Source: Caldinitratiruptor microaerophilus | Lineage (GTDB): Bacteria; Bacillota; Sulfobacillia; Symbiobacteriales; ZC4RG38 | Length of the DNA stretch: 64,000 nt | Reading direction: 5' to 3' | Assembly: GCF_025999835.1 (NCBI RefSeq) | Contig: NZ_AP025628.1 | Location: forward strand, 620,001 to 684,000 | In this document: piece by piece, positions 1-64,000 of the stretch | How positions within the stretch are numbered: position 1 is the stretch's first letter | Layout: each line of letters opens with the position of its first letter | Notes under the pieces: model-generated | Told to the model about the DNA's origin: nothing | Seen by the model: the letters and a program-made list of their open reading frames with translations, nothing else | Databases searched by the model: none | Position numbers and translations under genes: made by a program

Positions 1-491
1 ACGTCCTCGATGCCGTGCAGGAGCGCGGCCTCGAACCGGTCCTCGGGGTAGATGGCGGCGGCCGTGAGGGTCGGCAGCTGCGCCGCCAGCTGGGCGAGCC
101 AGGCGCCGTCGGCCGGGGAAAGCCTGCGGACGGCGGCGTGCCCCTGGAAGGACTGGCCGAGGTGCCGCGCCGCCGCGGCAACGGAGAGGGCGCGGACGAC
201 GGGTTCGAAGTCCGGACCAAGGTCGACGTCGAAGTACCGGGACCGCTGCAGGTCGCCCCACACGCGGTACCGCCCGTAGCGGAAGCCGGGGCGGTTCTCG
301 GTGACCGCGACCACGACCAGGTCGGCGGCCAGCACGTAGGCCCCGTCGGAACGCCGGCGGGTGAAGGCCCACACGTGGTCGCCGGCCTGGAGCTCCTTGA
401 GCAGCGGGCTGTTCTGGTTCAGGTGGTAGCCGAACCCGAACTGCCGGTCCGCCCGGTAGTTGTCCGGGCGCCAGTAGTAGAGGACGTCCAT
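1..491 (-). CDS. Partial hypothetical protein, possible EVE/PUA-like domain (N-terminal 163 residues)
   Basis: An open frame on the minus strand starts at an ATG at 489-491 and runs off the left edge of the window without a stop, so only the first 163 residues are visible. The start of the protein reads MDVLYYWRPDNYRADRQFGF. A segment near residues 33-55 (KELQAGDHVWAF then TRRRSDGAYVLAADLVV) has the rhythm of the small beta-barrel EVE/PUA-like domains that occur in modification-reading nucleases. From memory, some HNH endonucleases begin this way, but the nuclease part would lie outside the window and cannot be checked. The gene is divergent from the Mrr-type nuclease gene to its right, so a role in defence is plausible. 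The coding call is good because the frame is long and open with third-position GC bias. The function is an inference only. Confidence 0.6.
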   Translation of the reverse strand, partial: MDVLYYWRPDNYRADRQFGFGYHLNQNSPLLKELQAGDHVWAFTRRRSDGAYVLAADLVVVAVTENRPGFRYGRYRVWGDLQRSRYFDVDLGPDFEPVVRALSVAAAARHLGQSFQGHAAVRRLSPADGAWLAQLAAQLPTLTAAAIYPEDRFEAALLHGIED

Positions 492-801
492 GCAGGGTTC
501 CTGCCAGTGCGTGTGGTGGTTTCTACTGCCTGCACAGTTTTGGCGCGGGCGACCCGGAATCCTTTCCCGCAGGCATGAACGGCAGCCCGGCCGCACTTCC
601 CGCCTATCGGGCGGGGTTTTTCCCCACGGCGCCGGCATCTTGAGTGGAGCCCCGTCGGACCGACGCGAGAGGGATCGCTACGAAGCAGGGAGAAGGACAA
701 TTTCGCCAACCGATCGGCCAAACGCCCGCGCCGGGGCCAGTCGGACCAGGGAAGGTCCCGAACCTCATCGACGGCCGCACTTCCCAGTCGAGGTGAGCCA
801 C
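492..801. other. Intergenic region between divergent genes; one terminator-like hairpin
   Basis: About 310 bases separate the two divergent starts. The region holds a GC stem followed by a T run (listed separately) and two copies of a 14-base string, CGGCCGCACTTCCC, ending near 601 and 786. I see no convincing small gene here. Promoters for both neighbours should lie here but none stands out. Confidence 0.4.
599..621 (+). terminator. Terminator-like hairpin
   Basis: The stem CCCGCC (599-604) pairs with GGCGGG (610-615) around a 5-base loop and is followed by GTTTTT. No complete plus-strand gene ends just upstream, so this may act as an attenuator in the leader of the Mrr-type gene rather than as an end-of-gene terminator. 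Confidence 0.5.
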
Positions 802-1689
802 ATGTCGAGGCTTCCCGGCAAGCGTGCCATCGAACTGCCGCTGCTCCGGGCCTTGATCCAGCTGGGTGGTCAGGCCCGACCTCAAGACGTCTACCCCCTG
901 GTGACGAAAGCGTTCCCCCACCTCACCGAAGCGGACCTGGCGCAACAACTCCCGTCGGGTGGAAACAAGTGGAAGAACCGAATCCACTGGACCCGGCAAG
1001 ATCTCGTGGACCGCGGCGAGATGGCAAATCCGTCATGGGGAGTCTGGGCGATCACGGACAGGGGTCGCCAACGAGTCCTGGCTGCGGATCGAGGCGAACC
1101 CTGGACAGAGGCGGGGGGCTCCGCCGACACAGACGGGGGGCAGGCGGTGTCGAACGGGTCACCGCCTACCCCGGTCGACCTTCTGGAGCTGTACGACCAG
1201 TACGAGGCAGCCTTCAAGCGCGCCATTCTGTCCCGTCTTCATGACCTGGAACCGGCGCAGTTCGAGAACTTTGCCCGCAAGCTCCTCGAAGCGTACGGCT
1301 TCACGGAGACGGTGGTCACGCAGGTGTCCCGAGACGGGGGAATCGACGGGCATGGCCGGCTCAAGGTCGGCCTCGCCATGATGAACGTCGCCTTCCAGTG
1401 CAAGCGGTGGCAGGGACCCGTCGGGCGGCCGGAGATCGACAAGTTCCGCGGCGCCATCCAGGGCGAGTTCGAGCAGGGCATCTTCTTCACGACCTCCGAT
1501 TTCACGACGGAGGCCCGGGAGGCCTCCATCAAGAAGGGCGCGGTGCCCATCGTCCTGCTCAACGGCGAGGCGATCGTCGACCTCATGATCGAGAAGGACT
1601 TCGGCATCCGGCGGCGCCCGCTGACCTTGTACACCGACGCGCTCGACGAGCTCTTCACGGACCTCGACGGCCGGCCGAAGCGCGGGTGA
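802..1689 (+). CDS. mrr: Mrr-type restriction endonuclease (winged helix plus PD-(D/E)XK)
   Basis: This 295-aa protein has the usual Mrr layout. The N-terminal winged-helix region (about residues 5-95, beginning MSRLPGKRAIELPLLRALIQ) would bind DNA. The C-terminal Mrr_cat nuclease domain covers about residues 150-275. The catalytic signature is visible: FENFARKLLEAYGF, then DGGIDG near residue 178 and the QxK element in VAFQCKRW near 198. Mrr enzymes are type IV restriction nucleases that cut modified foreign DNA in the cytoplasm. The length matches the family (about 300 aa). The ATG at 802 is preferred over upstream starts because the Mrr_N homology begins directly there. The next gene starts 40 bases downstream on the same strand, so the genes may be co-transcribed. 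Confidence 0.85.
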   Translation: MSRLPGKRAIELPLLRALIQLGGQARPQDVYPLVTKAFPHLTEADLAQQLPSGGNKWKNRIHWTRQDLVDRGEMANPSWGVWAITDRGRQRVLAADRGEPWTEAGGSADTDGGQAVSNGSPPTPVDLLELYDQYEAAFKRAILSRLHDLEPAQFENFARKLLEAYGFTETVVTQVSRDGGIDGHGRLKVGLAMMNVAFQCKRWQGPVGRPEIDKFRGAIQGEFEQGIFFTTSDFTTEAREASIKKGAVPIVLLNGEAIVDLMIEKDFGIRRRPLTLYTDALDELFTDLDGRPKRG

Positions 1690-1729
1690 GACCCGCCCCG
1701 CGGCGGACCGCTGACGGGGAGGGAGCGCC

Positions 1730-3193
1730 GTGCGCGAGCTGACCATCAAGCCGAGTGGCCTGAACGACCTCTTCAGCCTGCCCCGCGACGTCTACCCAAT
1801 GGTGCTCGAGAAGGTGAAGCGGCTTCAGGAGGACCCCCGGCCCGACGGCCACGTCAAGAAGAAGGTCGTCCAGCACCCCAACCTGTACCGCCTGCGGGCC
1901 GGCGACTTCCGGATCTTCTACACCTTCGACGATGGGGCCGTCTACCTGCTGGCCATCCGCCGGCGCCAGGAGGCAACGTACGCGGCGCACGAGGTACCGG
2001 CGGCGGTCGCCTCCGGCCCATCGCCCGACCTCCCCGCCGTCCCCGACGACCTCCCCGACGAGGACGGCACCGGTCTTCCCGCCGCCTCCCGGACGGTTGC
2101 CGAGCAGACGGCCGCCGCCCTCGCACAGCCGGCCGCGCCCCGCCCGCTCCCCCGGGCCATCACGCCAGAGTGGCTCCGCGACCTCCTCATCCCGCCCGAG
2201 TTCCACCCCGAGCTGTGCCGCTGCAGGCACGAGGACGACCTGCTCGACGCCCGAGTCCCTGCCTGGGTGCAGGAGCGGGTCCTGGACAACCTGTACCCGC
2301 GCACCCTCGGCGAGCGCCTCGCACAGCCCGACCTCGTCGTCCCCGAGGCCGAGGACCTGCAGCGCTACCGGGAGGGCGACCTCCTCGGCTTCCTCCTCCG
2401 GCTCGACCCCGAGCAAGCCCGCCGGATCGACGGGTCCGCCCGGGGCCCCGCCGGCATCAAAGGCGGGCCCGGCAGCGGCAAGAGCACGGTCGCCCTCTAC
2501 CGGGTCCGGCGCATCCTGGACCGTGCGGCGGCCGGGGGCGGCCCCGCCCCGCGCATTCTCTTCAACACCTTCACGAACGCGCTGACCCGCTTCAGCGAGC
2601 AGCTCCTGCGCCAGCTCCTGGGCGAGCGGGCGCAGCTGGTCACCGTCAGCACCGCCGACCACGTGGCCCGGACCGTGCTGAGTCACGTCGAGAACGTACC
2701 CGAACCGGCCGACCGCCAGAGCCTCCTCCACATCCTCGGCGAGGTCCGGTCCCGGTTCGTCCCGCCTGCACCCGGCCGCTTCGAGCAGGCGGCCCGGAAG
2801 GCCGCGCTCGACCGGCTCCGGGCTGACCGCACCTGCCGGGGCGTGCCGCTGCCGACCGGCCTGCGGGAGGCAGCCCGCTACATGACGGGGAACGACCTGG
2901 ACCTGGAGGCGCCGGAGGTCAAAGTGATGACCCTGCACTCCGCTAAGGGGCTGGAGTTCCCCATCGTGGCCGTTCTGGGGCTCCGGGACGGGACGATCCC
3001 CCGCGTGCCCCCGGACCTGTCCGCGGAGGAGGTGGAAGAGGAGACGCAGGCCTTCCGGCGGCTCCTCTTCGTCGGCCTCACCCGGGCGATGCGGGCCCTG
3101 CTCGTGTGCTATCCGGTGTCCCGCCCGTCGCCGTTCGTGGCGGAGCTCGATCCTGCGTACTGGCAGGTGGGGTGGGCGGTGCCGGGGTCGTAG
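1730..3193 (+). CDS. RelE-like domain fused to a UvrD/Rep-like helicase with central motifs missing
   Basis: A GTG start at 1730 follows GGGGAGGGAG. Residues 1-85 (MRELTIKPSGLNDLFSLPRD onward, with YRLRAGDFRIFYTFDD) look like a RelE/ParE-type fold. A proline/alanine-rich linker follows. The P-loop GGPGSGKST is at about residues 246-254. The superfamily 1 motifs V and VI are present near the C-terminus: VMTLHSAKGLEFP at about 398-410 and RRLLFVGLTRAMRALLV at about 444-460. Motifs II, III and IV, including the DExx Walker B, are absent. Full-length relatives should be about 300 residues longer, and the join falls around nucleotides 2820-2880. It is therefore either an in-frame internal deletion derivative or an inactive relic that has kept its frame. 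The RelE-UvrD fusion itself is a known architecture. An active helicase is unlikely. Confidence 0.75.
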   Translation: MRELTIKPSGLNDLFSLPRDVYPMVLEKVKRLQEDPRPDGHVKKKVVQHPNLYRLRAGDFRIFYTFDDGAVYLLAIRRRQEATYAAHEVPAAVASGPSPDLPAVPDDLPDEDGTGLPAASRTVAEQTAAALAQPAAPRPLPRAITPEWLRDLLIPPEFHPELCRCRHEDDLLDARVPAWVQERVLDNLYPRTLGERLAQPDLVVPEAEDLQRYREGDLLGFLLRLDPEQARRIDGSARGPAGIKGGPGSGKSTVALYRVRRILDRAAAGGGPAPRILFNTFTNALTRFSEQLLRQLLGERAQLVTVSTADHVARTVLSHVENVPEPADRQSLLHILGEVRSRFVPPAPGRFEQAARKAALDRLRADRTCRGVPLPTGLREAARYMTGNDLDLEAPEVKVMTLHSAKGLEFPIVAVLGLRDGTIPRVPPDLSAEEVEEETQAFRRLLFVGLTRAMRALLVCYPVSRPSPFVAELDPAYWQVGWAVPGS

Positions 3194-3264
3194 CTGGCCC
3201 CCGCCGGCCCGCACCGCCGACCCGGTCTTGCCGGAACACCCCGGGTCCACGGGAGGATGATCGC

Positions 3265-4455
3265 ATGAGCGGGCGGGTCTATGTGGTCCAGGCGGACAAC
3301 ACCCTGCAGTCGATGGCCGAGGAGCCGTTCTCCAGTGAGGACATGCTGCAGAGGTTTCTCAAGACGTACCCTGACCTGCTGGCGGGCGATCAGATGAACC
3401 CGATCGCACCCCGGCAGTGGCTACTCATCTCCCGCGAGTTGCCCGTACCCGACAGCGAATCGAGCGGCGGGCGCTGGGCCGTCGACCACCTCTTCATCGA
3501 CCAGGACGGAATCCCCACGCTGGTCGAGGTGAAACGCAGCACCGACACCCGCATCCGGCGGGAGGTCGTCGGCCAGATGCTGGACTACGCGGTGAACGCG
3601 GCGGTCTTCTGGTCCATCGACCAGATCAAGGCGGGCTTCGAGGAGACCGTCAGGAGCCGGGGGAGAGAACCGGCGGAGGTACTGCTGGTGTTCCTGGACG
3701 CCCTGCCTGACCGTGACCCCGAAGCGTTCTGGCATACGGTACACACGAATCTGAGAGCCGGACGGCTTCGACTGGTGTTCGTGGCCGACGTCATCCCCAT
3801 CGAAGTCCGGCGGATCGTCGAATTCCTGAACGAACAGATGGCCGACGTCGAGGTGCTGGCCGTCGAGATCCGTCAGTTCGTGGGTCAGGGCGTCCGGGCC
3901 CTCGTGCCGACGGTGTTGGGCGTCACCGCAAAGCCGGGTGCGGGAGCCATGTCCGTCGCTGGGCGCCGGTGGGACCGAGCCAGTTTCCTGTCGGTTCTGG
4001 AGCAGTATCACCCGGAGCTCGCGCCCATCGCCGGCCGCCTCCTCGACTGGATCGCCCCCTTGGTCTCCTTCATCGCCTGGGGGCGGGGAAAGGTTTACCC
4101 CCAGTGGTCTCCCACGCTCATGCTGGACGATGGCCGTCGGTGCGCCCTGTTCTATTGCTGGGCGGCACCCAATAGCGCCACCATCCAGATCCCCTTCGGG
4201 ACTCTCAAGGACCGTCCGCCGTTCACGGATCCGGCGAAGCGCGAGGAGCTGCGCCGCCGCCTGAATCAGATCGACCAGGTCGACATACCTGAGGACGGGA
4301 CGGAGCGTTACCCCACCTTCCCGCTCGCAGCCCTGAGCACGGCGAAGGCATTCACGGAGTTCCAGACTCGAGCCATCCAGAGCCGCCGCGACGGAACCCT
4401 CCTCTCCTACCGTCGGACCTCTCGCCCAAGGAGGTGGAGGAGAGCCAAGCCCTAG
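3265..4455 (+). CDS. DUF91/NucS-like PD-(D/E)XK nuclease
   Basis: The ATG at 3265 follows GGGAGGA, giving a 396-aa protein. The nuclease core is near residues 65-115: RWAVDHLFIDQDG supplies the aspartate and TLVEVKRS the ExK element, followed by RREVVGQMLDYA. This matches the NucS/DUF91-like restriction-type fold found in many defence-associated proteins. The rest of the protein (residues 120-380) has no motif I recognise. The last 25 or so residues, an arginine-rich tail, appear to be read out of a decayed copy of the helicase 3' end (see the relic at 4375), so the native C-terminus may have been replaced. It lies 71 bases after the helicase-like gene on the same strand. Function as a DNA endonuclease is inferred from fold and context. 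Confidence 0.75.
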   Translation: MSGRVYVVQADNTLQSMAEEPFSSEDMLQRFLKTYPDLLAGDQMNPIAPRQWLLISRELPVPDSESSGGRWAVDHLFIDQDGIPTLVEVKRSTDTRIRREVVGQMLDYAVNAAVFWSIDQIKAGFEETVRSRGREPAEVLLVFLDALPDRDPEAFWHTVHTNLRAGRLRLVFVADVIPIEVRRIVEFLNEQMADVEVLAVEIRQFVGQGVRALVPTVLGVTAKPGAGAMSVAGRRWDRASFLSVLEQYHPELAPIAGRLLDWIAPLVSFIAWGRGKVYPQWSPTLMLDDGRRCALFYCWAAPNSATIQIPFGTLKDRPPFTDPAKREELRRRLNQIDQVDIPEDGTERYPTFPLAALSTAKAFTEFQTRAIQSRRDGTLLSYRRTSRPRRWRRAKP

Positions 4456-4588
4456 GGCCGCGACCCTTCGTCGACCTCGTCTTGGCGGCGCGTGCCCTTC
4501 CCGTGTGTTACCCGGCGTCCCGATCGTCGCCCTTCTGGTAGGGCTCTACTTTGCCTATTGGGAGGTGGGGTGGACCGGCATCGGGGTC
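4375..4588 (+). pseudogene. Relic of a UvrD-like helicase C-terminus
   Basis: Read with one frameshift, this stretch gives DGT..., PSDLSPKEVEESQAL, then ALPVCYPASRSSPFW. It lines up with the end of the helicase-like protein at 1730-3193 (DGTIPRVPPDLSAEEVEEE, ALLVCYPVSRPSPF and the final tryptophans). Stops and a frameshift show it is dead. The first 80 bases are overlapped by the 3' end of the nuclease gene. This is a direct sequence observation; which copy is older cannot be told. Confidence 0.75.
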
Positions 4589-4849
4589 ACAGTTCTTCAC
4601 TTGCCATCGGTCCTCGTATGTGTGTGGGTTGAGTTCCTCCCTGTCCCACTGCAAGGTCAGCCAACGTCACATTCCGACCGCGCGGCACCGGTCTGGTGCC
4701 GTTGTACGATGATCTCGTTAGCTGATAGATCTCTCTGAGGAAGAACGATAGGCGCCGTTCAAGTCGAGTACCCCGATGGGCTGACCGTTTGGTTCTGAGC
4801 AAAGTAAGTCTAGCCTACGGACGTTTCGTCAACCGGAGATCAAGCTCAC
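4589..4849. other. Intergenic region at the left edge of the lower-GC island
   Basis: No gene is supported here. A hairpin CGGCACC-GGTCT-GGTGCCG (4683-4701) followed by TTGT may terminate transcription from the left. GC content falls across this stretch into the following gene. Confidence 0.4.
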
Positions 4850-7117
4850 ATGACCGATGAGGTGGTAAAGTTGAAACCCCGACTGTCTCAGCGGAGCCGA
4901 CTAATCATCGCCCTTATCTATCTTACCGCTGGGTCCCTATTGGCGTGGGTCAAGCTAGGGCGATTTCCGGGTCTGGGAAGTTACGACGTGTGGTTTTGGT
5001 CTGGCTACGTTGTCATAGTCGTTGGGACGCTCTTGGACGCCCCTTGGTACACAAAGCCAATAGACGCGTTAACGAACGCGATTGGGTCTTTGATCGCCGC
5101 GTTAGGGCTAAACCCAGACACATCAGTTGCGGCGGGCGCGTTCGCCCAGAAGTTCCAGATTCTGGGCATTGCACTGTCTAGTGTCGGAATAATCATAGCT
5201 CTGACGGCAATATGGTATAAAGACTCGGAAAGCATGCGCCTACGTTACCTAGCGTTTATGGGGACAAAAATATGCGCTCAACTCGGAGCCCCGAGTATCA
5301 TGTTTGGGCCTATCATGCTTTCTTCACTAATATGGTCATTTTATAATCAGGTGGACACGTTAATTCTGATGACCATCGTCTTGGCGGTACTTCTGTTTGG
5401 CAGGCCTCTGGAACGTGGGTGGGGGTTCCTTTCGGAAGCATTCGGGAGGGGACCGGCCCTGTTGAGAAAGGTTGGGAAGCCACTGGCTTGGAACCATCCT
5501 GGCATAGTAGAGTTCGAGCTTGACGCGAGCGCTGCTGTGGCCCCCCGGGATGTTGTGGTTATCTGTGCACCCGGTCAGGAAGCTGAACTAGGAATAGTCG
5601 TGGACCTTTTCGTGTTGTCGGACAGGAAGTGGGGGAGGACCATTCTCACGGGGGTTCAACTGTCCAAAACGGACCTTCGATACAGTGTCTCTCCGGGAGA
5701 GAGTGACGTGGGCATCTTCAAGGTTAACCCCGCTCAGTTGCCGGAGGATGTCCGAGAGAGGTTGGGCGAGCACCCAATCAGTATAAGAGCCGACTCATTT
5801 CTGGGGTTGGTAAGCGACCAAACCGATATCCTTCACCTTGTCTTTGATCTGCTAACCCCTCATCCAGAACTGGCGGAGGGATCTCTTGTAACAACAGAAA
5901 TCAATAACGACCGTGTAGTCTACCAAATTGTAAATGCTACAGTTAAGGAGAGGGGTCTCGATGCACAAAGTGTTCGTGGAGTACTATCAGTTGAAGCAGT
6001 GAAACTCGGAAAGTGGACTGATGCTGGCCCTGAGCCGGTGAAGTGGGTTCCAAGACCTAATACACCTGTCTTCCTCGTACCACCCAAGGGTGCGGCTTTT
6101 GACCTTTCCACAGTCGGAGTCGTACCTCGTAGCAGCGTTTACGTCCGCCCGGATATAAATAGAATGGTACATCACAACACCGCGATCATTGGGGTTCTTG
6201 GTGCTGGAAAGTCTACGATTGCATACCAGATCATTCATCGGATGATTCGCGAGGGTATAAACGTACTCGTGATTGATATTACCGACCAATACTCGATTTC
6301 GCTTAGCCATCTGTTCCGCGAGGACGAAAACAGAAGCAGGACAACGAAGATTCAGATGGCAATTGCCCCCACAGTCAACCGTGTGGACCAGAGCCCTGAG
6401 CGCGGAGGAAACATAGTGGATTTCAGGCGGGCGCTGGCCGAGGAAATGAATAGTTTCATGGATGGCGAAGACCGTCTGTGGATCGTAAACCCCCAGCATT
6501 TTGATGTTACGATGCAGGAGGGACGACCTTCCGGTAGTGCTGCCGCTTTCCGCCATCTGAGTATGGTAGAGATAACAAAACACGTTGCGGAAGCGGCTCT
6601 CACAAAGGTACAAGCGGATGGCCTCTCGGAGAGTGCTAGACTGTGCATCGTGTTGGAGGAGGCGCATAGTCTCGTCCCGGAGTTCAATTCGGCTGCCAGC
6701 AAACAGGATCAGGAAGCCGCGGTTGGGACGGCCCGCGTAGTTATGCAGGGTCGCAAATACGGGCTTGGTTTCCTGGTCGTAACGCAACGTACGGCTAACG
6801 TATCAAAGAGTGTTCTTAACCAGTGTCACACGGTTGTGGCCCTACGGAACTTTGATCTCAGGGCGCAGGAATTCCTGGAGCCATACCTAGGCCCCCATTT
6901 CGTCAGAGTCCTCCCTACCCTGGAGCAGCATCATGGGATTGTCTATGGCCCCGGCTTTAACCTCCAGCAGCCGCTGCTGGTCAAGTTCTGGGATTATGAG
7001 GAATTCAAGAACGCCGCCCTGGAACAGTGGGGCTCCCAAATCCTAACGGAGCGGGGGGTAGGAGAGGCGGAGGTCGCAGAAGAGAACTTGTCGCTTGACG
7101 ACGAGGTTCCTTTTTGA
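4850..7117 (+). CDS. Membrane-anchored HerA/FtsK-like ATPase
   Basis: This 755-aa protein starts with about 190 residues rich in hydrophobic segments (for example LIIALIYLTAGSLLAWV and WSGYVVIVVGTLL), suggesting four to five membrane helices. A middle region of unknown type follows (about 210-430). The ATPase domain begins with the variant P-loop GVLGAGKST near residues 448-456. It continues with VLVIDITDQYS and has the Walker B LCIVLEEAHSLVP near 600. A sensor-like segment, GFLVVTQRTANV, comes later. This order fits HerA/DUF87 hexameric translocases. Membrane helices ahead of a HerA domain are less common and suggest a ring anchored at the cell membrane. Base composition is clearly lower in GC than the flanks, pointing to horizontal transfer. 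It lies in a defence neighbourhood, so a role in phage resistance is plausible but unproven. Confidence 0.8.
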   Translation: MTDEVVKLKPRLSQRSRLIIALIYLTAGSLLAWVKLGRFPGLGSYDVWFWSGYVVIVVGTLLDAPWYTKPIDALTNAIGSLIAALGLNPDTSVAAGAFAQKFQILGIALSSVGIIIALTAIWYKDSESMRLRYLAFMGTKICAQLGAPSIMFGPIMLSSLIWSFYNQVDTLILMTIVLAVLLFGRPLERGWGFLSEAFGRGPALLRKVGKPLAWNHPGIVEFELDASAAVAPRDVVVICAPGQEAELGIVVDLFVLSDRKWGRTILTGVQLSKTDLRYSVSPGESDVGIFKVNPAQLPEDVRERLGEHPISIRADSFLGLVSDQTDILHLVFDLLTPHPELAEGSLVTTEINNDRVVYQIVNATVKERGLDAQSVRGVLSVEAVKLGKWTDAGPEPVKWVPRPNTPVFLVPPKGAAFDLSTVGVVPRSSVYVRPDINRMVHHNTAIIGVLGAGKSTIAYQIIHRMIREGINVLVIDITDQYSISLSHLFREDENRSRTTKIQMAIAPTVNRVDQSPERGGNIVDFRRALAEEMNSFMDGEDRLWIVNPQHFDVTMQEGRPSGSAAAFRHLSMVEITKHVAEAALTKVQADGLSESARLCIVLEEAHSLVPEFNSAASKQDQEAAVGTARVVMQGRKYGLGFLVVTQRTANVSKSVLNQCHTVVALRNFDLRAQEFLEPYLGPHFVRVLPTLEQHHGIVYGPGFNLQQPLLVKFWDYEEFKNAALEQWGSQILTERGVGEAEVAEENLSLDDEVPF

Positions 7118-7635
7118 GAATTTCGCTTGGTTCCGCGTGGGCGACAGGGGGCAGGTGTTCGGCCTGACAGTGCTCAATCGCGTCGCTAAACAGGTCCTGG
7201 AGGGCTGGGATTCGGTACGGAGGGGATCACGGTCAGGACGTAAGCTTCGGTCGTCAGCCGCTGCAGGCGGTCCCCACTTGAGACCAAGGACCGGTCCCGG
7301 TGCACTTGGCTCCTCTCCACCTGCGTCACGCGCAGCGGCGGTGCCGGCGGGGCGCAGCTCCTGTCCAAGGAACGGCCGGGCGGCTCGTTGTTGGCGACGC
7401 CGAAACAGAGCGCCTGGCAGCCTACGCGGGAGTGCTGTGTTGAGCTTGGTTGTACGTCCAGTTGGGAACTGCTCCGCCGTCGCCTCCGTGTAGTGCTGGT
7501 ACTTCAGAAGCCTGGTGGAACATCTCGCTCGGCTTGGCGGCAGGAGTCTCTGTGGCCAGCTGTGGATTCCGGACCTACGCGATCACCTGATCCGACGAGT
7601 CCTGATCACCCGGTCGGGAAAGAACCGACCACGCA
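7118..7635. other. Non-coding stretch, probably including the decayed 5' part of an IS1634-family element
   Basis: No open frame here has convincing protein features. The IS1634-type transposase homology becomes readable only from about 7640, so the missing N-terminal third and the left end of that insertion sequence probably decayed within this stretch. I could not recognise its terminal inverted repeat. Confidence 0.35.
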
Positions 7636-7639
7636 TGGG

Positions 7640-7960
7640 CTGGGCCTAGCTCCTCCTGCTGCTCTGGGAGCAGCTGGGGTCCCTGCCGCCATCCAGAAGT
7701 GCCTGGCCGACCGTGCCTTCCGCACCGACGTGGAGAAGGCCATCTTCGCCATGGTCGCCAACCGCTGCCTCGCCCCCTCCAGCAAGCTGACCGTCGAAGC
7801 CTGGCTTGGGAGTGAGGTCTTCATCCCCGGGCTCCCTGAGATCCCGGTGCACCCGCTCTACCGGGCCATGGACGCCCTGCTGGCGATGCAAGACCGGCTG
7901 GAGGAACGGGTGTTCTTCTCAACGGCGAACCTCCTGAACCTCGAGGTCGACATCGTCTTC
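7640..7960 (+). pseudogene. IS1634-family transposase, 5' fragment (interrupted)
   Basis: The readable part gives DVEKAIFAMVANRCLAPSSK, then FIPGLPEIPVHPLYRAMDAL and RVFFSTANLLNLEVDIVF, typical of the N-terminal half of IS1634 (IS4-superfamily) transposases. Just upstream, LLLLLWEQLG is in a different frame, so there is a frameshift near 7673. The reading stops making sense after the TTC at 7958-7960, where the IS110-family element begins. The rest of the gene resumes at 9658. Confidence 0.75.
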
Positions 7961-8018
7961 CTTGGCGCTCTCTGTCAAGGTCGAACGACAAGCCTCCCGC
8001 AGGCCGCCTGAGATATAG

Positions 8019-9362
8019 TCAGGGTGTAGGAGCCGGGGCGCGGTAACGCTTGGATGCCTCGTCGACGACGGGCGTGCGGCCGCGACCCGGCTCCTGGGCT
8101 GTCTGTTCGGCCCTCCGGCGAATGCTCGCCTCCACGCGGGCACGGTCGTACGGCTGGCCACTGCGGAGGACGGTGTACACGATGTCGGACATGCGACGAG
8201 CGACACGCTTGAGGCTCTCCAGCTTCGAGAGGCCGCGAGCCCGGCAACGGTCGTAGAAAGCCCTGGCCAGGGGATCGTGGCGCACGGCGGCCAGGGCCAT
8301 GAGCCACATCGCGCGCTTGAGACGGTGGTTGGAGCTCTTACGGGCTGCGTGCCGGACCCGCCCCCCGCTGCTGCGTGCAGCCGGTGCGGTGCCGTTGTAC
8401 TTGGCGAAGGCATGCCGGCTGGGGAAGCGGCGGATGTCACCGATCTGACTGACGACGGTGGCCGCCAGGGTGATCCCAACTCCGCACATGGCCATGAGGG
8501 ATCGGCCGGGTGCGGGAAGCAGCTCGTCGTCGAGCAGATGCTTCAGTCGCCCCTTGCTTTCGTGGATCTGCAGCAGTTCCCCGCACAGCTGCCCGATCAA
8601 CTCCGCCCGCAGGCGGTGCACCACCGTGGCCGGCTGCTCGCGAAGGCGGCACGTGGCCTCCAGGATGCGGCTGGCTTGCTGCTCCAGGGCCTGGCGGCTG
8701 GCTTCCCGGGAGCGGGGCCCCACGCGCCCTCCGGCCAACTCGCGCAGCACCTCGGCCAGTTCCGGTGCCGTGAGCCCGTTCAGCGTCTGGGGGTAGGGGA
8801 AGCGAGCAAAGAACCGCCAGGCCCACGGCCCCTTGATGTCGGAGAAGAAGGTTTCGTAGGTGTCCAGGTAGACCATGCTGAGCTGCAGGTGCAGCCGGTT
8901 CATCGCCCGCGTGAAGCGTTCAGACAGGTCCTGGAGCGTGCGCTCCGCTTCGCGCAGGGCAGCGGTTTCCTCGTGGGCGTCCGTGGCGTCCGGGAGGCGT
9001 TGGCCACGCCGAAGCACCACGGCGGCAATAGCCCGTGCGTCGATGACGTCGTCCTTGTCCTGCCCGTAGAAGTCCTTCTGCCGGTGGGTCCACAGGGGGT
9101 TGACCACGGTGACCCGCCGACCGCGGGCCTGAAGCACCTGGAGCAGCGCCTCGCCATACCGCCGGTGGTCCTCGAGACCGTAGACCACCTCGGCCTGGTG
9201 CTCCGCGGCCAGAGCCTGGACGTCGTCGTCGAGACGCTCGATGTCCTCGATCCGGTTTCGCAGCGTGCGGGTGAGCATCACGTGGTCGGGGTAGAGCACC
9301 GCTACAGCCTGGTGGGCCCGTTTCGCCGGATCAATGCCGACCGCCAAGGTACGTGACTGCAA
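8019..9362 (-). CDS. tnp: IS110-family transposase (DEDD_Tnp plus Transposase_20)
   Basis: This 447-aa protein appears intact. The N-terminal RuvC-like DEDD domain shows the first aspartate in LAVGIDPAKRAHQ, the glutamate in VYGLEDHRRYGEAL near residue 65 and the final aspartates in QDKDDVIDARAIAA near 106-112. The C-terminal Transposase_20 domain begins around residue 285 (LMAMCGVGITLAATVV), with FAKYNGTAPAARSSGG carrying the serine region used in strand exchange by this family. It continues with HRLKRAMWLMALAA. IS110 recombinases act with a non-coding bridge RNA made from the element's end, and the upstream leader here is long enough for one. The length is near the family norm (about 400-450 aa). 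No frameshift is visible, so the element may be active. Confidence 0.88.
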   Translation of the reverse strand: MQSRTLAVGIDPAKRAHQAVAVLYPDHVMLTRTLRNRIEDIERLDDDVQALAAEHQAEVVYGLEDHRRYGEALLQVLQARGRRVTVVNPLWTHRQKDFYGQDKDDVIDARAIAAVVLRRGQRLPDATDAHEETAALREAERTLQDLSERFTRAMNRLHLQLSMVYLDTYETFFSDIKGPWAWRFFARFPYPQTLNGLTAPELAEVLRELAGGRVGPRSREASRQALEQQASRILEATCRLREQPATVVHRLRAELIGQLCGELLQIHESKGRLKHLLDDELLPAPGRSLMAMCGVGITLAATVVSQIGDIRRFPSRHAFAKYNGTAPAARSSGGRVRHAARKSSNHRLKRAMWLMALAAVRHDPLARAFYDRCRARGLSKLESLKRVARRMSDIVYTVLRSGQPYDRARVEASIRRRAEQTAQEPGRGRTPVVDEASKRYRAPAPTP

Positions 9363-9657
9363 GGTCGTCTCTCGCCTCCCGACGTCGATTCGCCCTTCCG
9401 GATGCGCTCAGGTGTCAGCGTTGGTCGCAGCGCTCTCTGGTCACCGCGAAGGGCGCGAAGGTGAGGGGGCCCGCAAGGAAAGAGCCTTAGCCCGGAGGGC
9501 TAGCTCGACAGTCACGAGCCTTGGCCCTCACCCCCGCAAACTTGTTCGTCAGACCGTCCCTGATGCCCTTGGCCTATGGTCCGGGGCACCAACCCGAGAA
9601 GTCTGACCCCGGGGAGGGTCCTGTCCTGTCCCCCTCCCCCTGGACCATCACACACCC
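9363..9657 (-). ncRNA. Candidate bridge RNA region of the IS110 element
   Basis: This is a 295-base non-coding leader upstream of the transposase. IS110-type elements are known to express a structured bridge RNA from such a region. Visible structure: GGTGAGGG (9460-9467) pairs with CCCTCACC (9525-9532) and encloses the hairpin TAGCCC-GGA-GGGCTA (9488-9502). A second stem CCGGGG (9581-9586) / CCCCGG (9607-9612) has a 20-base loop of the size used as a guide loop. RNA expression and loop-target matching are not shown here. Confidence 0.45.
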
Positions 9658-10710
9658 GACACCACCACGACCTACTTCGAGATCGAGGCGGAGGACGAGG
9701 AAGGCGAGGGCATCCGGCGCCGGGGGTACTCCAAGGACCACCGGCCCGACCTGCCCCAAGTGGTGATCGGCCTGGCGGTGACCCGGGACGGCATCCCGGT
9801 GCGGTGTTGGGTGTGGCCGGGTAACACCGCGGACATGTCGGTCCTCCACGAGGTCAAGCGGGACCTGAGCGGGTGGAAGCTCGGCCGGGTGATCACGGTG
9901 GTGGACCGGGGGTTCGTCTCGGAGGAGAACCTGCGGGAACTGCAGCCGGCCGGTGGGCACTACATCGCCGGCGAGAAGATGCAAAGCGGGAAGGCGAGCG
10001 TGGAGGCGGCGCTTTCGCGGCCGGGGCGGTACCAGCGGGTGCGGGAGAACATCGAGGTGAAGGAGGTCGTGGTGGGGGACGGGGAAGCCCGCAAGCGCTA
10101 CGTGGTGGTCCGCAACCCGTAGGAGGCGGCCCGGGACAAGGCGAAGCGGGAGGCGATGCTGCAGCACGTCGAGGAGGAGCTGAAGGCGATCGGGGAGCTA
10201 TCCGGTGAGGGCCACACCAAGGCGGCCTGCGAGTTGGTGGTGCACCCGGTGTATGGCCGCTACCTTGTCACCGACGCCAAGGGTCGGGTGCGGATCAACC
10301 GGGCGAAGATCCAGGAGGAGGAACGGCTCGACGGGAAGTACCTGGTGCGGACCTCGGACGACACCCTCTCGGCGGAGGACGTGGCGTTGGGCTACCGCCA
10401 GCTTGCCGAGGTGGAGGCCGCCTTCCGGACGCTGAAGCAGCGCCTGGAGTTGGGACCGGTGTACCACCGGCTGGAGCAGCGCATCCGGGCGCATGTGCTC
10501 CTGTGCTGGCTGGCGCTGCTCTTGATCCGGGTGGCGGAGGTCAAGACGGGAAAGACGTGGCGGGAGATCCGGTCGGCGATGCAGCGGATGCACCTGGGGC
10601 GGTTCGTCGGTGCGAACGGGGAGGTGTGGCAGCGGACGGAGACAACGGCGGAGCAGAAGCAGATCCTGACCGCGCTGGGGATCGGCGAACCGCCCCGCTT
10701 CTTGCAGTAA
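9658..10710 (+). pseudogene. IS1634-family transposase, 3' fragment with an in-frame stop
   Basis: From 9658 the frame gives DTTTTYFEIEAEDEEGEG, the first catalytic aspartate region of IS1634-type DDE transposases. It continues with VVIGLAVTRDGIPV, VWPGNTADMSVL and VVDRGFVSEENL (second aspartate region). A TAG at 10120-10122 replaces an expected glutamate codon in RNP-stop-EAARDKAKRE. The frame then continues to 10710 with YRQLAEVEAAFRTLKQRLEL, which holds the final glutamate region. With the upstream frameshift, the IS110 insertion and this nonsense codon, the transposase is dead. Confidence 0.8.
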
Positions 10711-10781
10711 CGGCTACGCCGGCGGAGGTGGACCGAATAGTACACGCGCCTCTCGACGGTGCAACCCGGTAGACGGCTTCT

Positions 10782-10798
10782 GGCGCGCTTTGCGCGCC
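10782..10798. terminator. Hairpin after the IS1634-type remnant
   Basis: GGCGCGC (10782-10788) and GCGCGCC (10792-10798) form a perfect 7-bp stem with a TTT loop, followed on the plus strand by CTTTG. It lies between convergent genes and may separate their transcription. There is no long T run, so it is a weak terminator candidate. Confidence 0.35.
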
Positions 10799-10899
10799 CT
10801 TTGTGTGCCTACGAGCTGTTTGAGCCAGATGGGAGCAACTGCTATTTTCCGGCTGGCGCGGGCAACAGCACACCTCCTCAAGGTGGCCCTTGCTGCTGT

Positions 10900-13800
10900 C
10901 TAGTTGTCCTGGTGCTCTATGTAAGGCTGGACACGCACTCTCAGGAACGGACTGAAGTGTAGGCTTTGCAAGAGACAGTGGAACGGTGGCAGATCTTTGA
11001 TTAGCGCAGCTAGCCGCTCAGCCTCAGTCCCGGTGGTGCGGCCGAGGAGTGCCTTCACAATGTGCCGAATGTGGTCGTTTTCCGTGGTTGCGAAGTAGAG
11101 CTTAGTTGCCGCTGAACCCAGGATCACGTCCCGTAGGTCGCTCGCAAACTGGGTGGCGATGATCACCCCTAGGCCGAAGGCCCTGCCCTCTCGCATCAAG
11201 GGCTCTAGATACGGGGAATTGGCGATACGCCAGGCTTCATCTAGGACGAGGGTGCGGGACAACCGATGGGGTTGAGGCCTCTGGATCAGGTGGTTATACA
11301 ACCCCATGAGCAGGAACTCGGCGACGACGTTCTTCACCTCGTCGGATGGCAACTGACTGAGGCGAACCGTGGCAGCACTTTCGAACAGGTCCTCGAGGCT
11401 ACCCGCCTCTGCCCGGAATAGTTGCAGATCGAAGAGGGGTGAAATCCGGCCGACCAGTTCGTCGGTCCCCTTCATCTCCTGCAGTGCTTTCAAAACGTCC
11501 CGGAACGGTGGAATAGCGATGGGCCCACTCGGAACAACGGGGTGAAGCGGTATACCCTTGCTTAGGTATACCTGTTTCATAGCCTCTCGCAACCTGTTTT
11601 CCTGCTGCACACCGAGCCCGAAGACCCGCTGCAGGATCCCCGCGATCTTGTAGATGTGGCTTATGGCGTTGACAGTACCACTATGGGGGTCCGGAGGGAG
11701 GGCAAGGGGATTGAACGGCAGCCCGTTGGCTGCTACGTCGTACACCTCTAGATGTTCTACCTTAGCATAGTCGCGACCCGAATAGTCGTCCTTGAAGTCT
11801 AGGATCAGCGTCGGAAAACCGGCGCGGCGGAGCTGTAGCAGAATGCTTTTAATCGCCTGTGTCTTGCCAGTACCAGTAGCTCCAGTGATGATGATGTGCG
11901 GATTAGGAAGCGGATTGTCCGGCCGGTGTGGTTCGAACCAAGCCTGAACCGCTGTCGCTCCCCGCATCCCCTTACCAATAAAGACCCGTGGAAGCTCAGT
12001 GGGACCGAGATGGCTTGACGAGTGTTGCCCCGTACTCTGGATAGGTTCGGTTGAGTCATCGGTACCTTTTCCAGGCGTTACACTCAACTGATTCTCTCCG
12101 TCAGACGTCCCCTCTCCTTTACCCGGTCCTTTACCTTGGCTTTCTTTTTCCGAGTCATCTGTACGGGGAGAAAGGGGCGTTGCTTCGCCTTCCTGTCCAT
12201 ACGTCACGCTTTGCTCTGAAGGGTGAGGGGCCAGGACCTCCACGAGTTGCTCGTTTAACTGGACTAGACGAACGGGCGTTTGAGGTTGGCCTACGGTCTT
12301 AAACTGTCGGATGGGCTGATCCACCGTCTGACCAATAAGGACCATCGCTAAATTTAGTCTAATATCGACCGCCAACTCCCCATCGAACAAGCGATCGAGA
12401 ATCTTAGACCACGTCTTTCGTTGGTCTGAGGAATAGATGGCCTTGGAGATTTCGCGGTAAAAGTGCTCACGCAGTACCTCCCGGCGGGCGGGAGTTACCA
12501 AGAGTTCATTTTCTCGCTCCGAAGCCGATGCGAAAACCTCTCGCAGGGTCGACTCAGTGGCCAGCAACTGGTCGATGGCGGGTCCAGAGATCCAATCGCC
12601 ATCAATCTGAAATTCGGCGTTTCCATTGTCTATCGTCTTGACTTCTATCACATCAAGGCGGACCGAATCCTCCGCCAAAACCACACCGAGCAAATCAGCC
12701 CGGTGCCCATCCGAGCGTAGGCGAAGCCAGCGACGAGATTCCTCGCTGTCAAGACTGACTACCATCGCGTTTTCGGCCTGTTTCTTGTACCAGCGAGCAA
12801 CAATAAGTGTGCCCAGCAACCCTTTCACCCGGGCCGATTCGTCATTGGACCCCAGGTGAATCAGACCTTGGTCTAGAAGGTTACTTAGTTCCTCAAGCAA
12901 ACCGTCTAACTCGCCGTCCGTGACAGCCGTATTATAGCGGGTGACCACGTCCCGGAGAATGCGCCGGAAGCGGCCTGCCTGGTCGGTGAAGGCTGCGAGT
13001 TGCCGTGCCCCTTCCCTTGCTGTGGCAACGCGGAGCATGCCAAACTTCAGGTCACGATCAACATGGCGATCGGCGATAATCACCCACGGCGCTACTCCCG
13101 CTAAATGCCCCAATTGTTCGCGAAATGCCTGGTCTTGATGAGTAGCTACATAGGAAGGATGCGCGTTTTGGTCCAATTGAACGGCCACGTCGTAGTAGGC
13201 CTTAAACAGTCCGCCTGGAGCTGGCACGAGCTCAACCTGTTTTGTGTTCATTCGGTACTGGAACTTTCGCGGCTGGTAGAGGGGCTGGATTGCCTGCTCA
13301 CTGGTCCGGCTGCGCTGCGTTGCGCCTGGAGTTCGATCAAAGACCAACAGGACGTGCATGGGGAGATCCAATTCCCGCACCTGCGCAACCCAGTCCTCGG
13401 CTGCTGTTAGCACTTCCAAGGTGAAGGCTCGTTCCCGACCCACACCACGGAAGCGTTCGCCAATTCGTTCTTCATCGTCGTGGGATAGTTCCGCCGTAAA
13501 GAGCTCTTGCCCCTTGCCCTCGGTGGTAAGCACGGTCACGTGCGCGCCTTGGATTGTCCCCTCGTCCGCTAGATCACAGATACACTTGAGCAACTCCTGA
13601 CCAAGGGAGCGAGGGCCTACCAGTGCGACCCTGAGCCCATACCGGGCGTGTCGATACAACTGTACAAACTGGCGCAACCACTCGGCCACAGTCTCCATAC
13701 CGTCAGAACTATGGAGTCTGCCGGCCGACTCTTCATAATGGGGCAACGGCCCGATTCTCCCTTGGGCTGTTAACACCCTCGTGCCACTCCCAGTTATCCG

Positions 13801-15540
13801 GTTGGTGATACAGAGATTACTGAGGAAATTCGGCAATCGCAATGAAGTGTTTAGGATCAGTTCCTTCTCCATATCATCCAACCGGTCGACTTGTGTTTTC
13901 ACTAATCTGCAGAGTTCGGCGTAATGCCAAAGGTAGAGGGGATGGAGAGGGCCGAGCAAACCTGAGAAGCCTCGCGGATGCTTGACGACAATAGTATCAA
14001 TTTCTAAAACGCGGGCGAAGAGTTCCCGCACGTCCTCTCCATACTCTTCAAACAGCACACCGTATGCCCGATTGAGTAGGGAGAGGAAAGTGGCAAAGGA
14101 TTCAATGTAGTTATTCACCTGGTGAAGGTACTCGTCCTGTGCAAGGAGCAGCAAGGGAGAGGAGCAGAGAAGCGGGATAGACGGCACGAGCGCAGCGCGC
14201 TTGTCCATGTAGTCCCGATAAGCGTGGTGCAGATGAGCACCTGCTTCAACCTCGTGCATGTACTCCAGGTACTCCTCGACCTCGGTTCGCGTCCACTCAA
14301 GTCGCAACGAGTCAGGGGTCAGTTTACGCAAGGCTTCTGCGAGATGGGGTACGTCGCTTTCAATCAAGCCCCCGAGACGTGTCTCGGTAAAGAGGGCGGA
14401 GCAAACCGCCACGATCGCCGGATCGACCGTAAACACGACTTTTGCGGTCGAGTCCTGATCCTGGAGTCTGAATTCCTTGGGTCTGGGATCGTCCAACGGC
14501 AGAGATATGTTGACGCCTGTGAGTTTTTTCTGCGCTTCGGCCAGCAGGTCTTGTAAGAAGTCCGACTCGTCAGTTCCTGACAATAGCGCACGCAGGACGC
14601 GTTGATCTAGTTGCGATTGGCTTGTGCGAGCCAGCCGCGCGGCGGCGGGGCGCCATCGCCAGAGTTCTATCACGTCATCAAGAGTAAGCTGCGCGAAGCC
14701 CTGTCCGTTGGACTCGTAGAGTCCACGAATTAGCCGAAAGGTGCGCTGGAGCCGCGCCCTGGCCTCCGGGTTGTCGACGAGGCGCAGTGTCTCAGCAATT
14801 TTCTTACGGTCGCTCTCAGTCAACTCGGTGATCTTCCCCACAAACTCCCAATTGAGCTCTAAACGGCGGAGGATGTCCTTCTCCTTCGGATAATCAAAGA
14901 GATGGGGATCCGGCAATAGCCCGAGTCTGTGAATCTGTTTCGCAGCTTCTTTCACGTACTCCTGATACGGTAGTGACCGGAGGTTCACGTAATAGTCGAG
15001 CAGATTACCTAAGGAAACGCGAGGGCTCTCCTTCAGTATTTTCCACCACCGGGGTTGAACCTCGTTACCACCAGGTTCGTTCTGAAGTCGCTGGATCTCG
15101 TGTTCGCAGAGTTGTCCCTTCAACTTCGACGAAGTCAGCTGGTAAAAGTCATCAAACGAAGTTAGCTTGGCATGTTCGGAAGGGGCAAAGACGACAATAG
15201 CAGCTGATAGGGGAAGCGTATTCCGCCAGTGTTCTGCTTCCTCCACGGAACATACAAAGTTGTCGCCTAGCGCAAAACCGGCAGTCCGGGCATGCTGACA
15301 TAGGCGCTCTCGCTCGGTTCGCAACTCCTCCGGCGTGGGACAGTCGGGGATGACTGCCACGTGCAGGGGTAGCCCCTGTTGCAGGAGGCCACCCAACGTA
15401 TCGATGACGGAATGGTAGTTGATTCTCGGGATATCTTTGACCAGTAGGCGTATTGGAGGAGCGCTACGCTTGATAACGGCAGCTACCAATTCGGAAATTA
15501 TCGCCTGGGCTTCTTTCGTACTCAAACCGCTACCCCTCAC
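10900..15540 (-). CDS. DptH-like HerA ATPase with internal PD-(D/E)XK-like motif
   Basis: This very large protein is 1546 aa with a GTG start overlapping the stop of the upstream gene (GTGA, 15537-15540), so translation is coupled. The N-terminal 900 residues are of unknown type. Near residues 945-970 the pattern HRADLLGVVLAEDSVRLDV then IEVKT fits the D...ExK core of a PD-(D/E)XK fold. A low-complexity linker rich in S/T/G/E follows (about 1110-1180). The HerA-type ATPase has the P-loop IIITGATGTGKTQ near 1218-1226. After it come LILDFKDDYSGRD and LPFNPLALPPD, a combination I associate with DptH. The Walker B SRTLVLDEAWRIA is near 1433, and GLGVIIATQFASDLRD follows. DptH is the helicase/translocase of phosphorothioation-dependent restriction. 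No dnd modification genes are in the window. Base composition is lower in GC than the surroundings. Confidence 0.75.
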   Translation of the reverse strand: MRGSGLSTKEAQAIISELVAAVIKRSAPPIRLLVKDIPRINYHSVIDTLGGLLQQGLPLHVAVIPDCPTPEELRTERERLCQHARTAGFALGDNFVCSVEEAEHWRNTLPLSAAIVVFAPSEHAKLTSFDDFYQLTSSKLKGQLCEHEIQRLQNEPGGNEVQPRWWKILKESPRVSLGNLLDYYVNLRSLPYQEYVKEAAKQIHRLGLLPDPHLFDYPKEKDILRRLELNWEFVGKITELTESDRKKIAETLRLVDNPEARARLQRTFRLIRGLYESNGQGFAQLTLDDVIELWRWRPAAARLARTSQSQLDQRVLRALLSGTDESDFLQDLLAEAQKKLTGVNISLPLDDPRPKEFRLQDQDSTAKVVFTVDPAIVAVCSALFTETRLGGLIESDVPHLAEALRKLTPDSLRLEWTRTEVEEYLEYMHEVEAGAHLHHAYRDYMDKRAALVPSIPLLCSSPLLLLAQDEYLHQVNNYIESFATFLSLLNRAYGVLFEEYGEDVRELFARVLEIDTIVVKHPRGFSGLLGPLHPLYLWHYAELCRLVKTQVDRLDDMEKELILNTSLRLPNFLSNLCITNRITGSGTRVLTAQGRIGPLPHYEESAGRLHSSDGMETVAEWLRQFVQLYRHARYGLRVALVGPRSLGQELLKCICDLADEGTIQGAHVTVLTTEGKGQELFTAELSHDDEERIGERFRGVGRERAFTLEVLTAAEDWVAQVRELDLPMHVLLVFDRTPGATQRSRTSEQAIQPLYQPRKFQYRMNTKQVELVPAPGGLFKAYYDVAVQLDQNAHPSYVATHQDQAFREQLGHLAGVAPWVIIADRHVDRDLKFGMLRVATAREGARQLAAFTDQAGRFRRILRDVVTRYNTAVTDGELDGLLEELSNLLDQGLIHLGSNDESARVKGLLGTLIVARWYKKQAENAMVVSLDSEESRRWLRLRSDGHRADLLGVVLAEDSVRLDVIEVKTIDNGNAEFQIDGDWISGPAIDQLLATESTLREVFASASERENELLVTPARREVLREHFYREISKAIYSSDQRKTWSKILDRLFDGELAVDIRLNLAMVLIGQTVDQPIRQFKTVGQPQTPVRLVQLNEQLVEVLAPHPSEQSVTYGQEGEATPLSPRTDDSEKESQGKGPGKGEGTSDGENQLSVTPGKGTDDSTEPIQSTGQHSSSHLGPTELPRVFIGKGMRGATAVQAWFEPHRPDNPLPNPHIIITGATGTGKTQAIKSILLQLRRAGFPTLILDFKDDYSGRDYAKVEHLEVYDVAANGLPFNPLALPPDPHSGTVNAISHIYKIAGILQRVFGLGVQQENRLREAMKQVYLSKGIPLHPVVPSGPIAIPPFRDVLKALQEMKGTDELVGRISPLFDLQLFRAEAGSLEDLFESAATVRLSQLPSDEVKNVVAEFLLMGLYNHLIQRPQPHRLSRTLVLDEAWRIANSPYLEPLMREGRAFGLGVIIATQFASDLRDVILGSAATKLYFATTENDHIRHIVKALLGRTTGTEAERLAALIKDLPPFHCLLQSLHFSPFLRVRVQPYIEHQDN

Positions 15541-17006
15541 TCCACAAGAACTATTGTCGTACCATCAGCGTAAGTATGGGCGTAGCCTATGTCTTCTAGA
15601 TGCCGCTTAAGCAACTTCACGTTTTGGCGCAACTCATCTTCGTCGACCGGTGTGGGTAACCCAAAGACGTATGGCAGGAGATTGTTACGTCGGATGACAT
15701 CGTCGTCTTTTTCCTGCCCCACGACAACCCCGAACTGTGACCGCCATTGATCGAGGAGTGCAGGGAATTCAACCGGTTCGCCCTGGTCGACCGTGGCGAT
15801 GACCAGTACCTCTAGGAAATCACTGGTCACCTGATAGCGTTTCCGCTCGGACCGGTTGCCCCAGGGACCGACAAAACCTGCCCGACGGCCGAGTTCTTTC
15901 AAAAAGCCCATAGGACTACCCGTTCTACTCTCGAGTCCTTGATCGACGACGCTACGTACTACGGCATCGGCGACGGAATAACCTTCGGACTGGCGTAGGG
16001 CTATGAACCGCTGAAGCAGGCGTTCCCGGTTTTTTTCCTCTCCTGCTAACTGCGTGAGAAATGCTCGGGCGTCGTCATCACTAGTGGGAAGACTCCCTTC
16101 CGATTCAAAAGCCACTTTCACTCGATAGCGGAGGAATTGCTCAACAGCTTGGCCAGCAGCGCGGAATGAAGCGTGGCTAGCGATGGCTACGCTTCGTAAC
16201 GTGCCTTCACTTACATCGAAGAGTATCGGAGGTCGGGCTGCTTGCTCGTCGCTCTTAGCTGTTTCGACCCATCGGGTGATAAGGTGAAGGAAAGTGGCAA
16301 AAGAACTCAGAAGCCCCAGTCGCCGCAGGCCACTTAGTTTGCTCCGACGGCGCCGTTCGAATTGAGCTAAGCGGTCAAAGGCAGCTCGGAGGCCGCGCAT
16401 AATTGGGGAATCAAGGGATTCTACTGCTTCCTCAGACGTTGAATCGGGTCTCCACTGGCTGCGCTCCAGCAGCGGCCATGCTAGCGTGGACCAGGGGTCA
16501 GTGTTGTCCTGTAATACCTCTAGCAGCCACGCGACGGTAGGACTCCCCGCTGCCCCCCGCCCAGCGGTTAGCAATCGGTATAGAAATCTACCGACCCCGT
16601 TGTGGGACCGGTCGCCGGTCACCGCCCGCTCGTTGGCGAGGGTAAACGAGGATTGATCGCCCTGCTCATACACTGCTCCGTCCGCCCCATAGGTGGCTTT
16701 CAGTAGTCTGCGGAAGTCCTCGAAGCGGGCCTGTTGTTGGGAAGTGGCTACGTTAGGCCATAGTGTGGAGTATTCTTCCAGCAGGGCATTCGATGGGTTT
16801 CGCTCCTCGTCAAATCCGGCCTTTTGCTTGCGCACCCACCACACTGCCGTCCGGTTCAACGGTCTCGTGTCATAGTAGCCGCCTAAACAGGCCCGGCATA
16901 GGCCGTTCACGATGTGGACTGGCTTAATAGAGTTATTTGTCGGTGTGTAGCCGAGTGTTTGGTATATGTCTTTAAAAATCTGCTCGATCCCATCCTGACG
17001 AGCCAT
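15537..17006 (-). CDS. Middle gene of the Dru/Dpt-like operon, DptG-position protein
   Basis: This 489-aa protein starts at an ATG at 17006 and lies 24 bases after the upstream ATPase gene. Its stop overlaps the start of the HerA gene. I do not recognise a catalytic motif. The protein is mostly helical-looking with many charged residues (for example FERRRRSKLSGLRRLGLLSS) and ends in a compact domain with RYQVTSDFLEVLVIA, LLDQWRSQFGVVVG and LEDIGYAHTYADGT. Size, gene order (ATPase, this gene, giant HerA ATPase) and a C-terminus of similar style agree with DptG of Dpt restriction systems. The assignment rests mainly on position and should be tested by profile search. No membrane segment or signal peptide is seen. 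Confidence 0.7.
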   Translation of the reverse strand: MARQDGIEQIFKDIYQTLGYTPTNNSIKPVHIVNGLCRACLGGYYDTRPLNRTAVWWVRKQKAGFDEERNPSNALLEEYSTLWPNVATSQQQARFEDFRRLLKATYGADGAVYEQGDQSSFTLANERAVTGDRSHNGVGRFLYRLLTAGRGAAGSPTVAWLLEVLQDNTDPWSTLAWPLLERSQWRPDSTSEEAVESLDSPIMRGLRAAFDRLAQFERRRRSKLSGLRRLGLLSSFATFLHLITRWVETAKSDEQAARPPILFDVSEGTLRSVAIASHASFRAAGQAVEQFLRYRVKVAFESEGSLPTSDDDARAFLTQLAGEEKNRERLLQRFIALRQSEGYSVADAVVRSVVDQGLESRTGSPMGFLKELGRRAGFVGPWGNRSERKRYQVTSDFLEVLVIATVDQGEPVEFPALLDQWRSQFGVVVGQEKDDDVIRRNNLLPYVFGLPTPVDEDELRQNVKLLKRHLEDIGYAHTYADGTTIVLVE

Positions 17007-17030
17007 ACTTGCTTACCCCTTGCTCCGCTT

Positions 17031-20000
17031 CTAGAACTGATACGAGGAGTGTGAGGACCGCTGGACCTTAAAGACTGTACTGAGGCCGTGTTTTATGCTC
17101 TGAGCCGTAACAGTGTGGATTGGCTCACTCGTGGACACGACACGGCGTAGGTCGTCGATAAATCGAGTGATCCGCCTGGTGGATGAACGGTTCCAAGTTG
17201 GCTCGATAAACCCCCGGGTGGCATCCTGGAGGGTCAGGTAAAGTTCCACATCCACCAAAAGCGTGGCGCGCTTTCCGAGGCTATCTCGCTCCTTGGACGC
17301 TACTATAAAGTGCTGGGGTAAGAATGGAAGGCCTTCTCCCATCCATGCCTGCAACCAGGGAGCCGGCTTGGGAATAGCGATTTGTAGGCGATCGAGGGAA
17401 ACGTAACTGGTAGCAACGAAAACGTCTGGCGCCTTGGCATCGTAGCGGTGACTGGTCCAGAGGTAGAGAATATCATCCTTATGCTCGTCCCAATTCGGGA
17501 CGAAGAACCGATTGAGCGCCAGGACGATGCTACGGAGCAGGCCGGCCACGTTGGTGTCGCCCTGGGTCAAGAGTCTGTGAAACCGCACGAAATCCTGGGG
17601 CATCATCTTAAGCAGCGAGTCGCCGTTTACATGTTCGAAGTAAAACCGCCGTTTGAGTGATCGAAAAAGGGTTTCCTGGTGGTCGGAGGGAGCACTCTGT
17701 GGAATCGGTGGGCTTCCGTTTTGCAACCAATCCTCGGACCTAGTCTGCCCTGTCCAGAGAGCTTCGTCGAGCCGAGGGTGGGTCACTACTGCGGGGTCAA
17801 AGAACGATCGGAGGGCTTCAAACAAAGGCCCATCCCCTGAGAAGGCCAAGTTGTAGTAATGAAGATCACAGTTACCTTGGGAGCGCTCACGGGTCAGGCG
17901 ATCCTGTCCACCGGTGAGCAGATAGGCGACGAAACCCACTAGTTGCCGCATCGTCACATGCAGTCCCTGTCGACCAAGGGCCTCGAGGAGGTCACAAAGC
18001 CGCTCCTGTACCCGTAGTTCCATGAGGCGCTGCCGGTTCTTCAGCATCGGGTCCAAGTGTGAAAGGCCCTGATAGAAACGGTCATTAGTCAACCGGGCGA
18101 TGACTGCCTTTACCACTGCTGGCGCCAGGAGGTTGCGGTGATTCAGATCGATAACCTGAACGTTCTCCTGGGGGGGCGCAGGACGTTCATCGTCAAAGTA
18201 ATATAACGCCTCTTTGACCTGCCGCCACGCCTCTCTCAGTGGAGGGAAGTCGGGGGCTACCCCGAGGAGTTTGTACAGTGGAAATTCGTTAATCGCCAGA
18301 CAGAACGGTCGCCCTTCTGAACGTGCGAGTTTCCACTGCCTAAGGATCTCCTCATCGGGCACTGCGTTAGCGTCGGTAATCACGATGGCGCCTTCGGCTT
18401 CCAGCGATGGCCGCAACCGTTCGATTAAGTGGGTTTTCCCGTCTCCTGGGTTACCCGTCACGATGATGTGCTTATTCCGACCGCAGGCCTCAAGCACGCA
18501 GTTGTCGATGGTATCAAAGGGTACATGGATCCAGTTCCGCTCATCTTCAGTTAGGTGATCAGAGTAACTGCCGATGCTACGGTACAGGTGGCGGACAAAT
18601 TCGCTTCCTTGAGGCCGCCCTGACGGTTCCTGCTGGCTCGCCAGTGCCTTCGCCTCAGTCTCAAGTTCTGCCAAGAAAGTGCGTTGATTGGGCTCTGCCA
18701 CTAGTTCTTGACTCAAGGCAAACTGCTCCGGCCGGAAGGAAGCAACTTTCGAAAGCACCTCCTGGCCCTTTTCGTGGGAAATGCGACTTGCGAGCCAACG
18801 CTGTAGCCAATAGTTAGCTATTTGACGAGTTCGCTCCTTCGGTTGGTCCATCGGCAGGAGGTAATTCAAGTGATCTTCTTCACACCGTAGGACGGCCTCG
18901 CTATTACTAGCCAAGAACGCACCATAGATGATTCGTTGGTCAGCATGCTGTAGGAAGAGGTCAGAATTAAGACCCAGCGCGTCGAGGCCCGCACGTAGTT
19001 TGCGTAACTTAGGACTATGGCCTTCACCAAAGATGTGGTTTACATTTCTCATCCCTTTAGCCGCTTGGTCCACTCGGTACAAGGCTTCTGCCGCCTCCGT
19101 TGAGAAGTGGACCGTTCCGTAACTGTTCGTATAGCCCAACTGCTCTAAGGTCAATAGAGCGTCTCCGGTTCCGCCGACATACCGAACTGGGATTCTCAGA
19201 CGGTTATATTGGCTGGAGCCTACGGCATAAAGGCTGGTGGTACCGATGAAGGCCAGATCAGCGGGTCGCACCACGGGTTCACCTTTCATGGCTGAGGCGA
19301 TGTAACTGACTTGCCCGGAATAACGATCGCGGTAGTCGGCCCAGACTTCTGGGGAGAGCATTAACATGCTGACCAACTTGCCTCCAAGCAGGTAAGTATA
19401 CGGTGGGATTGCCCCACACACCGTCAATTCCATCATATTAGTGCCGACCCGTTCCCTCTTCATCGCCGCTATCGCTAGGGCAATGGCCCGCCGCCCTGAC
19501 TCGTTTTGTAGTAGTTGACGTATGGCCGATGAAGGATTTTGCAACAGACTGGTCTGACGAAACAACTTGCGGGCAAATAAGGCATCAGCAAGAGTCCTTG
19601 CTCTTTTATAGCGGTACAGCTGGGTATCGCTTAGCCGGCGCCAGTCGACTTTCTCGAGACGTCCTTCGGTCGCATCCTGGAAGGCCTGCTTTAAAAGAGT
19701 GATTTCTTCGTGATTGCCTTGCTTTAGGTCAAGCCGCCGTTGGTTCGCACTCTGTTCAGCGATGGCGCGTAACTTATTGATTATCTCGTCGGTAGGATCA
19801 TCAAGCGCAGCAACCTCTTTAGCATCGTCCAATAATCCGTCGAGTCGGATGCCATCAATGGCCTGAGTGATTACTCGCTCCATCGCCATCGCTAAGCGAA
19901 TCAGGCGGTTTTCCAAGTCTTGCCTGATCTGCACCCCCTTGGCTGGGTTGAACTTCGCAGCCTCTTTCGCTGCTTGCTCCTGCCTGAGTATGAACTGTCT

Positions 20001-20810
20001 CAGTTCCTCTACGCTCCATAGCAGCCTCTTGTCGCGGGGTGTGAGTTGCATGGGGGCGTTCCCGAGGGCGGCTATACCGATAATCGCTTTGTTGGGAGTA
20101 GCTAGATCACGAACGAGGTAAAACATGTTTCTCCCTGGCTGGCTCTGGTACGGAATCGACCAGTAGTGGCGGAAATAGCGCCAGATGTCCTGTAAGCGGA
20201 GTCCGGTAACGTCATCGCGGGCTGCTGCCTCAACCAATTGCAGAGACGGGCGGATGATTTGCCGCTCGACCAAAGTTGCAGGCCGCTCCTGGATCGGGAT
20301 CGCCAGAACGTCCCCCAACCGGCGTGCCAACTCTGCCCCGTTGGCAAGAAGTTTTAGTACCCCCCGGCGTTCCATAGCGCGGATAAACTCCGATGTCGCG
20401 GGTTCATTGAGTTGCAGTTCGCGAGCGAATTGATAAGACCGTCGAACTGCATGTTTCGCTTTGGCCGCATCGCTCTTGTCGGTATGTGAGACAGGAGGTG
20501 CGACCTCGAGTTGCCCTTCCTTCAACGTAAACTCCCAGCCCTGCGCCGTTAGGTCGCGCACCAGCAGCAAAGCGGCTAAGTATTTACGCGTAGGCAACAA
20601 CTCCAACTCGGTTGTTCCGCGACTCTCCAGTTCCCGTATATCAAGTCGCACGCGGGCGATCTCGGAGCGAACGATCTCTGGGTTGTTACTGGCGATAAAT
20701 TCCATCACCGTGCGCTGTAGGCGTTCCGTGTGTTCTTCCGTAAGCGTAGGCGCGAATACTCTAGGACCAATAATGGGAGCCTTACTCATCGACATCAGCT
20801 TCAACTCCAT
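17031..20810 (-). CDS. DruA (DUF4338)-like region fused to a DptF-like P-loop ATPase
   Basis: First gene of the operon, 1259 aa from the ATG at 20810. A TTG at 20834 and an ATG at 20795 with GGAG nine bases upstream are alternatives. The N-terminal half resembles DUF4338/DruA proteins. It has LQDIWRYFRHYWSIPYQS, PGRNMFYLVRD and IIGIAALGNAPMQLTPRD near residues 205-255, VGTNMMELTVCGAIPPYTYL and GGKLVSMLMLSPEVWADYR near 450-490, and FGEGHSPKLRKLRAGLDALG near 590-610. DruA is the hallmark protein of Druantia anti-phage systems. The C-terminal 520 residues form a P-loop ATPase: HIIVTGNPGDGKTHLIERL near 790, then CLAINEFPLYKLL near 839. Its size and order match DptF, whose P-loop also lies close to its N-terminus. 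The fusion reading is an inference. The two halves have no visible linker stop and the frame is clean throughout. GC content is near 54%, below the flanks. Confidence 0.75.
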   Translation of the reverse strand: MELKLMSMSKAPIIGPRVFAPTLTEEHTERLQRTVMEFIASNNPEIVRSEIARVRLDIRELESRGTTELELLPTRKYLAALLLVRDLTAQGWEFTLKEGQLEVAPPVSHTDKSDAAKAKHAVRRSYQFARELQLNEPATSEFIRAMERRGVLKLLANGAELARRLGDVLAIPIQERPATLVERQIIRPSLQLVEAAARDDVTGLRLQDIWRYFRHYWSIPYQSQPGRNMFYLVRDLATPNKAIIGIAALGNAPMQLTPRDKRLLWSVEELRQFILRQEQAAKEAAKFNPAKGVQIRQDLENRLIRLAMAMERVITQAIDGIRLDGLLDDAKEVAALDDPTDEIINKLRAIAEQSANQRRLDLKQGNHEEITLLKQAFQDATEGRLEKVDWRRLSDTQLYRYKRARTLADALFARKLFRQTSLLQNPSSAIRQLLQNESGRRAIALAIAAMKRERVGTNMMELTVCGAIPPYTYLLGGKLVSMLMLSPEVWADYRDRYSGQVSYIASAMKGEPVVRPADLAFIGTTSLYAVGSSQYNRLRIPVRYVGGTGDALLTLEQLGYTNSYGTVHFSTEAAEALYRVDQAAKGMRNVNHIFGEGHSPKLRKLRAGLDALGLNSDLFLQHADQRIIYGAFLASNSEAVLRCEEDHLNYLLPMDQPKERTRQIANYWLQRWLASRISHEKGQEVLSKVASFRPEQFALSQELVAEPNQRTFLAELETEAKALASQQEPSGRPQGSEFVRHLYRSIGSYSDHLTEDERNWIHVPFDTIDNCVLEACGRNKHIIVTGNPGDGKTHLIERLRPSLEAEGAIVITDANAVPDEEILRQWKLARSEGRPFCLAINEFPLYKLLGVAPDFPPLREAWRQVKEALYYFDDERPAPPQENVQVIDLNHRNLLAPAVVKAVIARLTNDRFYQGLSHLDPMLKNRQRLMELRVQERLCDLLEALGRQGLHVTMRQLVGFVAYLLTGGQDRLTRERSQGNCDLHYYNLAFSGDGPLFEALRSFFDPAVVTHPRLDEALWTGQTRSEDWLQNGSPPIPQSAPSDHQETLFRSLKRRFYFEHVNGDSLLKMMPQDFVRFHRLLTQGDTNVAGLLRSIVLALNRFFVPNWDEHKDDILYLWTSHRYDAKAPDVFVATSYVSLDRLQIAIPKPAPWLQAWMGEGLPFLPQHFIVASKERDSLGKRATLLVDVELYLTLQDATRGFIEPTWNRSSTRRITRFIDDLRRVVSTSEPIHTVTAQSIKHGLSTVFKVQRSSHSSYQF

Positions 20811-21159
20811 CACTCCGCGTGGTCTACACGTCAAACAAATACGCCAAAAAACAGCGCTGGCTAAAAACCTCGTCGAATGTGAACCTCTTTCGCCGCGCGG
20901 ACGAGTCCCGCTCCTCTACATCTCGCCTCGGGGGATCACTGTATTCGTTCACATTTCGGCTAACCACTTCCAGTTTACCACGGAATACCCCATTAGTATC
21001 GCGGCCCGTAGGGGACAGGCCTACCGGAGGTCTATGGGTGGGCGGCGATGACGTCTCGTCCCCCCTCGCTCCAGAGACAAGGTGTAATTTAACCTGCTCA
21101 CCGGTCCGCTCGTTCCACTACTCGCCGCGCCGGCGAAGGCGGTGCTGCCCGGACTCCGG
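20811..21159. other. Promoter region of the Dru/Dpt-like operon; inverted repeat
   Basis: This stretch carries no gene. It holds an imperfect inverted repeat (listed separately) and is relatively AT-rich at 20980-21000 and near 21080. The operon promoter should lie here on the minus strand, but I could not pick -35/-10 boxes with confidence. Confidence 0.4.
20874..20958. promoter_or_regulatory. Inverted repeat upstream of the Dru/Dpt-like operon
   Basis: CGAATGTGAAC (20874-20884) and GTTCACATTTCG (20947-20958) are near-perfect inverted copies 62 bases apart. The left arm is 64 bases upstream of the chosen start at 20810. They could be paired operator half-sites for a repressor or form a long-range hairpin in the leader. 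No regulator gene lies next to the operon. Confidence 0.4.
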
Positions 21160-21395
21160 TGGGCGCCCCGGGGTCGCGGAGGTGCCACAGGACTACCGGG
21201 CGCGCATCGACATGGAGTCCCCCACCTCGGCCCCGAGCAGGTGATCCGGGCGCTACACGCGGCCTTTCCCCGCGAAGCTCATCGCCGTGGCCGTGGGCGC
21301 GTACAAGATGGCCACGGGTCAGGTGTGGCATAGGACTGTGTTCGGGAGATCTAAGAGCCGAACGGGCTCTCGTCGATGGGCATCGGTCGGGATCA
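21160..21395 (+). pseudogene. Relic duplicate of the acetolactate-synthase-like gene
   Basis: This stretch aligns with nucleotides of about 22765-23005 in the gene downstream. The longest shared run covers the codons for the segment around AVDVGAHKMATGQVW, with only one difference over 38 bases. It also shares CGCGCATCGAC and GGGCTCTCGTCGATGGGC. Small deletions break the frame, so it is a dead partial copy. Confidence 0.75.
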
Positions 21396-21774
21396 CTCGC
21401 ACCGTACGCCGTCTCGTACTCAGCCCCGTCCCAATCGGATTACACTGTTCGCGCGGCGGCTCTTCGCTCCGCCGCATCCGATTGCCGGCGCACCGTACGC
21501 TTGACCTGGACCTTGGCGCCAGTGGGTGTTCCGGACCTCTATTGTCTCATGCGTCAGCCGACCGGGATCCCGCCCACTGCGCCACTGCAGCGGCCCGGGC
21601 TGTTCACCGTTACGCTACCCGGCGTTTGTTCCAGGGTTCGCACGAATCGCGTTCAGTGGCCTAACCTCCTGCCCCATCGTTCGTACCTGCCAGGCACTCT
21701 CGCATCCGGGGCGAATCCTCCATCACAGTTACGCACTGAAGTGCTGAGTGGGCATCGAACGGAGGCCGAAGCGA
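21396..21774. other. Intergenic region with no supported gene
   Basis: Short open frames occur but none has a ribosome binding site together with recognisable protein features. Apart from the GGAGG at 21761-21765 serving the next gene, I see nothing specific. Confidence 0.4.
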
Positions 21775-23370
21775 ATGACAACCGTCGCACGCTGGATCGG
21801 TCGCCGGCTCAGGGAAGCTGGCATCCGGCACGCGTTCGGGCTACCGGGCGGCGAGGTGGTCGAGCTCATCGAGGGGCTCCGGCAGGAGGGCGTGGAGTTC
21901 ATCGTCACCCGCCACGAGGCGGCGGCGGCATTCATGGCCAACGCCTACGGTCAGGCGACGGGCCGGCCGGGCGTCTGCATCGCCACCCTCGGGCCCGGGG
22001 CGACGAACCTCGTGACCGGGGTGGCGCACGCGTACCTGGACCGGGCCCCGGTCATCGCCATCACGGCGCAGCTCCCGGACGCCAAGTACACCATCGCCAC
22101 CCACCAGGCCCTGGACCTGATGGCGCTCTACCGGCCGATCACGAAGTGGCAGGCCCGGATCGACCCCGGGAACGTGAAGGCCGTGGTCGAGCGGGCGCTC
22201 CGGGTGGCGACGCAGGAGCGCCCCGGCCCGGTCTACCTCATGCTGCCGTCGAGCCACGCCGCGGCGGAGGTTGACGACCGCCCCTACCCGGCGCCCGAGG
22301 TGCCGGCGCGGGGCGGATCGGCTGCTACGGTCGCCCCGGAGGCGATCCGGGCGGCGGCGGAGCGCATCGAGCGCGCCCACCGGCCGGTTCTCCTCGTGGG
22401 CCTGAGCGCGGCCCGGGCCGGCGCCTCCGGCCAGGTGGTGGCCCTCGCGGAGCGCCTCGGGGCGCCGGTCATCGTCGGGCCGAAGGCGAAGGGCACCTTC
22501 CCGGAGGACCACCCGCTCTTCACCGGCACGATCGAGATGCTGGGCACGGACGTCCTCTTCGACCTGATCGCCTCGAGCGACCGGGTGATCGCCGCCGGCT
22601 TCGACCCGGTGGAGCTCGACAGGGACTGGACGTTCGACGCGCCGGTGCTGAACGTCGACACCGTCCCGGCCGACCCCTACTACCCGGTCGACTTCGACCT
22701 CACCGGGCCCCTCGTCCCGACCCTGGCCGCGCTGGCGGAGGCGGTGCGGCCCGGGGCACGGTGGGCGCTGGAGGAGGTCGCGGAGGTGCGGCGGCGTCTC
22801 CGGGCGCGCATCGACGTGGAGGTGCCCGGCCTCAGCCCCCAGCAGGCGATCCGGGCCCTGCAGGCGGCCTTCCCCCGGGACACGCTCATCGCCGTGGACG
22901 TGGGCGCGCACAAGATGGCCACGGGTCAGGTGTGGCAGAGCACGGTGCCCGGGACGTTCTACATGTCGAACGGGCTCTCGTCGATGGGCTACGCCTTCCC
23001 GGCGGCGCTGGCGCTGAAGCTCGTGCACCCGGAGCGGAAGGTGGTGGCGGTGGCGGGCGACGGCGCCTTCGCCATGAGCATGGCCGAGCTGGAGACGGCG
23101 GTGCGGGTGGGGCTGGGGGTGACCGCGGTCGTCCTGGTGGACGGTGCCCTGAGCCTCATCGAGATGGCCCAGGAGCGCCGGGGCTACCCGAGCACGGGGA
23201 CGCGGTTCGGCAACCCCGACTTCGCCGCGGTGGCCCGGGCGTTCGGGGTCGAGGCGAGGACGGTCCGCACGCCGGAGGAGGCGGAGGTGGCCTTCGCCGA
23301 GGCCGCCCGGGCGGACGGGCCCTTCCTCGTCGCGGTGCACGTGAACCCGGCGGGGTACCGGCTGAAGTGA
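21775..23370 (+). CDS. Thiamine-diphosphate-dependent enzyme, acetolactate-synthase-like
   Basis: A 531-aa member of the ThDP enzyme family with all three domains in order. The N-terminal PYR domain shows HAFGLPGGEVVELIEGL, the catalytic glutamate in FIVTRHEAAAAFMANAYG and GVCIATLGPGATNLVTG. The central domain starts near residue 190 (RPVLLVGLSAARAG). The C-terminal PP domain has SNGLSSMGYAFPAALALKLV and the cofactor motif VVAVAGDGAFAMSMAELET. The ATG at 21775 is chosen because GGAGG lies nine bases before it; a GTG at 21748 would add nine residues. The gene stands alone with no small regulatory subunit, so a catabolic 2-oxo-acid decarboxylase/synthase is as likely as branched-chain amino acid synthesis. 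The exact reaction cannot be read from sequence. Confidence 0.85.
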   Translation: MTTVARWIGRRLREAGIRHAFGLPGGEVVELIEGLRQEGVEFIVTRHEAAAAFMANAYGQATGRPGVCIATLGPGATNLVTGVAHAYLDRAPVIAITAQLPDAKYTIATHQALDLMALYRPITKWQARIDPGNVKAVVERALRVATQERPGPVYLMLPSSHAAAEVDDRPYPAPEVPARGGSAATVAPEAIRAAAERIERAHRPVLLVGLSAARAGASGQVVALAERLGAPVIVGPKAKGTFPEDHPLFTGTIEMLGTDVLFDLIASSDRVIAAGFDPVELDRDWTFDAPVLNVDTVPADPYYPVDFDLTGPLVPTLAALAEAVRPGARWALEEVAEVRRRLRARIDVEVPGLSPQQAIRALQAAFPRDTLIAVDVGAHKMATGQVWQSTVPGTFYMSNGLSSMGYAFPAALALKLVHPERKVVAVAGDGAFAMSMAELETAVRVGLGVTAVVLVDGALSLIEMAQERRGYPSTGTRFGNPDFAAVARAFGVEARTVRTPEEAEVAFAEAARADGPFLVAVHVNPAGYRLK

Positions 23371-23569
23371 CGTGAGGTGACGCACCGCAGGCCCCGGAGG
23401 CGGCGGGCCCGGAGGCGGGGGCGGTGCACCGCCAGGTGCCTGCGGGAGCGGCTACGGATTCGGGCTTGCCCTGCCCAGGTTCGCCCTGCCCGGGCCGGGG
23501 CCTGGCACGCGGCGCCGCTGATCCGGGTGCCCCGGCACGGGGCGGGTGGCCGGTTCGTGGGGCCTGCGG
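23371..23569. other. GC-rich spacer without a supported gene
   Basis: The stretch after the thiamine-diphosphate enzyme is rich in CCGG/GGCC repeats and holds only shadow frames. No gene or clear terminator is seen. Confidence 0.3.
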
Positions 23570-23825
23570 TCGGTCAGGCCCGGATCGCGGTCCTTCCCGC
23601 CCGCACCGCGGCGATGACCGGTCCCGGCGCCCCGACGGGAGGGATCGGCGGACGGTCTGGCCGCGTGCGGTCTCGTGTTCCCTGGCGAGGTCGCCCTGCC
23701 CCCCGATCTGCGGGGGCAGCGGATCGACCGGCTGGGCCTGGTCCCGGCCCGGTATGTGGGCCTGGGCCTGGCGGGCGAGGGCGGCACCGCCGCGGACCCG
23801 GCCGGGTTCTCGCGGCGCGTTCCTT
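23570..23825 (+). pseudogene. Relic of a rhomboid-protease gene 5' region
   Basis: Read on the plus strand it gives GLVFPGEVALPPDLRGQRID and then RLGLVPARYVGLGLAGEGG. These match residues of about 28-70 of the intact rhomboid protein encoded from 26792 (GLVFLLEAALPADLREL, WLGLVPARYAGLASPGGG). The DNA just upstream (CCCGCCYGCACCGCGGC and GGCGCCCC) also matches the leader of that gene. The copy ends before any catalytic residue and has no continuing frame. Confidence 0.65.
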
Positions 23826-23832
23826 TGAACTT

Positions 23833-24285
23833 CTATCCAGGCCGGGTAGCGCCAGCGGTCTCTGACTCCGGTGACGTCATCACGATGGTGCCCTGAGCGG
23901 TGGCGCAAAGCACCTCTTCTGCACTGCCCTTGGCAACGAAGACATCGCAGCGACACACGGCCTGACGTTTACCGGCGTGAACGACGGTGGCCCGCCCGAT
24001 TAACTTTTCCCCGACAGCGGGTCGCAAATAGTTTATCTTGTACTCGGACGTCAGGACGTTTGGCCCGAGAACGGTGCCGCCAGCGAACGTCAGCGCGTTG
24101 TCGGCCGCGTAGCTGAGAACGCCGCCGTGGACGAACCCGTTCTGTTGCAGCAACTCCTGGCGCACCGGGATCTCCAGTACTGCCTCCCCCGGCTGAAACT
24201 GCACGAGTCTCGCTCCAACGAGTCTGCTGAATGGTTGTGCGGCAAGGACCTTTTCACCGAGGTGGAGCAGCTCATGTCCGCCCAT
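23833..24285 (-). CDS. Hotdog-fold thioesterase, PaaI family
   Basis: The ATG at 24285 lies after GGGGAGGG, giving a 150-aa protein of normal family length; longer upstream readings have no conserved sequence. The hotdog fold is seen in VLEIPVRQELLQQNGFVHGG with the catalytic-region motif GFVHGGVLSYAADNALTFAG. It is followed by SEYKINYLRPA and LIGRATVVHAGKRQAVCRCD. PaaI-type enzymes hydrolyse acyl-CoA thioesters in the cytoplasm, often aryl-CoA. A decayed acyl-CoA ligase tail lies just upstream on the same strand, so the pair was probably once an operon for aromatic or fatty acid activation and proofreading. Confidence 0.85.
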   Translation of the reverse strand: MGGHELLHLGEKVLAAQPFSRLVGARLVQFQPGEAVLEIPVRQELLQQNGFVHGGVLSYAADNALTFAGGTVLGPNVLTSEYKINYLRPAVGEKLIGRATVVHAGKRQAVCRCDVFVAKGSAEEVLCATAQGTIVMTSPESETAGATRPG

Positions 24286-24544
24286 GTTCTTTCCCTCCCC
24301 CAGGATGATCATCGCATGCGTGGGTCTGTGCGCAGTGCCACGGTGACCGGGGCTGCCGTCCCAGGTAAGGGCGCAAGAGGCCTTTGCCCTGGTGGCGGTC
24401 GACAAGAATGGTCGCGGGCTTCTTCCCTTCGATATCTGCACCCGGGCCGTTGTCACCTGGGCGCCGGGGGCGATCTGCCAAGCCGTCGGGTTGAAGGTGG
24501 GGCAGCGCCCGGTCGCCGAATGGGCTGCAGCCCCGAGGCGATGC
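24286..24544. other. Region upstream of the thioesterase with no supported gene
   Basis: On the minus strand there are open frames that extend the thioesterase frame, but their sequence is arginine- and proline-rich with no conserved pattern. I read the stretch as decayed sequence between the acyl-CoA ligase relic and the thioesterase. Confidence 0.3.
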
Positions 24545-24665
24545 CGCGAGCACCTTTGATCACGCCCAACACGGGATCCGGGACACCGATGCAGGCGGCC
24601 AGCATGACGTCGGGATGCTGGGACGGGACCTCCTGGATTTCGAGGGGTATACGTTGTGCCGCAGG
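24545..24665 (-). pseudogene. Relic of an acyl-CoA synthetase C-terminal domain
   Basis: Minus-strand reading gives NVYPS then, after a frameshift, EIQEVPSQHPDVMLAACIG and VPDPVLG. This is the conserved start of the AMP-binding enzyme C-terminal domain (NVYPxEIEEVLxxHPxV...GVPDPxxGE). Sequence before and after is degenerate, so only a fragment remains. Confidence 0.6.
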
Positions 24666-24775
24666 GCGAACCAGTGCCACCACCTCGCCACGGTCACCGG
24701 AGGTATACTGGGTGGTAAGGAAACAGAGTAAGGGGATGTGGTAATGCGAGAGCCTCGACGGAGGGGGAGGCGGCG

Positions 24776-25027
24776 ATGCCCACCTATCGTGCGAAACTTA
24801 CCCGAAAAGGACAGGTCACCGTGCCGCGTGAGGTACGCCGGGCGCTTGGCGTGGGGGCGGGGGATGAGATCACGTTTCAGGTCGATCCCGATGGCGTGTG
24901 GGTGACGCCAGTACGGGAGCGTAGCCGCTTTCGCGAGTTCGAGGGGCGTTGGCGCGAGCCAGGGGGAGAGCCTCCTGAGGCGGTGGACAGCTGGCTGCGC
25001 CGGCTGCGGGGGCACGAGAGCGAATGA
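24776..25027 (+). CDS. AbrB/MazE-type antitoxin
   Basis: An 83-aa swapped-hairpin AbrB-family protein with the typical start YRAKLTRKGQVTVPREVRRA followed by LGVGAGDEITFQVDPDG. The C-terminal 40 residues are charged and would wrap the toxin. It starts 7 bases after GGAGGGGGAGG. Its last codons overlap the start of a PIN-type toxin gene (ATGA at 25024-25027), the standard arrangement of VapBC-like modules. Such antitoxins usually bind and repress their own promoter. The partner is truncated, so the antitoxin may now be an orphan. Confidence 0.85.
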   Translation: MPTYRAKLTRKGQVTVPREVRRALGVGAGDEITFQVDPDGVWVTPVRERSRFREFEGRWREPGGEPPEAVDSWLRRLRGHESE

Positions 25028-25266
25028 GCACTGCGGTGGATACGAACGTCCTGATCGACTTCCTGGCCGGTGAGCCCGCGGCGGCGCGACGTGCACACAT
25101 GGACTTCCTCATCGGCGCACATTCCACGTCCAGGACTTCTGCAGGCCGTCGGGGCGTAGTGCCCCGTTTCAGCCACCTTTGGCCCGACATATCAACTCGA
25201 TGCCTTCCGATCATGGATTCAGGGCAAGTAACTTACGCAGCTACAAGCCCCGGCCGGGCTCTGTGA
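25024..25266 (+). pseudogene. Truncated PIN-domain toxin (VapC-like)
   Basis: The N-terminus STAVDTNVLIDFLAGEPAAA is a clear PIN domain start with the first metal-binding aspartate. After residue 24 the sequence jumps to DFLIGAHS, which in intact VapC proteins lies about 70 residues later, and then to GRRGVVPRF, which resembles the RDRGxY end. The product is 80 aa rather than about 130. The conserved central acidic residues are lost, so the RNase is expected to be inactive. Confidence 0.7.
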
Positions 25267-25298
25267 GGAACTGGCCGGGGTAGTTGGACCACCGTGGA

Positions 25299-26294
25299 CT
25301 AGAGCCTCCGGAGGAAGTGCAGGACGTAATCGGCGAGCCTCCGCTCCATCTCGGCGGGCTGTTCCTCGCGGTTCAGGAGGGCGTGTAACGAGCTGGTGAC
25401 GTCCACCACGTTGACCTTTCCCTTCCGGGTCACCTGGCGGTTTGCCACCTCGGTGGGCACCCACGCGCTCCGGGCCGCCTCCTCCATGACCTTGATCACC
25501 GCCCCGAGTCGGCCCGGTTTCGGGGTGACCCGGATGAGAAAGCGCTCCGCCTTTGCCGGGCTCACGAAGACCGATGCGGCCAGGTCGGATGTCCCCTCAC
25601 GCAGGTAGAGCTCTACGATGTCGCCCGCCTCGATCCTGTGCCAGCCCAGCTTACGGGCGCCCTGGCGGGTGCTCTCCCACAGCTTGGCGAAGTTCCGCTT
25701 GTTACGCCTGATCTCTTCGCTTTGGGGCCCTCTTTTCGGCCCTGCGAATTCGCCGAGCCAGGGGAGCGGCGGTGTGAAGCCGAGCCGCTCGAAGCCCTCC
25801 TTGAGCCAGCCCAGGAAGCGGTCCTGATCGTCCAGCAGCGGATAGAAATCCCGCCACAGGAAGTGGTCCCGATTGGAGGGGCGGATGTACCTGGGGTCGG
25901 CCAGAACGGTGTCCGGGAGGGAGCGGAACGAGGAGCATACGTACGCCACTCCGTCCACCGGCAGCGCCAGGTAACGCTGCAACTGGTTCCGCTCGCCGGT
26001 CTCCCTTTCTACCGTTTCGGGGGCCTCGAGCTTGTGCTCCACCAGGATCACGTGGCCGTCATCAAGGGTGAGCCGTAGGTCGGGCTGGCTCGACGCACCC
26101 GGGTAGGATACCTGGGTCTCCACCCTGGCGATGATGGGTTCCGGCCAGCCTTGCCTCGACGCGTACTCACCCAGCAACAGGGCCGCATAGCGGGCCCGGA
26201 AGATCGGGGAGAGTTCCAGCGCGGCGGCAAAGAACTCGGTGAGGTGGTCTTCGCGGTTGCTGGTGAGGGAACGAGTGGACCAGAACAGATTCAT
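25299..26294 (-). CDS. PD-(D/E)XK nuclease superfamily protein
   Basis: A 331-aa protein with the start MNLFWSTRSLTSNREDHLTE. The nuclease core is in residues 60-110: ARVETQVSYPGASSQPDLRL gives the glutamate and aspartate, VILVEHKLEAPET the ExK element in its EHK form, and ERNQLQRYLALP a conserved glutamine. The C-terminal half (about 190-331) is unknown. Proteins of this layout are found scattered in defence islands and are often solitary. It is transcribed away from the rhomboid gene. DNA cleavage is inferred from the core motif only. Confidence 0.75.
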   Translation of the reverse strand: MNLFWSTRSLTSNREDHLTEFFAAALELSPIFRARYAALLLGEYASRQGWPEPIIARVETQVSYPGASSQPDLRLTLDDGHVILVEHKLEAPETVERETGERNQLQRYLALPVDGVAYVCSSFRSLPDTVLADPRYIRPSNRDHFLWRDFYPLLDDQDRFLGWLKEGFERLGFTPPLPWLGEFAGPKRGPQSEEIRRNKRNFAKLWESTRQGARKLGWHRIEAGDIVELYLREGTSDLAASVFVSPAKAERFLIRVTPKPGRLGAVIKVMEEAARSAWVPTEVANRQVTRKGKVNVVDVTSSLHALLNREEQPAEMERRLADYVLHFLRRL

Positions 26295-26791
26295 CTAAAT
26301 CGGGTCTGGGGTGGAAGGCCCCGACCTACCCGTGGTCGGGAAGGCCCCAGGCGCTCGTCTGTACGAGCGCTATACCCCCTCACCTCCTCTGCGTGGCGGC
26401 CTGGAGTGCAGACACGGGTTGTACGGAGGCCGCAGGGTGCTTCGCCGGCGTACCCCTTACCAGGGGTTCCGGATACGGGTTTGACTCAGGCCGCGGTCAT
26501 TTTCAACAAAGCAGGACAGTTTCCTGTCGGAACGCCGCTCGTACTGGAACCCCGAGGCGGAGGCACTGCAGGTGGCGCCGCCGAAGAGGGGGCCCGGGCA
26601 CTGCGCGCGTGTCCGGTGCGTCAGGCCCGGTCACGATCCGTCCCGCCTGCACCGCGGCCGCCGCCCCCCGGCGCCCCGGGCCGGGCAGAAGGGCTGCGGG
26701 CAGGCGTGATCAAATCCTTCTATCAATCACGAATGCGGACAGGACGGGCAGGCCCCGTCCGCCGCCCCGGCCATGGGCCGGCCCGGGAGGC
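26295..26791. other. 497-base intergenic region with three short hairpins
   Basis: No gene is supported. Stems seen: CCCGACC (26320-26326)/GGTCGGG (26334-26340), GCGCTCGT (26351-26358)/ACGAGCGC (26363-26370), and GACAG (26515-26519)/CTGTC (26524-26528). The first two lie close together upstream of the minus-strand nuclease gene and could form a structured leader. The last 170 bases resemble the rhomboid relic at 23570. Confidence 0.35.
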
Positions 26792-27517
26792 ATGGCGTTG
26801 CTACCGCTCTTCGACACGGTGCCCCACCGCTCGCCCCCGCTCACGACGTGGGGACTCATCCTGGCGAACGGCCTCGTGTTTCTCCTCGAAGCCGCCCTGC
26901 CTGCGGACCTGCGAGAGCTCCTGATCCACTGGCTCGGGCTGGTGCCGGCCCGGTACGCCGGCCTGGCGTCGCCGGGCGGGGGCGGCATCGCCCCGGACGG
27001 CGGGTGGCCGTTTCTCACGTCGCTGTTCCTCCACGGCGGCTGGGTGCACCTTCTGAGCAACATGTGGGCGCTCTACCTCTTCGGCGACAACGTGGAGGAC
27101 CGCATGGGGCACCTCCGCTTCCTCGCCTTCTACCTCCTGAGTGGGGTGGCGGCCGGCGTGACCCACGTCGTGACCAACTGGGGGTCCGCGGTGCCGGCCA
27201 TCGGCGCCTCCGGTGCCGTTGCGGGCGTGATGGGGGCCTACATGGCCCTCTTCCCCGGGGCCCGGATCATCACGCTGGTGCCCGTGTTCCTGCTGCCCTG
27301 GTTCGTGGAGGTGCCGGCAGCCGTCTACCTGGGGGGCTGGTTCGCCTCCCAGTTCGTCAGCGGCGCGTTCGCCCTGCTCGGCCCCGGCCAGTGGGGTGGG
27401 GTGGCCTGGTGGGCGCACGTCGGGGGCTTCCTGGCGGGGCTCCTCCTGTACCGCCTGTTCCTGAAGCCGCGGCGGTACTACCGCGCGTTCTTCCCGGACG
27501 AATACCGCCCGTGGTGA
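26792..27517 (+). CDS. Rhomboid-family intramembrane serine protease
   Basis: A 241-aa polytopic membrane protein with about six hydrophobic segments. Catalytic elements are in place: WVHLLSNMWALYLFGDNVED with the conserved loop and asparagine, AIGASGAVAGVMGAYMAL with the nucleophile serine (GxSG), and WWAHVGGFLAGLLLYRLF with the histidine. Rhomboids cut transmembrane helices of substrate proteins within the membrane. The ATG at 26792 has GGGAGG only one base upstream, which is unusually tight. No better in-frame start with homology is visible. The serine protease gene 26 bases downstream is probably co-transcribed, making a two-gene protein quality unit. Confidence 0.88.
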   Translation: MALLPLFDTVPHRSPPLTTWGLILANGLVFLLEAALPADLRELLIHWLGLVPARYAGLASPGGGGIAPDGGWPFLTSLFLHGGWVHLLSNMWALYLFGDNVEDRMGHLRFLAFYLLSGVAAGVTHVVTNWGSAVPAIGASGAVAGVMGAYMALFPGARIITLVPVFLLPWFVEVPAAVYLGGWFASQFVSGAFALLGPGQWGGVAWWAHVGGFLAGLLLYRLFLKPRRYYRAFFPDEYRPW

Positions 27518-27542
27518 GGGTGGGCGTGAGGAGGTTGGCGAC

Positions 27543-28364
27543 GTGCTCGGCGAAATCCTCTGGCTCTTCCTGTTGGCCTCCGCCCTGCAGCCGGTGCTCC
27601 GCCAGCGCCTGCTGGAGGCGGCGCGGCAGCGGCTGATCGCCCGGATCGAGGCCGAGCGGGGCTCGCGGGTGATCGTGCTGGTCCACCGGGAGGAGCGGAT
27701 GAGCCTGCTGGGCTTCCCGGTGTACCGCTACATCGACATCCAGGACTCGGAGGCGGTGATCCGGGCCATCCACATGACGGACCCGGACGTGCCCCTGGAC
27801 ATCATCCTGCACACGCCGGGCGGCCTCGTGCTGGCGGCGCTCCAGATCGCCCGGGCCATCCGGAAGCACCGGGCCCGGGTGACGGCCTTCGTGCCGCACC
27901 ACGCGATGTCCGGCGGCACCCTGATCGCCCTGGCCGCCGACGAGATCGTCATGGACGAGCACGCCGTCCTCGGCCCCGTGGACCCCCAGCTCGGGGAGTA
28001 CCCGGCCGCCTCGCTCGTGCGGGTCGTCGAGACCAAGCCGCCCGCCGAGCTCGACGACCGGACCCTGATCCTGGCCGACGTGGCGCAGAAGGCCATCGCC
28101 CAGGTGCGCCGCCACGTGGAGGAGTTGCTGCAGGGCCGGTACGAGCCGGAGGCCGCGCGGGAGATCGCCCGCATCCTCTCCGAGGGCACGTGGACGCACG
28201 ACCACCCCATCACCTTCGAGGAGGCGCAGGCGCTGGGCCTGCACGTGCGCAGCGGCGTGCCCCAGGAGATCTACCAGCTCATGGCCCTGTACCCGCAGCC
28301 GGTACGGCAGACCGTGTCCGTGGAGTACCTGCCGGTGCCCCGCCGCGGCCAGCGCACGCGGTGA
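27543..28364 (+). CDS. SDH-type (ClpP/SppA-like) serine protease with N-terminal membrane anchor
   Basis: The 273-aa product starts with a hydrophobic stretch (ILWLFLLASALQPVL) that may anchor it. The SDH_sah-type domain follows: YRYIDIQDSEAVIRAIHMT, LDIILHTPGGLVLAALQIAR with the oxyanion GG, and FVPHHAMSGGTLIALAADEI with the nucleophile serine. The lysine/aspartate region MDEHAVLGPVDPQLGEYPA comes next. This ClpP-crotonase-fold family contains archaeal and bacterial membrane-associated proteases. GTG start at 27543 after GAGGAGG. It follows the rhomboid gene closely, supporting joint function in membrane protein turnover. Confidence 0.85.
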   Translation: MLGEILWLFLLASALQPVLRQRLLEAARQRLIARIEAERGSRVIVLVHREERMSLLGFPVYRYIDIQDSEAVIRAIHMTDPDVPLDIILHTPGGLVLAALQIARAIRKHRARVTAFVPHHAMSGGTLIALAADEIVMDEHAVLGPVDPQLGEYPAASLVRVVETKPPAELDDRTLILADVAQKAIAQVRRHVEELLQGRYEPEAAREIARILSEGTWTHDHPITFEEAQALGLHVRSGVPQEIYQLMALYPQPVRQTVSVEYLPVPRRGQRTR

Positions 28365-28529
28365 GGCGGAAGGGGCCGGGCTGGGCCTGAGGTCTCCCTC
28401 GCCCCGTGGTCGCCGCGAACGACGGATTACGCCGTGGGACGGGCCCACGCGGGCCGGGCGGTGCATCCCCAGTTCGCCTCGTGTGATCCCTTCGTCCGGC
28501 CCACGGGTAGCGGCGTTCGAAACGCACCT

Positions 28530-28568
28530 GCGCCCAGGAGCGACAGCTCCCGGGCGCCTATTTTTCGG
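28530..28568 (+). terminator. Rho-independent terminator
   Basis: GCGCCC...GGAGC pairs with GCTCC...GGGCGC around GACA, followed by CTATTTTT. It lies 165 bases after the serine protease gene and probably ends the rhomboid-protease transcript. Confidence 0.7.
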
Positions 28569-28591
28569 CAGTGCCCGGTCAGCGGGTACCT

Positions 28592-28643
28592 GCACAACTT
28601 CTGTGCCGATCGGCGCGGGGGCATGTGGCACAAGAATTGTGCC
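28592..28643. promoter_or_regulatory. Two operator-like palindromes
   Basis: GCACAACTTCTGTGC (28592-28606) and GGCACAAGAATTGTGCC (28627-28643) are two related palindromes with 20 bases between them. The same 15-base core recurs, again as a pair 19-20 bases apart, upstream of the LacI-family gene at 62474-62522. The pairs may be binding sites for one regulator. Confidence 0.5.
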
Positions 28644-29319
28644 AGCGAGGCCACCAGGGCGCTTTTGACCGTTGGCAGCCTCCGTCGGATGCCGGCCAAG
28701 TAGACAGAATAACGGGTTGTATGTGACATAACATCGTCATTCCGTAAAGTCAGAGGCGGGCGAAGGGCGAACAGGGACAAAGCTTGACCTATGTACCCGG
28801 GGAGGTACATCGGTCGATTTGTGTGCCGGTGGCCTGAGGGTCGCCGGGCGACAGGGCCGGCTCCGGACCGGCGGCCCGCTGGGCGATCTGGCGGCACTCT
28901 TCCGGGCTGAGCACCCACAGGGCCTGATCAGCTGACCCCCGCGGTTCCACACGACTGAGCCAGACGGGGGGCGCTTCGACGCAGGCTCGGAGCCGTATGC
29001 GCCGCAGACCCGCCAGTCGCCAGTCTCCGGGGTGAGGCAACATGCCGGCGCGGACTGCCCGTCTTCGTGATCTGCCAGCCAGCCCCCCGAAGTTTGCTCG
29101 GGTTCGGGGCGACTCCGGGTTGGCCGTTCTTCCCCGAGCGCGACTGCTGAGAAGACCCGGGCACGAGCGCGCGACCGCCTCGGTCTCTCGCCGCCCGAGC
29201 CGTAGCAGGCGCCAGGAGATCTGCCAGGCGCCCCCGGCAGGAACGCTGGCGGGCCGGGGCGAACATAACAGGACAATTCGGACGGCCGCGGCTCGGCGGC
29301 GCAGGGGGGAGACCCGGCG

Positions 29320-30072
29320 GTGCGGGTGCGGGGCGGTCGGAACGTGTACGGGGTCCCGATCGGCATCCTCATGCTCGACACCCGGTTCCCCCGCGTCCCC
29401 GGCGACATCGGGAACGCGGAGACGTTCCCCTTCCCCGTCCTCTACCGGCGTGTGCCGGGCGCGTGGGTCCCCCGGGTCGTGCAGGAGGGGGACCCGGCGC
29501 TTCTGCAGCCCTTCATCGAGGCCGCCCGGGAGCTCGAGCGGGACGGGGTGGCGGCGATCACCACGGGCTGCGGCTTCCTGGCGAAGTTCCAGCGGCAGAT
29601 CGCGGCGGCCCTCCGCGTGCCCTTCTTCTCCTCCAGCCTCATGCAGATCCCGCTGGTGGCAGCCATGCTGCCCCCCGACCGGAAGATCGGCGTGCTGACG
29701 ATCGACGCTCGGTCCCTGACCCGGGAGCACCTCGAGGGAGCCGGGGTGTCGCCGGCGATCCCCCTGGTGATCCGGGGCCTGGAGACGGAAGAGGAGTTCT
29801 CCCGGGTGATCCTGGGGGACGAGCCCGTCCTGGACGTGGAGAAGGCCCGGGCGGAGCACGTCCGGGTGGCCCGGCGGATGGTGGAGGAGGAGCCGGCGAT
29901 CGGCGCCATCGTGCTGGAGTGCACGAACATGCCGCCGTACGCCCGCGACATCCAGGCGGCGACGGGGCTGCCGGTGTTCGACATCCAGACGCTGATCCGC
30001 TTCGTCCACGCGGCGGTGGCGCAGGCGGGGTACCCTCCGCCACCGGCCGGGATGCGGATGCCGGAGGCGTAG
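29320..30072 (+). CDS. Asp/Glu/hydantoin racemase-family protein
   Basis: A 250-aa protein with GTG start after a GGGGGGAGA box. The two cysteines of the cofactor-independent racemase/maleate isomerase family are present: VAAITTGCGFLAKFQRQIA (about residue 88) and IGAIVLECTNMPPYARDIQA (about 206). The N-terminal segment VPIGILMLDTRFPRVPGDIG resembles the aspartate-racemase-type members that start with a short strand and a PGD turn. The reaction could be racemisation of an amino acid or isomerisation of a dicarboxylate. The neighbouring FAD amino-acid oxidase and TRAP transporter favour an amino or carboxylic acid substrate. First gene of a four-gene plus-strand operon. Confidence 0.8.
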   Translation: MRVRGGRNVYGVPIGILMLDTRFPRVPGDIGNAETFPFPVLYRRVPGAWVPRVVQEGDPALLQPFIEAARELERDGVAAITTGCGFLAKFQRQIAAALRVPFFSSSLMQIPLVAAMLPPDRKIGVLTIDARSLTREHLEGAGVSPAIPLVIRGLETEEEFSRVILGDEPVLDVEKARAEHVRVARRMVEEEPAIGAIVLECTNMPPYARDIQAATGLPVFDIQTLIRFVHAAVAQAGYPPPPAGMRMPEA

Positions 30073-30133
30073 GGGCGGGGCAGGCCGGGCGGCGGGCCTT
30101 CCGGGGTGCAGAGTGTACAGGCAGGTGGAGCGA

Positions 30134-31291
30134 GTGGACCGGGCAGACGTGGTCATCGTGGGCGGCGGCATCATCGGCATGAGCATCGCCTACCACCTGC
30201 TGAAGCGGGCGCCCCGGACCCGGGTCGTGGTGCTGGAAAAGGAGGAATCGCCCGGGCTCGGGGCGACGAGCAAGGCGACCGGCGGGATCCGGCACCAGTT
30301 CTCGACGGCCGTCAACGTGAAGTTGACGCTCTTGTCGCTGCCGGAGTACGAGAACTTCGAGCAGGAGTTCGGCGTCGACATCGGACTGGTGAAGAACGGT
30401 TATCTCTTCGTGACGGCGCAGGAGTCGGTGCTCGGCGGCCTGAAGGAGGCGGCGGCGCTCCAGCGGAGCCTCGGGGTGCCGGCGGAGGTGCTCGCCCCGG
30501 CCGACCTGGCCCGGCTCCTCCCCGCCATGCGGCACGACGACCTCGTCGGCGGGACGGTCTGCTGGCAGGACGGGACGGCCGACCCGCACAGCGCCCTGCA
30601 GGGTTACTGGCGGCGGGTGCGGGACCTGGGCGGCGAGGTCCGGACGGGGTGGGAGGTGACCGGCTTCCGCCGGGAGGGGGCGGCGATCACGACCGTCGAG
30701 ACCACGGCCGGGCCCGTCGCCGCCGGCGTGGTCGTGAACGCGGCGGGGCCCTATGCCGGGGTGGTCGGCCGGATGGCGGGGGTGGAGGTGCCCGTGGAGC
30801 CGTACCGGCGCTCCGTCTTCGTCGCCCGGCCGCTGCCGGCGCTGGACCGGACCATGCCGCTGGTGGTCGACATGGACACCGGCTGGTACATCCACCGCCA
30901 GCACGGCTCCGGCCACCTCCTCCTGGGCGGCACCGACAAGGTGACGCACCCCGGCTTCTCCACCGAGGTGGACTGGGCCGACCTCCAGCGTGTCCTGGAG
31001 GCCGGCTTGCGGCGCTTCCCGGTGCTGGCGGAGGCCGAGATCCAGCGGGCCTACGCCGGGCTGCGCGAGATCACCCCCGACTTCCACTGCATCCTGGGGC
31101 CGGCGCCGGAGGTGCCGAACTTCTACCTGGCGTGCGGGTTCAGCGGGCACGGCTTCATGCACGCGCCCGCGGCGGGCCGGCTCACGGCCGAGCTCATCCT
31201 GGACGGGGCGGCGCGCTCGCTCGACGTCACCCCGCTCGGCCTGGAGCGGTTCCACGGGGGCGAGGTCCACGCCGAGGCGGCCACGTTCTAG
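30134..31291 (+). CDS. FAD-dependent amino-acid oxidase/dehydrogenase (DAO family)
   Basis: A 385-aa DAO-fold flavoenzyme. The N-terminal dinucleotide-binding motif is ADVVIVGGGIIGMSIAYHLL. It is followed by VVVLEKEESPGLGATSKATG, whose serine/threonine-rich turn contacts FAD. The C-terminal FAD motif is GLREITPDFHCILGPAPE and FYLACGFSGHGFMHAPAAG. GTG at 30134 is preferred because GGTGGAG lies just before it; a GTG at 30113 adds seven residues. Family members oxidise glycine, sarcosine, proline or D-amino acids. Substrate is not readable here. It is flanked by an amino acid racemase-type gene and a TRAP permease. Confidence 0.85.
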   Translation: MDRADVVIVGGGIIGMSIAYHLLKRAPRTRVVVLEKEESPGLGATSKATGGIRHQFSTAVNVKLTLLSLPEYENFEQEFGVDIGLVKNGYLFVTAQESVLGGLKEAAALQRSLGVPAEVLAPADLARLLPAMRHDDLVGGTVCWQDGTADPHSALQGYWRRVRDLGGEVRTGWEVTGFRREGAAITTVETTAGPVAAGVVVNAAGPYAGVVGRMAGVEVPVEPYRRSVFVARPLPALDRTMPLVVDMDTGWYIHRQHGSGHLLLGGTDKVTHPGFSTEVDWADLQRVLEAGLRRFPVLAEAEIQRAYAGLREITPDFHCILGPAPEVPNFYLACGFSGHGFMHAPAAGRLTAELILDGAARSLDVTPLGLERFHGGEVHAEAATF

Positions 31292-31323
31292 CACCGGCGG
31301 CAGCGGGAAGGGAGGGAGAGGCG

Positions 31324-33276
31324 GTGCGGGAGCTCGGCGGATGGCTCGGACAGCTGGTGAAGGCCTACGGCATGCTGGCATCGCTCCTGGCGATCTACAC
31401 CACGTGGTTCGGCGCCCTGGAGCCCCGGCTGCTCCGGCCGCTGCACGTGCTGCTCCTGCTCCCGCTCGTCTTCTTCCTCTATCCGGCGACCCGCCGGTCG
31501 CCCCGGGACCGGCCCACGTGGGCCGACTGGGCCTGGGTGGCGGCCGTGCTGGCCGCGGCGGGCTACCTCGTGCTGAACCACCGGGAGCTGAACCTGCGCT
31601 ACGACGGGGTGAGCCCGGTCACCCCGGCGGAGATCGTCCTGGGCACGGTCATGATCGGGGCCGCGCTGGAGGCCGCCCGGCGGGCGGTGTCGCCGTGGCT
31701 GCCGGTGACGACGCTCGTGGCCATCGCCTACCTCTTCGTGGCCCCGTACCTGCCGGGGGTGCTGCACTACAAGCCGATCCCGTACGCCCGCGTGGTCGAG
31801 ATGATGTTCCTGCGCGGGAGCGAGGGGATCTTCGGCTTCCTGATGGGCATCAGCGCCACGATCCTGGCGATCTTCATCCTGTTCGCCGTCTTCCTGCTCG
31901 AGTCCGGCGTCGGCCAGTACCTCATGGAGCTCGCCACCAGCCTGGCCGGCCGGTTCCGGGGCGGGCCGGCGAAGGTGGCCGTGCTGTCGTCGGCGCTCTA
32001 CGGCATGGTGAGCGGGTCGAGCTCCGCCGACGTCTACGCCACCGGCTCGTTCACGATCCCGCTCATGAAGCGCACCGGGTACTCGGCCCGGATGGCGGCG
32101 GCGATCGAGGCGGTGGCGTCGGCCGGCGGGCCGCTCATGCCGCCCGTGATGGGCGCCGGCGCCTTCATCATGGCCGAGATGACCGGCATCCCCTACTCGA
32201 AGATCGTCGTGGCGGCGCTCCTGCCGGCCCTCCTGTACTACGTCGGGGTCATGGCGGTGGTCCACCTGGAGGCGGTGCGCCTGGGCCTGCAGCCGGTGCC
32301 GGCGGACGAGCTCCCGAGTGCCGCCGGCCTCCTGCGCCGGTCGTACCGGCTGCTGCCCTTCGCCGCCGTGCTCTACTTCCTGCTCGCGGGCTACTCCCCG
32401 GCCAAGGCGGCGCTCTACGGGCTCCTCCTGAGCGTCCTGGTCAGCCTGCCGGACCCGACGACCCGCCTGGGCCCCCGCCGCCTGGCCGGCACCCTGTTCC
32501 GGGGTGCCGTCTCGATGGCCGGCATCGCCACGGCGCTGGCGTGCTCGGGGATGATCGTCGCTGCCCTGACCCAGACCGGGCTGGCTCTCGCCTTCTCGAG
32601 CCTCATCATGGGGGTCTCCCGCGGGAACGTGGTGCTGGCGCTCCTCATGGTCTTCCTGCTCGTCTCGGTCCTGGGCACGGGGATCCCGACGACGGCGGCC
32701 TACGTGATCGCCGTGACGGTCGCGGCCGGGACGCTGACGAATCTCGGCGTGCCGCTCCTGGCAGCGCACCTCTTCGTGTTCTACTACGCGGTCCTGGCCG
32801 ACGTCACCCCGCCCGACGCCGTGACCGCCTTCGCGGCGGCCCAGATCGCCGGTGCCGACCCCATCCGGACCGGCCTCACGGCGCCCGTCATCGCCGCGGC
32901 CGGATTCCTCGTGCCCTTCGTCTTCGCGCTCGAGCCGGCGCTCATCCTGCAGGGACCGTGGCCGGCGACCCTGTGGGTCACGGCCAGCGCCGTGGCGGGT
33001 ATCGTCGGGCTGGCGCTCGCCGTCGTCGGTCACCTCCGCGGCCGGCTGAGCCTGCCCTGGCGGGTCCTGTTCGCCCTCGTGGCCGTGGTGGCCATCAGCC
33101 CGCGGTTCGTCCCCTCCCTGATCGGGATGCTGGGGCTCGGCGCGCTGATCGGGCTGCGGACGTGGCTCGTCCGGGGGGACGGCGCCTGGGTCGATCCCCG
33201 CCACCCGGTGGGGGCCGCCATCGACGCCGGTCGCACGGAGGCCGCGGCTCTGGAGTCCGCACGGGAGGTGGAGTGA
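31324..33276 (+). CDS. TRAP transporter fused permease (DctQ-DctM type)
   Basis: A 650-aa integral membrane protein beginning at GTG 31324 after GGGAGGGAGAG. The first 200 residues form the small-subunit-like part and the rest the large DctM-like part. Characteristic stretches are YGMVSGSSSADVYATGSFTI and EAVASAGGPLMPPVMGAGAF in the first half of the M domain, and SVLGTGIPTTAAYVIAV with FVFYYAVLADVTPPDAV in the second. Such fused permeases pair with TAXI-type binding proteins, and one follows directly. They use a sodium or proton gradient to import organic acids or amino acids. Confidence 0.92.
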   Translation: MRELGGWLGQLVKAYGMLASLLAIYTTWFGALEPRLLRPLHVLLLLPLVFFLYPATRRSPRDRPTWADWAWVAAVLAAAGYLVLNHRELNLRYDGVSPVTPAEIVLGTVMIGAALEAARRAVSPWLPVTTLVAIAYLFVAPYLPGVLHYKPIPYARVVEMMFLRGSEGIFGFLMGISATILAIFILFAVFLLESGVGQYLMELATSLAGRFRGGPAKVAVLSSALYGMVSGSSSADVYATGSFTIPLMKRTGYSARMAAAIEAVASAGGPLMPPVMGAGAFIMAEMTGIPYSKIVVAALLPALLYYVGVMAVVHLEAVRLGLQPVPADELPSAAGLLRRSYRLLPFAAVLYFLLAGYSPAKAALYGLLLSVLVSLPDPTTRLGPRRLAGTLFRGAVSMAGIATALACSGMIVAALTQTGLALAFSSLIMGVSRGNVVLALLMVFLLVSVLGTGIPTTAAYVIAVTVAAGTLTNLGVPLLAAHLFVFYYAVLADVTPPDAVTAFAAAQIAGADPIRTGLTAPVIAAAGFLVPFVFALEPALILQGPWPATLWVTASAVAGIVGLALAVVGHLRGRLSLPWRVLFALVAVVAISPRFVPSLIGMLGLGALIGLRTWLVRGDGAWVDPRHPVGAAIDAGRTEAAALESAREVE

Positions 33277-33347
33277 GGGGTCTTCGGAACGAGTGCGGGA
33301 CGCCGTAGCGACGCAGGGCTCGGAACTTGCACGGGAGGGACAAGGCG

Positions 33348-34427
33348 ATGCAGAGGCGCAGTGGGTGGAGGGTCGCACTTTTCACCGTATTGGTCGGTGC
33401 GCTTCTGGCCGGCTGTGCGGGGCAACCGCAGGGCGGCGGCCAGGGCCAGGGCAGCGCCCCTCCGGCGCAGCAGCAGCCGGCGGCGCAGTCCTCCGGCGGG
33501 GGCGCGCAACGCCAGCCGGTGACGCTGACGTGGGCGGCCGGGTCGGTCGGCGGCGGCTGGTACACGCAGGCGGGTGGCCTTGCCGACGTCATCCACCAGA
33601 AGGTGCCCTGGATCAACATCAAGGTCGTGCCGGGCGGCGGCGTGCAGAACGTCCTGGCCGTCGACGCCGGTCAGGAGGCGGAGCTCGCCTGGGGCCTGCC
33701 GCCCCTGGTCGACGCCGCGATGAAGGGCCAGGACCCCTACAAGGCCCCGGTGAAGAACGTGCGGGCGATCCTCGCCGGCATGGGCATCAACCACTTCCAC
33801 ATGATCGCCGGGGCGGATACGGACATCCGCAGCTTCGAGGACATCTTCGGCGGCAAGAAGCCGCTCAAGATCGCCCTTCCGACCGTGGGCTCGTCGGACG
33901 AGTGGGTGTTCCGGCGGATCATGGCGTTCTACAACACGAGCTACGAGGATCTCCAGAAGAAGGGGTACAAGTTCTTCAACGTCTCCTACCAGGAGCAGTC
34001 GAACGCCTACCGGGACCGCAACGCCGACGTCTGGTTCACCCAGCTCGCCCTGCCGGCCGCGGCCGTGCAGGAGGGCACGCAGGGCCGCAAGGGACGGCTC
34101 ATCCCTTTCCCGCCGGAACTGGTCCAGCACCTCCAGGGGATGGCCCTGCTGTCCCAGAAGATCCCGGCCGGGACGTACAAGAACGTGGAGAACACGGAGG
34201 ACGTCCCCGTCGTGGCCATGGGGAACGTGATCCTGGTGAACGCCAACGTGCCGGATGACGTGGTCTACGCCATCACGAAGGCGCTCAACGAGGACGGCCT
34301 GAAAGAGGCGAAGGCCGTTCAGCCCCAGTTCGCCTCCTACGACCCCTCCGTCGGACCCAAGGGGACCGGCGCGCCGCTCCACCCCGGCGCGGAGAGGTGG
34401 TACAAGGAGAAGGGGCTGTTGAAGTAA
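33348..34427 (+). CDS. TAXI-family TRAP transporter solute-binding lipoprotein
   Basis: The ATG at 33348 follows GGGAGG by eight bases. The 359-aa precursor has a lipoprotein signal peptide ending in the lipobox LLAGC near residue 22. A glutamine/glycine-rich linker follows. The mature part shows TLTWAAGSVGGGWYTQAGGL, typical of TAXI proteins, and later FGGKKPLKIALPTVGSSDEW. It captures substrate outside the cell for the permease encoded 71 bases upstream. An inverted-repeat hairpin follows the gene, so the operon probably ends here. Confidence 0.9.
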   Translation: MQRRSGWRVALFTVLVGALLAGCAGQPQGGGQGQGSAPPAQQQPAAQSSGGGAQRQPVTLTWAAGSVGGGWYTQAGGLADVIHQKVPWINIKVVPGGGVQNVLAVDAGQEAELAWGLPPLVDAAMKGQDPYKAPVKNVRAILAGMGINHFHMIAGADTDIRSFEDIFGGKKPLKIALPTVGSSDEWVFRRIMAFYNTSYEDLQKKGYKFFNVSYQEQSNAYRDRNADVWFTQLALPAAAVQEGTQGRKGRLIPFPPELVQHLQGMALLSQKIPAGTYKNVENTEDVPVVAMGNVILVNANVPDDVVYAITKALNEDGLKEAKAVQPQFASYDPSVGPKGTGAPLHPGAERWYKEKGLLK

Positions 34428-34498
34428 CAGGGCGCGTCACCGGCCCGGCGGGTGCATCTCGGCTGGGGGTCGACGGTCGCCCATGGCCGGCTAGCGAC

Positions 34499-34553
34499 AA
34501 GCCGGCGAGTGTGCAGTGGGTGCACGGACGCCCGCGGAGGCACTCGCCGGCTT
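34499..34553. terminator. Long hairpin after the TRAP operon
   Basis: AAGCCGGCGAGTG (34499-34511) and CACTCGCCGGCTT (34541-34553) are a perfect 13-bp inverted repeat with a 29-base loop, followed by TCACC. The stem ends in A/T runs, so it can terminate in either direction, though the T run is short. Confidence 0.6.
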
Positions 34554-34631
34554 TCACCGCGTTCACCATCCGGAGCGGACCGGCGTACATTATGTCACCC
34601 AGGGATCACCGGCCGAACCGAGGTGGACGCC

Positions 34632-35222
34632 ATGTCTGCTGTCGAGCAGGCCTTCGCGGCGGGACAGGGCAAGCGGGCGCTTCTCCTGCTCACGGGTTTC
34701 CCCTTTCTCCTCATCGGGACCGTCGAAGGGGTGGCGCCGGGCCTGACCGTCGTGCGGGCAGAGGATGCCGTGCCCTCGGAACTGCGAGGGCGGCCCTTTC
34801 ACGTGGTGACCGACGTCATCGCGGCATTCTACGTCGAGCGTGCCCCCGGCGAGATTCCACGCCTGGACGGCAGCACGCACCGCAAACGCTACGTGGCGCT
34901 CGGCGACATCCCGTCGGCGGACGCCGGGGAGCTCTTGCGCGGGCCGCGGGGGTCGGTCGCGGTGGCTCTTCACGGCCTGCTCGGGCGAGACGTGCTCCTG
35001 GTGCTGAGGCCCGACCGACTCCACCTCCTGGGATCCGTCTTCCGTCCCCTCCTCGTCGGTCGCGTCGGTGCCGTGCAGCCCGGTCTCGTCTGGCTCGACG
35101 CGCCGAACCTGCGCCTGCCCAGCGCACCTGACTTCGTCTTTCCGCTCCCGCTGGCCGTGCCTCTGGGCCAGATCGGCTCCTTCGCGCCGCTGTCCAGGGA
35201 CGTGCAGTTTCCACTGGTGTGA
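34632..35222 (+). CDS. Hypothetical 196-aa protein coupled to the multicopper oxidase
   Basis: ATG at 34632 with GAGGTGG upstream. The 196-aa product is soluble, with short beta-strand-like segments such as ALLLLTGFPFLLIGTVEGVA, GRPFHVVTDVIAAFY and VAVALHGLLGRDVLLVL. No known domain is recognised. The first segment is hydrophobic but is followed by charged sequence, so a membrane role is doubtful. Its stop overlaps or abuts the start of the large multicopper oxidase gene (35219 GTG or 35231 ATG), so the two are translationally coupled. A partner or maturation role for the oxidase is a fair guess. It does not look like the small MnxE/MnxF subunits of Bacillus manganese oxidase. Confidence 0.7.
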   Translation: MSAVEQAFAAGQGKRALLLLTGFPFLLIGTVEGVAPGLTVVRAEDAVPSELRGRPFHVVTDVIAAFYVERAPGEIPRLDGSTHRKRYVALGDIPSADAGELLRGPRGSVAVALHGLLGRDVLLVLRPDRLHLLGSVFRPLLVGRVGAVQPGLVWLDAPNLRLPSAPDFVFPLPLAVPLGQIGSFAPLSRDVQFPLV

Positions 35223-35230
35223 GGGGTGTG

Positions 35231-38200
35231 ATGAGCCGAATGCTGCGCCGGTACCACGTGGTGGCCGTGTCCGTGCCCATCACCTACAACCGCCATGGTG
35301 ATCACGACCCCAACGGAAAGATGCTGGTGCTGGCGGAGCACCTGGACGAACTGCGCCGCCAGGTAGCAGAGCGCCCCGCCGAGCCCGTCCCCCTGGCGCA
35401 GCCGCTGGTGCTGCGGGCCTGCCTCGGCGATCGGGTACGCGTCGCCTTCGAGAACCGCCTCGACCAGCCTGCCTCCCTGCACGTGAACGGCTTGACATAT
35501 GACGTGTACGCGTCGGACGGGGCGAGCGTGGGTGCCAACCCGGACACCACCGTGGTCCCGGGCGGGGTCATGGTCTACGAGTGGCATGCCGACCGTCTGG
35601 GAGCCTATCTGTTCCACGACCTGGCCGATCCGCGCGCGGGCGACGCCGGCAGCCAGGTCCACGGCCTGTGGGGCGTCGTCCTCGTTGAGCCCCCGGGCTC
35701 CCGCTGGTTGGACCCCGAAACCCATCGCCCGCTCGCCGCGGGGACGGAGGCGGTCGTCGAGCATCCCCTGCTCCCCGACCGGCGCGAATTCGTCGCCTGC
35801 TTCCACGACGAGGCCCCCGTGGTGGACCGGGACGGAAACACACCGGTCGATCCGCTGACCGGTCAGCCGGACGCCACGCATGCCATCAACTATCGCGCGG
35901 AACCGATGCGGAACCGGATGCGGGCAATCATGCAGGGACGGTGCGCGGGTTGCGTGGGTGAGGACGTGGCGCACGACTCGTGGCCTTTCGGGGATCCTCC
36001 GATCGTGTTCCGGGCATACCGCGGAGACCCCGTTACGCTGCATCTGGTGATGGCCGCGATCAAGGAGAGCCACGTCTTCCATCTGCACGTCCACCAGTGG
36101 CTCCGCGATCCGGACGAACCCGACTCCAACGTGATCGACTCGATCGCCGCCACGCCCCAGCAGGTCGTCCGCATCGATCTGCTTTACGGAGCGGGCAGCT
36201 TCCAGCGCGCCATCGGTGACAGCATCTTCCACTGCCACTTCTACCCACACTTCCACCACGGGATGTGGGGGATCCTGCGCACTCTGGACGTGCAGGAGGA
36301 CGGGACGCGCCGCTATCCGGACGGGTCTCCCATCCCGGCACTGCTGCCGCTGGCCGACCGCCCGGCGCCCCCCCGGCCGACGCCTTCGCGACCGGGGTTT
36401 CCCCACTTCATCCCGGGGAGGTTCGGGCAAAAGGCGCCCAAGCCGCCCCTGGCCATCGCCGGCGGCCGGGCACCCACCCCGCTGGAGGCGGCCCACATGG
36501 ACGCGCGGGCGACGCCGGGGGCCGTGTTCGCCAATCCCGCGCCGGCCGGCGCTCCCGTGCGCCGCTATCGCCTGGTGGCCATCCAGCGACCCATTGTGTA
36601 CAACCGCGCCGGGTGGCACGATCCGCAGGGGCGACTGTTCGTGCTCGCCGAGGACGAGGAGGCCGTGCGGCGCGGAGAACTCGAGCCCGAGCCCCTGGTG
36701 ATCCGCGCCAACGCGGGTGAGGTGCTGGAGATCGAACTGACGAACAAGCTACCGGCGACCTTCGGTGGCACGGCGTTCATACCCGAGGTCGAGACCACCG
36801 ACTGTGGGCTGCATGTGCACCTGGTCAAGTTCGATCCGCTGGTCGCGGACGGATCCAACGTCGGCTGGAACTACGACAGCAGCGCGGGCACCGGAGAGAC
36901 CATCCGGTACGTGTGGTATGCCGACTCCGAATTACGGGTCGTCTACTTTCACGATCACCTGTTTGCCACGACGCACCAGCGGAACGGTCTGTTCGGTGCG
37001 GCGGTCGTCGAGCCTGCCGGTTCCACGTTTCACCGGCCCGCGGACCTCGCTCCGGCGGACAGCGGAACCCGGGCCGCCATCCTGCATCCCCTCGAACCAG
37101 ACTACCGTGAACTGGTCCTGGCGGTGCAGGACTTCGCACCCCTCTTCGACCGCGACGGCAACCCGCTTGACCCGCCGCCGGTCCCGGGGCTCTTGGACGA
37201 CAACGGCGTCATGGCGGTCAACTACCGCAGCGAGCCCCTCCGGGAGCGCCGGGACCGGGGTGACAACGCCTATGCGTTCAGTTCCTGGGTCCACGGCGAT
37301 CCCGTGACCCCACGCTTGGAAGGCTATGCCGGCGACCCGGTTCGCCTCCGGCTGTTCTCCGGCGCTCACGAGGAGATCCACTCCTTCAACCTCCAGCGCT
37401 ATCGCTGGCTGGAGGAGCCGCGGAACCCGGACTCACGCAGGCGGCAGCAGCAGGCGTTCGGGGTGTCCGAGGCGTTCACACTGGACTTCAACCTGGCAGG
37501 CCACGGAGACCGGGATTTCGACGTGCTGTGGTACTTTGGCGCCATCGATGACCTGTGGCTGGGTTGCTGGGGCCTGGTGCGCGTCTTCGGCCAGGCGGTG
37601 CCGCACCTTGCCGCACTGCCCGATCGACCTCCGCCCAGCCCCCGCACCCGTCCGCTGCCGGCTCCGACGGGACACCCACCGGCCCCGGCCGCGCCGCCGG
37701 AGCCCGGCGGCCCGGTGCGCCAGATCCGACTGGTGGCTGTCCGGCAGCGGCTGAAATACAACCGGTTCGGCGACCACGATCCCGAGGGGCTGGTGCTGAT
37801 CCCCGAAGAGGAACTCCCGGCCGTGCGCGCGGGACGGCGCGCACCCCGTCCGCTGGTGCTGTACGCCAGCGAAGGCGAGTGGCTGGAGGTGCGCGTGCGC
37901 AACGAGGTGCCGCCGCTCACTCCTCCCGTCCGTCCCGCAGTACCCGTGGACGCACCCTGGACACCGTCCGAACGGGTGGGCGTGTTTCCCCAGTACCTGG
38001 CCTTCGACCCCTTCACCGCTAGTGGTGGTGCCGTGGGATTCAACGCGGACGCCACTGCGGGTCGCGGCGGGGAAATCGTGTACCGCTGGCGGGCGGAAAC
38101 CGGGGTGGGGGCCGGACTGCTCTTTGCGGGGGCGGATCCCCGTACGCACCGCCACCATGGCCTCTTCGGGGCGGTGGTGGTCACCCCGCCGGGAACGGTA

Positions 38201-38941
38201 CCGGTCGACCCGCGCACGGGTCGCCGTGTGGCCTTCGGCGAGCGGGTAGTGCTCCACCACCCGTTGCTCCCGTCGTCGCGCTCCCTGACCCTGTTGCTCC
38301 ACGATGGGGCATACCTGCTGGACGCGCGTGGCAACCCGGTACCGGACCCCGGTGGCAACCCCACCGGGGGACCGCCCCTCGGGGGCTCGACGGTCGACGA
38401 AGAAGACCGCGGGCAGCGGGGATTCAACTACCGCAACGAGCCGTTGTGGCGCCGGCTGCGGCGCGTTCCCCGGGTGCGTCACGTCTTCCGTTCGCAGGTC
38501 CACGGGGATCCGGCGACGCCACTGCCCAAGGTGCGGGCGGGCGATCCCGTCGTCATTCACCTGCTTCATGCGGCCGACAAGCCCCGCACCCACAGTTTCC
38601 TCGTCCACGGCCACCGCTGGCTCGCGTGGGGCGCTGCCACCGGCGGGGCGACCATCGGTGTGATCAGCGTGGGCGACGGGATGAGCCTCTGGCTGGAAGG
38701 GGGGGCGGGCGGCTGGCTCAGGCGCAGGGGTGACTACGCGTACCGCTCTGGGGTCCTGCGCTGGCACCTGGAGATGGGTTTGTGGGGTCTCCTGCGCGTG
38801 TACCCGGCCCGATGGGGTCACCGAGACCCGCGGATCGGGTGGGCCGGTGCCGGGGTGGCGCCGGTTCCGCCGCGGGCTCGGGAGCCGGCCAAGGCGGTGC
38901 GGGAACCCCTCGGTCCGCGCCGCCCGGGTCGCGGACGCTGA
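35231..38941 (+). CDS. Large three-repeat multicopper oxidase, MnxG-like
   Basis: A 1236-aa protein of three cupredoxin-type modules. Each opens with the same signature: VVAVSVPITYNRHGDHDPNG near residue 10, LVAIQRPIVYNRAGWHDPQG near 446 and LVAVRQRLKYNRFGDHDPEG near 832. Copper ligands are clearest in module 1, with HVFHLHVHQWL near 285 and FHCHFYPHFHHGMWG near 335 (HCH...H...GM, a type 1 site with axial methionine). Module 2 has CGLHVHLVKFDPL near 525 and YFHDHLFATTHQRNGLFG near 572, completing a trinuclear-type set. Module 3 keeps RTHSFLVHGHRWL near 1120 but fewer histidines. Length and modular build match MnxG, the manganese(II) oxidase of Bacillus (about 1200 aa). No signal peptide is seen. 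ATG at 35231 with GAGGGG upstream is chosen; GTG at 35219 is possible. Mn oxidation is inferred, not shown. Confidence 0.82.
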   Translation: MSRMLRRYHVVAVSVPITYNRHGDHDPNGKMLVLAEHLDELRRQVAERPAEPVPLAQPLVLRACLGDRVRVAFENRLDQPASLHVNGLTYDVYASDGASVGANPDTTVVPGGVMVYEWHADRLGAYLFHDLADPRAGDAGSQVHGLWGVVLVEPPGSRWLDPETHRPLAAGTEAVVEHPLLPDRREFVACFHDEAPVVDRDGNTPVDPLTGQPDATHAINYRAEPMRNRMRAIMQGRCAGCVGEDVAHDSWPFGDPPIVFRAYRGDPVTLHLVMAAIKESHVFHLHVHQWLRDPDEPDSNVIDSIAATPQQVVRIDLLYGAGSFQRAIGDSIFHCHFYPHFHHGMWGILRTLDVQEDGTRRYPDGSPIPALLPLADRPAPPRPTPSRPGFPHFIPGRFGQKAPKPPLAIAGGRAPTPLEAAHMDARATPGAVFANPAPAGAPVRRYRLVAIQRPIVYNRAGWHDPQGRLFVLAEDEEAVRRGELEPEPLVIRANAGEVLEIELTNKLPATFGGTAFIPEVETTDCGLHVHLVKFDPLVADGSNVGWNYDSSAGTGETIRYVWYADSELRVVYFHDHLFATTHQRNGLFGAAVVEPAGSTFHRPADLAPADSGTRAAILHPLEPDYRELVLAVQDFAPLFDRDGNPLDPPPVPGLLDDNGVMAVNYRSEPLRERRDRGDNAYAFSSWVHGDPVTPRLEGYAGDPVRLRLFSGAHEEIHSFNLQRYRWLEEPRNPDSRRRQQQAFGVSEAFTLDFNLAGHGDRDFDVLWYFGAIDDLWLGCWGLVRVFGQAVPHLAALPDRPPPSPRTRPLPAPTGHPPAPAAPPEPGGPVRQIRLVAVRQRLKYNRFGDHDPEGLVLIPEEELPAVRAGRRAPRPLVLYASEGEWLEVRVRNEVPPLTPPVRPAVPVDAPWTPSERVGVFPQYLAFDPFTASGGAVGFNADATAGRGGEIVYRWRAETGVGAGLLFAGADPRTHRHHGLFGAVVVTPPGTVPVDPRTGRRVAFGERVVLHHPLLPSSRSLTLLLHDGAYLLDARGNPVPDPGGNPTGGPPLGGSTVDEEDRGQRGFNYRNEPLWRRLRRVPRVRHVFRSQVHGDPATPLPKVRAGDPVVIHLLHAADKPRTHSFLVHGHRWLAWGAATGGATIGVISVGDGMSLWLEGGAGGWLRRRGDYAYRSGVLRWHLEMGLWGLLRVYPARWGHRDPRIGWAGAGVAPVPPRAREPAKAVREPLGPRRPGRGR

Positions 38942-38972
38942 GGTGTGGCACCTGGGAAGGGCCTGTTCAACA

Positions 38973-39019
38973 GGCCGCGCCCCTCCGGTCGCACGTGGGC
39001 GACCGAGAGGGGCGCGGCC
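38973..39019. terminator. Bidirectional hairpin between convergent genes
   Basis: GGCCGCGCCCCTC (38973-38985) and GAGGGGCGCGGCC (39007-39019) form a perfect 13-bp stem, extended by GGTCG/CGACC inside. It lies between the convergent oxidase and peptidase genes. No T run follows, but the stem strength and position suggest a shared terminator. Confidence 0.55.
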
Positions 39020-39067
39020 GTTCGCTTCGGTGGGGCCGCCGGCATGGCGGGCGGCGCGGGCGGGTTC

Positions 39068-40225
39068 TCAGAGCGTCGCCAGGAGGGCGGCGAGGAGCGC
39101 GGTGCGAGGTGCGAGGCTGGAGACCTCCACGTACTCCCACGTCGTATGGGCGCCGTCGCCGGCGGCGCCGAGGCCGTCCAGGGTCGGCAGTCCCGTTCCG
39201 GCCGTGAAGTTTCCGTCGCTGGCCCCGCCCACGGCTGCTTCCGGGAGTGGATAGTCCATCTGTGCGGCCAGGGCGCGGGCATGCTCGTACATTTCCGCGA
39301 CCGCTGCCGTCCGCTCGAGCGGGGGCCGGTTGATGCCGCCCTCCACCCGGAGCGACGCCCCCGGGCCCGTGGTCAGGCTGCGGACGGCCCGGTCCACCCG
39401 GGTGGCCTCGTCGAGGTGGAAGAAGCGGACGTCGACCTCTGCCCGGGCGAACTCCGGGACGACGTTCGCCCGGGTCCCTCCCTGCACCACGCCGATGTTC
39501 ACGGTGGTGCCGCGCTCCAGGTCCGACAGGGCGTGGAGGGCGAGGATGAGCCGGGCCAGCTCGACGTTGGCGCTGACCCCGCGCTCGAAGTCGTTGCCGG
39601 CGTGGGCGGCCTTCCCCTGCACGGTGAGGTCGTAGCGGGCGACCCCCTTGCGCGCCGTCTTGACGGCGCCTCCCGGCGCGGCCGGTTCGAGCACGAGCGC
39701 GTACGCGGCCTCTCGTGCCCGGGCCTCGATCAGGGCGCGGGAGGTCAGGCTGCCGACCTCTTCGTCGGTCGTGACGAGGAGGACGACGGGCCGGGCCGGC
39801 GCGAGCCCCAGCTCTTGAAGCGAGCGGGCGGCGTGGAGCGCCATGACGATCCCCGCCTTCATGTCGTACGACCCGGGCCCGTAGGCCCGCCCCTGCTCGA
39901 CCCGGAACGGGTTCCGTGCGAGCGTGCCCACGGGGTGGACGGTGTCCATGTGGCAGAGGAGGAGAGCGGGGCGGGGCGGTGTGTCCCCGGGGCCGGCGGG
40001 CGGGGCGCCCGGCCAGCGGATCTCGAGATGAGGCCCCACCCCGGGCACGGGATGGCGGCGCACCCCGGCCCCGAGGGCGCTCCACCGGGCGGCGAGGATG
40101 CCGGCCAGCGCCGTGAGGGCGCCTTCGTCCCCGGTGGGTGACTCGTGCTCGACCAGGACGCGGAGGTCGGCCAGCATGGCCTCGGTGCGCTGTTCCAGAT
40201 GCCGCAGGAGCCGTACGGGGTCCAT
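39068..40225 (-). CDS. M20-family metallopeptidase (carboxypeptidase G2 / N-acyl amino acid deacylase type)
   Basis: A 385-aa M20 peptidase. Metal ligands appear in order: LLLCHMDTVHPVG (His, Asp), YGPGSYDMKAGIVMAL (bridging Asp), LLVTTDEEVGS (catalytic Glu pair), ALVLEPA (Glu) and AGDGAHTTWEYV (His). The dimerisation domain sits between about residues 180 and 295. Members remove C-terminal glutamate or acyl groups from amino acids. The nearby N-acylamino acid racemase and peptide-type ABC genes suggest it cleaves an imported N-acyl or dipeptide compound. It is the last gene of a minus-strand operon and starts 3 bases after the DppC-type permease gene ends. Confidence 0.88.
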   Translation of the reverse strand: MDPVRLLRHLEQRTEAMLADLRVLVEHESPTGDEGALTALAGILAARWSALGAGVRRHPVPGVGPHLEIRWPGAPPAGPGDTPPRPALLLCHMDTVHPVGTLARNPFRVEQGRAYGPGSYDMKAGIVMALHAARSLQELGLAPARPVVLLVTTDEEVGSLTSRALIEARAREAAYALVLEPAAPGGAVKTARKGVARYDLTVQGKAAHAGNDFERGVSANVELARLILALHALSDLERGTTVNIGVVQGGTRANVVPEFARAEVDVRFFHLDEATRVDRAVRSLTTGPGASLRVEGGINRPPLERTAAVAEMYEHARALAAQMDYPLPEAAVGGASDGNFTAGTGLPTLDGLGAAGDGAHTTWEYVEVSSLAPRTALLAALLATL

Positions 40226-40228
40226 CGG

Positions 40229-41077
40229 TCAGATCACCTGTTCCTTCCGGGCCCGGGGGTCCAGGAAGTCCCGGACGCCATCGCCGAGCATGTTGAGGCC
40301 CAGCACCGTGAGGGCGATCGCCAGCCCCGGGTAGACCGTCATCCACGGTGCCTGGCGGATGTAAGAGCGCCCCTCGGCCAGCATGCCGCCCCACGAGGGC
40401 TGCTCCGGGGGCACCCCCGCCCCGAGGAACGATAGGGACGCCTCGGCCAGGACGGCGTTGGCGAACGTGAACGTCGCCTGGACGACCAGGGGCGACAGGA
40501 CCCCGGGCAGGATGTGCCGGAAAAGGATCCGGGCGTCGCTGCAGCCCAAGGCCCGGGCGGCCTGGACGTAGTCGGCGTTCCGGAGGGAGAGTGCGCCGGC
40601 CCGCACCACCCGCACGGTGCGTGGTGTGTAGACGGCGGAAAGGGCCGCGATGACGTTGATGACGTGGGGGCCCAGCGCTGCCATGATGGCGATGGCCAGA
40701 AGAATGGCCGGGAATGCCATGAGGCCGTCCATGAGCCGCATAATCAGATGGTCGGCCCGGGGGTAGTAGCCGGCGAGGAGCCCCAGCACGACCCCAGCCA
40801 CGGAGGTGACCAGCGTCACGGCGCCGCCGACCAGCACCGACACCCGGGCCCCGTAGAGGATGCGGCTCCACACGTCCCGGCCGAAGTCATCGGTTCCGAG
40901 CCGGTGGAGGGGGGAGGGGGCGGACAGGCGGTTGGGCACGTCGAGTGCCGTCGGGTCGTACGGGCTCACCCACGGGGCCAGCGCGGCCCCCAGGCAGACT
41001 ACGGCCACGATGGCCAGCCCCAGCCAAACGGTCGGGTAACGCCGGAGAGCACGCCACAACCGGCGCGAGATCACCAC
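40229..41077 (-). CDS. ABC transporter permease, DppC type
   Basis: A peptide/nickel-type inner membrane permease of about 282 aa. The start is set at GTG 41077 behind a G-rich ribosome site; a TTG at 41092 would add five residues. It has the N-terminal LGTDDFGRDVWSRILYGARV signature of DppC/OppC proteins and the EAA loop ADYVQAARALGCSDARILF with HILPGVLSPLVVQATF. Six hydrophobic segments are visible. It works with the DppB-type permease encoded just upstream and the binding protein before that. No ATPase genes are in this operon. Confidence 0.9.
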   Translation of the reverse strand: MVISRRLWRALRRYPTVWLGLAIVAVVCLGAALAPWVSPYDPTALDVPNRLSAPSPLHRLGTDDFGRDVWSRILYGARVSVLVGGAVTLVTSVAGVVLGLLAGYYPRADHLIMRLMDGLMAFPAILLAIAIMAALGPHVINVIAALSAVYTPRTVRVVRAGALSLRNADYVQAARALGCSDARILFRHILPGVLSPLVVQATFTFANAVLAEASLSFLGAGVPPEQPSWGGMLAEGRSYIRQAPWMTVYPGLAIALTVLGLNMLGDGVRDFLDPRARKEQVI

Positions 41078-41094
41078 CTGCCACCCCCCCAAGC

Positions 41095-42039
41095 CTAGTC
41101 ATACCGGATCCGCGGGTCCAGCGCCGCATACGCGATGTCGACGAGGAGGTTCACCAGCACGTACACCGTGGCGGTGGCCAGGACCGCGCCCTGGATCACA
41201 GGGTAGTCCCGGCGCTGGACCGAGGCGACCACCAGCGAGCCCATTCCCGGGATGTTGAACACCGTCTCCACGACGACGGCGCCCCCGATCAGGAGGCTCA
41301 GGCTGATACCCACGACGGTCAGGACGGGGACCAGGGCGTTGCGCAGCACGTGCCGGATGAGCACCCGGGCTTCCGACAGGCCCTTGGCCCTGGCGGTGCG
41401 GACGTGGTCCTCGCGGATGACGTCGATCATGGCGGTGCGCGTCATGCGGGCGATGAGCCCGGCGTGGACGCTCCCCAGCGTGACGGCGGGAAGCGCCAGG
41501 TACTGGAGGGAGCGGAGGAGGTCCCGGGCCGGCGACACGTACCCCGCTACCGGGAAGAGGCGCCACTTCACGGCCAGCCACAGGATCAGGTTCAGGCCCA
41601 GCCAGAAGCTGGGGATCGAGATGCCGGCGAGCGCCAGGGCCATGACGAGGCGGTCGACCCAGGTGTTCCGGCGCCAGGCCGCCAGCACCCCGGCGGGGAC
41701 GGCGATTGCCAGCGCCACGGCCTCCGAGAGGAGCGCCAGCATAAGGGTGGGCTCGGCGCGCTCGGCGAGGGCCGTGGTGACGGGCTTGTCCAGGAAGATC
41801 GACCGGCCCAGGTCTCCCTGGAGCCCCCGCACCACGAATTGAAGGAACTGCACGTGCAGGGGGCGGTCGAGGCCCAGCTGGTGGCGGACCCGGGCGAGGT
41901 CCTCCGGGGTGGCGTCCGGGCCGAGCATGTACGCCGCGGGGTCGCCCGGGGTGAGGTGTACCAGCCCGAACGCCACCACGCCCACCACCAGGAGCACCGG
42001 GATGAGCGACAAGAGCCGCTTGACGACGTAGGCGGTCAC
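41095..42039 (-). CDS. ABC transporter permease, DppB type
   Basis: A 314-aa permease with GTG start at 42039 behind GGAGGG. The N-terminus AYVVKRLLSLIPVLLVVGVV and LTPGDPAAYMLGPDATPED are typical of DppB/OppB proteins. The EAA loop is EDHVRTARAKGLSEARVLIR, followed by HVLRNALVPVLTVVGISLSL and VVVETVFNIPGMGSLVVAS. It sits between the substrate-binding protein and the DppC-type gene in the same operon and forms the other half of the membrane channel. Confidence 0.92.
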   Translation of the reverse strand: MTAYVVKRLLSLIPVLLVVGVVAFGLVHLTPGDPAAYMLGPDATPEDLARVRHQLGLDRPLHVQFLQFVVRGLQGDLGRSIFLDKPVTTALAERAEPTLMLALLSEAVALAIAVPAGVLAAWRRNTWVDRLVMALALAGISIPSFWLGLNLILWLAVKWRLFPVAGYVSPARDLLRSLQYLALPAVTLGSVHAGLIARMTRTAMIDVIREDHVRTARAKGLSEARVLIRHVLRNALVPVLTVVGISLSLLIGGAVVVETVFNIPGMGSLVVASVQRRDYPVIQGAVLATATVYVLVNLLVDIAYAALDPRIRYD

Positions 42040-42062
42040 GAGCCCACTCCCTCCGGAGTGCG

Positions 42063-43685
42063 CTACTCCGTCTTCCAGACGTTCCAGAAAGCGATGTCGA
42101 ACCGGTTCACGTAGCCCTGCACCTTCCGGGACAGTACGACCTGCTCGAAGGCGTCGCCGTACTTGATCATGGGCGCTTCCTCGTAGAAGGCCTGCTGGAT
42201 CCGGTCGAACACGGCCTTGCGCTGGGCGGTGTCGGTGGCGGCGTTGAACTCCTTCATGAGGTGCTGGACCCGCTCGCTTGTCCACCACCCCGGCCAGGCG
42301 CCTCGCGCGCCGATGAACGGGATCTGGCTCGGGTCCGCGGAAAAGAGGATGCCGGTGAAGAACATGTCCCAGGCGTCCTTCCGCGCGCGCCGCTCGACCA
42401 GCGACGGCCAGTCGTACACCTGCAGGTCCACCTTAAAGCCTGCGGCCTCGAGGTGCGACTTGGTCACCAGGGCGGCCTTGTACATGTAGTCGTAGTCCTT
42501 GGTCGTCAGGAGGATGACCGGCTGCCCCGCGTACCCGGCCTCCTGCAGGAGGCGGCGCGCCTTCTCGGGGCTGTTCTGGTTGTAATACTCCGCCCCGGCG
42601 GTAGAATGGTAGACCTGCTCCTGGAACTGCAAGCCCGGGTCGAGCCGCCAGAACTCCTGTGGGCCGATCGCCGCCGCCATCACCTCGGCCGGGTTGACGG
42701 CGGCCAGGGCGGCCTGCCGGACGCGGACGTCGTTGAAGGGCGGCTTCACCGTGTTGAATACGCCGACGACCCATCGGAAGGGCTTCTCGATGACGACCTG
42801 CAGCTCAGGGTTGTCCTTGAGCCGTTCGTACTGGTCCGCCGGGATGATGTCGGCCACGTCGTACTCGCCGGTCTGCACCCCGTCGGCGCGGACGGTGGGA
42901 TCCTTGACCGGGAGGAAGCGGATTTCGTCCAGGTAGGCGACCTTCTTACCCCCGAGGCCCTCGGCGGGTTCGGGGCGGGCGGCGTACCGGTCGAAGCGGA
43001 CGAGCCGGATGTACTGGTCCTTCTTCCACTCCGCGAGCCGATAGGGACCCGTGCCGACGATCTCCTTGACGGGGTCCTTGCCGGCGGCCTCGGCGATCTC
43101 CCTGGGCATGATGGCAGGCGCCTGATCCGTCGAGGCCAGGGCGGGCAGGAGGGAGCTGTAGGGCTCCTTCAGCCGGAACACCACGGTGTGCGGGTCGGGG
43201 GCGGTGAGCGACTCCACGTTGGCGAAAAGGGCCCGGCCGCTCGGTGCCAGTTGCGCCCAGCGCTCGAGCGAGGCCACCACGTCTTCGGCGGTCATGATCT
43301 TGCCGTTGTGGAACGGGACGTCGCGGCGGAGGGTGATGGTGTAGGTCTTGCCGTCGCTGCTGACGTCCGCCTTTTCCGCCAGCATGGAGACGACCTCGTA
43401 GTTCTTGCCGAGAGTGAACAGTGTTTCGTAGATGTGCCAGGCCACCTTCTTGGTCAGTCCGGCCGTGGTGTACTGGTAGTCCAAGGTGGGCGGTTCCGAG
43501 TTCAGCGCCACCCTGAGCACGCCCCCGGTGCGGGGTTCCCCGGCCGGAGCGGATCCCTGGGCGGCCGTGCCTGTCCCGGCGGCGCCCGGTTTCCCCGCGG
43601 TCCCGGAACCCTGGCGTGCGCAGGCGGCAAGACCGAGCGTGCCGATCAGCAGGATGGCGGCGATGGCCGCGCGCGTGCGCTTCAT
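42063..43685 (-). CDS. ABC transporter substrate-binding lipoprotein, SBP family 5 (DppA type)
   Basis: A 540-aa precursor with ATG at 43685 behind GGGAGGT. The signal peptide MKRTRAAIAAILLIGTLGLA ends in a lipobox with the cysteine at residue 22. Family 5 features include GGVLRVALNSEPPTLDYQYT, ITLRRDVPFHNGKIMTAEDV and VVGVFNTVKPPFNDVRVRQA. Such proteins bind peptides, opines, glycosides or nickel complexes. The neighbouring racemase and M20 peptidase point to an N-acyl amino acid or peptide ligand, which is an inference. Confidence 0.92.
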   Translation of the reverse strand: MKRTRAAIAAILLIGTLGLAACARQGSGTAGKPGAAGTGTAAQGSAPAGEPRTGGVLRVALNSEPPTLDYQYTTAGLTKKVAWHIYETLFTLGKNYEVVSMLAEKADVSSDGKTYTITLRRDVPFHNGKIMTAEDVVASLERWAQLAPSGRALFANVESLTAPDPHTVVFRLKEPYSSLLPALASTDQAPAIMPREIAEAAGKDPVKEIVGTGPYRLAEWKKDQYIRLVRFDRYAARPEPAEGLGGKKVAYLDEIRFLPVKDPTVRADGVQTGEYDVADIIPADQYERLKDNPELQVVIEKPFRWVVGVFNTVKPPFNDVRVRQAALAAVNPAEVMAAAIGPQEFWRLDPGLQFQEQVYHSTAGAEYYNQNSPEKARRLLQEAGYAGQPVILLTTKDYDYMYKAALVTKSHLEAAGFKVDLQVYDWPSLVERRARKDAWDMFFTGILFSADPSQIPFIGARGAWPGWWTSERVQHLMKEFNAATDTAQRKAVFDRIQQAFYEEAPMIKYGDAFEQVVLSRKVQGYVNRFDIAFWNVWKTE

Positions 43686-43710
43686 GGTGCTGACCTCCCG
43701 ATCGCGTGTC

Positions 43711-44826
43711 TCAGGCGGCAAAGTCTTTTGCGGTGACCGTGTAGTGGTCCAGGGCCTCCTCATCGATATCCACCCCGATGCCCGTGCCCGTCGGGACCGT
43801 GATGGTGCCGTCGGCGTTCAGGGTGAAGGGCGGGCTCACGATGTCCCGCTCCCAGTACCGGTCGCTGGGCGACGTGTCCCCGGGCAGCGTGAAGCCCGGC
43901 AGCGTGGTGAGGTGCAGGTTGATGGCCCGGCCGATTCCCGACTCCAACATCCCGCCGCACCACAGCGGTACCCCCCGCTGGCGGGCGAGCCGGTCGAGCG
44001 CCTGCACCGCGCTCAGGCCGCCCACGCGCCCGACCTTGACGTTGATGATCCGGCAGGACCCCAGGTCGAGGGCCCGGCGGGCGTCCTCGGGGCTGTGGAT
44101 GGACTCGTCGAGGCAGATCGGGGTAGAGAGTTCGGCCTGGACCCGCGCGTGATCGACGATATCGTCATGGGCCAGCGGCTGCTCGATCATCATGAGGCCA
44201 TGCCGGTCGAGTCGACGCAGGAGGTCCAGGTCGGCCAGCGTGAAGGCCGAGTTGGCGTCGGCCATGAGGGGGATGTCCCCGAAGCGTTCCCGGATGGCGG
44301 CGATGATCGGCTCGTCCCACCCGGGGCGGATCTTGACCTTGATCCGCCGGTAACCCCGTTGCAGTGCCTGTGCGATCTGGTCCAGCAGGGTCTCCGGGTG
44401 CTCCTGGATCCCGAGGCTGATGCCGACGGGGACCGCCTTGCGTGCCGGGTCGCCGCCCAGCACCGCCCAGAGGGGCTGCCCCTGGGCCCGTGCGTACAGG
44501 TCCCAGAACGCGTTCTCGAGGCCGGCCTTCGCCATGTGGTTGCGCCGGAAGTGCTGAAGGGCGGCGGCGAGGTCGTGGGGGTGGGGGAAGTCCCGGCCCA
44601 GGACCTGGGGGATGAAGTTCTGCTCCAGGATCACCCAGGCGGAGGCCGTCGTCTCCTCGTTGTACAGCGGGGCAGCCATGGTGGAGACTTCTCCGTACCC
44701 GCGAAGACCCTCGCCGCGGACCTCGACGATGAGGAACTCCCGGTCGTACTGGCGCCCGAAGCTGGTCTCGAAGTAGCTCTTGAGCGGCATCCGGACCTGG
44801 CGGAGCCGGACTTGTTCCACGCGCAC
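43711..44826 (-). CDS. menC: Enolase-superfamily o-succinylbenzoate synthase / N-acylamino acid racemase
   Basis: A 371-aa enolase-superfamily member of the MenC/NSAR type. The capping domain includes QVRMPLKSYFETSFGRQYDR and MAKAGLENAFWDLYARAQGQ. The barrel shows the KxK pair in YRRIKVKIRPGWDEP, metal ligands in IPLMADANSAFTL, GLMMIEQPLAHDD and TPICLDESIHSP, and the second general base lysine in CRIINVKVGRVGGLSA. These enzymes make o-succinylbenzoate in menaquinone synthesis or racemise N-succinylamino acids, and many do both. There are no other men genes here, while an M20 deacylase and peptide uptake genes are, so racemase activity is the better guess. GTG start after a pause of 82 bases from the RpiR gene. 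Confidence 0.85.
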   Translation of the reverse strand: MRVEQVRLRQVRMPLKSYFETSFGRQYDREFLIVEVRGEGLRGYGEVSTMAAPLYNEETTASAWVILEQNFIPQVLGRDFPHPHDLAAALQHFRRNHMAKAGLENAFWDLYARAQGQPLWAVLGGDPARKAVPVGISLGIQEHPETLLDQIAQALQRGYRRIKVKIRPGWDEPIIAAIRERFGDIPLMADANSAFTLADLDLLRRLDRHGLMMIEQPLAHDDIVDHARVQAELSTPICLDESIHSPEDARRALDLGSCRIINVKVGRVGGLSAVQALDRLARQRGVPLWCGGMLESGIGRAINLHLTTLPGFTLPGDTSPSDRYWERDIVSPPFTLNADGTITVPTGTGIGVDIDEEALDHYTVTAKDFAA

Positions 44827-44908
44827 GGGCGGGCTGTACCTCCTTGGTTCGTCAGACGATTCGTCGGATGCTTCGTTGTGTGAGCCGGGTCCCGGGTGAC
44901 CGTGGCAT

Positions 44909-45766
44909 TCAGGGGCCGAGGAACGGGTCGAGGTCCTTGAGGGCTTCCTCGAGTCGCCCGAGGGTCCGGACCACGCGCTCGCGCAGCCCGAGGCTCACCG
45001 CCCCGAGGAGCGCTCCGGCCAGCCCGAACGCCGCCGCGTACGAGTCCCAGGTGAAGCCCGAGTCGATTGGACAGGTGAAGGCGACGGTCGAGTGGGGGAC
45101 GAGGGGCGAGAGCGGGCTGTCGGTGATCCCCACGACCGCTGCCCCCCTGCGTCGGGCGGCCCGGGCGATGTCGACCGTTGTGCGGGTGTAGCGGGGAAAG
45201 GTGAAGACGACGGCCACGTGGCCGGGGCCCATCCCGGCGACGTGGGGCGCCGCGTCGCCTACCCCGCCGTCCAGGATGTGGACCATCGGCCCGAGCATGG
45301 CACGAAGGATGAAGCCGAGGTACTGCGCCAGGAAGCGGGAAGACCGGGCGCCCACGACGTGGATGGCCTCGGCCTCACAGAGGAGGTTCACGGCCCGCTC
45401 GAAGTCTGCCTCGGTGATGTGATTGCGGAGCCCGCGGATGTTGGCGGCCTCCTGTTCCAGAACCCGGTGCAGGACCCCTCCCGGCCCCTGCGCGTCGGCC
45501 GCCTGGCGGCTGAAGGTCCGGAGTGTCCGCCCCAGACCTTCTCTGGCGGCTGCCTGCAGTTCCGGGTACCCGGCGTAGCCCAGGGCCACGGCCAGGCGGA
45601 TCACGGTGGCCTCGCTGACGCCCGCCTCGCGTGCCACCTGCGCGGCTGTCAGGAATGCGACCTGAGGGAACGTGCGCGCGATCCACTCGGCCGCCTGGCG
45701 CTGCCGAGGCGTCAGGCGCGGGCCGGCCTGCTGCATTCGTTCGGGCAGGGATGCCCCTTCCGGCAC
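44909..45766 (-). CDS. MurR/RpiR-family transcriptional regulator
   Basis: A 285-aa regulator starting at GTG 45766 behind AGGAGG. Residues 15-85 form the RpiR helix-turn-helix (LTPRQRQAAEWIARTFPQVA, VAREAGVSEATVIRLAVALG). Residues 125-255 form a sugar-isomerase (SIS) sensor domain (AEAIHVVGARSSRFLAQYLG, HVAVVFTFPRYTRTTVDIAR, AAVVGITDSPLSPLVPHSTV). It heads the menC-dpp-M20 gene set on the same strand and probably controls it. A perfect ATGAAG-N6-CTTCAT palindrome 94 bases upstream is a candidate operator. Confidence 0.9.
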   Translation of the reverse strand: MPEGASLPERMQQAGPRLTPRQRQAAEWIARTFPQVAFLTAAQVAREAGVSEATVIRLAVALGYAGYPELQAAAREGLGRTLRTFSRQAADAQGPGGVLHRVLEQEAANIRGLRNHITEADFERAVNLLCEAEAIHVVGARSSRFLAQYLGFILRAMLGPMVHILDGGVGDAAPHVAGMGPGHVAVVFTFPRYTRTTVDIARAARRRGAAVVGITDSPLSPLVPHSTVAFTCPIDSGFTWDSYAAAFGLAGALLGAVSLGLRERVVRTLGRLEEALKDLDPFLGP

Positions 45767-46033
45767 TGCATCGCCTCCTTGTTCTCCGCGCGGTCGGGGG
45801 GGTGGCGGAGCCGCACCGCGCGGGTTGGTGTGAAGGAATTACGCCAGAAATGGCTGCTGATGAAGGATGTGCTTCATTACATTCTCGGACCTCTACAGAA
45901 CTCCTGCCGGTTCCCGTCGCTGTTCGGCAGGCAGTACCCATGTCCTGTGTGGGCCTGCGCCGGGCTGGCCGGTTCGCCGGCGCGAACGAAGGGGGCCCCG
46001 GGCGGTTCGCCCGGGGCCCTGGTACGGCCGGTC
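45767..46033. other. Intergenic region upstream of the RpiR gene
   Basis: No gene is seen. It contains the ATGAAG/CTTCAT palindrome and is AT-richer around 45830-45885, consistent with the promoter of the minus-strand RpiR-menC-dpp operon. Confidence 0.4.
45860..45877. promoter_or_regulatory. Candidate RpiR operator
   Basis: ATGAAG-GATGTG-CTTCAT is a perfect 6-bp-arm palindrome with a 6-base centre, 94 bases upstream of the RpiR start. RpiR proteins bind palindromes of this type in their own promoters, so autoregulation is likely. Binding is not shown. Confidence 0.45.
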
Positions 46034-46429
46034 TCAGTCCACCGAGTGGGCCGACCGCGGCCGGTTCGCGGGGACGATGCAGAGGAACCCGAGCACGTCC
46101 GGACCCGGGTTCCGGAACTGGTGCCGTTCCCAGCCCGGAATGTACACCACATCGCCGGTGCGGACCGGGTGCTCCTCATCGCCCAGGAGCACCGTGCCGG
46201 AGCCCCGGAAGATGACCACGCCGTGTTCGTAAGCGTGGGACTCGAGCACGCTGTACCCGCCCGGCTGGATTTCGAAGTACCGGAGCGCGAACGTCGGCGC
46301 CTCCTCCTGCCGGCCAATGAGCCGCTGCACGGAGGCGCCGAGGGAAGCGCCATCGCCGTAGCGCTGGACTTCCACGCCCTCCCAGGAGTGAGCCTCGCCG
46401 TCGCCGGTGTACCGCTTGATGACCGCCAT
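46034..46429 (-). CDS. Small cupin-domain protein
   Basis: A 131-aa single cupin with ATG at 46429 behind GGGAGGAG. The two cupin motifs are visible: FEIQPGGYSVLESHAYEHGV (metal-binding His/Glu pattern) with VIFRGSGTVLLGDEEHPVR, and then GDVVYIPGWERHQFRNPGPD. Single cupins act as isomerases, dioxygenases or sugar-acid binding enzymes. It lies 22 bases downstream of the RuBisCO-like gene on the same strand, so it probably acts on the same substrate or its product. The exact reaction cannot be read. Confidence 0.85.
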   Translation of the reverse strand: MAVIKRYTGDGEAHSWEGVEVQRYGDGASLGASVQRLIGRQEEAPTFALRYFEIQPGGYSVLESHAYEHGVVIFRGSGTVLLGDEEHPVRTGDVVYIPGWERHQFRNPGPDVLGFLCIVPANRPRSAHSVD

Positions 46430-46451
46430 CGACCCGAACTCCTCCCGCCCT

Positions 46452-47597
46452 TCATCGGTACTGCAACAGCAGATCCACCAACCGGCGGCTGTTCTGTGCC
46501 AGGTCCGGGCCGTCCCGGTGGAGGCCACCGCCGATGAGAAAGATCGCGTCCTGACCGTAGAACACCGACATCTCCGGGATCCGCTCCGGGGTCATGCCGC
46601 CCGCCGGGGTCGGAAAGGCCGGCTTCAGGTGCCCCATCGGCGCCTCACAGCCTTCGGCGATCTGGCGGCACTCGTCCCGGCTGAACGAGAACCGCCCGCC
46701 CCAGTTCGGGTAGATCACCGCGTCGGCACCGGCCAGGCGCATGATCTGGCCGAACAGGGCGTGGTGGGAGATGCCGCTGGTCGGGCTCGTCACCCAGCTC
46801 CCCAGGAAGGCGGGGTGGCTCATCACAGGAAGGGCGATGCGGTCGTCTTCCGCCAGACGCCGCATGGTATCGAACCCCGTCAGCCCCGGGCAAACCAGGA
46901 GCCCGCCCGCCCCGGCCGCCTTCGCCAGCAGCGCCCGTTCGAGCGCTTCCTCCCCGGGGGCGGTGACGTTGGCCACGTAGATCGAACGACCCCCGGTCTC
47001 CCGGTTGGCGCGGCGGACTGCCTCCGCGCACCGCTCCACCCGCTCCCGGAACGGGGCGAAGGGCTGATCCGTGAGACCGTGGTCGTCCTTGATGATGTCG
47101 ATGCCCCCGAGCGCGAACTGGTAGGCCTGCTCCGCCAGCTCGTGGGAGGTGAGCCCCACGGGTTTGAGGGCAGTGGCGAGGAGCGGCCGTCCGGATGCTC
47201 CGAGCCAGTCGCGCAGGCCCTCCCGGCCGAAGCGGGGCCCCCGGTAGCGCTGGAGGAGGCTCTCCGGCAACTCCAGCCGCTCGAGGCGGACCCCGGGCTT
47301 CAGGCTGATGTTGCCGAACACCACGTTGAGGAGCTGGGTCAGGTCCGCGCCCACGATCTCCACCGCGTAGCTGACCACGACCTCTACCTGGCCGGGCTCC
47401 AGTTCCTCCAGGGCCTCGACGCGGCCCACGAGGTGGTCCCGGATCTCCCCTGCCGGTAGCAGTTCCTCCGGGAATTCCACCGTCTGCTCGAAGCAGATGT
47501 CCTGCGCCCGGGCCCAGGCGGCCTCCAGGGAATCGCTGAGGCGGTAGGCCACGGCGAAGCGGTTGCCGGAGAGGTTGAGGGAGCTCTTGGCGGGCAT
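46452..47597 (-). CDS. RuBisCO-like protein (form IV)
   Basis: A 381-aa RuBisCO-superfamily protein. ATG at 47597 is chosen because homology starts there and GGAGG precedes it; upstream codons give an arginine-rich extension. The large-subunit fold is seen in NVVFGNISLKPGVRLERLEL, PLLATALKPVGLTSHELAEQ (loop with the first active lysine) and FALGGIDIIKDDHGLTDQPF (the carbamylation-site KDD region, here KDDHG). Also present are LPVMSHPAFLGSWVTSPTSG and IFLIGGGLHRDGPDL. The histidine in KDDH differs from true RuBisCO (KDDE), so CO2 fixation is not expected. Related proteins act as enolases or decarboxylases in methionine salvage or branched sugar-acid (apionate-type) catabolism. Pairing with a cupin fits a sugar-acid pathway. 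Confidence 0.88.
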   Translation of the reverse strand: MPAKSSLNLSGNRFAVAYRLSDSLEAAWARAQDICFEQTVEFPEELLPAGEIRDHLVGRVEALEELEPGQVEVVVSYAVEIVGADLTQLLNVVFGNISLKPGVRLERLELPESLLQRYRGPRFGREGLRDWLGASGRPLLATALKPVGLTSHELAEQAYQFALGGIDIIKDDHGLTDQPFAPFRERVERCAEAVRRANRETGGRSIYVANVTAPGEEALERALLAKAAGAGGLLVCPGLTGFDTMRRLAEDDRIALPVMSHPAFLGSWVTSPTSGISHHALFGQIMRLAGADAVIYPNWGGRFSFSRDECRQIAEGCEAPMGHLKPAFPTPAGGMTPERIPEMSVFYGQDAIFLIGGGLHRDGPDLAQNSRRLVDLLLQYR

Positions 47598-47995
47598 CGG
47601 CGACCTCCGTGGGAGCGGAAGGCTGCTGCAGCGCGGCAGCGTGACGGATACGAGGGAAGCCCGGCTCGACGCTGGATCACCACGACTGTACCAACCCCGG
47701 GACCCGCGGGGCAAGCCCTGGCCTGCGGGCGAGCGTCCCCGCCCGCCGGCATGCCGCCCGGGAGGCCTTCGCCACAGGACTCCCGCCGGATCGCGTCCAG
47801 GAGGCCCCGGGGGATTCCCCCGTGGCTGGTGCCGTCGTGGGCGGACAGTCGATCGGTCGCGGTGAGTGTCAGATCGAGTTCACATGTTCACATGCATTCT
47901 TGTCGGTCGACAGCAGGACTTCGTCTGTCCGAGGAGAATGTAACGAACGATACAGATGCGCCCTTTGAAGTAGCAAATGTGACATCCAGGGCGGG
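47598..47995. other. Divergent promoter region between RuBisCO-like and RpiR genes
   Basis: Holds promoters for both directions. TTCACATG is directly repeated at 47879-47886 and 47887-47894, and the stretch 47930-47985 is AT-richer. No gene is supported. Confidence 0.45.
47879..47894. promoter_or_regulatory. Direct repeat, possible operator
   Basis: Two adjacent copies of TTCACATG lie about 100 bases upstream of the RpiR-type gene. The overlapping CATG-TTCA-CATG pattern could bind a regulator dimer. It is a weak candidate because it is short. Confidence 0.35.
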
Positions 47996-48859
47996 GTGCG
48001 CGTGGACAGCTTGTCGGAGCGGATTCGTCAGGCTTCGGAGGGCCTCTCGCAGGGGGGGAAGCGGGTAGCGACCCACCTCCTCGAGCGGCCGCAGGACTTC
48101 GCGTTCCTGTCGGTCCGGGAGGTCGCGCAGCGAATCCGGGTCAGCACCGCCACGGTGATCCGGGCGGCGCAGGCCCTGGGGTTCGCCGGCTACGCCCAGC
48201 TCCAGGCCGAGGCGCAGCGGATCGTCTGGTCCAACCGGTACACGATGCGGCTCTCGGCAGTCGAGCCCGACGCCTCGCCAGGCCAGCCGCCGTCGCTGCA
48301 GGCCCTGATGCAGGACGACGTGGACGCCATCCGGACCACGATGAGCCGGGTGGATCCGGGCCACGTCGAACGGGCCGTGCGCCTCCTCGTCCGCGCGCGG
48401 CGGATCCTGGTGCTGGGGCAGCGCCTGTCCGCGGGGCCGGCCGAGTTCTTCGGCCGGATCATGGACACGCTGCTCGGAAAAGTCCATATCCTCGGGCGGG
48501 AGCCCGGCATGCTCTTCGACGCGCTGGTTGGGGCCGGTCCGGAGGACGTCGCCGTCATCGTGGCGTTCCCGCGTTACACGATGTCGACCCTACAGTTCGC
48601 CAGACTGGCCGCCCAGAAAGGGATCCCCCTGATCGCCGTGACGGACAGCCCGCTCTCGCCGTTCGTCTCCCTCGCCCAGTGCTGGTTCTGCGTCGCGAGT
48701 GCGTCTTCGGGGCCTGTGGACACCTACGTCGCAGCCGCCTCGCTGCTCAACGGGATCGCCGGTCTCGTCGCTCTCCAGAACCCCGAACTCGTCATGCAGC
48801 GGCTCCAGGAGCTGGACCGCGTCCTCGACGCCAGCGACACGTTCGCGCGGCTGAAGTAG
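47996..48859 (+). CDS. MurR/RpiR-family transcriptional regulator (second copy)
   Basis: A 287-aa RpiR protein with GTG start at 47996 (GTG 48002 is equally possible). The helix-turn-helix includes LSVREVAQRIRVSTATVIRA and AQALGFAGYAQLQAEAQRIV; the SIS domain runs from about 125 to 250 (RRILVLGQRLSAGPAEFFGR, DVAVIVAFPRYTMSTLQFAR, IPLIAVTDSPLSPFVSLAQC). It is related to but clearly distinct from the regulator at 44909. It precedes the TctCBA-hyuAB genes on the same strand and probably controls them in response to a pathway intermediate. Confidence 0.88.
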   Translation: MRVDSLSERIRQASEGLSQGGKRVATHLLERPQDFAFLSVREVAQRIRVSTATVIRAAQALGFAGYAQLQAEAQRIVWSNRYTMRLSAVEPDASPGQPPSLQALMQDDVDAIRTTMSRVDPGHVERAVRLLVRARRILVLGQRLSAGPAEFFGRIMDTLLGKVHILGREPGMLFDALVGAGPEDVAVIVAFPRYTMSTLQFARLAAQKGIPLIAVTDSPLSPFVSLAQCWFCVASASSGPVDTYVAAASLLNGIAGLVALQNPELVMQRLQELDRVLDASDTFARLK

Positions 48860-48970
48860 GGTCGGCCCCGGAGGCCAGACCGGTCAGGGGAGGTGGGCGG
48901 TGTTCCGTAGAACCACCAGCGCTCGCTGTTCTGCCGCAAACCGTACCTTGTGCGAAACGGAGGTCGTACC

Positions 48971-50041
48971 ATGGCTCTGCTGAAGTCGTCCCGACTCACG
49001 CCGGCGCTCGTTGCTGCCGCCGCTCTCGTGGTGACGGCGGCCGGCTGCGGGGGCAAGGCGACAGAGACGCCTGCCGGGGGTTCCGGCCCCGCCGCGGCCG
49101 GTTCGTCCGCCCAGGCGTCCGGCTCCGCCAAGAAGGGCTCGGACTACCCGAACAAGGCCATCGAATTCGTGGTTCCGCTACCCGCCGGCGGCGGAACGGA
49201 CGTGGCCGCCCGGGTCATCGCCAAGGCCCTGTCCAAGGAACTCGGCGTACCTGTCAACGTGGTGAACAAGCCGGGCGGCAACCAGATCCCGGGCGTTATG
49301 TCCGTCCTGATGGCCAAGCCGGACGGCTACACGCTGCTGGCCGAAGGCGCAGCGTTCAGCTCGCTCCACGCCCTGGTGGAGGACCTGCCCTACAAGCTGG
49401 AGGAGCGGACCTTCATCGCCCGCATCTCCGTGGCCCCGCACGCCTACTTCGTGAACGGGAAGTCGCCGTGGAACACCCTCCAGGAGGCGATCGAGGCGGC
49501 AAAGAAGGATCCGGCGTCCTTCAGCTGGACCTACCTGGGCGGAAACACGACCACGGACTTCTCCCTGCTGCAGCTCTTCGACGTAGCCGGCATCGACGTC
49601 GCCAAGACGAAGCGCGTGCCCTTCCAGGGGAGCGGCCCCGGCGTCCAGGCGGTGGCGGGGGGTCACGTGCAGTTCGGAGCCGCCGGCGCCAGCGCGGTTT
49701 TCTCGCTCCGGAAGTCGGGCGACCTGAAGGTCCTGGCCGTGACCGGGGCCAAGCGCTTGCCGGCGCTGGAGGACGTGGCGACCACGGCGGAACTCGGCTA
49801 CCCGGGCGCCGACATGACTTGGTGGGTCGGCATCTCGGGGCCGAAGGGGCTGCCGCAGGACGTCGTCGACAGGTTGGCTGCCGCGGCGCAGAAGGTCGCG
49901 CAGGACCCCGAAGTCGCCAAGGAACTGGAGGCCGTGGGCGCGTACCCCTCCTACCTTGGGCCTGAAGACACCCGGAACTACGTGCTGAAGGAAGCCGACA
50001 TGTTCAAGACGCTGGCAGCCAAGGTCGGTACGACCAAGTAG
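48971..50041 (+). CDS. tctC: Tripartite tricarboxylate transporter substrate-binding protein (TctC/Bug family)
   Basis: A 356-aa precursor with ATG at 48971 behind CGGAGG. The signal peptide ends in a lipobox, VTAAGC, at about residue 26, followed by a G/S/A-rich linker. The Bug family signatures are IEFVVPLPAGGGTDVAARVI and VVNKPGGNQIPGVMSVLMAK. They continue with YTLLAEGAAFSSLHALVEDL and VPFQGSGPGVQAVAGGHVQF. It captures a carboxylate for the TctAB permease encoded next. Ligands of this family range from citrate to nicotinate and amino acid derivatives. Confidence 0.92.
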   Translation: MALLKSSRLTPALVAAAALVVTAAGCGGKATETPAGGSGPAAAGSSAQASGSAKKGSDYPNKAIEFVVPLPAGGGTDVAARVIAKALSKELGVPVNVVNKPGGNQIPGVMSVLMAKPDGYTLLAEGAAFSSLHALVEDLPYKLEERTFIARISVAPHAYFVNGKSPWNTLQEAIEAAKKDPASFSWTYLGGNTTTDFSLLQLFDVAGIDVAKTKRVPFQGSGPGVQAVAGGHVQFGAAGASAVFSLRKSGDLKVLAVTGAKRLPALEDVATTAELGYPGADMTWWVGISGPKGLPQDVVDRLAAAAQKVAQDPEVAKELEAVGAYPSYLGPEDTRNYVLKEADMFKTLAAKVGTTK

Positions 50042-50135
50042 GCCGGGAAGCCGGCCACTGGGCGGGGCCGCGGCTATGTGGCGGCCCGGCGGCCGCGGCC
50101 CCGCGATCACGAACGCCGGGAGAGGGGGCGTCACC

Positions 50136-50597
50136 ATGCGCCGCACCAAGGCGCTTTTCGCGCTGCTGACCGTCCTGGCCCTCGTGACCGCCGGTGAGGG
50201 GTGGCGGCTGATCTCCCGGTACGGGAGCCAGCTCGGTGGGCGTCAGGCCGGTGGGTACCTGGTGCTGCTGGGCGCGGCACTGATGATCCTCACGCTGCTG
50301 GGCCGGCATCGGGGAGAGTTTGCTGGGGACCCGGGTCCGGCGACCGGAGGCGGTCCTGCCGGCGGTGCCCGGCGGGTGACCGTGTGCCTGGTCATCCTCG
50401 CCGGCTACGTGTTCCTCACCCCGCGGCTGGGGTACCTCGTCTCCACCGTGCTGTTCTTCCTGACCTACCTGCGAGTGTTGGGCAACTACCGCTGGGCCGC
50501 AGCGATCGCGCTTTCCGCTCTCTTTGGGGTCGGGTCGGCGGTCGTGTTCGCCCAGGCGGGCATGGTGCTGCCCCGGGGCATGATCGCCTGGCCGTGA
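50136..50597 (+). CDS. tctB: Tripartite tricarboxylate transporter small permease (TctB)
   Basis: A 153-aa membrane protein with four hydrophobic segments, for example YLVLLGAALMILTLLG and VCLVILAGYVFLTPRLGYLV. It starts at ATG 50136 behind GGAGAGGGGG. TctB proteins are poorly conserved but always lie between the binding protein and TctA, as here. The segment FLTPRLGYLVSTVLFFLTYL is typical of the family. Confidence 0.88.
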   Translation: MRRTKALFALLTVLALVTAGEGWRLISRYGSQLGGRQAGGYLVLLGAALMILTLLGRHRGEFAGDPGPATGGGPAGGARRVTVCLVILAGYVFLTPRLGYLVSTVLFFLTYLRVLGNYRWAAAIALSALFGVGSAVVFAQAGMVLPRGMIAWP

Positions 50598-50616
50598 GAC
50601 GAGGGAGGCGCACAGG

Positions 50617-52119
50617 TTGAGCTTCGTGGGCTTGCTCGAGGGCATCGCGAACGTCATGACCCCGGGAAACCTGCTCTTCGCGTTCCTGGGCTGCCTCCTG
50701 GGGACGCTGGTCGGGGTGTTGCCCGGGCTGGGGCCGGTCTCGGCCGTCGCGATCCTGTTCCCTCTGACGACGTACCTCCCCCCGACCGGCATGGTGATCG
50801 CCCTCGCGGCCATTTACTACGGGGCGATGTACGGGGGTTCCACGACCGCCATCCTGATGAACATCCCCGGAGAGGTCTCGTCCGTGCCGACCGCGCTGGA
50901 CGGCTTCGCCATGACCCGGCAGGGCCGCGCGGGGCCGGCGCTGGCCATCGCCGCCATCGTCTCGTTCGTGGCGGGCATCTTCGGCACGGTGGTTCTGTAC
51001 CTGGTCGGCCCCCCGCTCGCCCGGTTCGCCCTGCTGTTCGGTCCGGCGGAGTACTTCGGACTGGCCGTCTTCAGCCTCACCGCGATCGCCGGGCTCTCGG
51101 GTCGGTCCGTGATCCGGGGGCTGATCATGGCCGTTCTGGGGATGGTGCTCGCCGCGGTCGGGATCGACGTCGGGTCGAGCGTCACCCGCCTGACGCTGGG
51201 GTCCGAGGCGCTCCTGCAGGGGTTCGACATCGTGCCCGTGATGATCGGCCTGTTCGGTATCGGCGAGGTGCTACGGGAGCTCCAGGAGGGGAGTCCGGGG
51301 ATCTTTCAGGGGCGTCTCGGCCGGCTGCTGCCGAGCGGGGAGGAACTGCGACAGGGGATGGCCGCCGGCGGAAGGGCCACCGTACTCGGGTTCCTGCTGG
51401 GTCTGCTGCCGGGGATGCTGCCTTCGATCACCTCGTTCCTCGCCTACTCTTACGAGAAACAGCGGTCCCGGCACCCGGAACGTTTCGGGCGGGGGGCCAT
51501 CGAGGGCGTGGCGGCTCCCGAGGCGGCCAACAACGCCGCCGCCATGGCCGGGTTCGTACCGCTCCTGAGCCTGGGGATCCCCACGAGTCCCACCATGGCG
51601 CTGATCCTGGCCGCGCTCATCGTCTACGGGCTCATCCCGGGGCCCACCCTCTTCACGGAGAATGCGGCCTTCACGGCTACGGTGATCGCCAGCTTCCTGG
51701 TCGCCAACGTGATCCTCCTGATCCTCAACCTCCCGCTCGTGGGTCTGTGGGTCCGGATCGCGCGGATCCCTTACCGCATCCTCGCGCCGGTCATCCTCGG
51801 CGTCTGCGTGGCGGGGGCGTACAGCATCCGCAACACGATGTTCGACGTGTGGGTCGCGCTCGCGTTCGGCCTGGTGGGGTGGGTGCTGGCCGAGTGGTCC
51901 TGGCCGCTGGCCCCCCTCGTGCTGGGGTTCATCCTGGGACCCATGGCGGAGACGTCGTTCCGCCAGGCGATCTCCATCTCGCCGGCCATCTTCCTGCAAC
52001 GTCCGATCTTCCTTGGCTTCGTGGTCCTCGCCGGGGTTTCGCTGTGGCTGACCCGCCGGTGGAATCTGGGCGCTGGCGAGAAAGGCGGGGCCGAGGCTGA
52101 GGTCCGGGCGGCAAAGTGA
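50617..52119 (+). CDS. tctA: Tripartite tricarboxylate transporter large permease (TctA)
   Basis: A 500-aa polytopic protein with TTG start at 50617 behind GGGAGG. The family signatures are [20 protein letters not shown] and [20 protein letters not shown] near the N-terminus. After the pseudo-repeat come [20 protein letters not shown] and [20 protein letters not shown]. It forms the translocation path with TctB and is powered by an ion gradient. It follows TctB by 19 bases and precedes hyuA by 28 bases, so all are one operon. Confidence 0.93.
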
Positions 52120-52147
52120 CCGTTTCGTCAGAACGAGGGGATGAGGC

Positions 52148-54208
52148 ATGCAGGTTCGGGTCGGTGTGGACGTGGGCGGCACGTTCACCGACGTCAGCTT
52201 GTTCGATCCGGACTCCGGCACCGTGCACGTGTTCAAGCTGCTAAGTACCCCGCACGACCAGTCCGTCGCCATCGTCGACGGCATCCGGGCGATCCTCGAC
52301 CAGGCCGGCGCAAGCCCCGCCGACGTGGTGTACCTCGCCCACGGGACCACGGTGGCGACGAACGCTCTCCTCGAACACAAGGGGGCGCGCGTCGGCTTGA
52401 TCACGACGCGTGGATTCGCGGATCTGCTGGACATCGGGCGGCAGAAACGGCCCAGCCTCTACGACCTGTTCGCGGACAAGCCTCCGGCGATCGTGCCCCG
52501 GTACCTCCGCGAGGAGGTGGCGGAGCGGCTTCGCAGCGACGGCACCGTGCTGGTACCGCTCGATCCCGACGAGGTGGAGGCGGCGGTCGAATCGCTGGCG
52601 CGCCGCGGCATCGAGGCCCTGGCGATCTGCTTCCTCCACGCGTACCGCAACCCGGAGCACGAGGCCCGTGCCCGGGACGTCGCCGAGGGGACGGCGCCGC
52701 ACCTCTACGTGTCGGCGTCCCACGAGGTCGCACCGGAATTCCGCGAGTACGAGCGCTTCAGCACGACGGTCATCAACGCCTATCTGGGGCCGGTGATGAG
52801 CCGGTACATCAAGAACCTGGGCGACCGGGTGCGCGACCTCGGCGTTGCGGTGGAGCCCTTCGTCACCCAGTCCAACGGCGGCATCATCTCCTTGCGCACC
52901 GTGCAGGACAACCCCGTCCGCACGGCCCTCTCCGGCCCCAGCGCCGGCGTCGTCGGGGCTTCGTACGTGGCCCGCACGGCCGGCTTCGAGGACATCATCA
53001 CCTTCGACATGGGCGGCACGAGCACCGACGTGTGCCTGGTCAAGAGCGGGACCCCGACCGTCTCGAGCCAGCGCAGCATCTCCGGGTACCCGATCCGCGT
53101 CCCCATGGTGGACATCCACACCATCGGGGCCGGGGGTGGCAGCATTGCCTGGATCGATCCGGCGGGTGCCCTGCGGGTGGGTCCGGAGAGCGCCGGCGCC
53201 CGTCCGGGGCCGGCCGCGTACGGGCTGGGTGGCGACAGGGCGACCGTCACGGACGCCAACGTGGTACTGGGGCGCCTCAACCCGCGGTACCTCCTGGGCG
53301 GACGTGTGGCCATCGACTATGCGGCCGCCGAGCGGGCGGTCGGCCGGCTGGCCCAGGGGCTCGGCGTCCCCGCGGTGGAGGCCGCCATGGGCGTGCTGCG
53401 GGTGGTCAATTCGAACATGGCCCGGGCGATCCGGGCGGTGTCGGTCGACAAGGGTGAGGACCCCCGGTCCTACGTGCTCCTCGCCTTTGGCGGTGCCGGC
53501 CCCGTCCACGCGGCGGAGCTGGCGGCCGAGCTGGGCATGAGCACGGTACTCGTCCCTACCAGGCCCGGCATCCTGTGCGCCATGGGCCTCCTGGCTACGG
53601 ACCTGCGGAGCGATTACGTCCGCTCGCGGGTGCTGCCGGCGGTGCCCGAGGCCGTACCCGAAGTGAACCGGGTCTTCGCCGAGATGGAGGCGCTGGCCGG
53701 AGACTGGCTCGACCGGGAAGGGGTTCCGCCGGAGAAGCGCCGGTTCGTCCGGAGCGTGGACATGCGGTACAGCCGGCAGAACCACGAGCTCCCCGTGGCG
53801 GTCCCGGACGGCGAGTTCACCGTGCAGGTCCTCGAACAGGTCGTCGGTGATTTCCACCTCGGCCACGAGAAGAACTACGGCTTCGCCGACCCGTCCTCTC
53901 CCGTCCACTTCGTGAACTTCCGCTTGGTGGCCATGGGCGACGCGCCGAAGCTCCCGATCGCCGCGCTGGCGAAGGGCACCGGTACGCCTCCGCCCGACGC
54001 CGTGCTCGAGCGCCGGCCGGTCTTCTTCCCGGCCGCGGGGGACTACGTCGAGACCCCGGTCTACGCGCGCGATCACCTGCGGGCCGGCGACCGGTTTGAA
54101 GGGCCTGCGATCGTCGAGCAACTCGACACCACCACGGTCGTTCCGCCCGGCTGCGCGGTGACCGTGGACGCATACGGCAACCTGGTCGTGGAGGTGGGAC
54201 GGGCGTGA
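52148..54208 (+). CDS. hyuA: Hydantoinase/oxoprolinase family protein, A subunit
   Basis: A 686-aa subunit starting at ATG 52148. The N-terminal ATPase-like fold of the HyuA family is clear: VRVGVDVGGTFTDVSLFDPD, VVYLAHGTTVATNALLEHKG and GLITTRGFADLLDIGRQKRP. Later come QSNGGIISLRTVQDNPVRTA, LSGPSAGVVGASYVARTAGF and DIITFDMGGTSTDVCLVKSG. These enzymes use ATP to open cyclic amides such as N-methylhydantoin or 5-oxoproline, or to carboxylate ketones. Its stop overlaps the start of the B subunit gene. The transporter upstream probably supplies the substrate. Confidence 0.92.
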   Translation: MQVRVGVDVGGTFTDVSLFDPDSGTVHVFKLLSTPHDQSVAIVDGIRAILDQAGASPADVVYLAHGTTVATNALLEHKGARVGLITTRGFADLLDIGRQKRPSLYDLFADKPPAIVPRYLREEVAERLRSDGTVLVPLDPDEVEAAVESLARRGIEALAICFLHAYRNPEHEARARDVAEGTAPHLYVSASHEVAPEFREYERFSTTVINAYLGPVMSRYIKNLGDRVRDLGVAVEPFVTQSNGGIISLRTVQDNPVRTALSGPSAGVVGASYVARTAGFEDIITFDMGGTSTDVCLVKSGTPTVSSQRSISGYPIRVPMVDIHTIGAGGGSIAWIDPAGALRVGPESAGARPGPAAYGLGGDRATVTDANVVLGRLNPRYLLGGRVAIDYAAAERAVGRLAQGLGVPAVEAAMGVLRVVNSNMARAIRAVSVDKGEDPRSYVLLAFGGAGPVHAAELAAELGMSTVLVPTRPGILCAMGLLATDLRSDYVRSRVLPAVPEAVPEVNRVFAEMEALAGDWLDREGVPPEKRRFVRSVDMRYSRQNHELPVAVPDGEFTVQVLEQVVGDFHLGHEKNYGFADPSSPVHFVNFRLVAMGDAPKLPIAALAKGTGTPPPDAVLERRPVFFPAAGDYVETPVYARDHLRAGDRFEGPAIVEQLDTTTVVPPGCAVTVDAYGNLVVEVGRA

Positions 54209-55998
54209 ACGGAGGTCCATCCGCTCGTGCGCAACTCGATCCGGTAACCGTCCAGGTGCTGGGCAACTACTTCATGTCGATCGCCGAGGAGATGGGCGCC
54301 CGGCTGATCCGGTCCTCGTACTCCTCGAACATCAAAGAGCGGGCGGACTGCTCGGCCGCCCTCTTCGACCGGGACGGGAACGTGATCGCCCAGGCCGACC
54401 ACATCCCCATGCACATGGGCTCCATGCTCGGCATCGTGCGGGCCATCAAGGCGCGCTACGGCGAGTCCGGCGTAAGGCCGGGCGACATGTTCGTGACGAA
54501 CGACCCGTACAGCGGCGGCGGCACCCACCTCCCGGACATCACCGTGGCCGCTCCGGTCTTCTACGAAGGCGAGCTGGTTGGCTTCGCCGCCAACATCGCA
54601 CACCACTCCGACGTCGGCGGCCGGGTCCCGGGTAGCAACTCGGGCGACTCCACCAGTATCTACCAGGAGGGGCTGCGCATCCCGCTGGTGCGCCTGGTCA
54701 GCGAAGGCCGGTTGCAGACGGAGATCCTCGACTTCATCCTGCTCAACTCCCGGTTGCCCCGGGAGCGGGAGGGCGACATCCAGGCCCAGATCGCCGCCAA
54801 CCGCGTGGGCGTGGAACGGCTCCAGGAGGCGTGCCGGCGGTACGGGGTGGCCACGGTCACCGGGGCCATGGTCGGCCTGCTCGACTACGCCGAGCGCCGG
54901 ATCCGTCTCGCCATCGAGAAGGTGCCCGACGGCACCTACACGTTCACGGACTACATGGACGACGACGGGATCACCGACGAGCCCATCCCAATCACCGTCA
55001 CCGTCCGCGTTCAGGGTGACAGCATCCACCTGGACTTCACCGGCTCGGGCCGGCACGCCGGAGGCGCCATCAACATCGTCCGGACCGCCCTGGAGGCGAC
55101 GGTGTACTTCGCCTTGAAGGCGGCCCTCGACCCCGACATCCCGGCGAACGGAGGCTACCACCGGGCGATCCGGATCACGGCGCCCGAGGGCACCATCGTC
55201 AACGCGGTGCCGCCGGCCGCGGTCGCGGGCCGCACCGATACGGCCCAGCGGATCGTGGACACGGTCCTGGGCGCGCTCGCGCAGGCCATTCCCGACCGGA
55301 TTCCCGCCGCCTGCCACAGCGCCATGTCCGCGGTCATGTTCGCCGGGTTCGACGCGGAGGGGGCCAACTACTTTGTGTACCCGGAGACCATCGGCGGCGG
55401 GTTCGGCGCCCGGCCCTCGAAGGACGGCATGGATGGGGTGCAGGTCCACGTGACGAACTCCTCCAACCTCCCCGTCGAGGCGCTCGAGCTCGAGTACCCC
55501 CTTCTCATCGAGCACTACGGCCTCATCCCCGACTCCGGCGGACCGGGGCGGTGGCGCGGCGGCCTCGGGATCCGCCGGGATATCCGGATCCTGGGCCGCG
55601 ACGTCGAGTTCTCGTCCCACGCCGACCGCCAGAAGTTCGCCCCCTGGGGGCTAGAGGGAGGGATGCCGGCGAAGGCGGGTCGCTTCGTGATCAACCCTGG
55701 CACCCCCCAGGAGCGCAGGCTGGCGTCCGGGAAGGTGTCGCACGTCCGCCTCGCTCCGGGCGATGTCCTCAGCGCCCAGACGCCCGGCGGCGGCGGGTTT
55801 GGCGACCCGCTGGAGCGGGAACCCGAGCGGGTCGCGCAGGACGTGCTGGAGCGGAAAGTCAGCGTCCGGGCGGCGCGGGAGGTCTACGGCGTCGTCGTGG
55901 ACGCCGAGGGGCGTCTCGACCTGGAAGCCACCGCGCGCCTCCGCCAGGAGCTGCGTGGCGCCCGGAACCAGCAGGCTGGCTTCTTTCCCAGCGTCTAA
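54205..55998 (+). CDS. hyuB: Hydantoinase B/oxoprolinase family protein, B subunit
   Basis: A 597-aa subunit with GTG start overlapping the hyuA stop (GTGA). HyuB signatures are ARLIRSSYSSNIKERADCSA, FDRDGNVIAQADHIPMHMGS and GDMFVTNDPYSGGGTHLPDI. It also has GFAANIAHHSDVGGRVPGSN and ETIGGGFGARPSKDGMDGVQ. It forms the catalytic complex with HyuA. The length is at the longer end of the family range. The 27-base gap to the next gene supports co-transcription. Confidence 0.93.
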   Translation: MNGGPSARAQLDPVTVQVLGNYFMSIAEEMGARLIRSSYSSNIKERADCSAALFDRDGNVIAQADHIPMHMGSMLGIVRAIKARYGESGVRPGDMFVTNDPYSGGGTHLPDITVAAPVFYEGELVGFAANIAHHSDVGGRVPGSNSGDSTSIYQEGLRIPLVRLVSEGRLQTEILDFILLNSRLPREREGDIQAQIAANRVGVERLQEACRRYGVATVTGAMVGLLDYAERRIRLAIEKVPDGTYTFTDYMDDDGITDEPIPITVTVRVQGDSIHLDFTGSGRHAGGAINIVRTALEATVYFALKAALDPDIPANGGYHRAIRITAPEGTIVNAVPPAAVAGRTDTAQRIVDTVLGALAQAIPDRIPAACHSAMSAVMFAGFDAEGANYFVYPETIGGGFGARPSKDGMDGVQVHVTNSSNLPVEALELEYPLLIEHYGLIPDSGGPGRWRGGLGIRRDIRILGRDVEFSSHADRQKFAPWGLEGGMPAKAGRFVINPGTPQERRLASGKVSHVRLAPGDVLSAQTPGGGGFGDPLEREPERVAQDVLERKVSVRAAREVYGVVVDAEGRLDLEATARLRQELRGARNQQAGFFPSV

Positions 55999-56025
55999 CC
56001 CCGCGAAAAGGCAGGTCATGTAGAC

Positions 56026-57054
56026 ATGCTGACCGTTCGCTTCCTGAACCAGGACGACGTGATCGCTTGCGGCGGGGCCGACATGGCCGCTGCCGTGCAG
56101 GACATCGAGAACGTGTTCGCGCTCCATGCCCGGGGTGACGTGGTGCTTCCCTCCAAGACCGTGTTGCGCTGGGGGGGTATCGAGTCCGAGTACTCGCACG
56201 GGCGCATCAACGCCATGCCGGCGTACGTGGGCGGCGACGTGCACATGGCCGGCATCAAGTGGATCTCCGGTTTCCCCAAGAACCCCTTCACGAACGGGTT
56301 GCCGAGGGCCGTCGGCATCACCATCCTCAACGATCCGGACACGGGCGTTCCCCTGGCCATCATGGACGGGACGCTGATCAGCGCCGTGCGAACCGGCGCC
56401 GTGACGGGCGTGGCCGCCAAGTACCTGGCCCGCCCGGACAGCGAGATCGCCGGGATCATCGGGACGGGCGTGCAGAGCCGGACCCAGCTCAGGGCCCTCA
56501 AAGTTGTCCTCCCGGCGCTGAAGGAGGTGAAGGCCTTCGACGTGGACCGGGGCCGCCGCGAGCGGTTCGCGGAGGAAATGTCCGCGGACCTCGGAATCGA
56601 GGTGAGGCCGGTGAACTCCGCCGAGGAGGCTGTCCGCGGCAGCCAGGTACTCGTCACGGCCACCACTTCGAAGGAGCCCGTCGTCAAGGCGGAGTGGATC
56701 GAACCCGGGCTCTTCTACTCCGCCGTGGGCGGCCATGAATTCGAGTATGCGGTGGCCGACCGGGCGAGCAAGATCGTCGTCGACAACTGGGAGGAGATCA
56801 AGCACCGGGGCAGCCAGACGCTGTGCTTCATGCACCGGGAAGGCCTCCTGCCCGACGATCGCATCCACGCCGAACTGGGCGAGGTGGTGATCGGCCGCAA
56901 GGCGGGCCGGCAGAGCGCCGGCGAGTTCATCCTCTTCGCCTCGGTCGGGATGGGCCTGGAGGACGTGGCCGTCGCCAGCCGGGTCCTGCGCACGGCCAGG
57001 GAACGAGGGATCGGTAGCGATCTGGTGCTGTGGCGGGAGCCGTTCTCGAAGTGA
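56026..57054 (+). CDS. Ornithine cyclodeaminase / mu-crystallin family protein
   Basis: A 342-aa NAD(P)-dependent enzyme starting at ATG 56026. The N-terminal substrate domain has INAMPAYVGGDVHMAGIKWI with the substrate-contacting lysine. It continues with MDGTLISAVRTGAVTGVAAK. The Rossmann motif is IAGIIGTGVQSRTQLRALKV. Members are ornithine cyclodeaminases, ketimine or opine-type dehydrogenases and alanine dehydrogenases. Placed between cyclic amidase genes and an amino-acid dehydrogenase-type complex, a ketimine/imino acid reductase or opine role is likely. A strong hairpin follows the gene. Confidence 0.88.
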   Translation: MLTVRFLNQDDVIACGGADMAAAVQDIENVFALHARGDVVLPSKTVLRWGGIESEYSHGRINAMPAYVGGDVHMAGIKWISGFPKNPFTNGLPRAVGITILNDPDTGVPLAIMDGTLISAVRTGAVTGVAAKYLARPDSEIAGIIGTGVQSRTQLRALKVVLPALKEVKAFDVDRGRRERFAEEMSADLGIEVRPVNSAEEAVRGSQVLVTATTSKEPVVKAEWIEPGLFYSAVGGHEFEYAVADRASKIVVDNWEEIKHRGSQTLCFMHREGLLPDDRIHAELGEVVIGRKAGRQSAGEFILFASVGMGLEDVAVASRVLRTARERGIGSDLVLWREPFSK

Positions 57055-57068
57055 TATTCGAGCGGGCT

Positions 57069-57094
57069 ACCCACCCCACGGAAGCGGGGTGGGT
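57069..57094. terminator. GC-rich hairpin after the cyclodeaminase-like gene
   Basis: ACCCACCCC (57069-57077) and GGGGTGGGT (57086-57094) form a 9-bp stem with an 8-base loop. There is no T run, so it may protect the 3' end or partly reduce readthrough into the next genes. Confidence 0.4.
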
Positions 57095-57133
57095 GGCCGG
57101 TACGAGATCGCGCGAAAACGTGGGAGCTGACGT

Positions 57134-57457
57134 ATGCGTCTGGCGAGTCATCCGGTTCTCGGACCCGTGCCCCGGGGCGAGCCCGTCACGATCTACGTGG
57201 AAGGCCGGCCGGTCGAGGCCCACGCCGGCGAACCGCTGGCCGTCGCCCTGCTGGCGGCCGGGATTCACGCCTTCGGGCACACCCGCAAGCTCGACCGGCC
57301 GCGGGGGCTCTACTGCGCCGAGGGGACGTGCGGTGAGTGCCGGGTCGAGGTGGACGGCCGGCCGGGCGTCCTCGCCTGTGTCGCGCCGGTCGTCGCGGGC
57401 ATGCGGGTCCGCCTGCCCCGGGGCGAGCTCGACCTGCTGGGGGAGGAGCGGCGGTGA
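57134..57457 (+). CDS. (2Fe-2S)-binding small subunit, HcnA/SoxA-alpha type
   Basis: A 107-aa ferredoxin-like protein. The cysteine pattern of the plant-type 2Fe-2S domain is RGLYCAEGTCGECRVEVDG followed by VLACVAPV. The start includes GEPVTIYVEGRPVEAHAGEP. It corresponds to the small subunit of three-part flavoprotein dehydrogenases (HcnABC, opine or D-amino acid/hydroxyproline dehydrogenases). The next gene overlaps it by four bases, so the subunits are made together. Confidence 0.88.
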   Translation: MRLASHPVLGPVPRGEPVTIYVEGRPVEAHAGEPLAVALLAAGIHAFGHTRKLDRPRGLYCAEGTCGECRVEVDGRPGVLACVAPVVAGMRVRLPRGELDLLGEERR

Positions 57458-58764
57458 GGGCGGACGTCGTGGTCATCGGCAGCGGTCCGGCCGGCCTGTC
57501 GGCCGCGCGGGCGGCGGCGGCCGCCGGAGTGCAGGTCGTGGTCGTGGAGGAGGCGCCGTGGGCCGGTGGGCGGCTGGCCTGCCGGGTCGACACCCTCGAT
57601 TCCCCTCCGGCCCTCGCCGGCCGCCGGGCCGACCAGGCAGCCCGGGAGCTCGTGGCGGCCGCCGGGGCCGCCGGCGCGACGATCGAGACGGGCACCCTGG
57701 CGTGGGGCCTCTTTCCCGGCGCTCCCGGCACCGTCGCCGTGCGGCGGGACGGGCGGGTGGAGGCCGTCGAGGCGGGGGCCGTGGTGGTCGCCACCGGGTC
57801 GCTGCCGGCGCCGTATCCCTTCACCGGCTGGACCCTGCCCGGCGTCATGACGGCGCCGGCGGTGGAGCGGCTGATCAACCGCCACGGATTCCTCCCCGGC
57901 CGGCAGGCCGTGGTGGTTGGCGATACCTCGGAGGCCGGGCGGGTCGCCCGGCTCCTCGAGCTCTGCGGCGCCGCGGTGGAGCAGGTGCAGGACATCGAGA
58001 GCGCCGGCGGGCAGGGGCGGGTGGAGGAGGTGACGGTCGGCGGCCAGACCCGGCCCGCCGACCTCGTCGTGCTGGCGGTCGGCCGCCTGCCCCAGGTGGA
58101 GCTGCTGAACGCGGCCGGGTGCCCGATCGGCGCCGATGGCGTGCCGCAGCACGACCCCAGCACGGGCCGGACGCCGCTTGTCGGGGTCTTCGTCGCTGGC
58201 AGCGCCGGCGGTGCCGGGAACCTGGCGATGTCGATCGGGTCAGGGGCGATCGCGGGGATCTCGGCGGCGGAGCACGTGGGAGCCCTGACCCGAGCGGAGG
58301 CGGCGGCCCGCCGGTGGGATCTGATCCGGCAACTGCCGCCTCCGGCCCGGCTCTCGGCCCCGGAGCGGCCGCTTCCCGTGGACGAGTTCGCCCTGGTCTG
58401 CCGCTGCGAGGAGATCCCGCGTACCGAGGTGGAGGACGCCATCCGTGCCGGGGCCCGGACGGTCGATGACGTCAAGCGCATGACCCGGTGCGGCATGGGC
58501 TTCTGCCAGGGCAAGAACTGCACGCGCACCGTGATGAACCTGCTGGCCTTGCGCGGGGCCGCCACCCGGGGGCAGGCGGGCTCTGGCGCCGCGGCGCCCG
58601 GCGGTCCGCTGCGGCCGGACCGGCCGGGGGCGGTGGAACTCCGGCCCATGCGGCTGCGTCCCCCGGTGCGCCCCGTGCGGCTGGGCGAGCTGGCCGCCGC
58701 CGGGCGGGACGTCTCCCTGCTGGAGCGGGCCATTCATCCGGAGGGGGAGGAGCCGCACCCGTGA
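57454..58764 (+). CDS. FAD/NAD(P)-binding subunit with BFD-like 2Fe-2S domain, HcnB type
   Basis: A 436-aa subunit with GTG start in a GTGA overlap. The first half is a two-dinucleotide-binding flavoprotein fold: ADVVVIGSGPAGLSAARAAA, VVVATGSLPAPYPFTGWTLP and a second nucleotide motif around QAVVVGDTSEAGRVARLLEL. The C-terminal part has a BFD-like cysteine cluster: LVCRCEEIPRTEVEDAIRAG, then MTRCGMGFCQGKNCTRTVMN. This is the middle subunit layout of HcnABC-like dehydrogenases. It passes electrons between the catalytic flavin subunit and the small iron-sulphur subunit. Confidence 0.88.
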   Translation: MRADVVVIGSGPAGLSAARAAAAAGVQVVVVEEAPWAGGRLACRVDTLDSPPALAGRRADQAARELVAAAGAAGATIETGTLAWGLFPGAPGTVAVRRDGRVEAVEAGAVVVATGSLPAPYPFTGWTLPGVMTAPAVERLINRHGFLPGRQAVVVGDTSEAGRVARLLELCGAAVEQVQDIESAGGQGRVEEVTVGGQTRPADLVVLAVGRLPQVELLNAAGCPIGADGVPQHDPSTGRTPLVGVFVAGSAGGAGNLAMSIGSGAIAGISAAEHVGALTRAEAAARRWDLIRQLPPPARLSAPERPLPVDEFALVCRCEEIPRTEVEDAIRAGARTVDDVKRMTRCGMGFCQGKNCTRTVMNLLALRGAATRGQAGSGAAAPGGPLRPDRPGAVELRPMRLRPPVRPVRLGELAAAGRDVSLLERAIHPEGEEPHP

Positions 58765-59834
58765 AGTTCGATTACGACGTCGTGGTCGTGGGCGGCGGCA
58801 TCGTCGGCGGCAGCGTCGCCTTCCACCTGGCCGAAGCCGGCAGGTCCATCCTCGTCGTCGACCGGGCCTTCCCGGCCAGCGGCACCTCCGGGGCGACCCA
58901 GTCCTGGGTCTGGGTGCACACGAAGAGCCCGCCCTTCTACGGGGAGTTCAACCACCTCAGCGCGATGATGTACCCGGACTTCGAAAAGCGGCTCGGGGCG
59001 GACATCGAGTACCAGCGCACGGGCGGCATCAGCCTTCTCTTCACGCCCGGAGAGGTGGAGAAGGCCCGGGAGCTGGTGGAGCGCCAGCGGGCCGTGGGGA
59101 TCGACGTGAGCCTGCTCACGCGGGAAGAGATCCTCTCGCTCGAGCCCGCCGTCAGCCCGGACGTCCTGGGTGCCACCTACAGCCCCGCGGACGGCAACGT
59201 GAACTCGCTGCGCCTGGTCTTTGCGGTGATGCGGGCCAACCAGGCCCGCGGCGTGACGTACTGGACCTACACGGCCGTGACGGGGATGGAGCTGACGGAC
59301 GGCGGCGTGCAGGTGCACACGGAGCGAGGGAGCGTCACGGCCCGGCAGGTGGCGATCTGCGGCGGGCCGTGGGCGCCGGAGCTCGGCGCGATGCTCGGCA
59401 TCCGCATCCCCGTCCGGCCGGTGCGGGGCCAGGTGCTGGTGACGGAGCCCCTGGCGCCCCTCATCCGCCACACGATGGTGGGGATGCGGCAGGCGGTGAA
59501 CGGGGAGATGCTGATCGGCTTCTCCTACGAGGAGGTGGGGTACGACAAGGGCAATTCGCTGGCCCCCATGCTGGAGGGGGCGCGGCTGGCGCAGCGGATG
59601 GTGCCCGCCCTGGCCGCCGCCCACGTCGTTCGGTGCTTCAGCGGGCTCAGGGCCATGCCCCAGGACGGGCTGCCCATCCTCGGGCCGGTGCCGGGGAAGC
59701 CCGGGGTGTTCGTGGCGGCCCTTCACAGCGGCTTCACCCTGGCGCCCCTCGTCGGGACGCTCATGGCGGAGGTCATGTGCGGGGAGGAGCCCTCGGTGCC
59801 GATGGAGCCGTACAGTATCACGCGTTTCGGGTAG
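58761..59834 (+). CDS. FAD-dependent catalytic subunit, HcnC/DAO type
   Basis: A 357-aa DAO-family protein with GTG start in a four-base overlap with the upstream gene. The FAD motif is YDVVVVGGGIVGGSVAFHLA. It continues with SGTSGATQSWVWVHTKSP, and the C-terminal motif is GLRAMPQDGLPILGPVPGKP and AALHSGFTLAPLVGTLMAE. As the third gene of a coupled trio it should be the substrate-oxidising subunit. HcnABC-like complexes oxidise glycine, proline, hydroxyproline or opines at the membrane; substrate is not readable. Confidence 0.88.
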   Translation: MKFDYDVVVVGGGIVGGSVAFHLAEAGRSILVVDRAFPASGTSGATQSWVWVHTKSPPFYGEFNHLSAMMYPDFEKRLGADIEYQRTGGISLLFTPGEVEKARELVERQRAVGIDVSLLTREEILSLEPAVSPDVLGATYSPADGNVNSLRLVFAVMRANQARGVTYWTYTAVTGMELTDGGVQVHTERGSVTARQVAICGGPWAPELGAMLGIRIPVRPVRGQVLVTEPLAPLIRHTMVGMRQAVNGEMLIGFSYEEVGYDKGNSLAPMLEGARLAQRMVPALAAAHVVRCFSGLRAMPQDGLPILGPVPGKPGVFVAALHSGFTLAPLVGTLMAEVMCGEEPSVPMEPYSITRFG

Positions 59835-60199
59835 GCCTTTTCGGGTGCGGTCTGGACCCGGTGCGGCGGGGACGGGGATACCCCGCCCCGGGGCGTAACG
59901 CCATGGTGTTGCCCGAAGCCTCCGGCCTCGTCTCGTGGCCCGGCCGGGGGTTTCCTCACTTTGCGGCGCTGGCCCCGGACCGGTCGGCGTCCCACCGGTC
60001 AGGGCTCGATGCGGGTTCCCAGCACCTCGAGGAATTTCGCCGGCCACTCCGGGCGGGCCGGCCATGCCGGGGGAGGCAGGACTTTGCCGTCCTGCGCCGT
60101 AGTTCGGAATAGTGGAAACCGGCTGGATGATCCTTCCATCCGCCGCCGGTGGTCGGAGGCGCCAGGCCGGTTTCCCCATCGGAGAGGAGGTCGGGACGC
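59835..60199. other. 365-base intergenic region with one perfect hairpin
   Basis: GCAGGAC (60077-60083) and GTCCTGC (60090-60096) form a 7-bp stem with loop TTTGCC, followed by GCCGTAGTTCGGAATAGTGG. A similar GCAGGAC-containing hairpin occurs at 26511-26528, which may mean a dispersed element. No gene is supported. Confidence 0.4.
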
Positions 60200-61684
60200 A
60201 TGGCGCTGTCGGACGAGCTCGCGTACCTCCCGGCGACCGAGTTGGCCGCACGCGTCCGGCGCCGGGACCTGTCGCCGGTGGAGGTGACGGACGCCTTCAT
60301 CCAGCGCATCGAACGCCGGAACCCGAGTCTCAACGCGTTCGTCTACCTCGCGTTCGACGACGCCCGGCGCCGGGCGAAGGATGCCGAGCAGGCGGTGCTG
60401 CGCGGCGAGGAACTGGGCCCGCTGCACGGGGTGCCCACCGCCATGAAGGACCTGTTCGACTTCCATCCCGGCTGGCCGAGCACCCTGGGCGGGATCCGGG
60501 CCCTGAAGGGCCACGTGATCGACGCCTACTGCGCCTGGGCTGAGCGCATCGAGCGGGCCGGAGCGATCATCCTGGGCAAGACGAACAGCCCTATCATGGG
60601 CTTCCGGGGCACCACGGACAATTACCTCTTCGGCCCCACGCGCAACCCCTTCAACCTGGCCAAGAACCCCGGCGGATCGTCGGGCGGCAGCGCCGCGGCG
60701 GTCGCGGACGGGCTGGTACCGTTCGCCGAGGGGACCGACGGCGGCGGCTCGATCCGCATCCCGGCGGCCTGGTCCGGCGTGTACGGGTACAAGGCGTCGT
60801 TCGGCCGGGTGCCGGCGGTGGCGCGGCCCAACGCGTTCTCCCTCGACACACCCTTCATCTTCGAGGGCGTCCTGACCCGGACAGTGGAGGACGCCGCCCT
60901 GGTCCTGAGCGCGCTGGCCGGCTACGATCCCCGCGACCCCTTCAGCCTGGACGAGACCGTGGACTTCGCCGGCGCCGTGCGCCGGTCCATTCGGGGGATG
61001 AAGATCGCGTACAGCCCGGACCTGGATGTCTTTCCGGTCGACCGGCGGGTACGCAAGGTCGTCGACGAGGCCGTCCGGGCGTTCGAGGAGGCGGGCGCTC
61101 GGGTCGAACCGGTCCGGGTGGGCATCCGCCACCACCAGCGGGAGCTCAGCGACGTCTGGTGCCGGCTCATCATGCCGATCAACATCGGCGCGCTGGAGAG
61201 CTTCCGGCGCCAGGGGATCGACCTCCTCGGAGAGCACCGGGAGGACTTCCCGCCCGAGTACCTGGAGTGGGTCGACCGGGGTTACCGGATGACCATGCTC
61301 GAGTTCATCCGGGACCAGGAGATCCGCACCGAGGTGTACGACGCGATCCAGGGCGTGCTGAACCGGTACGACCTCCTCGTCACGCCCACCCTGGCGACCG
61401 TGGCCGTGGACAACGCCACCGACGGGAACACGGTCGGGCCGCGTGAGGTCGAAGGCGAGGCGGTGGACCCGCTCATCGGCTGGTGCCTCACCTACGTCGT
61501 GAACTTCACCGGGCATCCGGCCGCCTCGGCACCGGCCGGGCTGTCGGACGACGGCCTGCCGGTAGGGCTGCAGATCATCGGCCGGCGCTACGCCGACGCG
61601 GACGTTCTCGCCGCCAGCGCCGCCCTCGAGCGGGTGCGGCCGTGGAAGGACCTGTACCGGATCCCCGCCGCCCGGCCTGTTTGA
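60200..61684 (+). CDS. Amidase signature family enzyme
   Basis: A 494-aa amidase with ATG at 60200 behind GAGGAGG; the reading frame extends upstream but without homology. The Ser-cisSer-Lys triad is present: the lysine in GVPTAMKDLFDFHPGW near residue 82, the cis serine in NPGGSSGGSAAAVADG near 157 and the nucleophile in EGTDGGGSIRIPAAWSG near 181. Members hydrolyse amides in nitrogen scavenging or act as GatA. No gatC or gatB is adjacent, so a catabolic amidase is likely, in keeping with the hydantoinase genes upstream. It is separated from them by 365 bases and may have its own promoter. Confidence 0.9.
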   Translation: MALSDELAYLPATELAARVRRRDLSPVEVTDAFIQRIERRNPSLNAFVYLAFDDARRRAKDAEQAVLRGEELGPLHGVPTAMKDLFDFHPGWPSTLGGIRALKGHVIDAYCAWAERIERAGAIILGKTNSPIMGFRGTTDNYLFGPTRNPFNLAKNPGGSSGGSAAAVADGLVPFAEGTDGGGSIRIPAAWSGVYGYKASFGRVPAVARPNAFSLDTPFIFEGVLTRTVEDAALVLSALAGYDPRDPFSLDETVDFAGAVRRSIRGMKIAYSPDLDVFPVDRRVRKVVDEAVRAFEEAGARVEPVRVGIRHHQRELSDVWCRLIMPINIGALESFRRQGIDLLGEHREDFPPEYLEWVDRGYRMTMLEFIRDQEIRTEVYDAIQGVLNRYDLLVTPTLATVAVDNATDGNTVGPREVEGEAVDPLIGWCLTYVVNFTGHPAASAPAGLSDDGLPVGLQIIGRRYADADVLAASAALERVRPWKDLYRIPAARPV

Positions 61685-61802
61685 CGTACCGCTTTTCAGC
61701 CCCGCCGTCGGGAGAGGCCCGGGCAGGAGGAGGCCGCCCTGCTGGCAAATTCATCCCTGCCGCGATGACGCGCGGTACGTTCTGATGCAGGGGGGTCAAG
61801 CC

Positions 61803-62240
61803 ATGAGCCTGATTCGTCCGGACCCGTTCGAACAGTGGTTCCGGGAGATGCGGCAGTTCTTCGAGCGGCCTTTCACCTTGGTGCCACTCCCGTTCATGCG
61901 GGAAGGTCGGGAATTCGCCCCGGCAGTGGAGGTCTACGAGCAGGGCGAGGAGATCGTGGTCCGGGCGGAGCTTCCCGGCGTCAGCAAGGACCAGGTGGAG
62001 GTCCGGGTCAACCCCGACTCCGTCGAGATCCGGGGTGAGGTCCGGCAGGAGGTCACCCGCGAGCAGGCAGGGTATTACGTGAGTGAGCGGCGCTACGGTA
62101 ACTTCCACCGCGTGGTCCCGTTCCATGTCCCGGTCGACCCCGACAGCGCCACGGCCCGGTTCCACGAAGGGCTGCTGACGGTGCGCGTACGCAAGGTCAA
62201 GGACGAGGGGCGCGGGCGCCGGGTTCCCATCGAAGGCTGA
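61803..62240 (+). CDS. Hsp20-family small heat-shock protein
   Basis: A 145-aa alpha-crystallin-domain protein with ATG at 61803 behind GGGGGG (ATG 61785 is an alternative). The domain runs from about residue 38: APAVEVYEQGEEIVVRAELP, GVSKDQVEVRVNPDSVEIRG and the conserved YYVSERRYGNFHRVVPFHVP. The A-x-x-x-GLL motif is ARFHEGLLTVRVRK. It acts as an ATP-independent holdase chaperone in the cytoplasm. The N-terminal EQWFREMRQFF segment is typical for oligomer formation. Confidence 0.92.
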   Translation: MSLIRPDPFEQWFREMRQFFERPFTLVPLPFMREGREFAPAVEVYEQGEEIVVRAELPGVSKDQVEVRVNPDSVEIRGEVRQEVTREQAGYYVSERRYGNFHRVVPFHVPVDPDSATARFHEGLLTVRVRKVKDEGRGRRVPIEG

Positions 62241-62474
62241 CGTAGGGGTCATCCTCCGGCAAAGTTCACCGGAGGCACCTGGGAGGCACCTGGCCTCTGT
62301 CTCGCGAAATGCGGCCGGCGGGTCGACGGGCCGGCCGCTTGCCCCCTCCCCGACGGCGGGAGGGGGCGCCTTTCTCGCCGCGGGGCCGGTGTCGTGGCGA
62401 AGGGGGAGGCGGTGGGGTGGGGTCCGGGTGTTCGGAGGCAAGCAGGGCTGACCTGGAAGACTCTGGACACAAGG

Positions 62475-62521
62475 CGCAGAAGTTGCGCGGCAAGGGGTGC
62501 GCCTGCCGCGCAACTTCTGCG
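62475..62521. repeat. Perfect 18-bp inverted repeat with two nested palindromes
   Basis: CGCAGAAGTTGCGCGGCA (62475-62492) and TGCCGCGCAACTTCTGCG (62504-62521) are exact inverse copies with an 11-base spacer. Each arm also carries the near-palindromic core GCGCAACTTCTGCGC, which recurs at 28592-28643. It could be a paired operator or a very stable RNA stem. Confidence 0.7.
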
Positions 62522-62577
62522 TGAGCAACGCCCGGCGAGGAGTCCATGGTAGACATAACAACACACGCGGGTCGCCT

Positions 62578-62598
62578 TGACGCCCCCAAATGGCGTCA
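62578..62598. promoter_or_regulatory. Candidate operator palindrome
   Basis: TGACGCC (62578-62584) and GGCGTCA (62592-62598) flank a 7-base centre, 300 bases upstream of the LacI-family gene. The size suits a LacI/GalR-family dimer or a hairpin. Binding is not shown. Confidence 0.45.
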
Positions 62599-62897
62599 CC
62601 TTTTCCCTCCTGACCCGTGTGATAGGGGGTGGTGGCGCAAAAGTTGAGAGTCGACGGGCCTGTTCGCCGCGCAATCGGTGCGTTTCGTGCCGCAGCGCGC
62701 ACCGGCATTCTGCACTGCGGGACCCACCACCCGGGGCCGCGCGGCCAAGACCGCCCCCCCGACTCCGGCCCGCTCGGGCCGGGGCCGCGGACTGGGGCGG
62801 TGACCCGCGCGGGCGCCGCTCCGTGTACCTGCGAGGCAGGGATGCGCGGCGGTTCGGTGTATTCTTGCCATGGAGCGGCTACGAAGGAGTACCGTCG

Positions 62898-63917
62898 ATG
62901 GCGACCATACGCGACGTCGCGAAGCGGGCGGGCGTGTCGATCGCGACCGTCTCGCGGGTCCTGAACAACGTCGGCCACCCGGTCCGCGAGAGCACGCGCC
63001 AGCGGGTGCTCGAGGCGGCCCGCGAGCTCAACTTCTCCCCGAACGACCTCGCCAAGAGCCTCCTGCGCGGACGGACGGCGACGATCGGGCTCCTGGTCCC
63101 CGACATCTCGAACACCTACTACGCCGACATCCTGAGCGGCGTGGAGGCGGTGGCGAGCGAGCGGCAGCTCGTCGTGCTCCTCGGCAACACGAACCGGGAT
63201 CGGGAGCGGCAGGTCCGCTACCTGCGCGTCTTCCAGGAGAAGCGGGTGGACGGGGTCATCCTGGCCGGCGGCGACACGGAGCACGGCGTGGAGCCCGGCT
63301 CGTTGGCGGAGTCGGGGCTGAAGATCATCTGGATCGGGTACGGCGCGCCGGGGATCCCGGCCATCCACCCGGACAACGAGGGCGGGGCGATGGAAGCCAC
63401 GCGCCTCCTGGTGGCGCTCGGCCACCGGGCGATCGGCTGTATCACGGGGCCGCCGGAGTCGAACAGCTCCCGGGCGCGGTTTGTCGGGTACCGCCGGGTG
63501 CTCCAGGAGGCTGGGCTGCCCCTGAGACCCGAGTGGGTCACCTCCGGCGGGTTCCGGCCGGAGGGCGGCTACGAGGCGGTGCGGCGCATTTTCCGGAGCG
63601 GCCACGGCGAACGGCCGACGGCGCTGTTCGTGGCCAACGACCAGATGGCGATCGGGGCGCTGCGGGCCTTCCAGGAGCTCGGCCTGCGGGTGCCGGAGGA
63701 CGTCGCCGTGGTGAGCTTCGATGACGTGCCGATCGCCCGGTTCCTGCGCCCCGCACTGACGACCGTGGCCATCGCCGGGGCCGATCTCGGCCGGCAGGCG
63801 ATGGAGATGCTGTTCGAGTTCCTCGACACCGGCAGGCCGCCGGCCTCCCGCCAGCTGACGACCCGGCTCGTGGTGCGGGAGTCGAGCGGTGGCCCTGTAG
63901 GGACCCTGCAGGCCTGA
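62898..63917 (+). CDS. LacI-family transcriptional regulator
   Basis: A 339-aa regulator with ATG at 62898 behind GAAGGAG. The N-terminal helix-turn-helix ATIRDVAKRAGVSIATVSRV with the hinge LNFSPNDLAKSLLRGRTATI is classical. The effector domain resembles periplasmic sugar-binding proteins: IGLLVPDISNTYYADILSGV, VDGVILAGG and PTALFVANDQMAIGALRAFQ. It continues with EDVAVVSFDDVPIARFLRPA. The controlled genes probably lie to the right of the window or include the gene itself. The palindromes upstream are candidate sites. Confidence 0.93.
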   Translation: MATIRDVAKRAGVSIATVSRVLNNVGHPVRESTRQRVLEAARELNFSPNDLAKSLLRGRTATIGLLVPDISNTYYADILSGVEAVASERQLVVLLGNTNRDRERQVRYLRVFQEKRVDGVILAGGDTEHGVEPGSLAESGLKIIWIGYGAPGIPAIHPDNEGGAMEATRLLVALGHRAIGCITGPPESNSSRARFVGYRRVLQEAGLPLRPEWVTSGGFRPEGGYEAVRRIFRSGHGERPTALFVANDQMAIGALRAFQELGLRVPEDVAVVSFDDVPIARFLRPALTTVAIAGADLGRQAMEMLFEFLDTGRPPASRQLTTRLVVRESSGGPVGTLQA

Positions 63918-63952
63918 CGGGGGCCGCTGGCCCCGAGCCCCAGCGGTGTTCC

Positions 63953-63979
63953 CCCTCTTCTTGGCCCCGGAGAAGAGGG
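63953..63979. terminator. Hairpin after the LacI-family gene
   Basis: CCCTCTTCT (63953-63961) and AGAAGAGGG (63971-63979) form a perfect 9-bp stem with a 9-base loop. No T run follows, so it is only a possible terminator or leader structure of the next gene. Confidence 0.4.
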
Positions 63980-64000
63980 AAACTTCGGTCCAAATGCGCA

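Follow-up and report, generated by a model that had tools for sequence, protein, structure and literature searches.

A DruA-F-G-H operon of Caldinitratiruptor microaerophilus: DruA as a candidate control partner of a DndFGH/SspFGH-like system

DndFGH and SspFGH cut DNA devoid of phosphorothioate (PT) marks, and how FGH systems without such marks avoid killing their host is an open question in the field. SspFGH damages PT-free DNA and is toxic to cells that have no SspBCD (PMC8092258), so an autonomous FGH machinery would need some form of control. This question is raised by an operon in the single-contig 3.6 Mb genome of Caldinitratiruptor microaerophilus, in which the F subunit is fused to DruA, a protein otherwise associated with Druantia. 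The analysed DNA, called here the window, is the whole 64-kb stretch at positions 620001-684000 of this genome, and all feature positions below are counted within it.

Three uninterrupted and intact open reading frames occupy positions 10900-20810 on the minus strand. The DruA-F fusion gene (P0001; 17031-20810, minus) encodes 1259 amino acids when counted from ATG, with a TTG at 20834 as an alternative start. The SspG/DndG-like G gene (P0002; 15537-17006, minus) encodes 489 residues, and the DndH-type H gene (P0003; 10900-15540, minus) encodes 1546 residues. With a 4-nt overlap between G and H and a gap of only 24 nt between F and G, the three genes are read as an operon, as expected from the sequence-only reading of this DNA, which had described three tightly coupled minus-strand genes.

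The operon block has a GC content of 55-56%, compared with 67% for the 64-kb window; along the sequence, values of 0.53-0.58 extend over 11-21 kb, and most of the flanks lie at 0.65-0.75. An IS110-family transposase (8019-9362, minus; PF01548/PF02371) is located in the left flank, and a broken DDE transposase, consisting of two partial reading frames matching PF01609, lies directly downstream of H (9760-10710, plus). Directly upstream of DruA-F there is a decayed duplicate (21097-21381, plus) of part of the adjacent thiamine-pyrophosphate (acetolactate-synthase-like) enzyme gene, made of 79-90% identical repeats of 22699-22989. Low GC together with transposases and a decayed gene copy at the borders fits a horizontally acquired island, and the operon is probably such an island with an anti-virus function, in agreement with the earlier suggestion of a mobile defence system of lower GC. 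The same broken transposases and decayed copy could be taken as signs of a functionless remnant or a chance juxtaposition. This is extremely improbable, because the three reading frames are intact, their catalytic motifs are conserved and the gene order recurs in ten phyla.

The F part of the fusion (residues 740-1259; 17034-18593, minus) is a P-loop protein of the DndF/SspF type, with residues 828-984 matching SspF at E 2e-12. Eight of the nine positions of its Walker A motif TGNPGDGKT (18432-18458, minus) are identical in 46/46 sequences, and the Walker B position (A-x-N) is occupied by asparagine in all 46. A P-loop with an intact Walker A and an asparagine in Walker B is a hallmark of DndF (PMC10853773), and F displays both features. 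The G protein is homologous to DndG/SspG, as its match to SspG (E 1.3e-15) indicates. When solved structures were searched by sequence, F returned P-loop matches only and G no informative homologue. The earlier assignments of a DptF-like P-loop ATPase and of a protein in the DptG position therefore hold at the level of homology, with a refinement of affiliation: by profile similarity, F and G are nearer SspF and SspG than DndF and DndG, and the ATPase of H is of the DndH/HerA type.

In H, the match to DndH (residues 1168-1470, E 3.3e-34) is confined to the C-terminal ATPase (residues 1165-1546; 10903-12048, minus), which confirms the expected DptH-like HerA protein. The N-terminal region, which is present in 40 loci, was modelled with AlphaFold2 over residues 1-1165 (mean pLDDT 78.5). 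VIA-align comparison of this model points to a degenerate methyltransferase (Rossmann) domain at residues 606-855 (12976-13725, minus; Z 13.9, 177 aligned), with eroded SAM-binding and catalytic motifs. A putative PD-(D/E)xK nuclease motif follows (D949, E966-x-K968, Q991; 12568-12696, minus), whose four residues are identical in 40/40 loci and whose assignment is based on the motif and predicted secondary structure rather than on a fold match. The model also spans the part of H in which SNF2-like, beta-sandwich and target-recognition domains would be expected, and its fold list is filled by matches of the methyltransferase domain; a sequence search of solved structures with the N-terminal part of H gave no informative homologue. 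As dead methyltransferase, nuclease and HerA/FtsK ATPase follow one another in the published DndH order (PMC10853773), H appears to have the DndH layout.

The DruA part of the fusion (residues 1-705; 18696-20810, minus) belongs to the long DruA family. Residues 59-705 match the 675-aa PADLOC DruA1 model at E 1.2e-153, and the N-terminal part matches PF14236 of Pfam at E 1.8e-32, so the first half is indeed DruA/DUF4338, as had been proposed. An AlphaFold2 model based on 75 aligned sequences reached a mean pLDDT of 92.3. Foldseek alone found no significant match for this model, and the fold assignment comes from a second look with VIA-align, in which all but a few of the 50 top-ranked entries are GNAT-fold proteins, mostly acetyltransferases (best GNAT match: Z 9.7, rmsd 3.0 Å, 146 residues aligned). 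The predicted GNAT-fold core covers residues 184-656 (18843-20261, minus), with a helical insert at about 257-458. This prediction agrees with the description of DUF4338 as a GNAT domain (PMC10853773). A sequence search of solved structures with DruA returned no informative homologue. Structure prediction, a step suggested along with the sequence-only reading, thus provided folds for the DruA part and for one domain within H 1-1165.

All 23 checked residues of the DruA core are identical in 75/75 sequences, and the invariant polar residues are common to DruA from FGH contexts and from DruE/MzaB contexts. Invariant positions of DruA include K478 and E596. So many invariant polar residues suggest a conserved active site. 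DruA is probably a catalytic GNAT-fold protein, and its prediction as a GNAT acyltransferase points towards an enzyme more than towards the recogniser of a target signal that the sequence-only reading had considered. A different role would be that of a sensor or adaptor, in which a non-catalytic GNAT fold would detect a ligand or a component of the phage by binding it and signal through F to the nuclease of H. The direct fusion of DruA ahead of the F NTPase is consistent with such signalling, and so is the beta4-alpha3 region, which reads PPYxxLLGGK instead of the canonical GNAT motif RxxGxG. However, the identity of the polar residues in all 75 proteins of both contexts argues for an active site, and the sensor role is doubtful.

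A single-protein scan of genome contigs gave no matches; an alignment-based profile of long DruA, searched against bacterial and archaeal genomes, found 79 distinct loci in the best 80 of 205 stretches, at least two near-copy pairs (L085/L087 and L086/L090) included. In this set, drawn from the best 80 of 205 stretches, F is fused or directly adjacent to DruA in 51/79 loci, as a fusion in 27 and as a separate gene directly downstream of DruA in 24, and DruE and/or an MzaB-like ATPase takes the place of F in 26/79. G and H were also seen in 47 of the 51 F-bearing loci, the remaining ones lying mostly at contig ends. Ten phyla contribute F-bearing loci, and haloarchaea are among the hosts. Among the loci kept, the closest relative of the F, G and H proteins of the window is L041 from an Acidimicrobiia MAG (43, 38 and 35% identity, respectively), and several loci tie as closest to its DruA at about 40%. 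The ATPase of H is of the HerA type in the window, in L041 and in the proteobacterial group; in most other loci it is an SspH-like FtsK ATPase. This matches the published swapping of these ATPases (PMC10853773). In six haloarchaeal loci (L028, L032, L053, L094, L095, L216), DruA-F-G-H is adjoined by a divergent operon that encodes DruE (PADLOC DruE1, E 0), a DruD-like protein (E 7e-6) and a CoiA-like protein, which places DruA there between both machineries.

Across 35 loci, the correlation between the distance matrix of DruA and that of each partner is 0.954 for F, 0.971 for G and 0.981 for H, close to the 0.971-0.986 observed among F, G and H themselves, and the best of 999 permutations remained below 0.27. 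As far as sequence distances can tell, DruA and its three partners have been co-inherited through deep divergence. When 75 DruA sequences are placed in a tree, two label changes account for the DruE/MzaB context, compared with 22.5 in shuffles. Genome samples from four phyla were searched with an F profile, a close match being defined as E<1e-50. All 12 loci with close F matches have DruA, either fused or directly upstream; this number includes the window and three search centres, so that eight loci are independent of these, and it also includes a broken DruA gene (G1006) and a locus cut at a contig end (G445). None of the 18 loci with remote F matches in these samples has DruA, and SspB/C/D-like genes stand beside F in 7 of them. 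By gene order, DruA is in the position that SspBCD occupies in other FGH operons. The broader proposal that DruA replaces SspBCD everywhere was softened, as several remote FGH operons have neither. Two of these, L188 and L189, possess neither a PT writer nor DruA, indicating that a dedicated marker is dispensable for at least some FGH operons and weakening the view that FGH always needs a writer.

The same data bear on the possibility that DruA is a co-effector, with FGH as the main restriction arm and DruA as a suicidal back-up that acylates tRNA or protein of the host. A co-effector role has been proposed for the N-terminal domains fused to DndF, among which GNAT/DUF4338 is grouped with HEPN, NERD and kinase domains (PMC10853773). 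Toxin GNATs such as AtaT also occur among the structural matches of DruA. On the other hand, the presence of DruA in 12/12 close-F loci is unlike that of an occasional add-on, and DruA is a separate gene in 24/51 F-bearing loci (best 80 of 205 stretches) while tracking F, G and H. The co-effector role is therefore unlikely, yet it deserves serious attention.

The homology of F, G and H to SspF, SspG and DndH could also mean an ordinary Dnd or Ssp phosphorothioation system with its writer genes elsewhere in the genome. In the locus DNA of the DruA loci (best 80 of 205 stretches), no SspB, SspC or SspD was found. DndC exceeded the cut-off in 2/54 DruA-FGH genomes, and the SspD profile (PDLC02782; PDLC02785 represents SspE) gave a match at E<1e-80 in 1/55 of them (G480, on another contig), compared with 5/5 SspBCD-FGH controls. 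As many of these host genomes are incomplete MAGs, absence from them is not strict. The single-contig genome of C. microaerophilus yielded no DndC, one PAPS reductase-family gene only (a strong PF01507 match), and a best SspD-profile match that is weak (E 5.6e-8) and located elsewhere than the operon; an undetected PT writer in this genome was rejected on these grounds. Judged by profile matches, DruA-FGH genomes, that of C. microaerophilus included, almost never contain a PT writer. With nearly all related systems also devoid of a writer, an ordinary phosphorothioation system is very improbable. The sequence-only reading had noted the lack of dnd genes in the window and proposed a survey for the same gene order without them; the lack of dnd genes holds.

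One FGH clade, found in bacteria and haloarchaea, is thus constantly accompanied by DruA and almost never by a PT writer, which makes DruA a candidate for the missing control. The preferred reading, to which we give an even chance, is that the operon represents a distinct DndFGH/SspFGH subtype with DruA as its dedicated partner in the control or self-marking slot. By analogy with SspFGH and DndFGH, F-G-H would bind incoming DNA, translocate along it and nick or cut it; nickase and translocase activity is described for DndFGH (PMC11662687). DruA would supply the control that PT marks give elsewhere, that is, a decision between self and non-self or a licence to cut, most likely through transfer of an acyl group onto a macromolecule. 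Enzymatic control of FGH by DruA is favoured because DruA holds the writer slot in a writer-less clade, is co-inherited with its partners and has invariant polar residues. Several points stand against this explanation: GNAT folds act on many different substrates, there are FGH operons without a marker, and the lack of PT writers is less strict where host genomes are incomplete MAGs. Moreover, DruA is absent from 50,697 phage records, although DNA-modifying enzymes are frequent in phages, and it also belongs to Druantia I-like loci, for which we know of no modification step.

The most interesting candidate substrate of DruA is DNA itself, as a self mark. In this more specific form, DruA would be a DNA-modifying GNAT that places an acyl-type mark on self DNA and is comparable in function to the Mom protein of phage Mu; such a mark would be a third chemistry of FGH-based restriction-modification, next to dsDNA-PT (Dnd) and ssDNA-PT (Ssp), and its writer would also be present in Druantia I. 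This proposal is speculative and rather unlikely. DruA was also considered as a phage-borne anti-restriction enzyme and rejected: besides the phage records without a match, only 7 IMG/VR contigs contain it, 2 of them with a complete DruA-F-G-H and 1 with a truncated DruA-F-G.

The union of DruA with DptFGH had been regarded as undescribed, which does not hold as such: Rakesh, Aravind & Krishnan (2024) listed "GNAT (DUF4338)" among the N-terminal fusions to DndF and treated DndFGH as standalone and dnd-independent, without mentioning Druantia (PMC10853773). A full-text search, which covered few subscription journals, found no paper joining DruA by name to DndF, SspF or DndH. What appears new is DruA-FGH as a coherent, co-inherited subtype, in which DruA is often a separate gene, PT writers are nearly excluded, and an enzyme-like protein is common with Druantia. 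Druantia and Dnd/Ssp systems, which are filed apart, are linked by this one protein, for which we know of no role in Druantia I. Since relatives in about ten phyla keep DruA instead of sulfur-marking genes, self and non-self DNA may be discriminated in a yet undiscovered way.

Among known systems, Druantia type I is related through DruA, and long DruA is also found with DruE and an MzaB-like ATPase. Unlike that system, the genome of C. microaerophilus lacks DruE, with only a weak local helicase match (E 4.8e-5), and the operon proteins match none of DruB, DruC and DruD; the operon is thus not Druantia proper, and it also differs from its haloarchaeal relatives, in which the divergent DruE operon lies next to DruA-F-G-H. 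With SspABCD-SspFGH (PMC8092258), it has in common the SspF and SspG matches and, in most relatives, the SspH-like FtsK ATPase, but here DruA replaces SspBCD or any PT writer, and H of the window bears a HerA/DndH-type ATPase. The standalone DndFGH systems (PMC10853773) are alike in their three-subunit logic, the DndF hallmarks, the layout of H and the swapped HerA/FtsK ATPases. In that description, DUF4338-DndF is one of the occasional fusions of a co-effector and is not connected with Druantia, whereas here DruA is the constant, co-inherited partner of one FGH clade, has a gene of its own in about half of the loci, and is located in the place of SspBCD.

Of the 51 loci that carry F fused to or beside DruA (among 79 long-DruA loci from the best 80 of 205 stretches), 25 have an SfsA-family gene (PF03749) close to H, the DndH-type subunit with a PD-(D/E)xK motif and a HerA/FtsK ATPase. 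This gene mostly sits immediately downstream of H, as exemplified by L034:17673-18353 and L045:20153-20848, and its hosts are mostly Bacillota. Its product may be an accessory nuclease.

Genome G039 (L035/L057) has a complete DruA-F-G-H operon with an SfsA gene and, beyond the latter, a lone second DruA gene. In a 1472-aa ORF at L117:9827-14245, DruA is joined to a remnant of F and to the last part of H, apparently through a big internal deletion within the operon. The Hymenobacter DruA-F-G-H operon (L029) adjoins a TmtA-like protein (L029:4955-9691; PADLOC E 5e-262), and its H gene appears to be interrupted.

In the window, the low-GC island is bounded on its right by a decayed partial duplicate (21097-21381); the gene copied there lies at 21748-23370 and encodes a thiamine-pyrophosphate enzyme. 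A plus-strand HerA-type ATPase gene (4850-7117; 755 aa; PADLOC HerA, E 5.6e-24), with a low GC of 0.53, is possibly a piece of another defence system. The plus strand at 490-3193 encodes an Mrr-type restriction endonuclease, after which comes an ORF whose matches are ParE-toxin-like and UvrD-helicase-like.

In haloarchaea (L028, L032, L053, L094, L095 and L216), a DruE/DruD-like/CoiA-like operon stands back to back with DruA-F-G-H, as if a single DruA were common to the Druantia-like and Dnd-like machines. At L079, an MzaB-like and DruA pair adjoins a remote F-G-H operon, with DruE close by; here Druantia I-like and DndFGH-like genes are neighbours a second time, independently. One genome (G480; L185 and L221) holds DruA-F-G-H and the phosphorothioate writer SspBCD on different contigs, and there an MzaB-like ATPase adjoins SspBCD.
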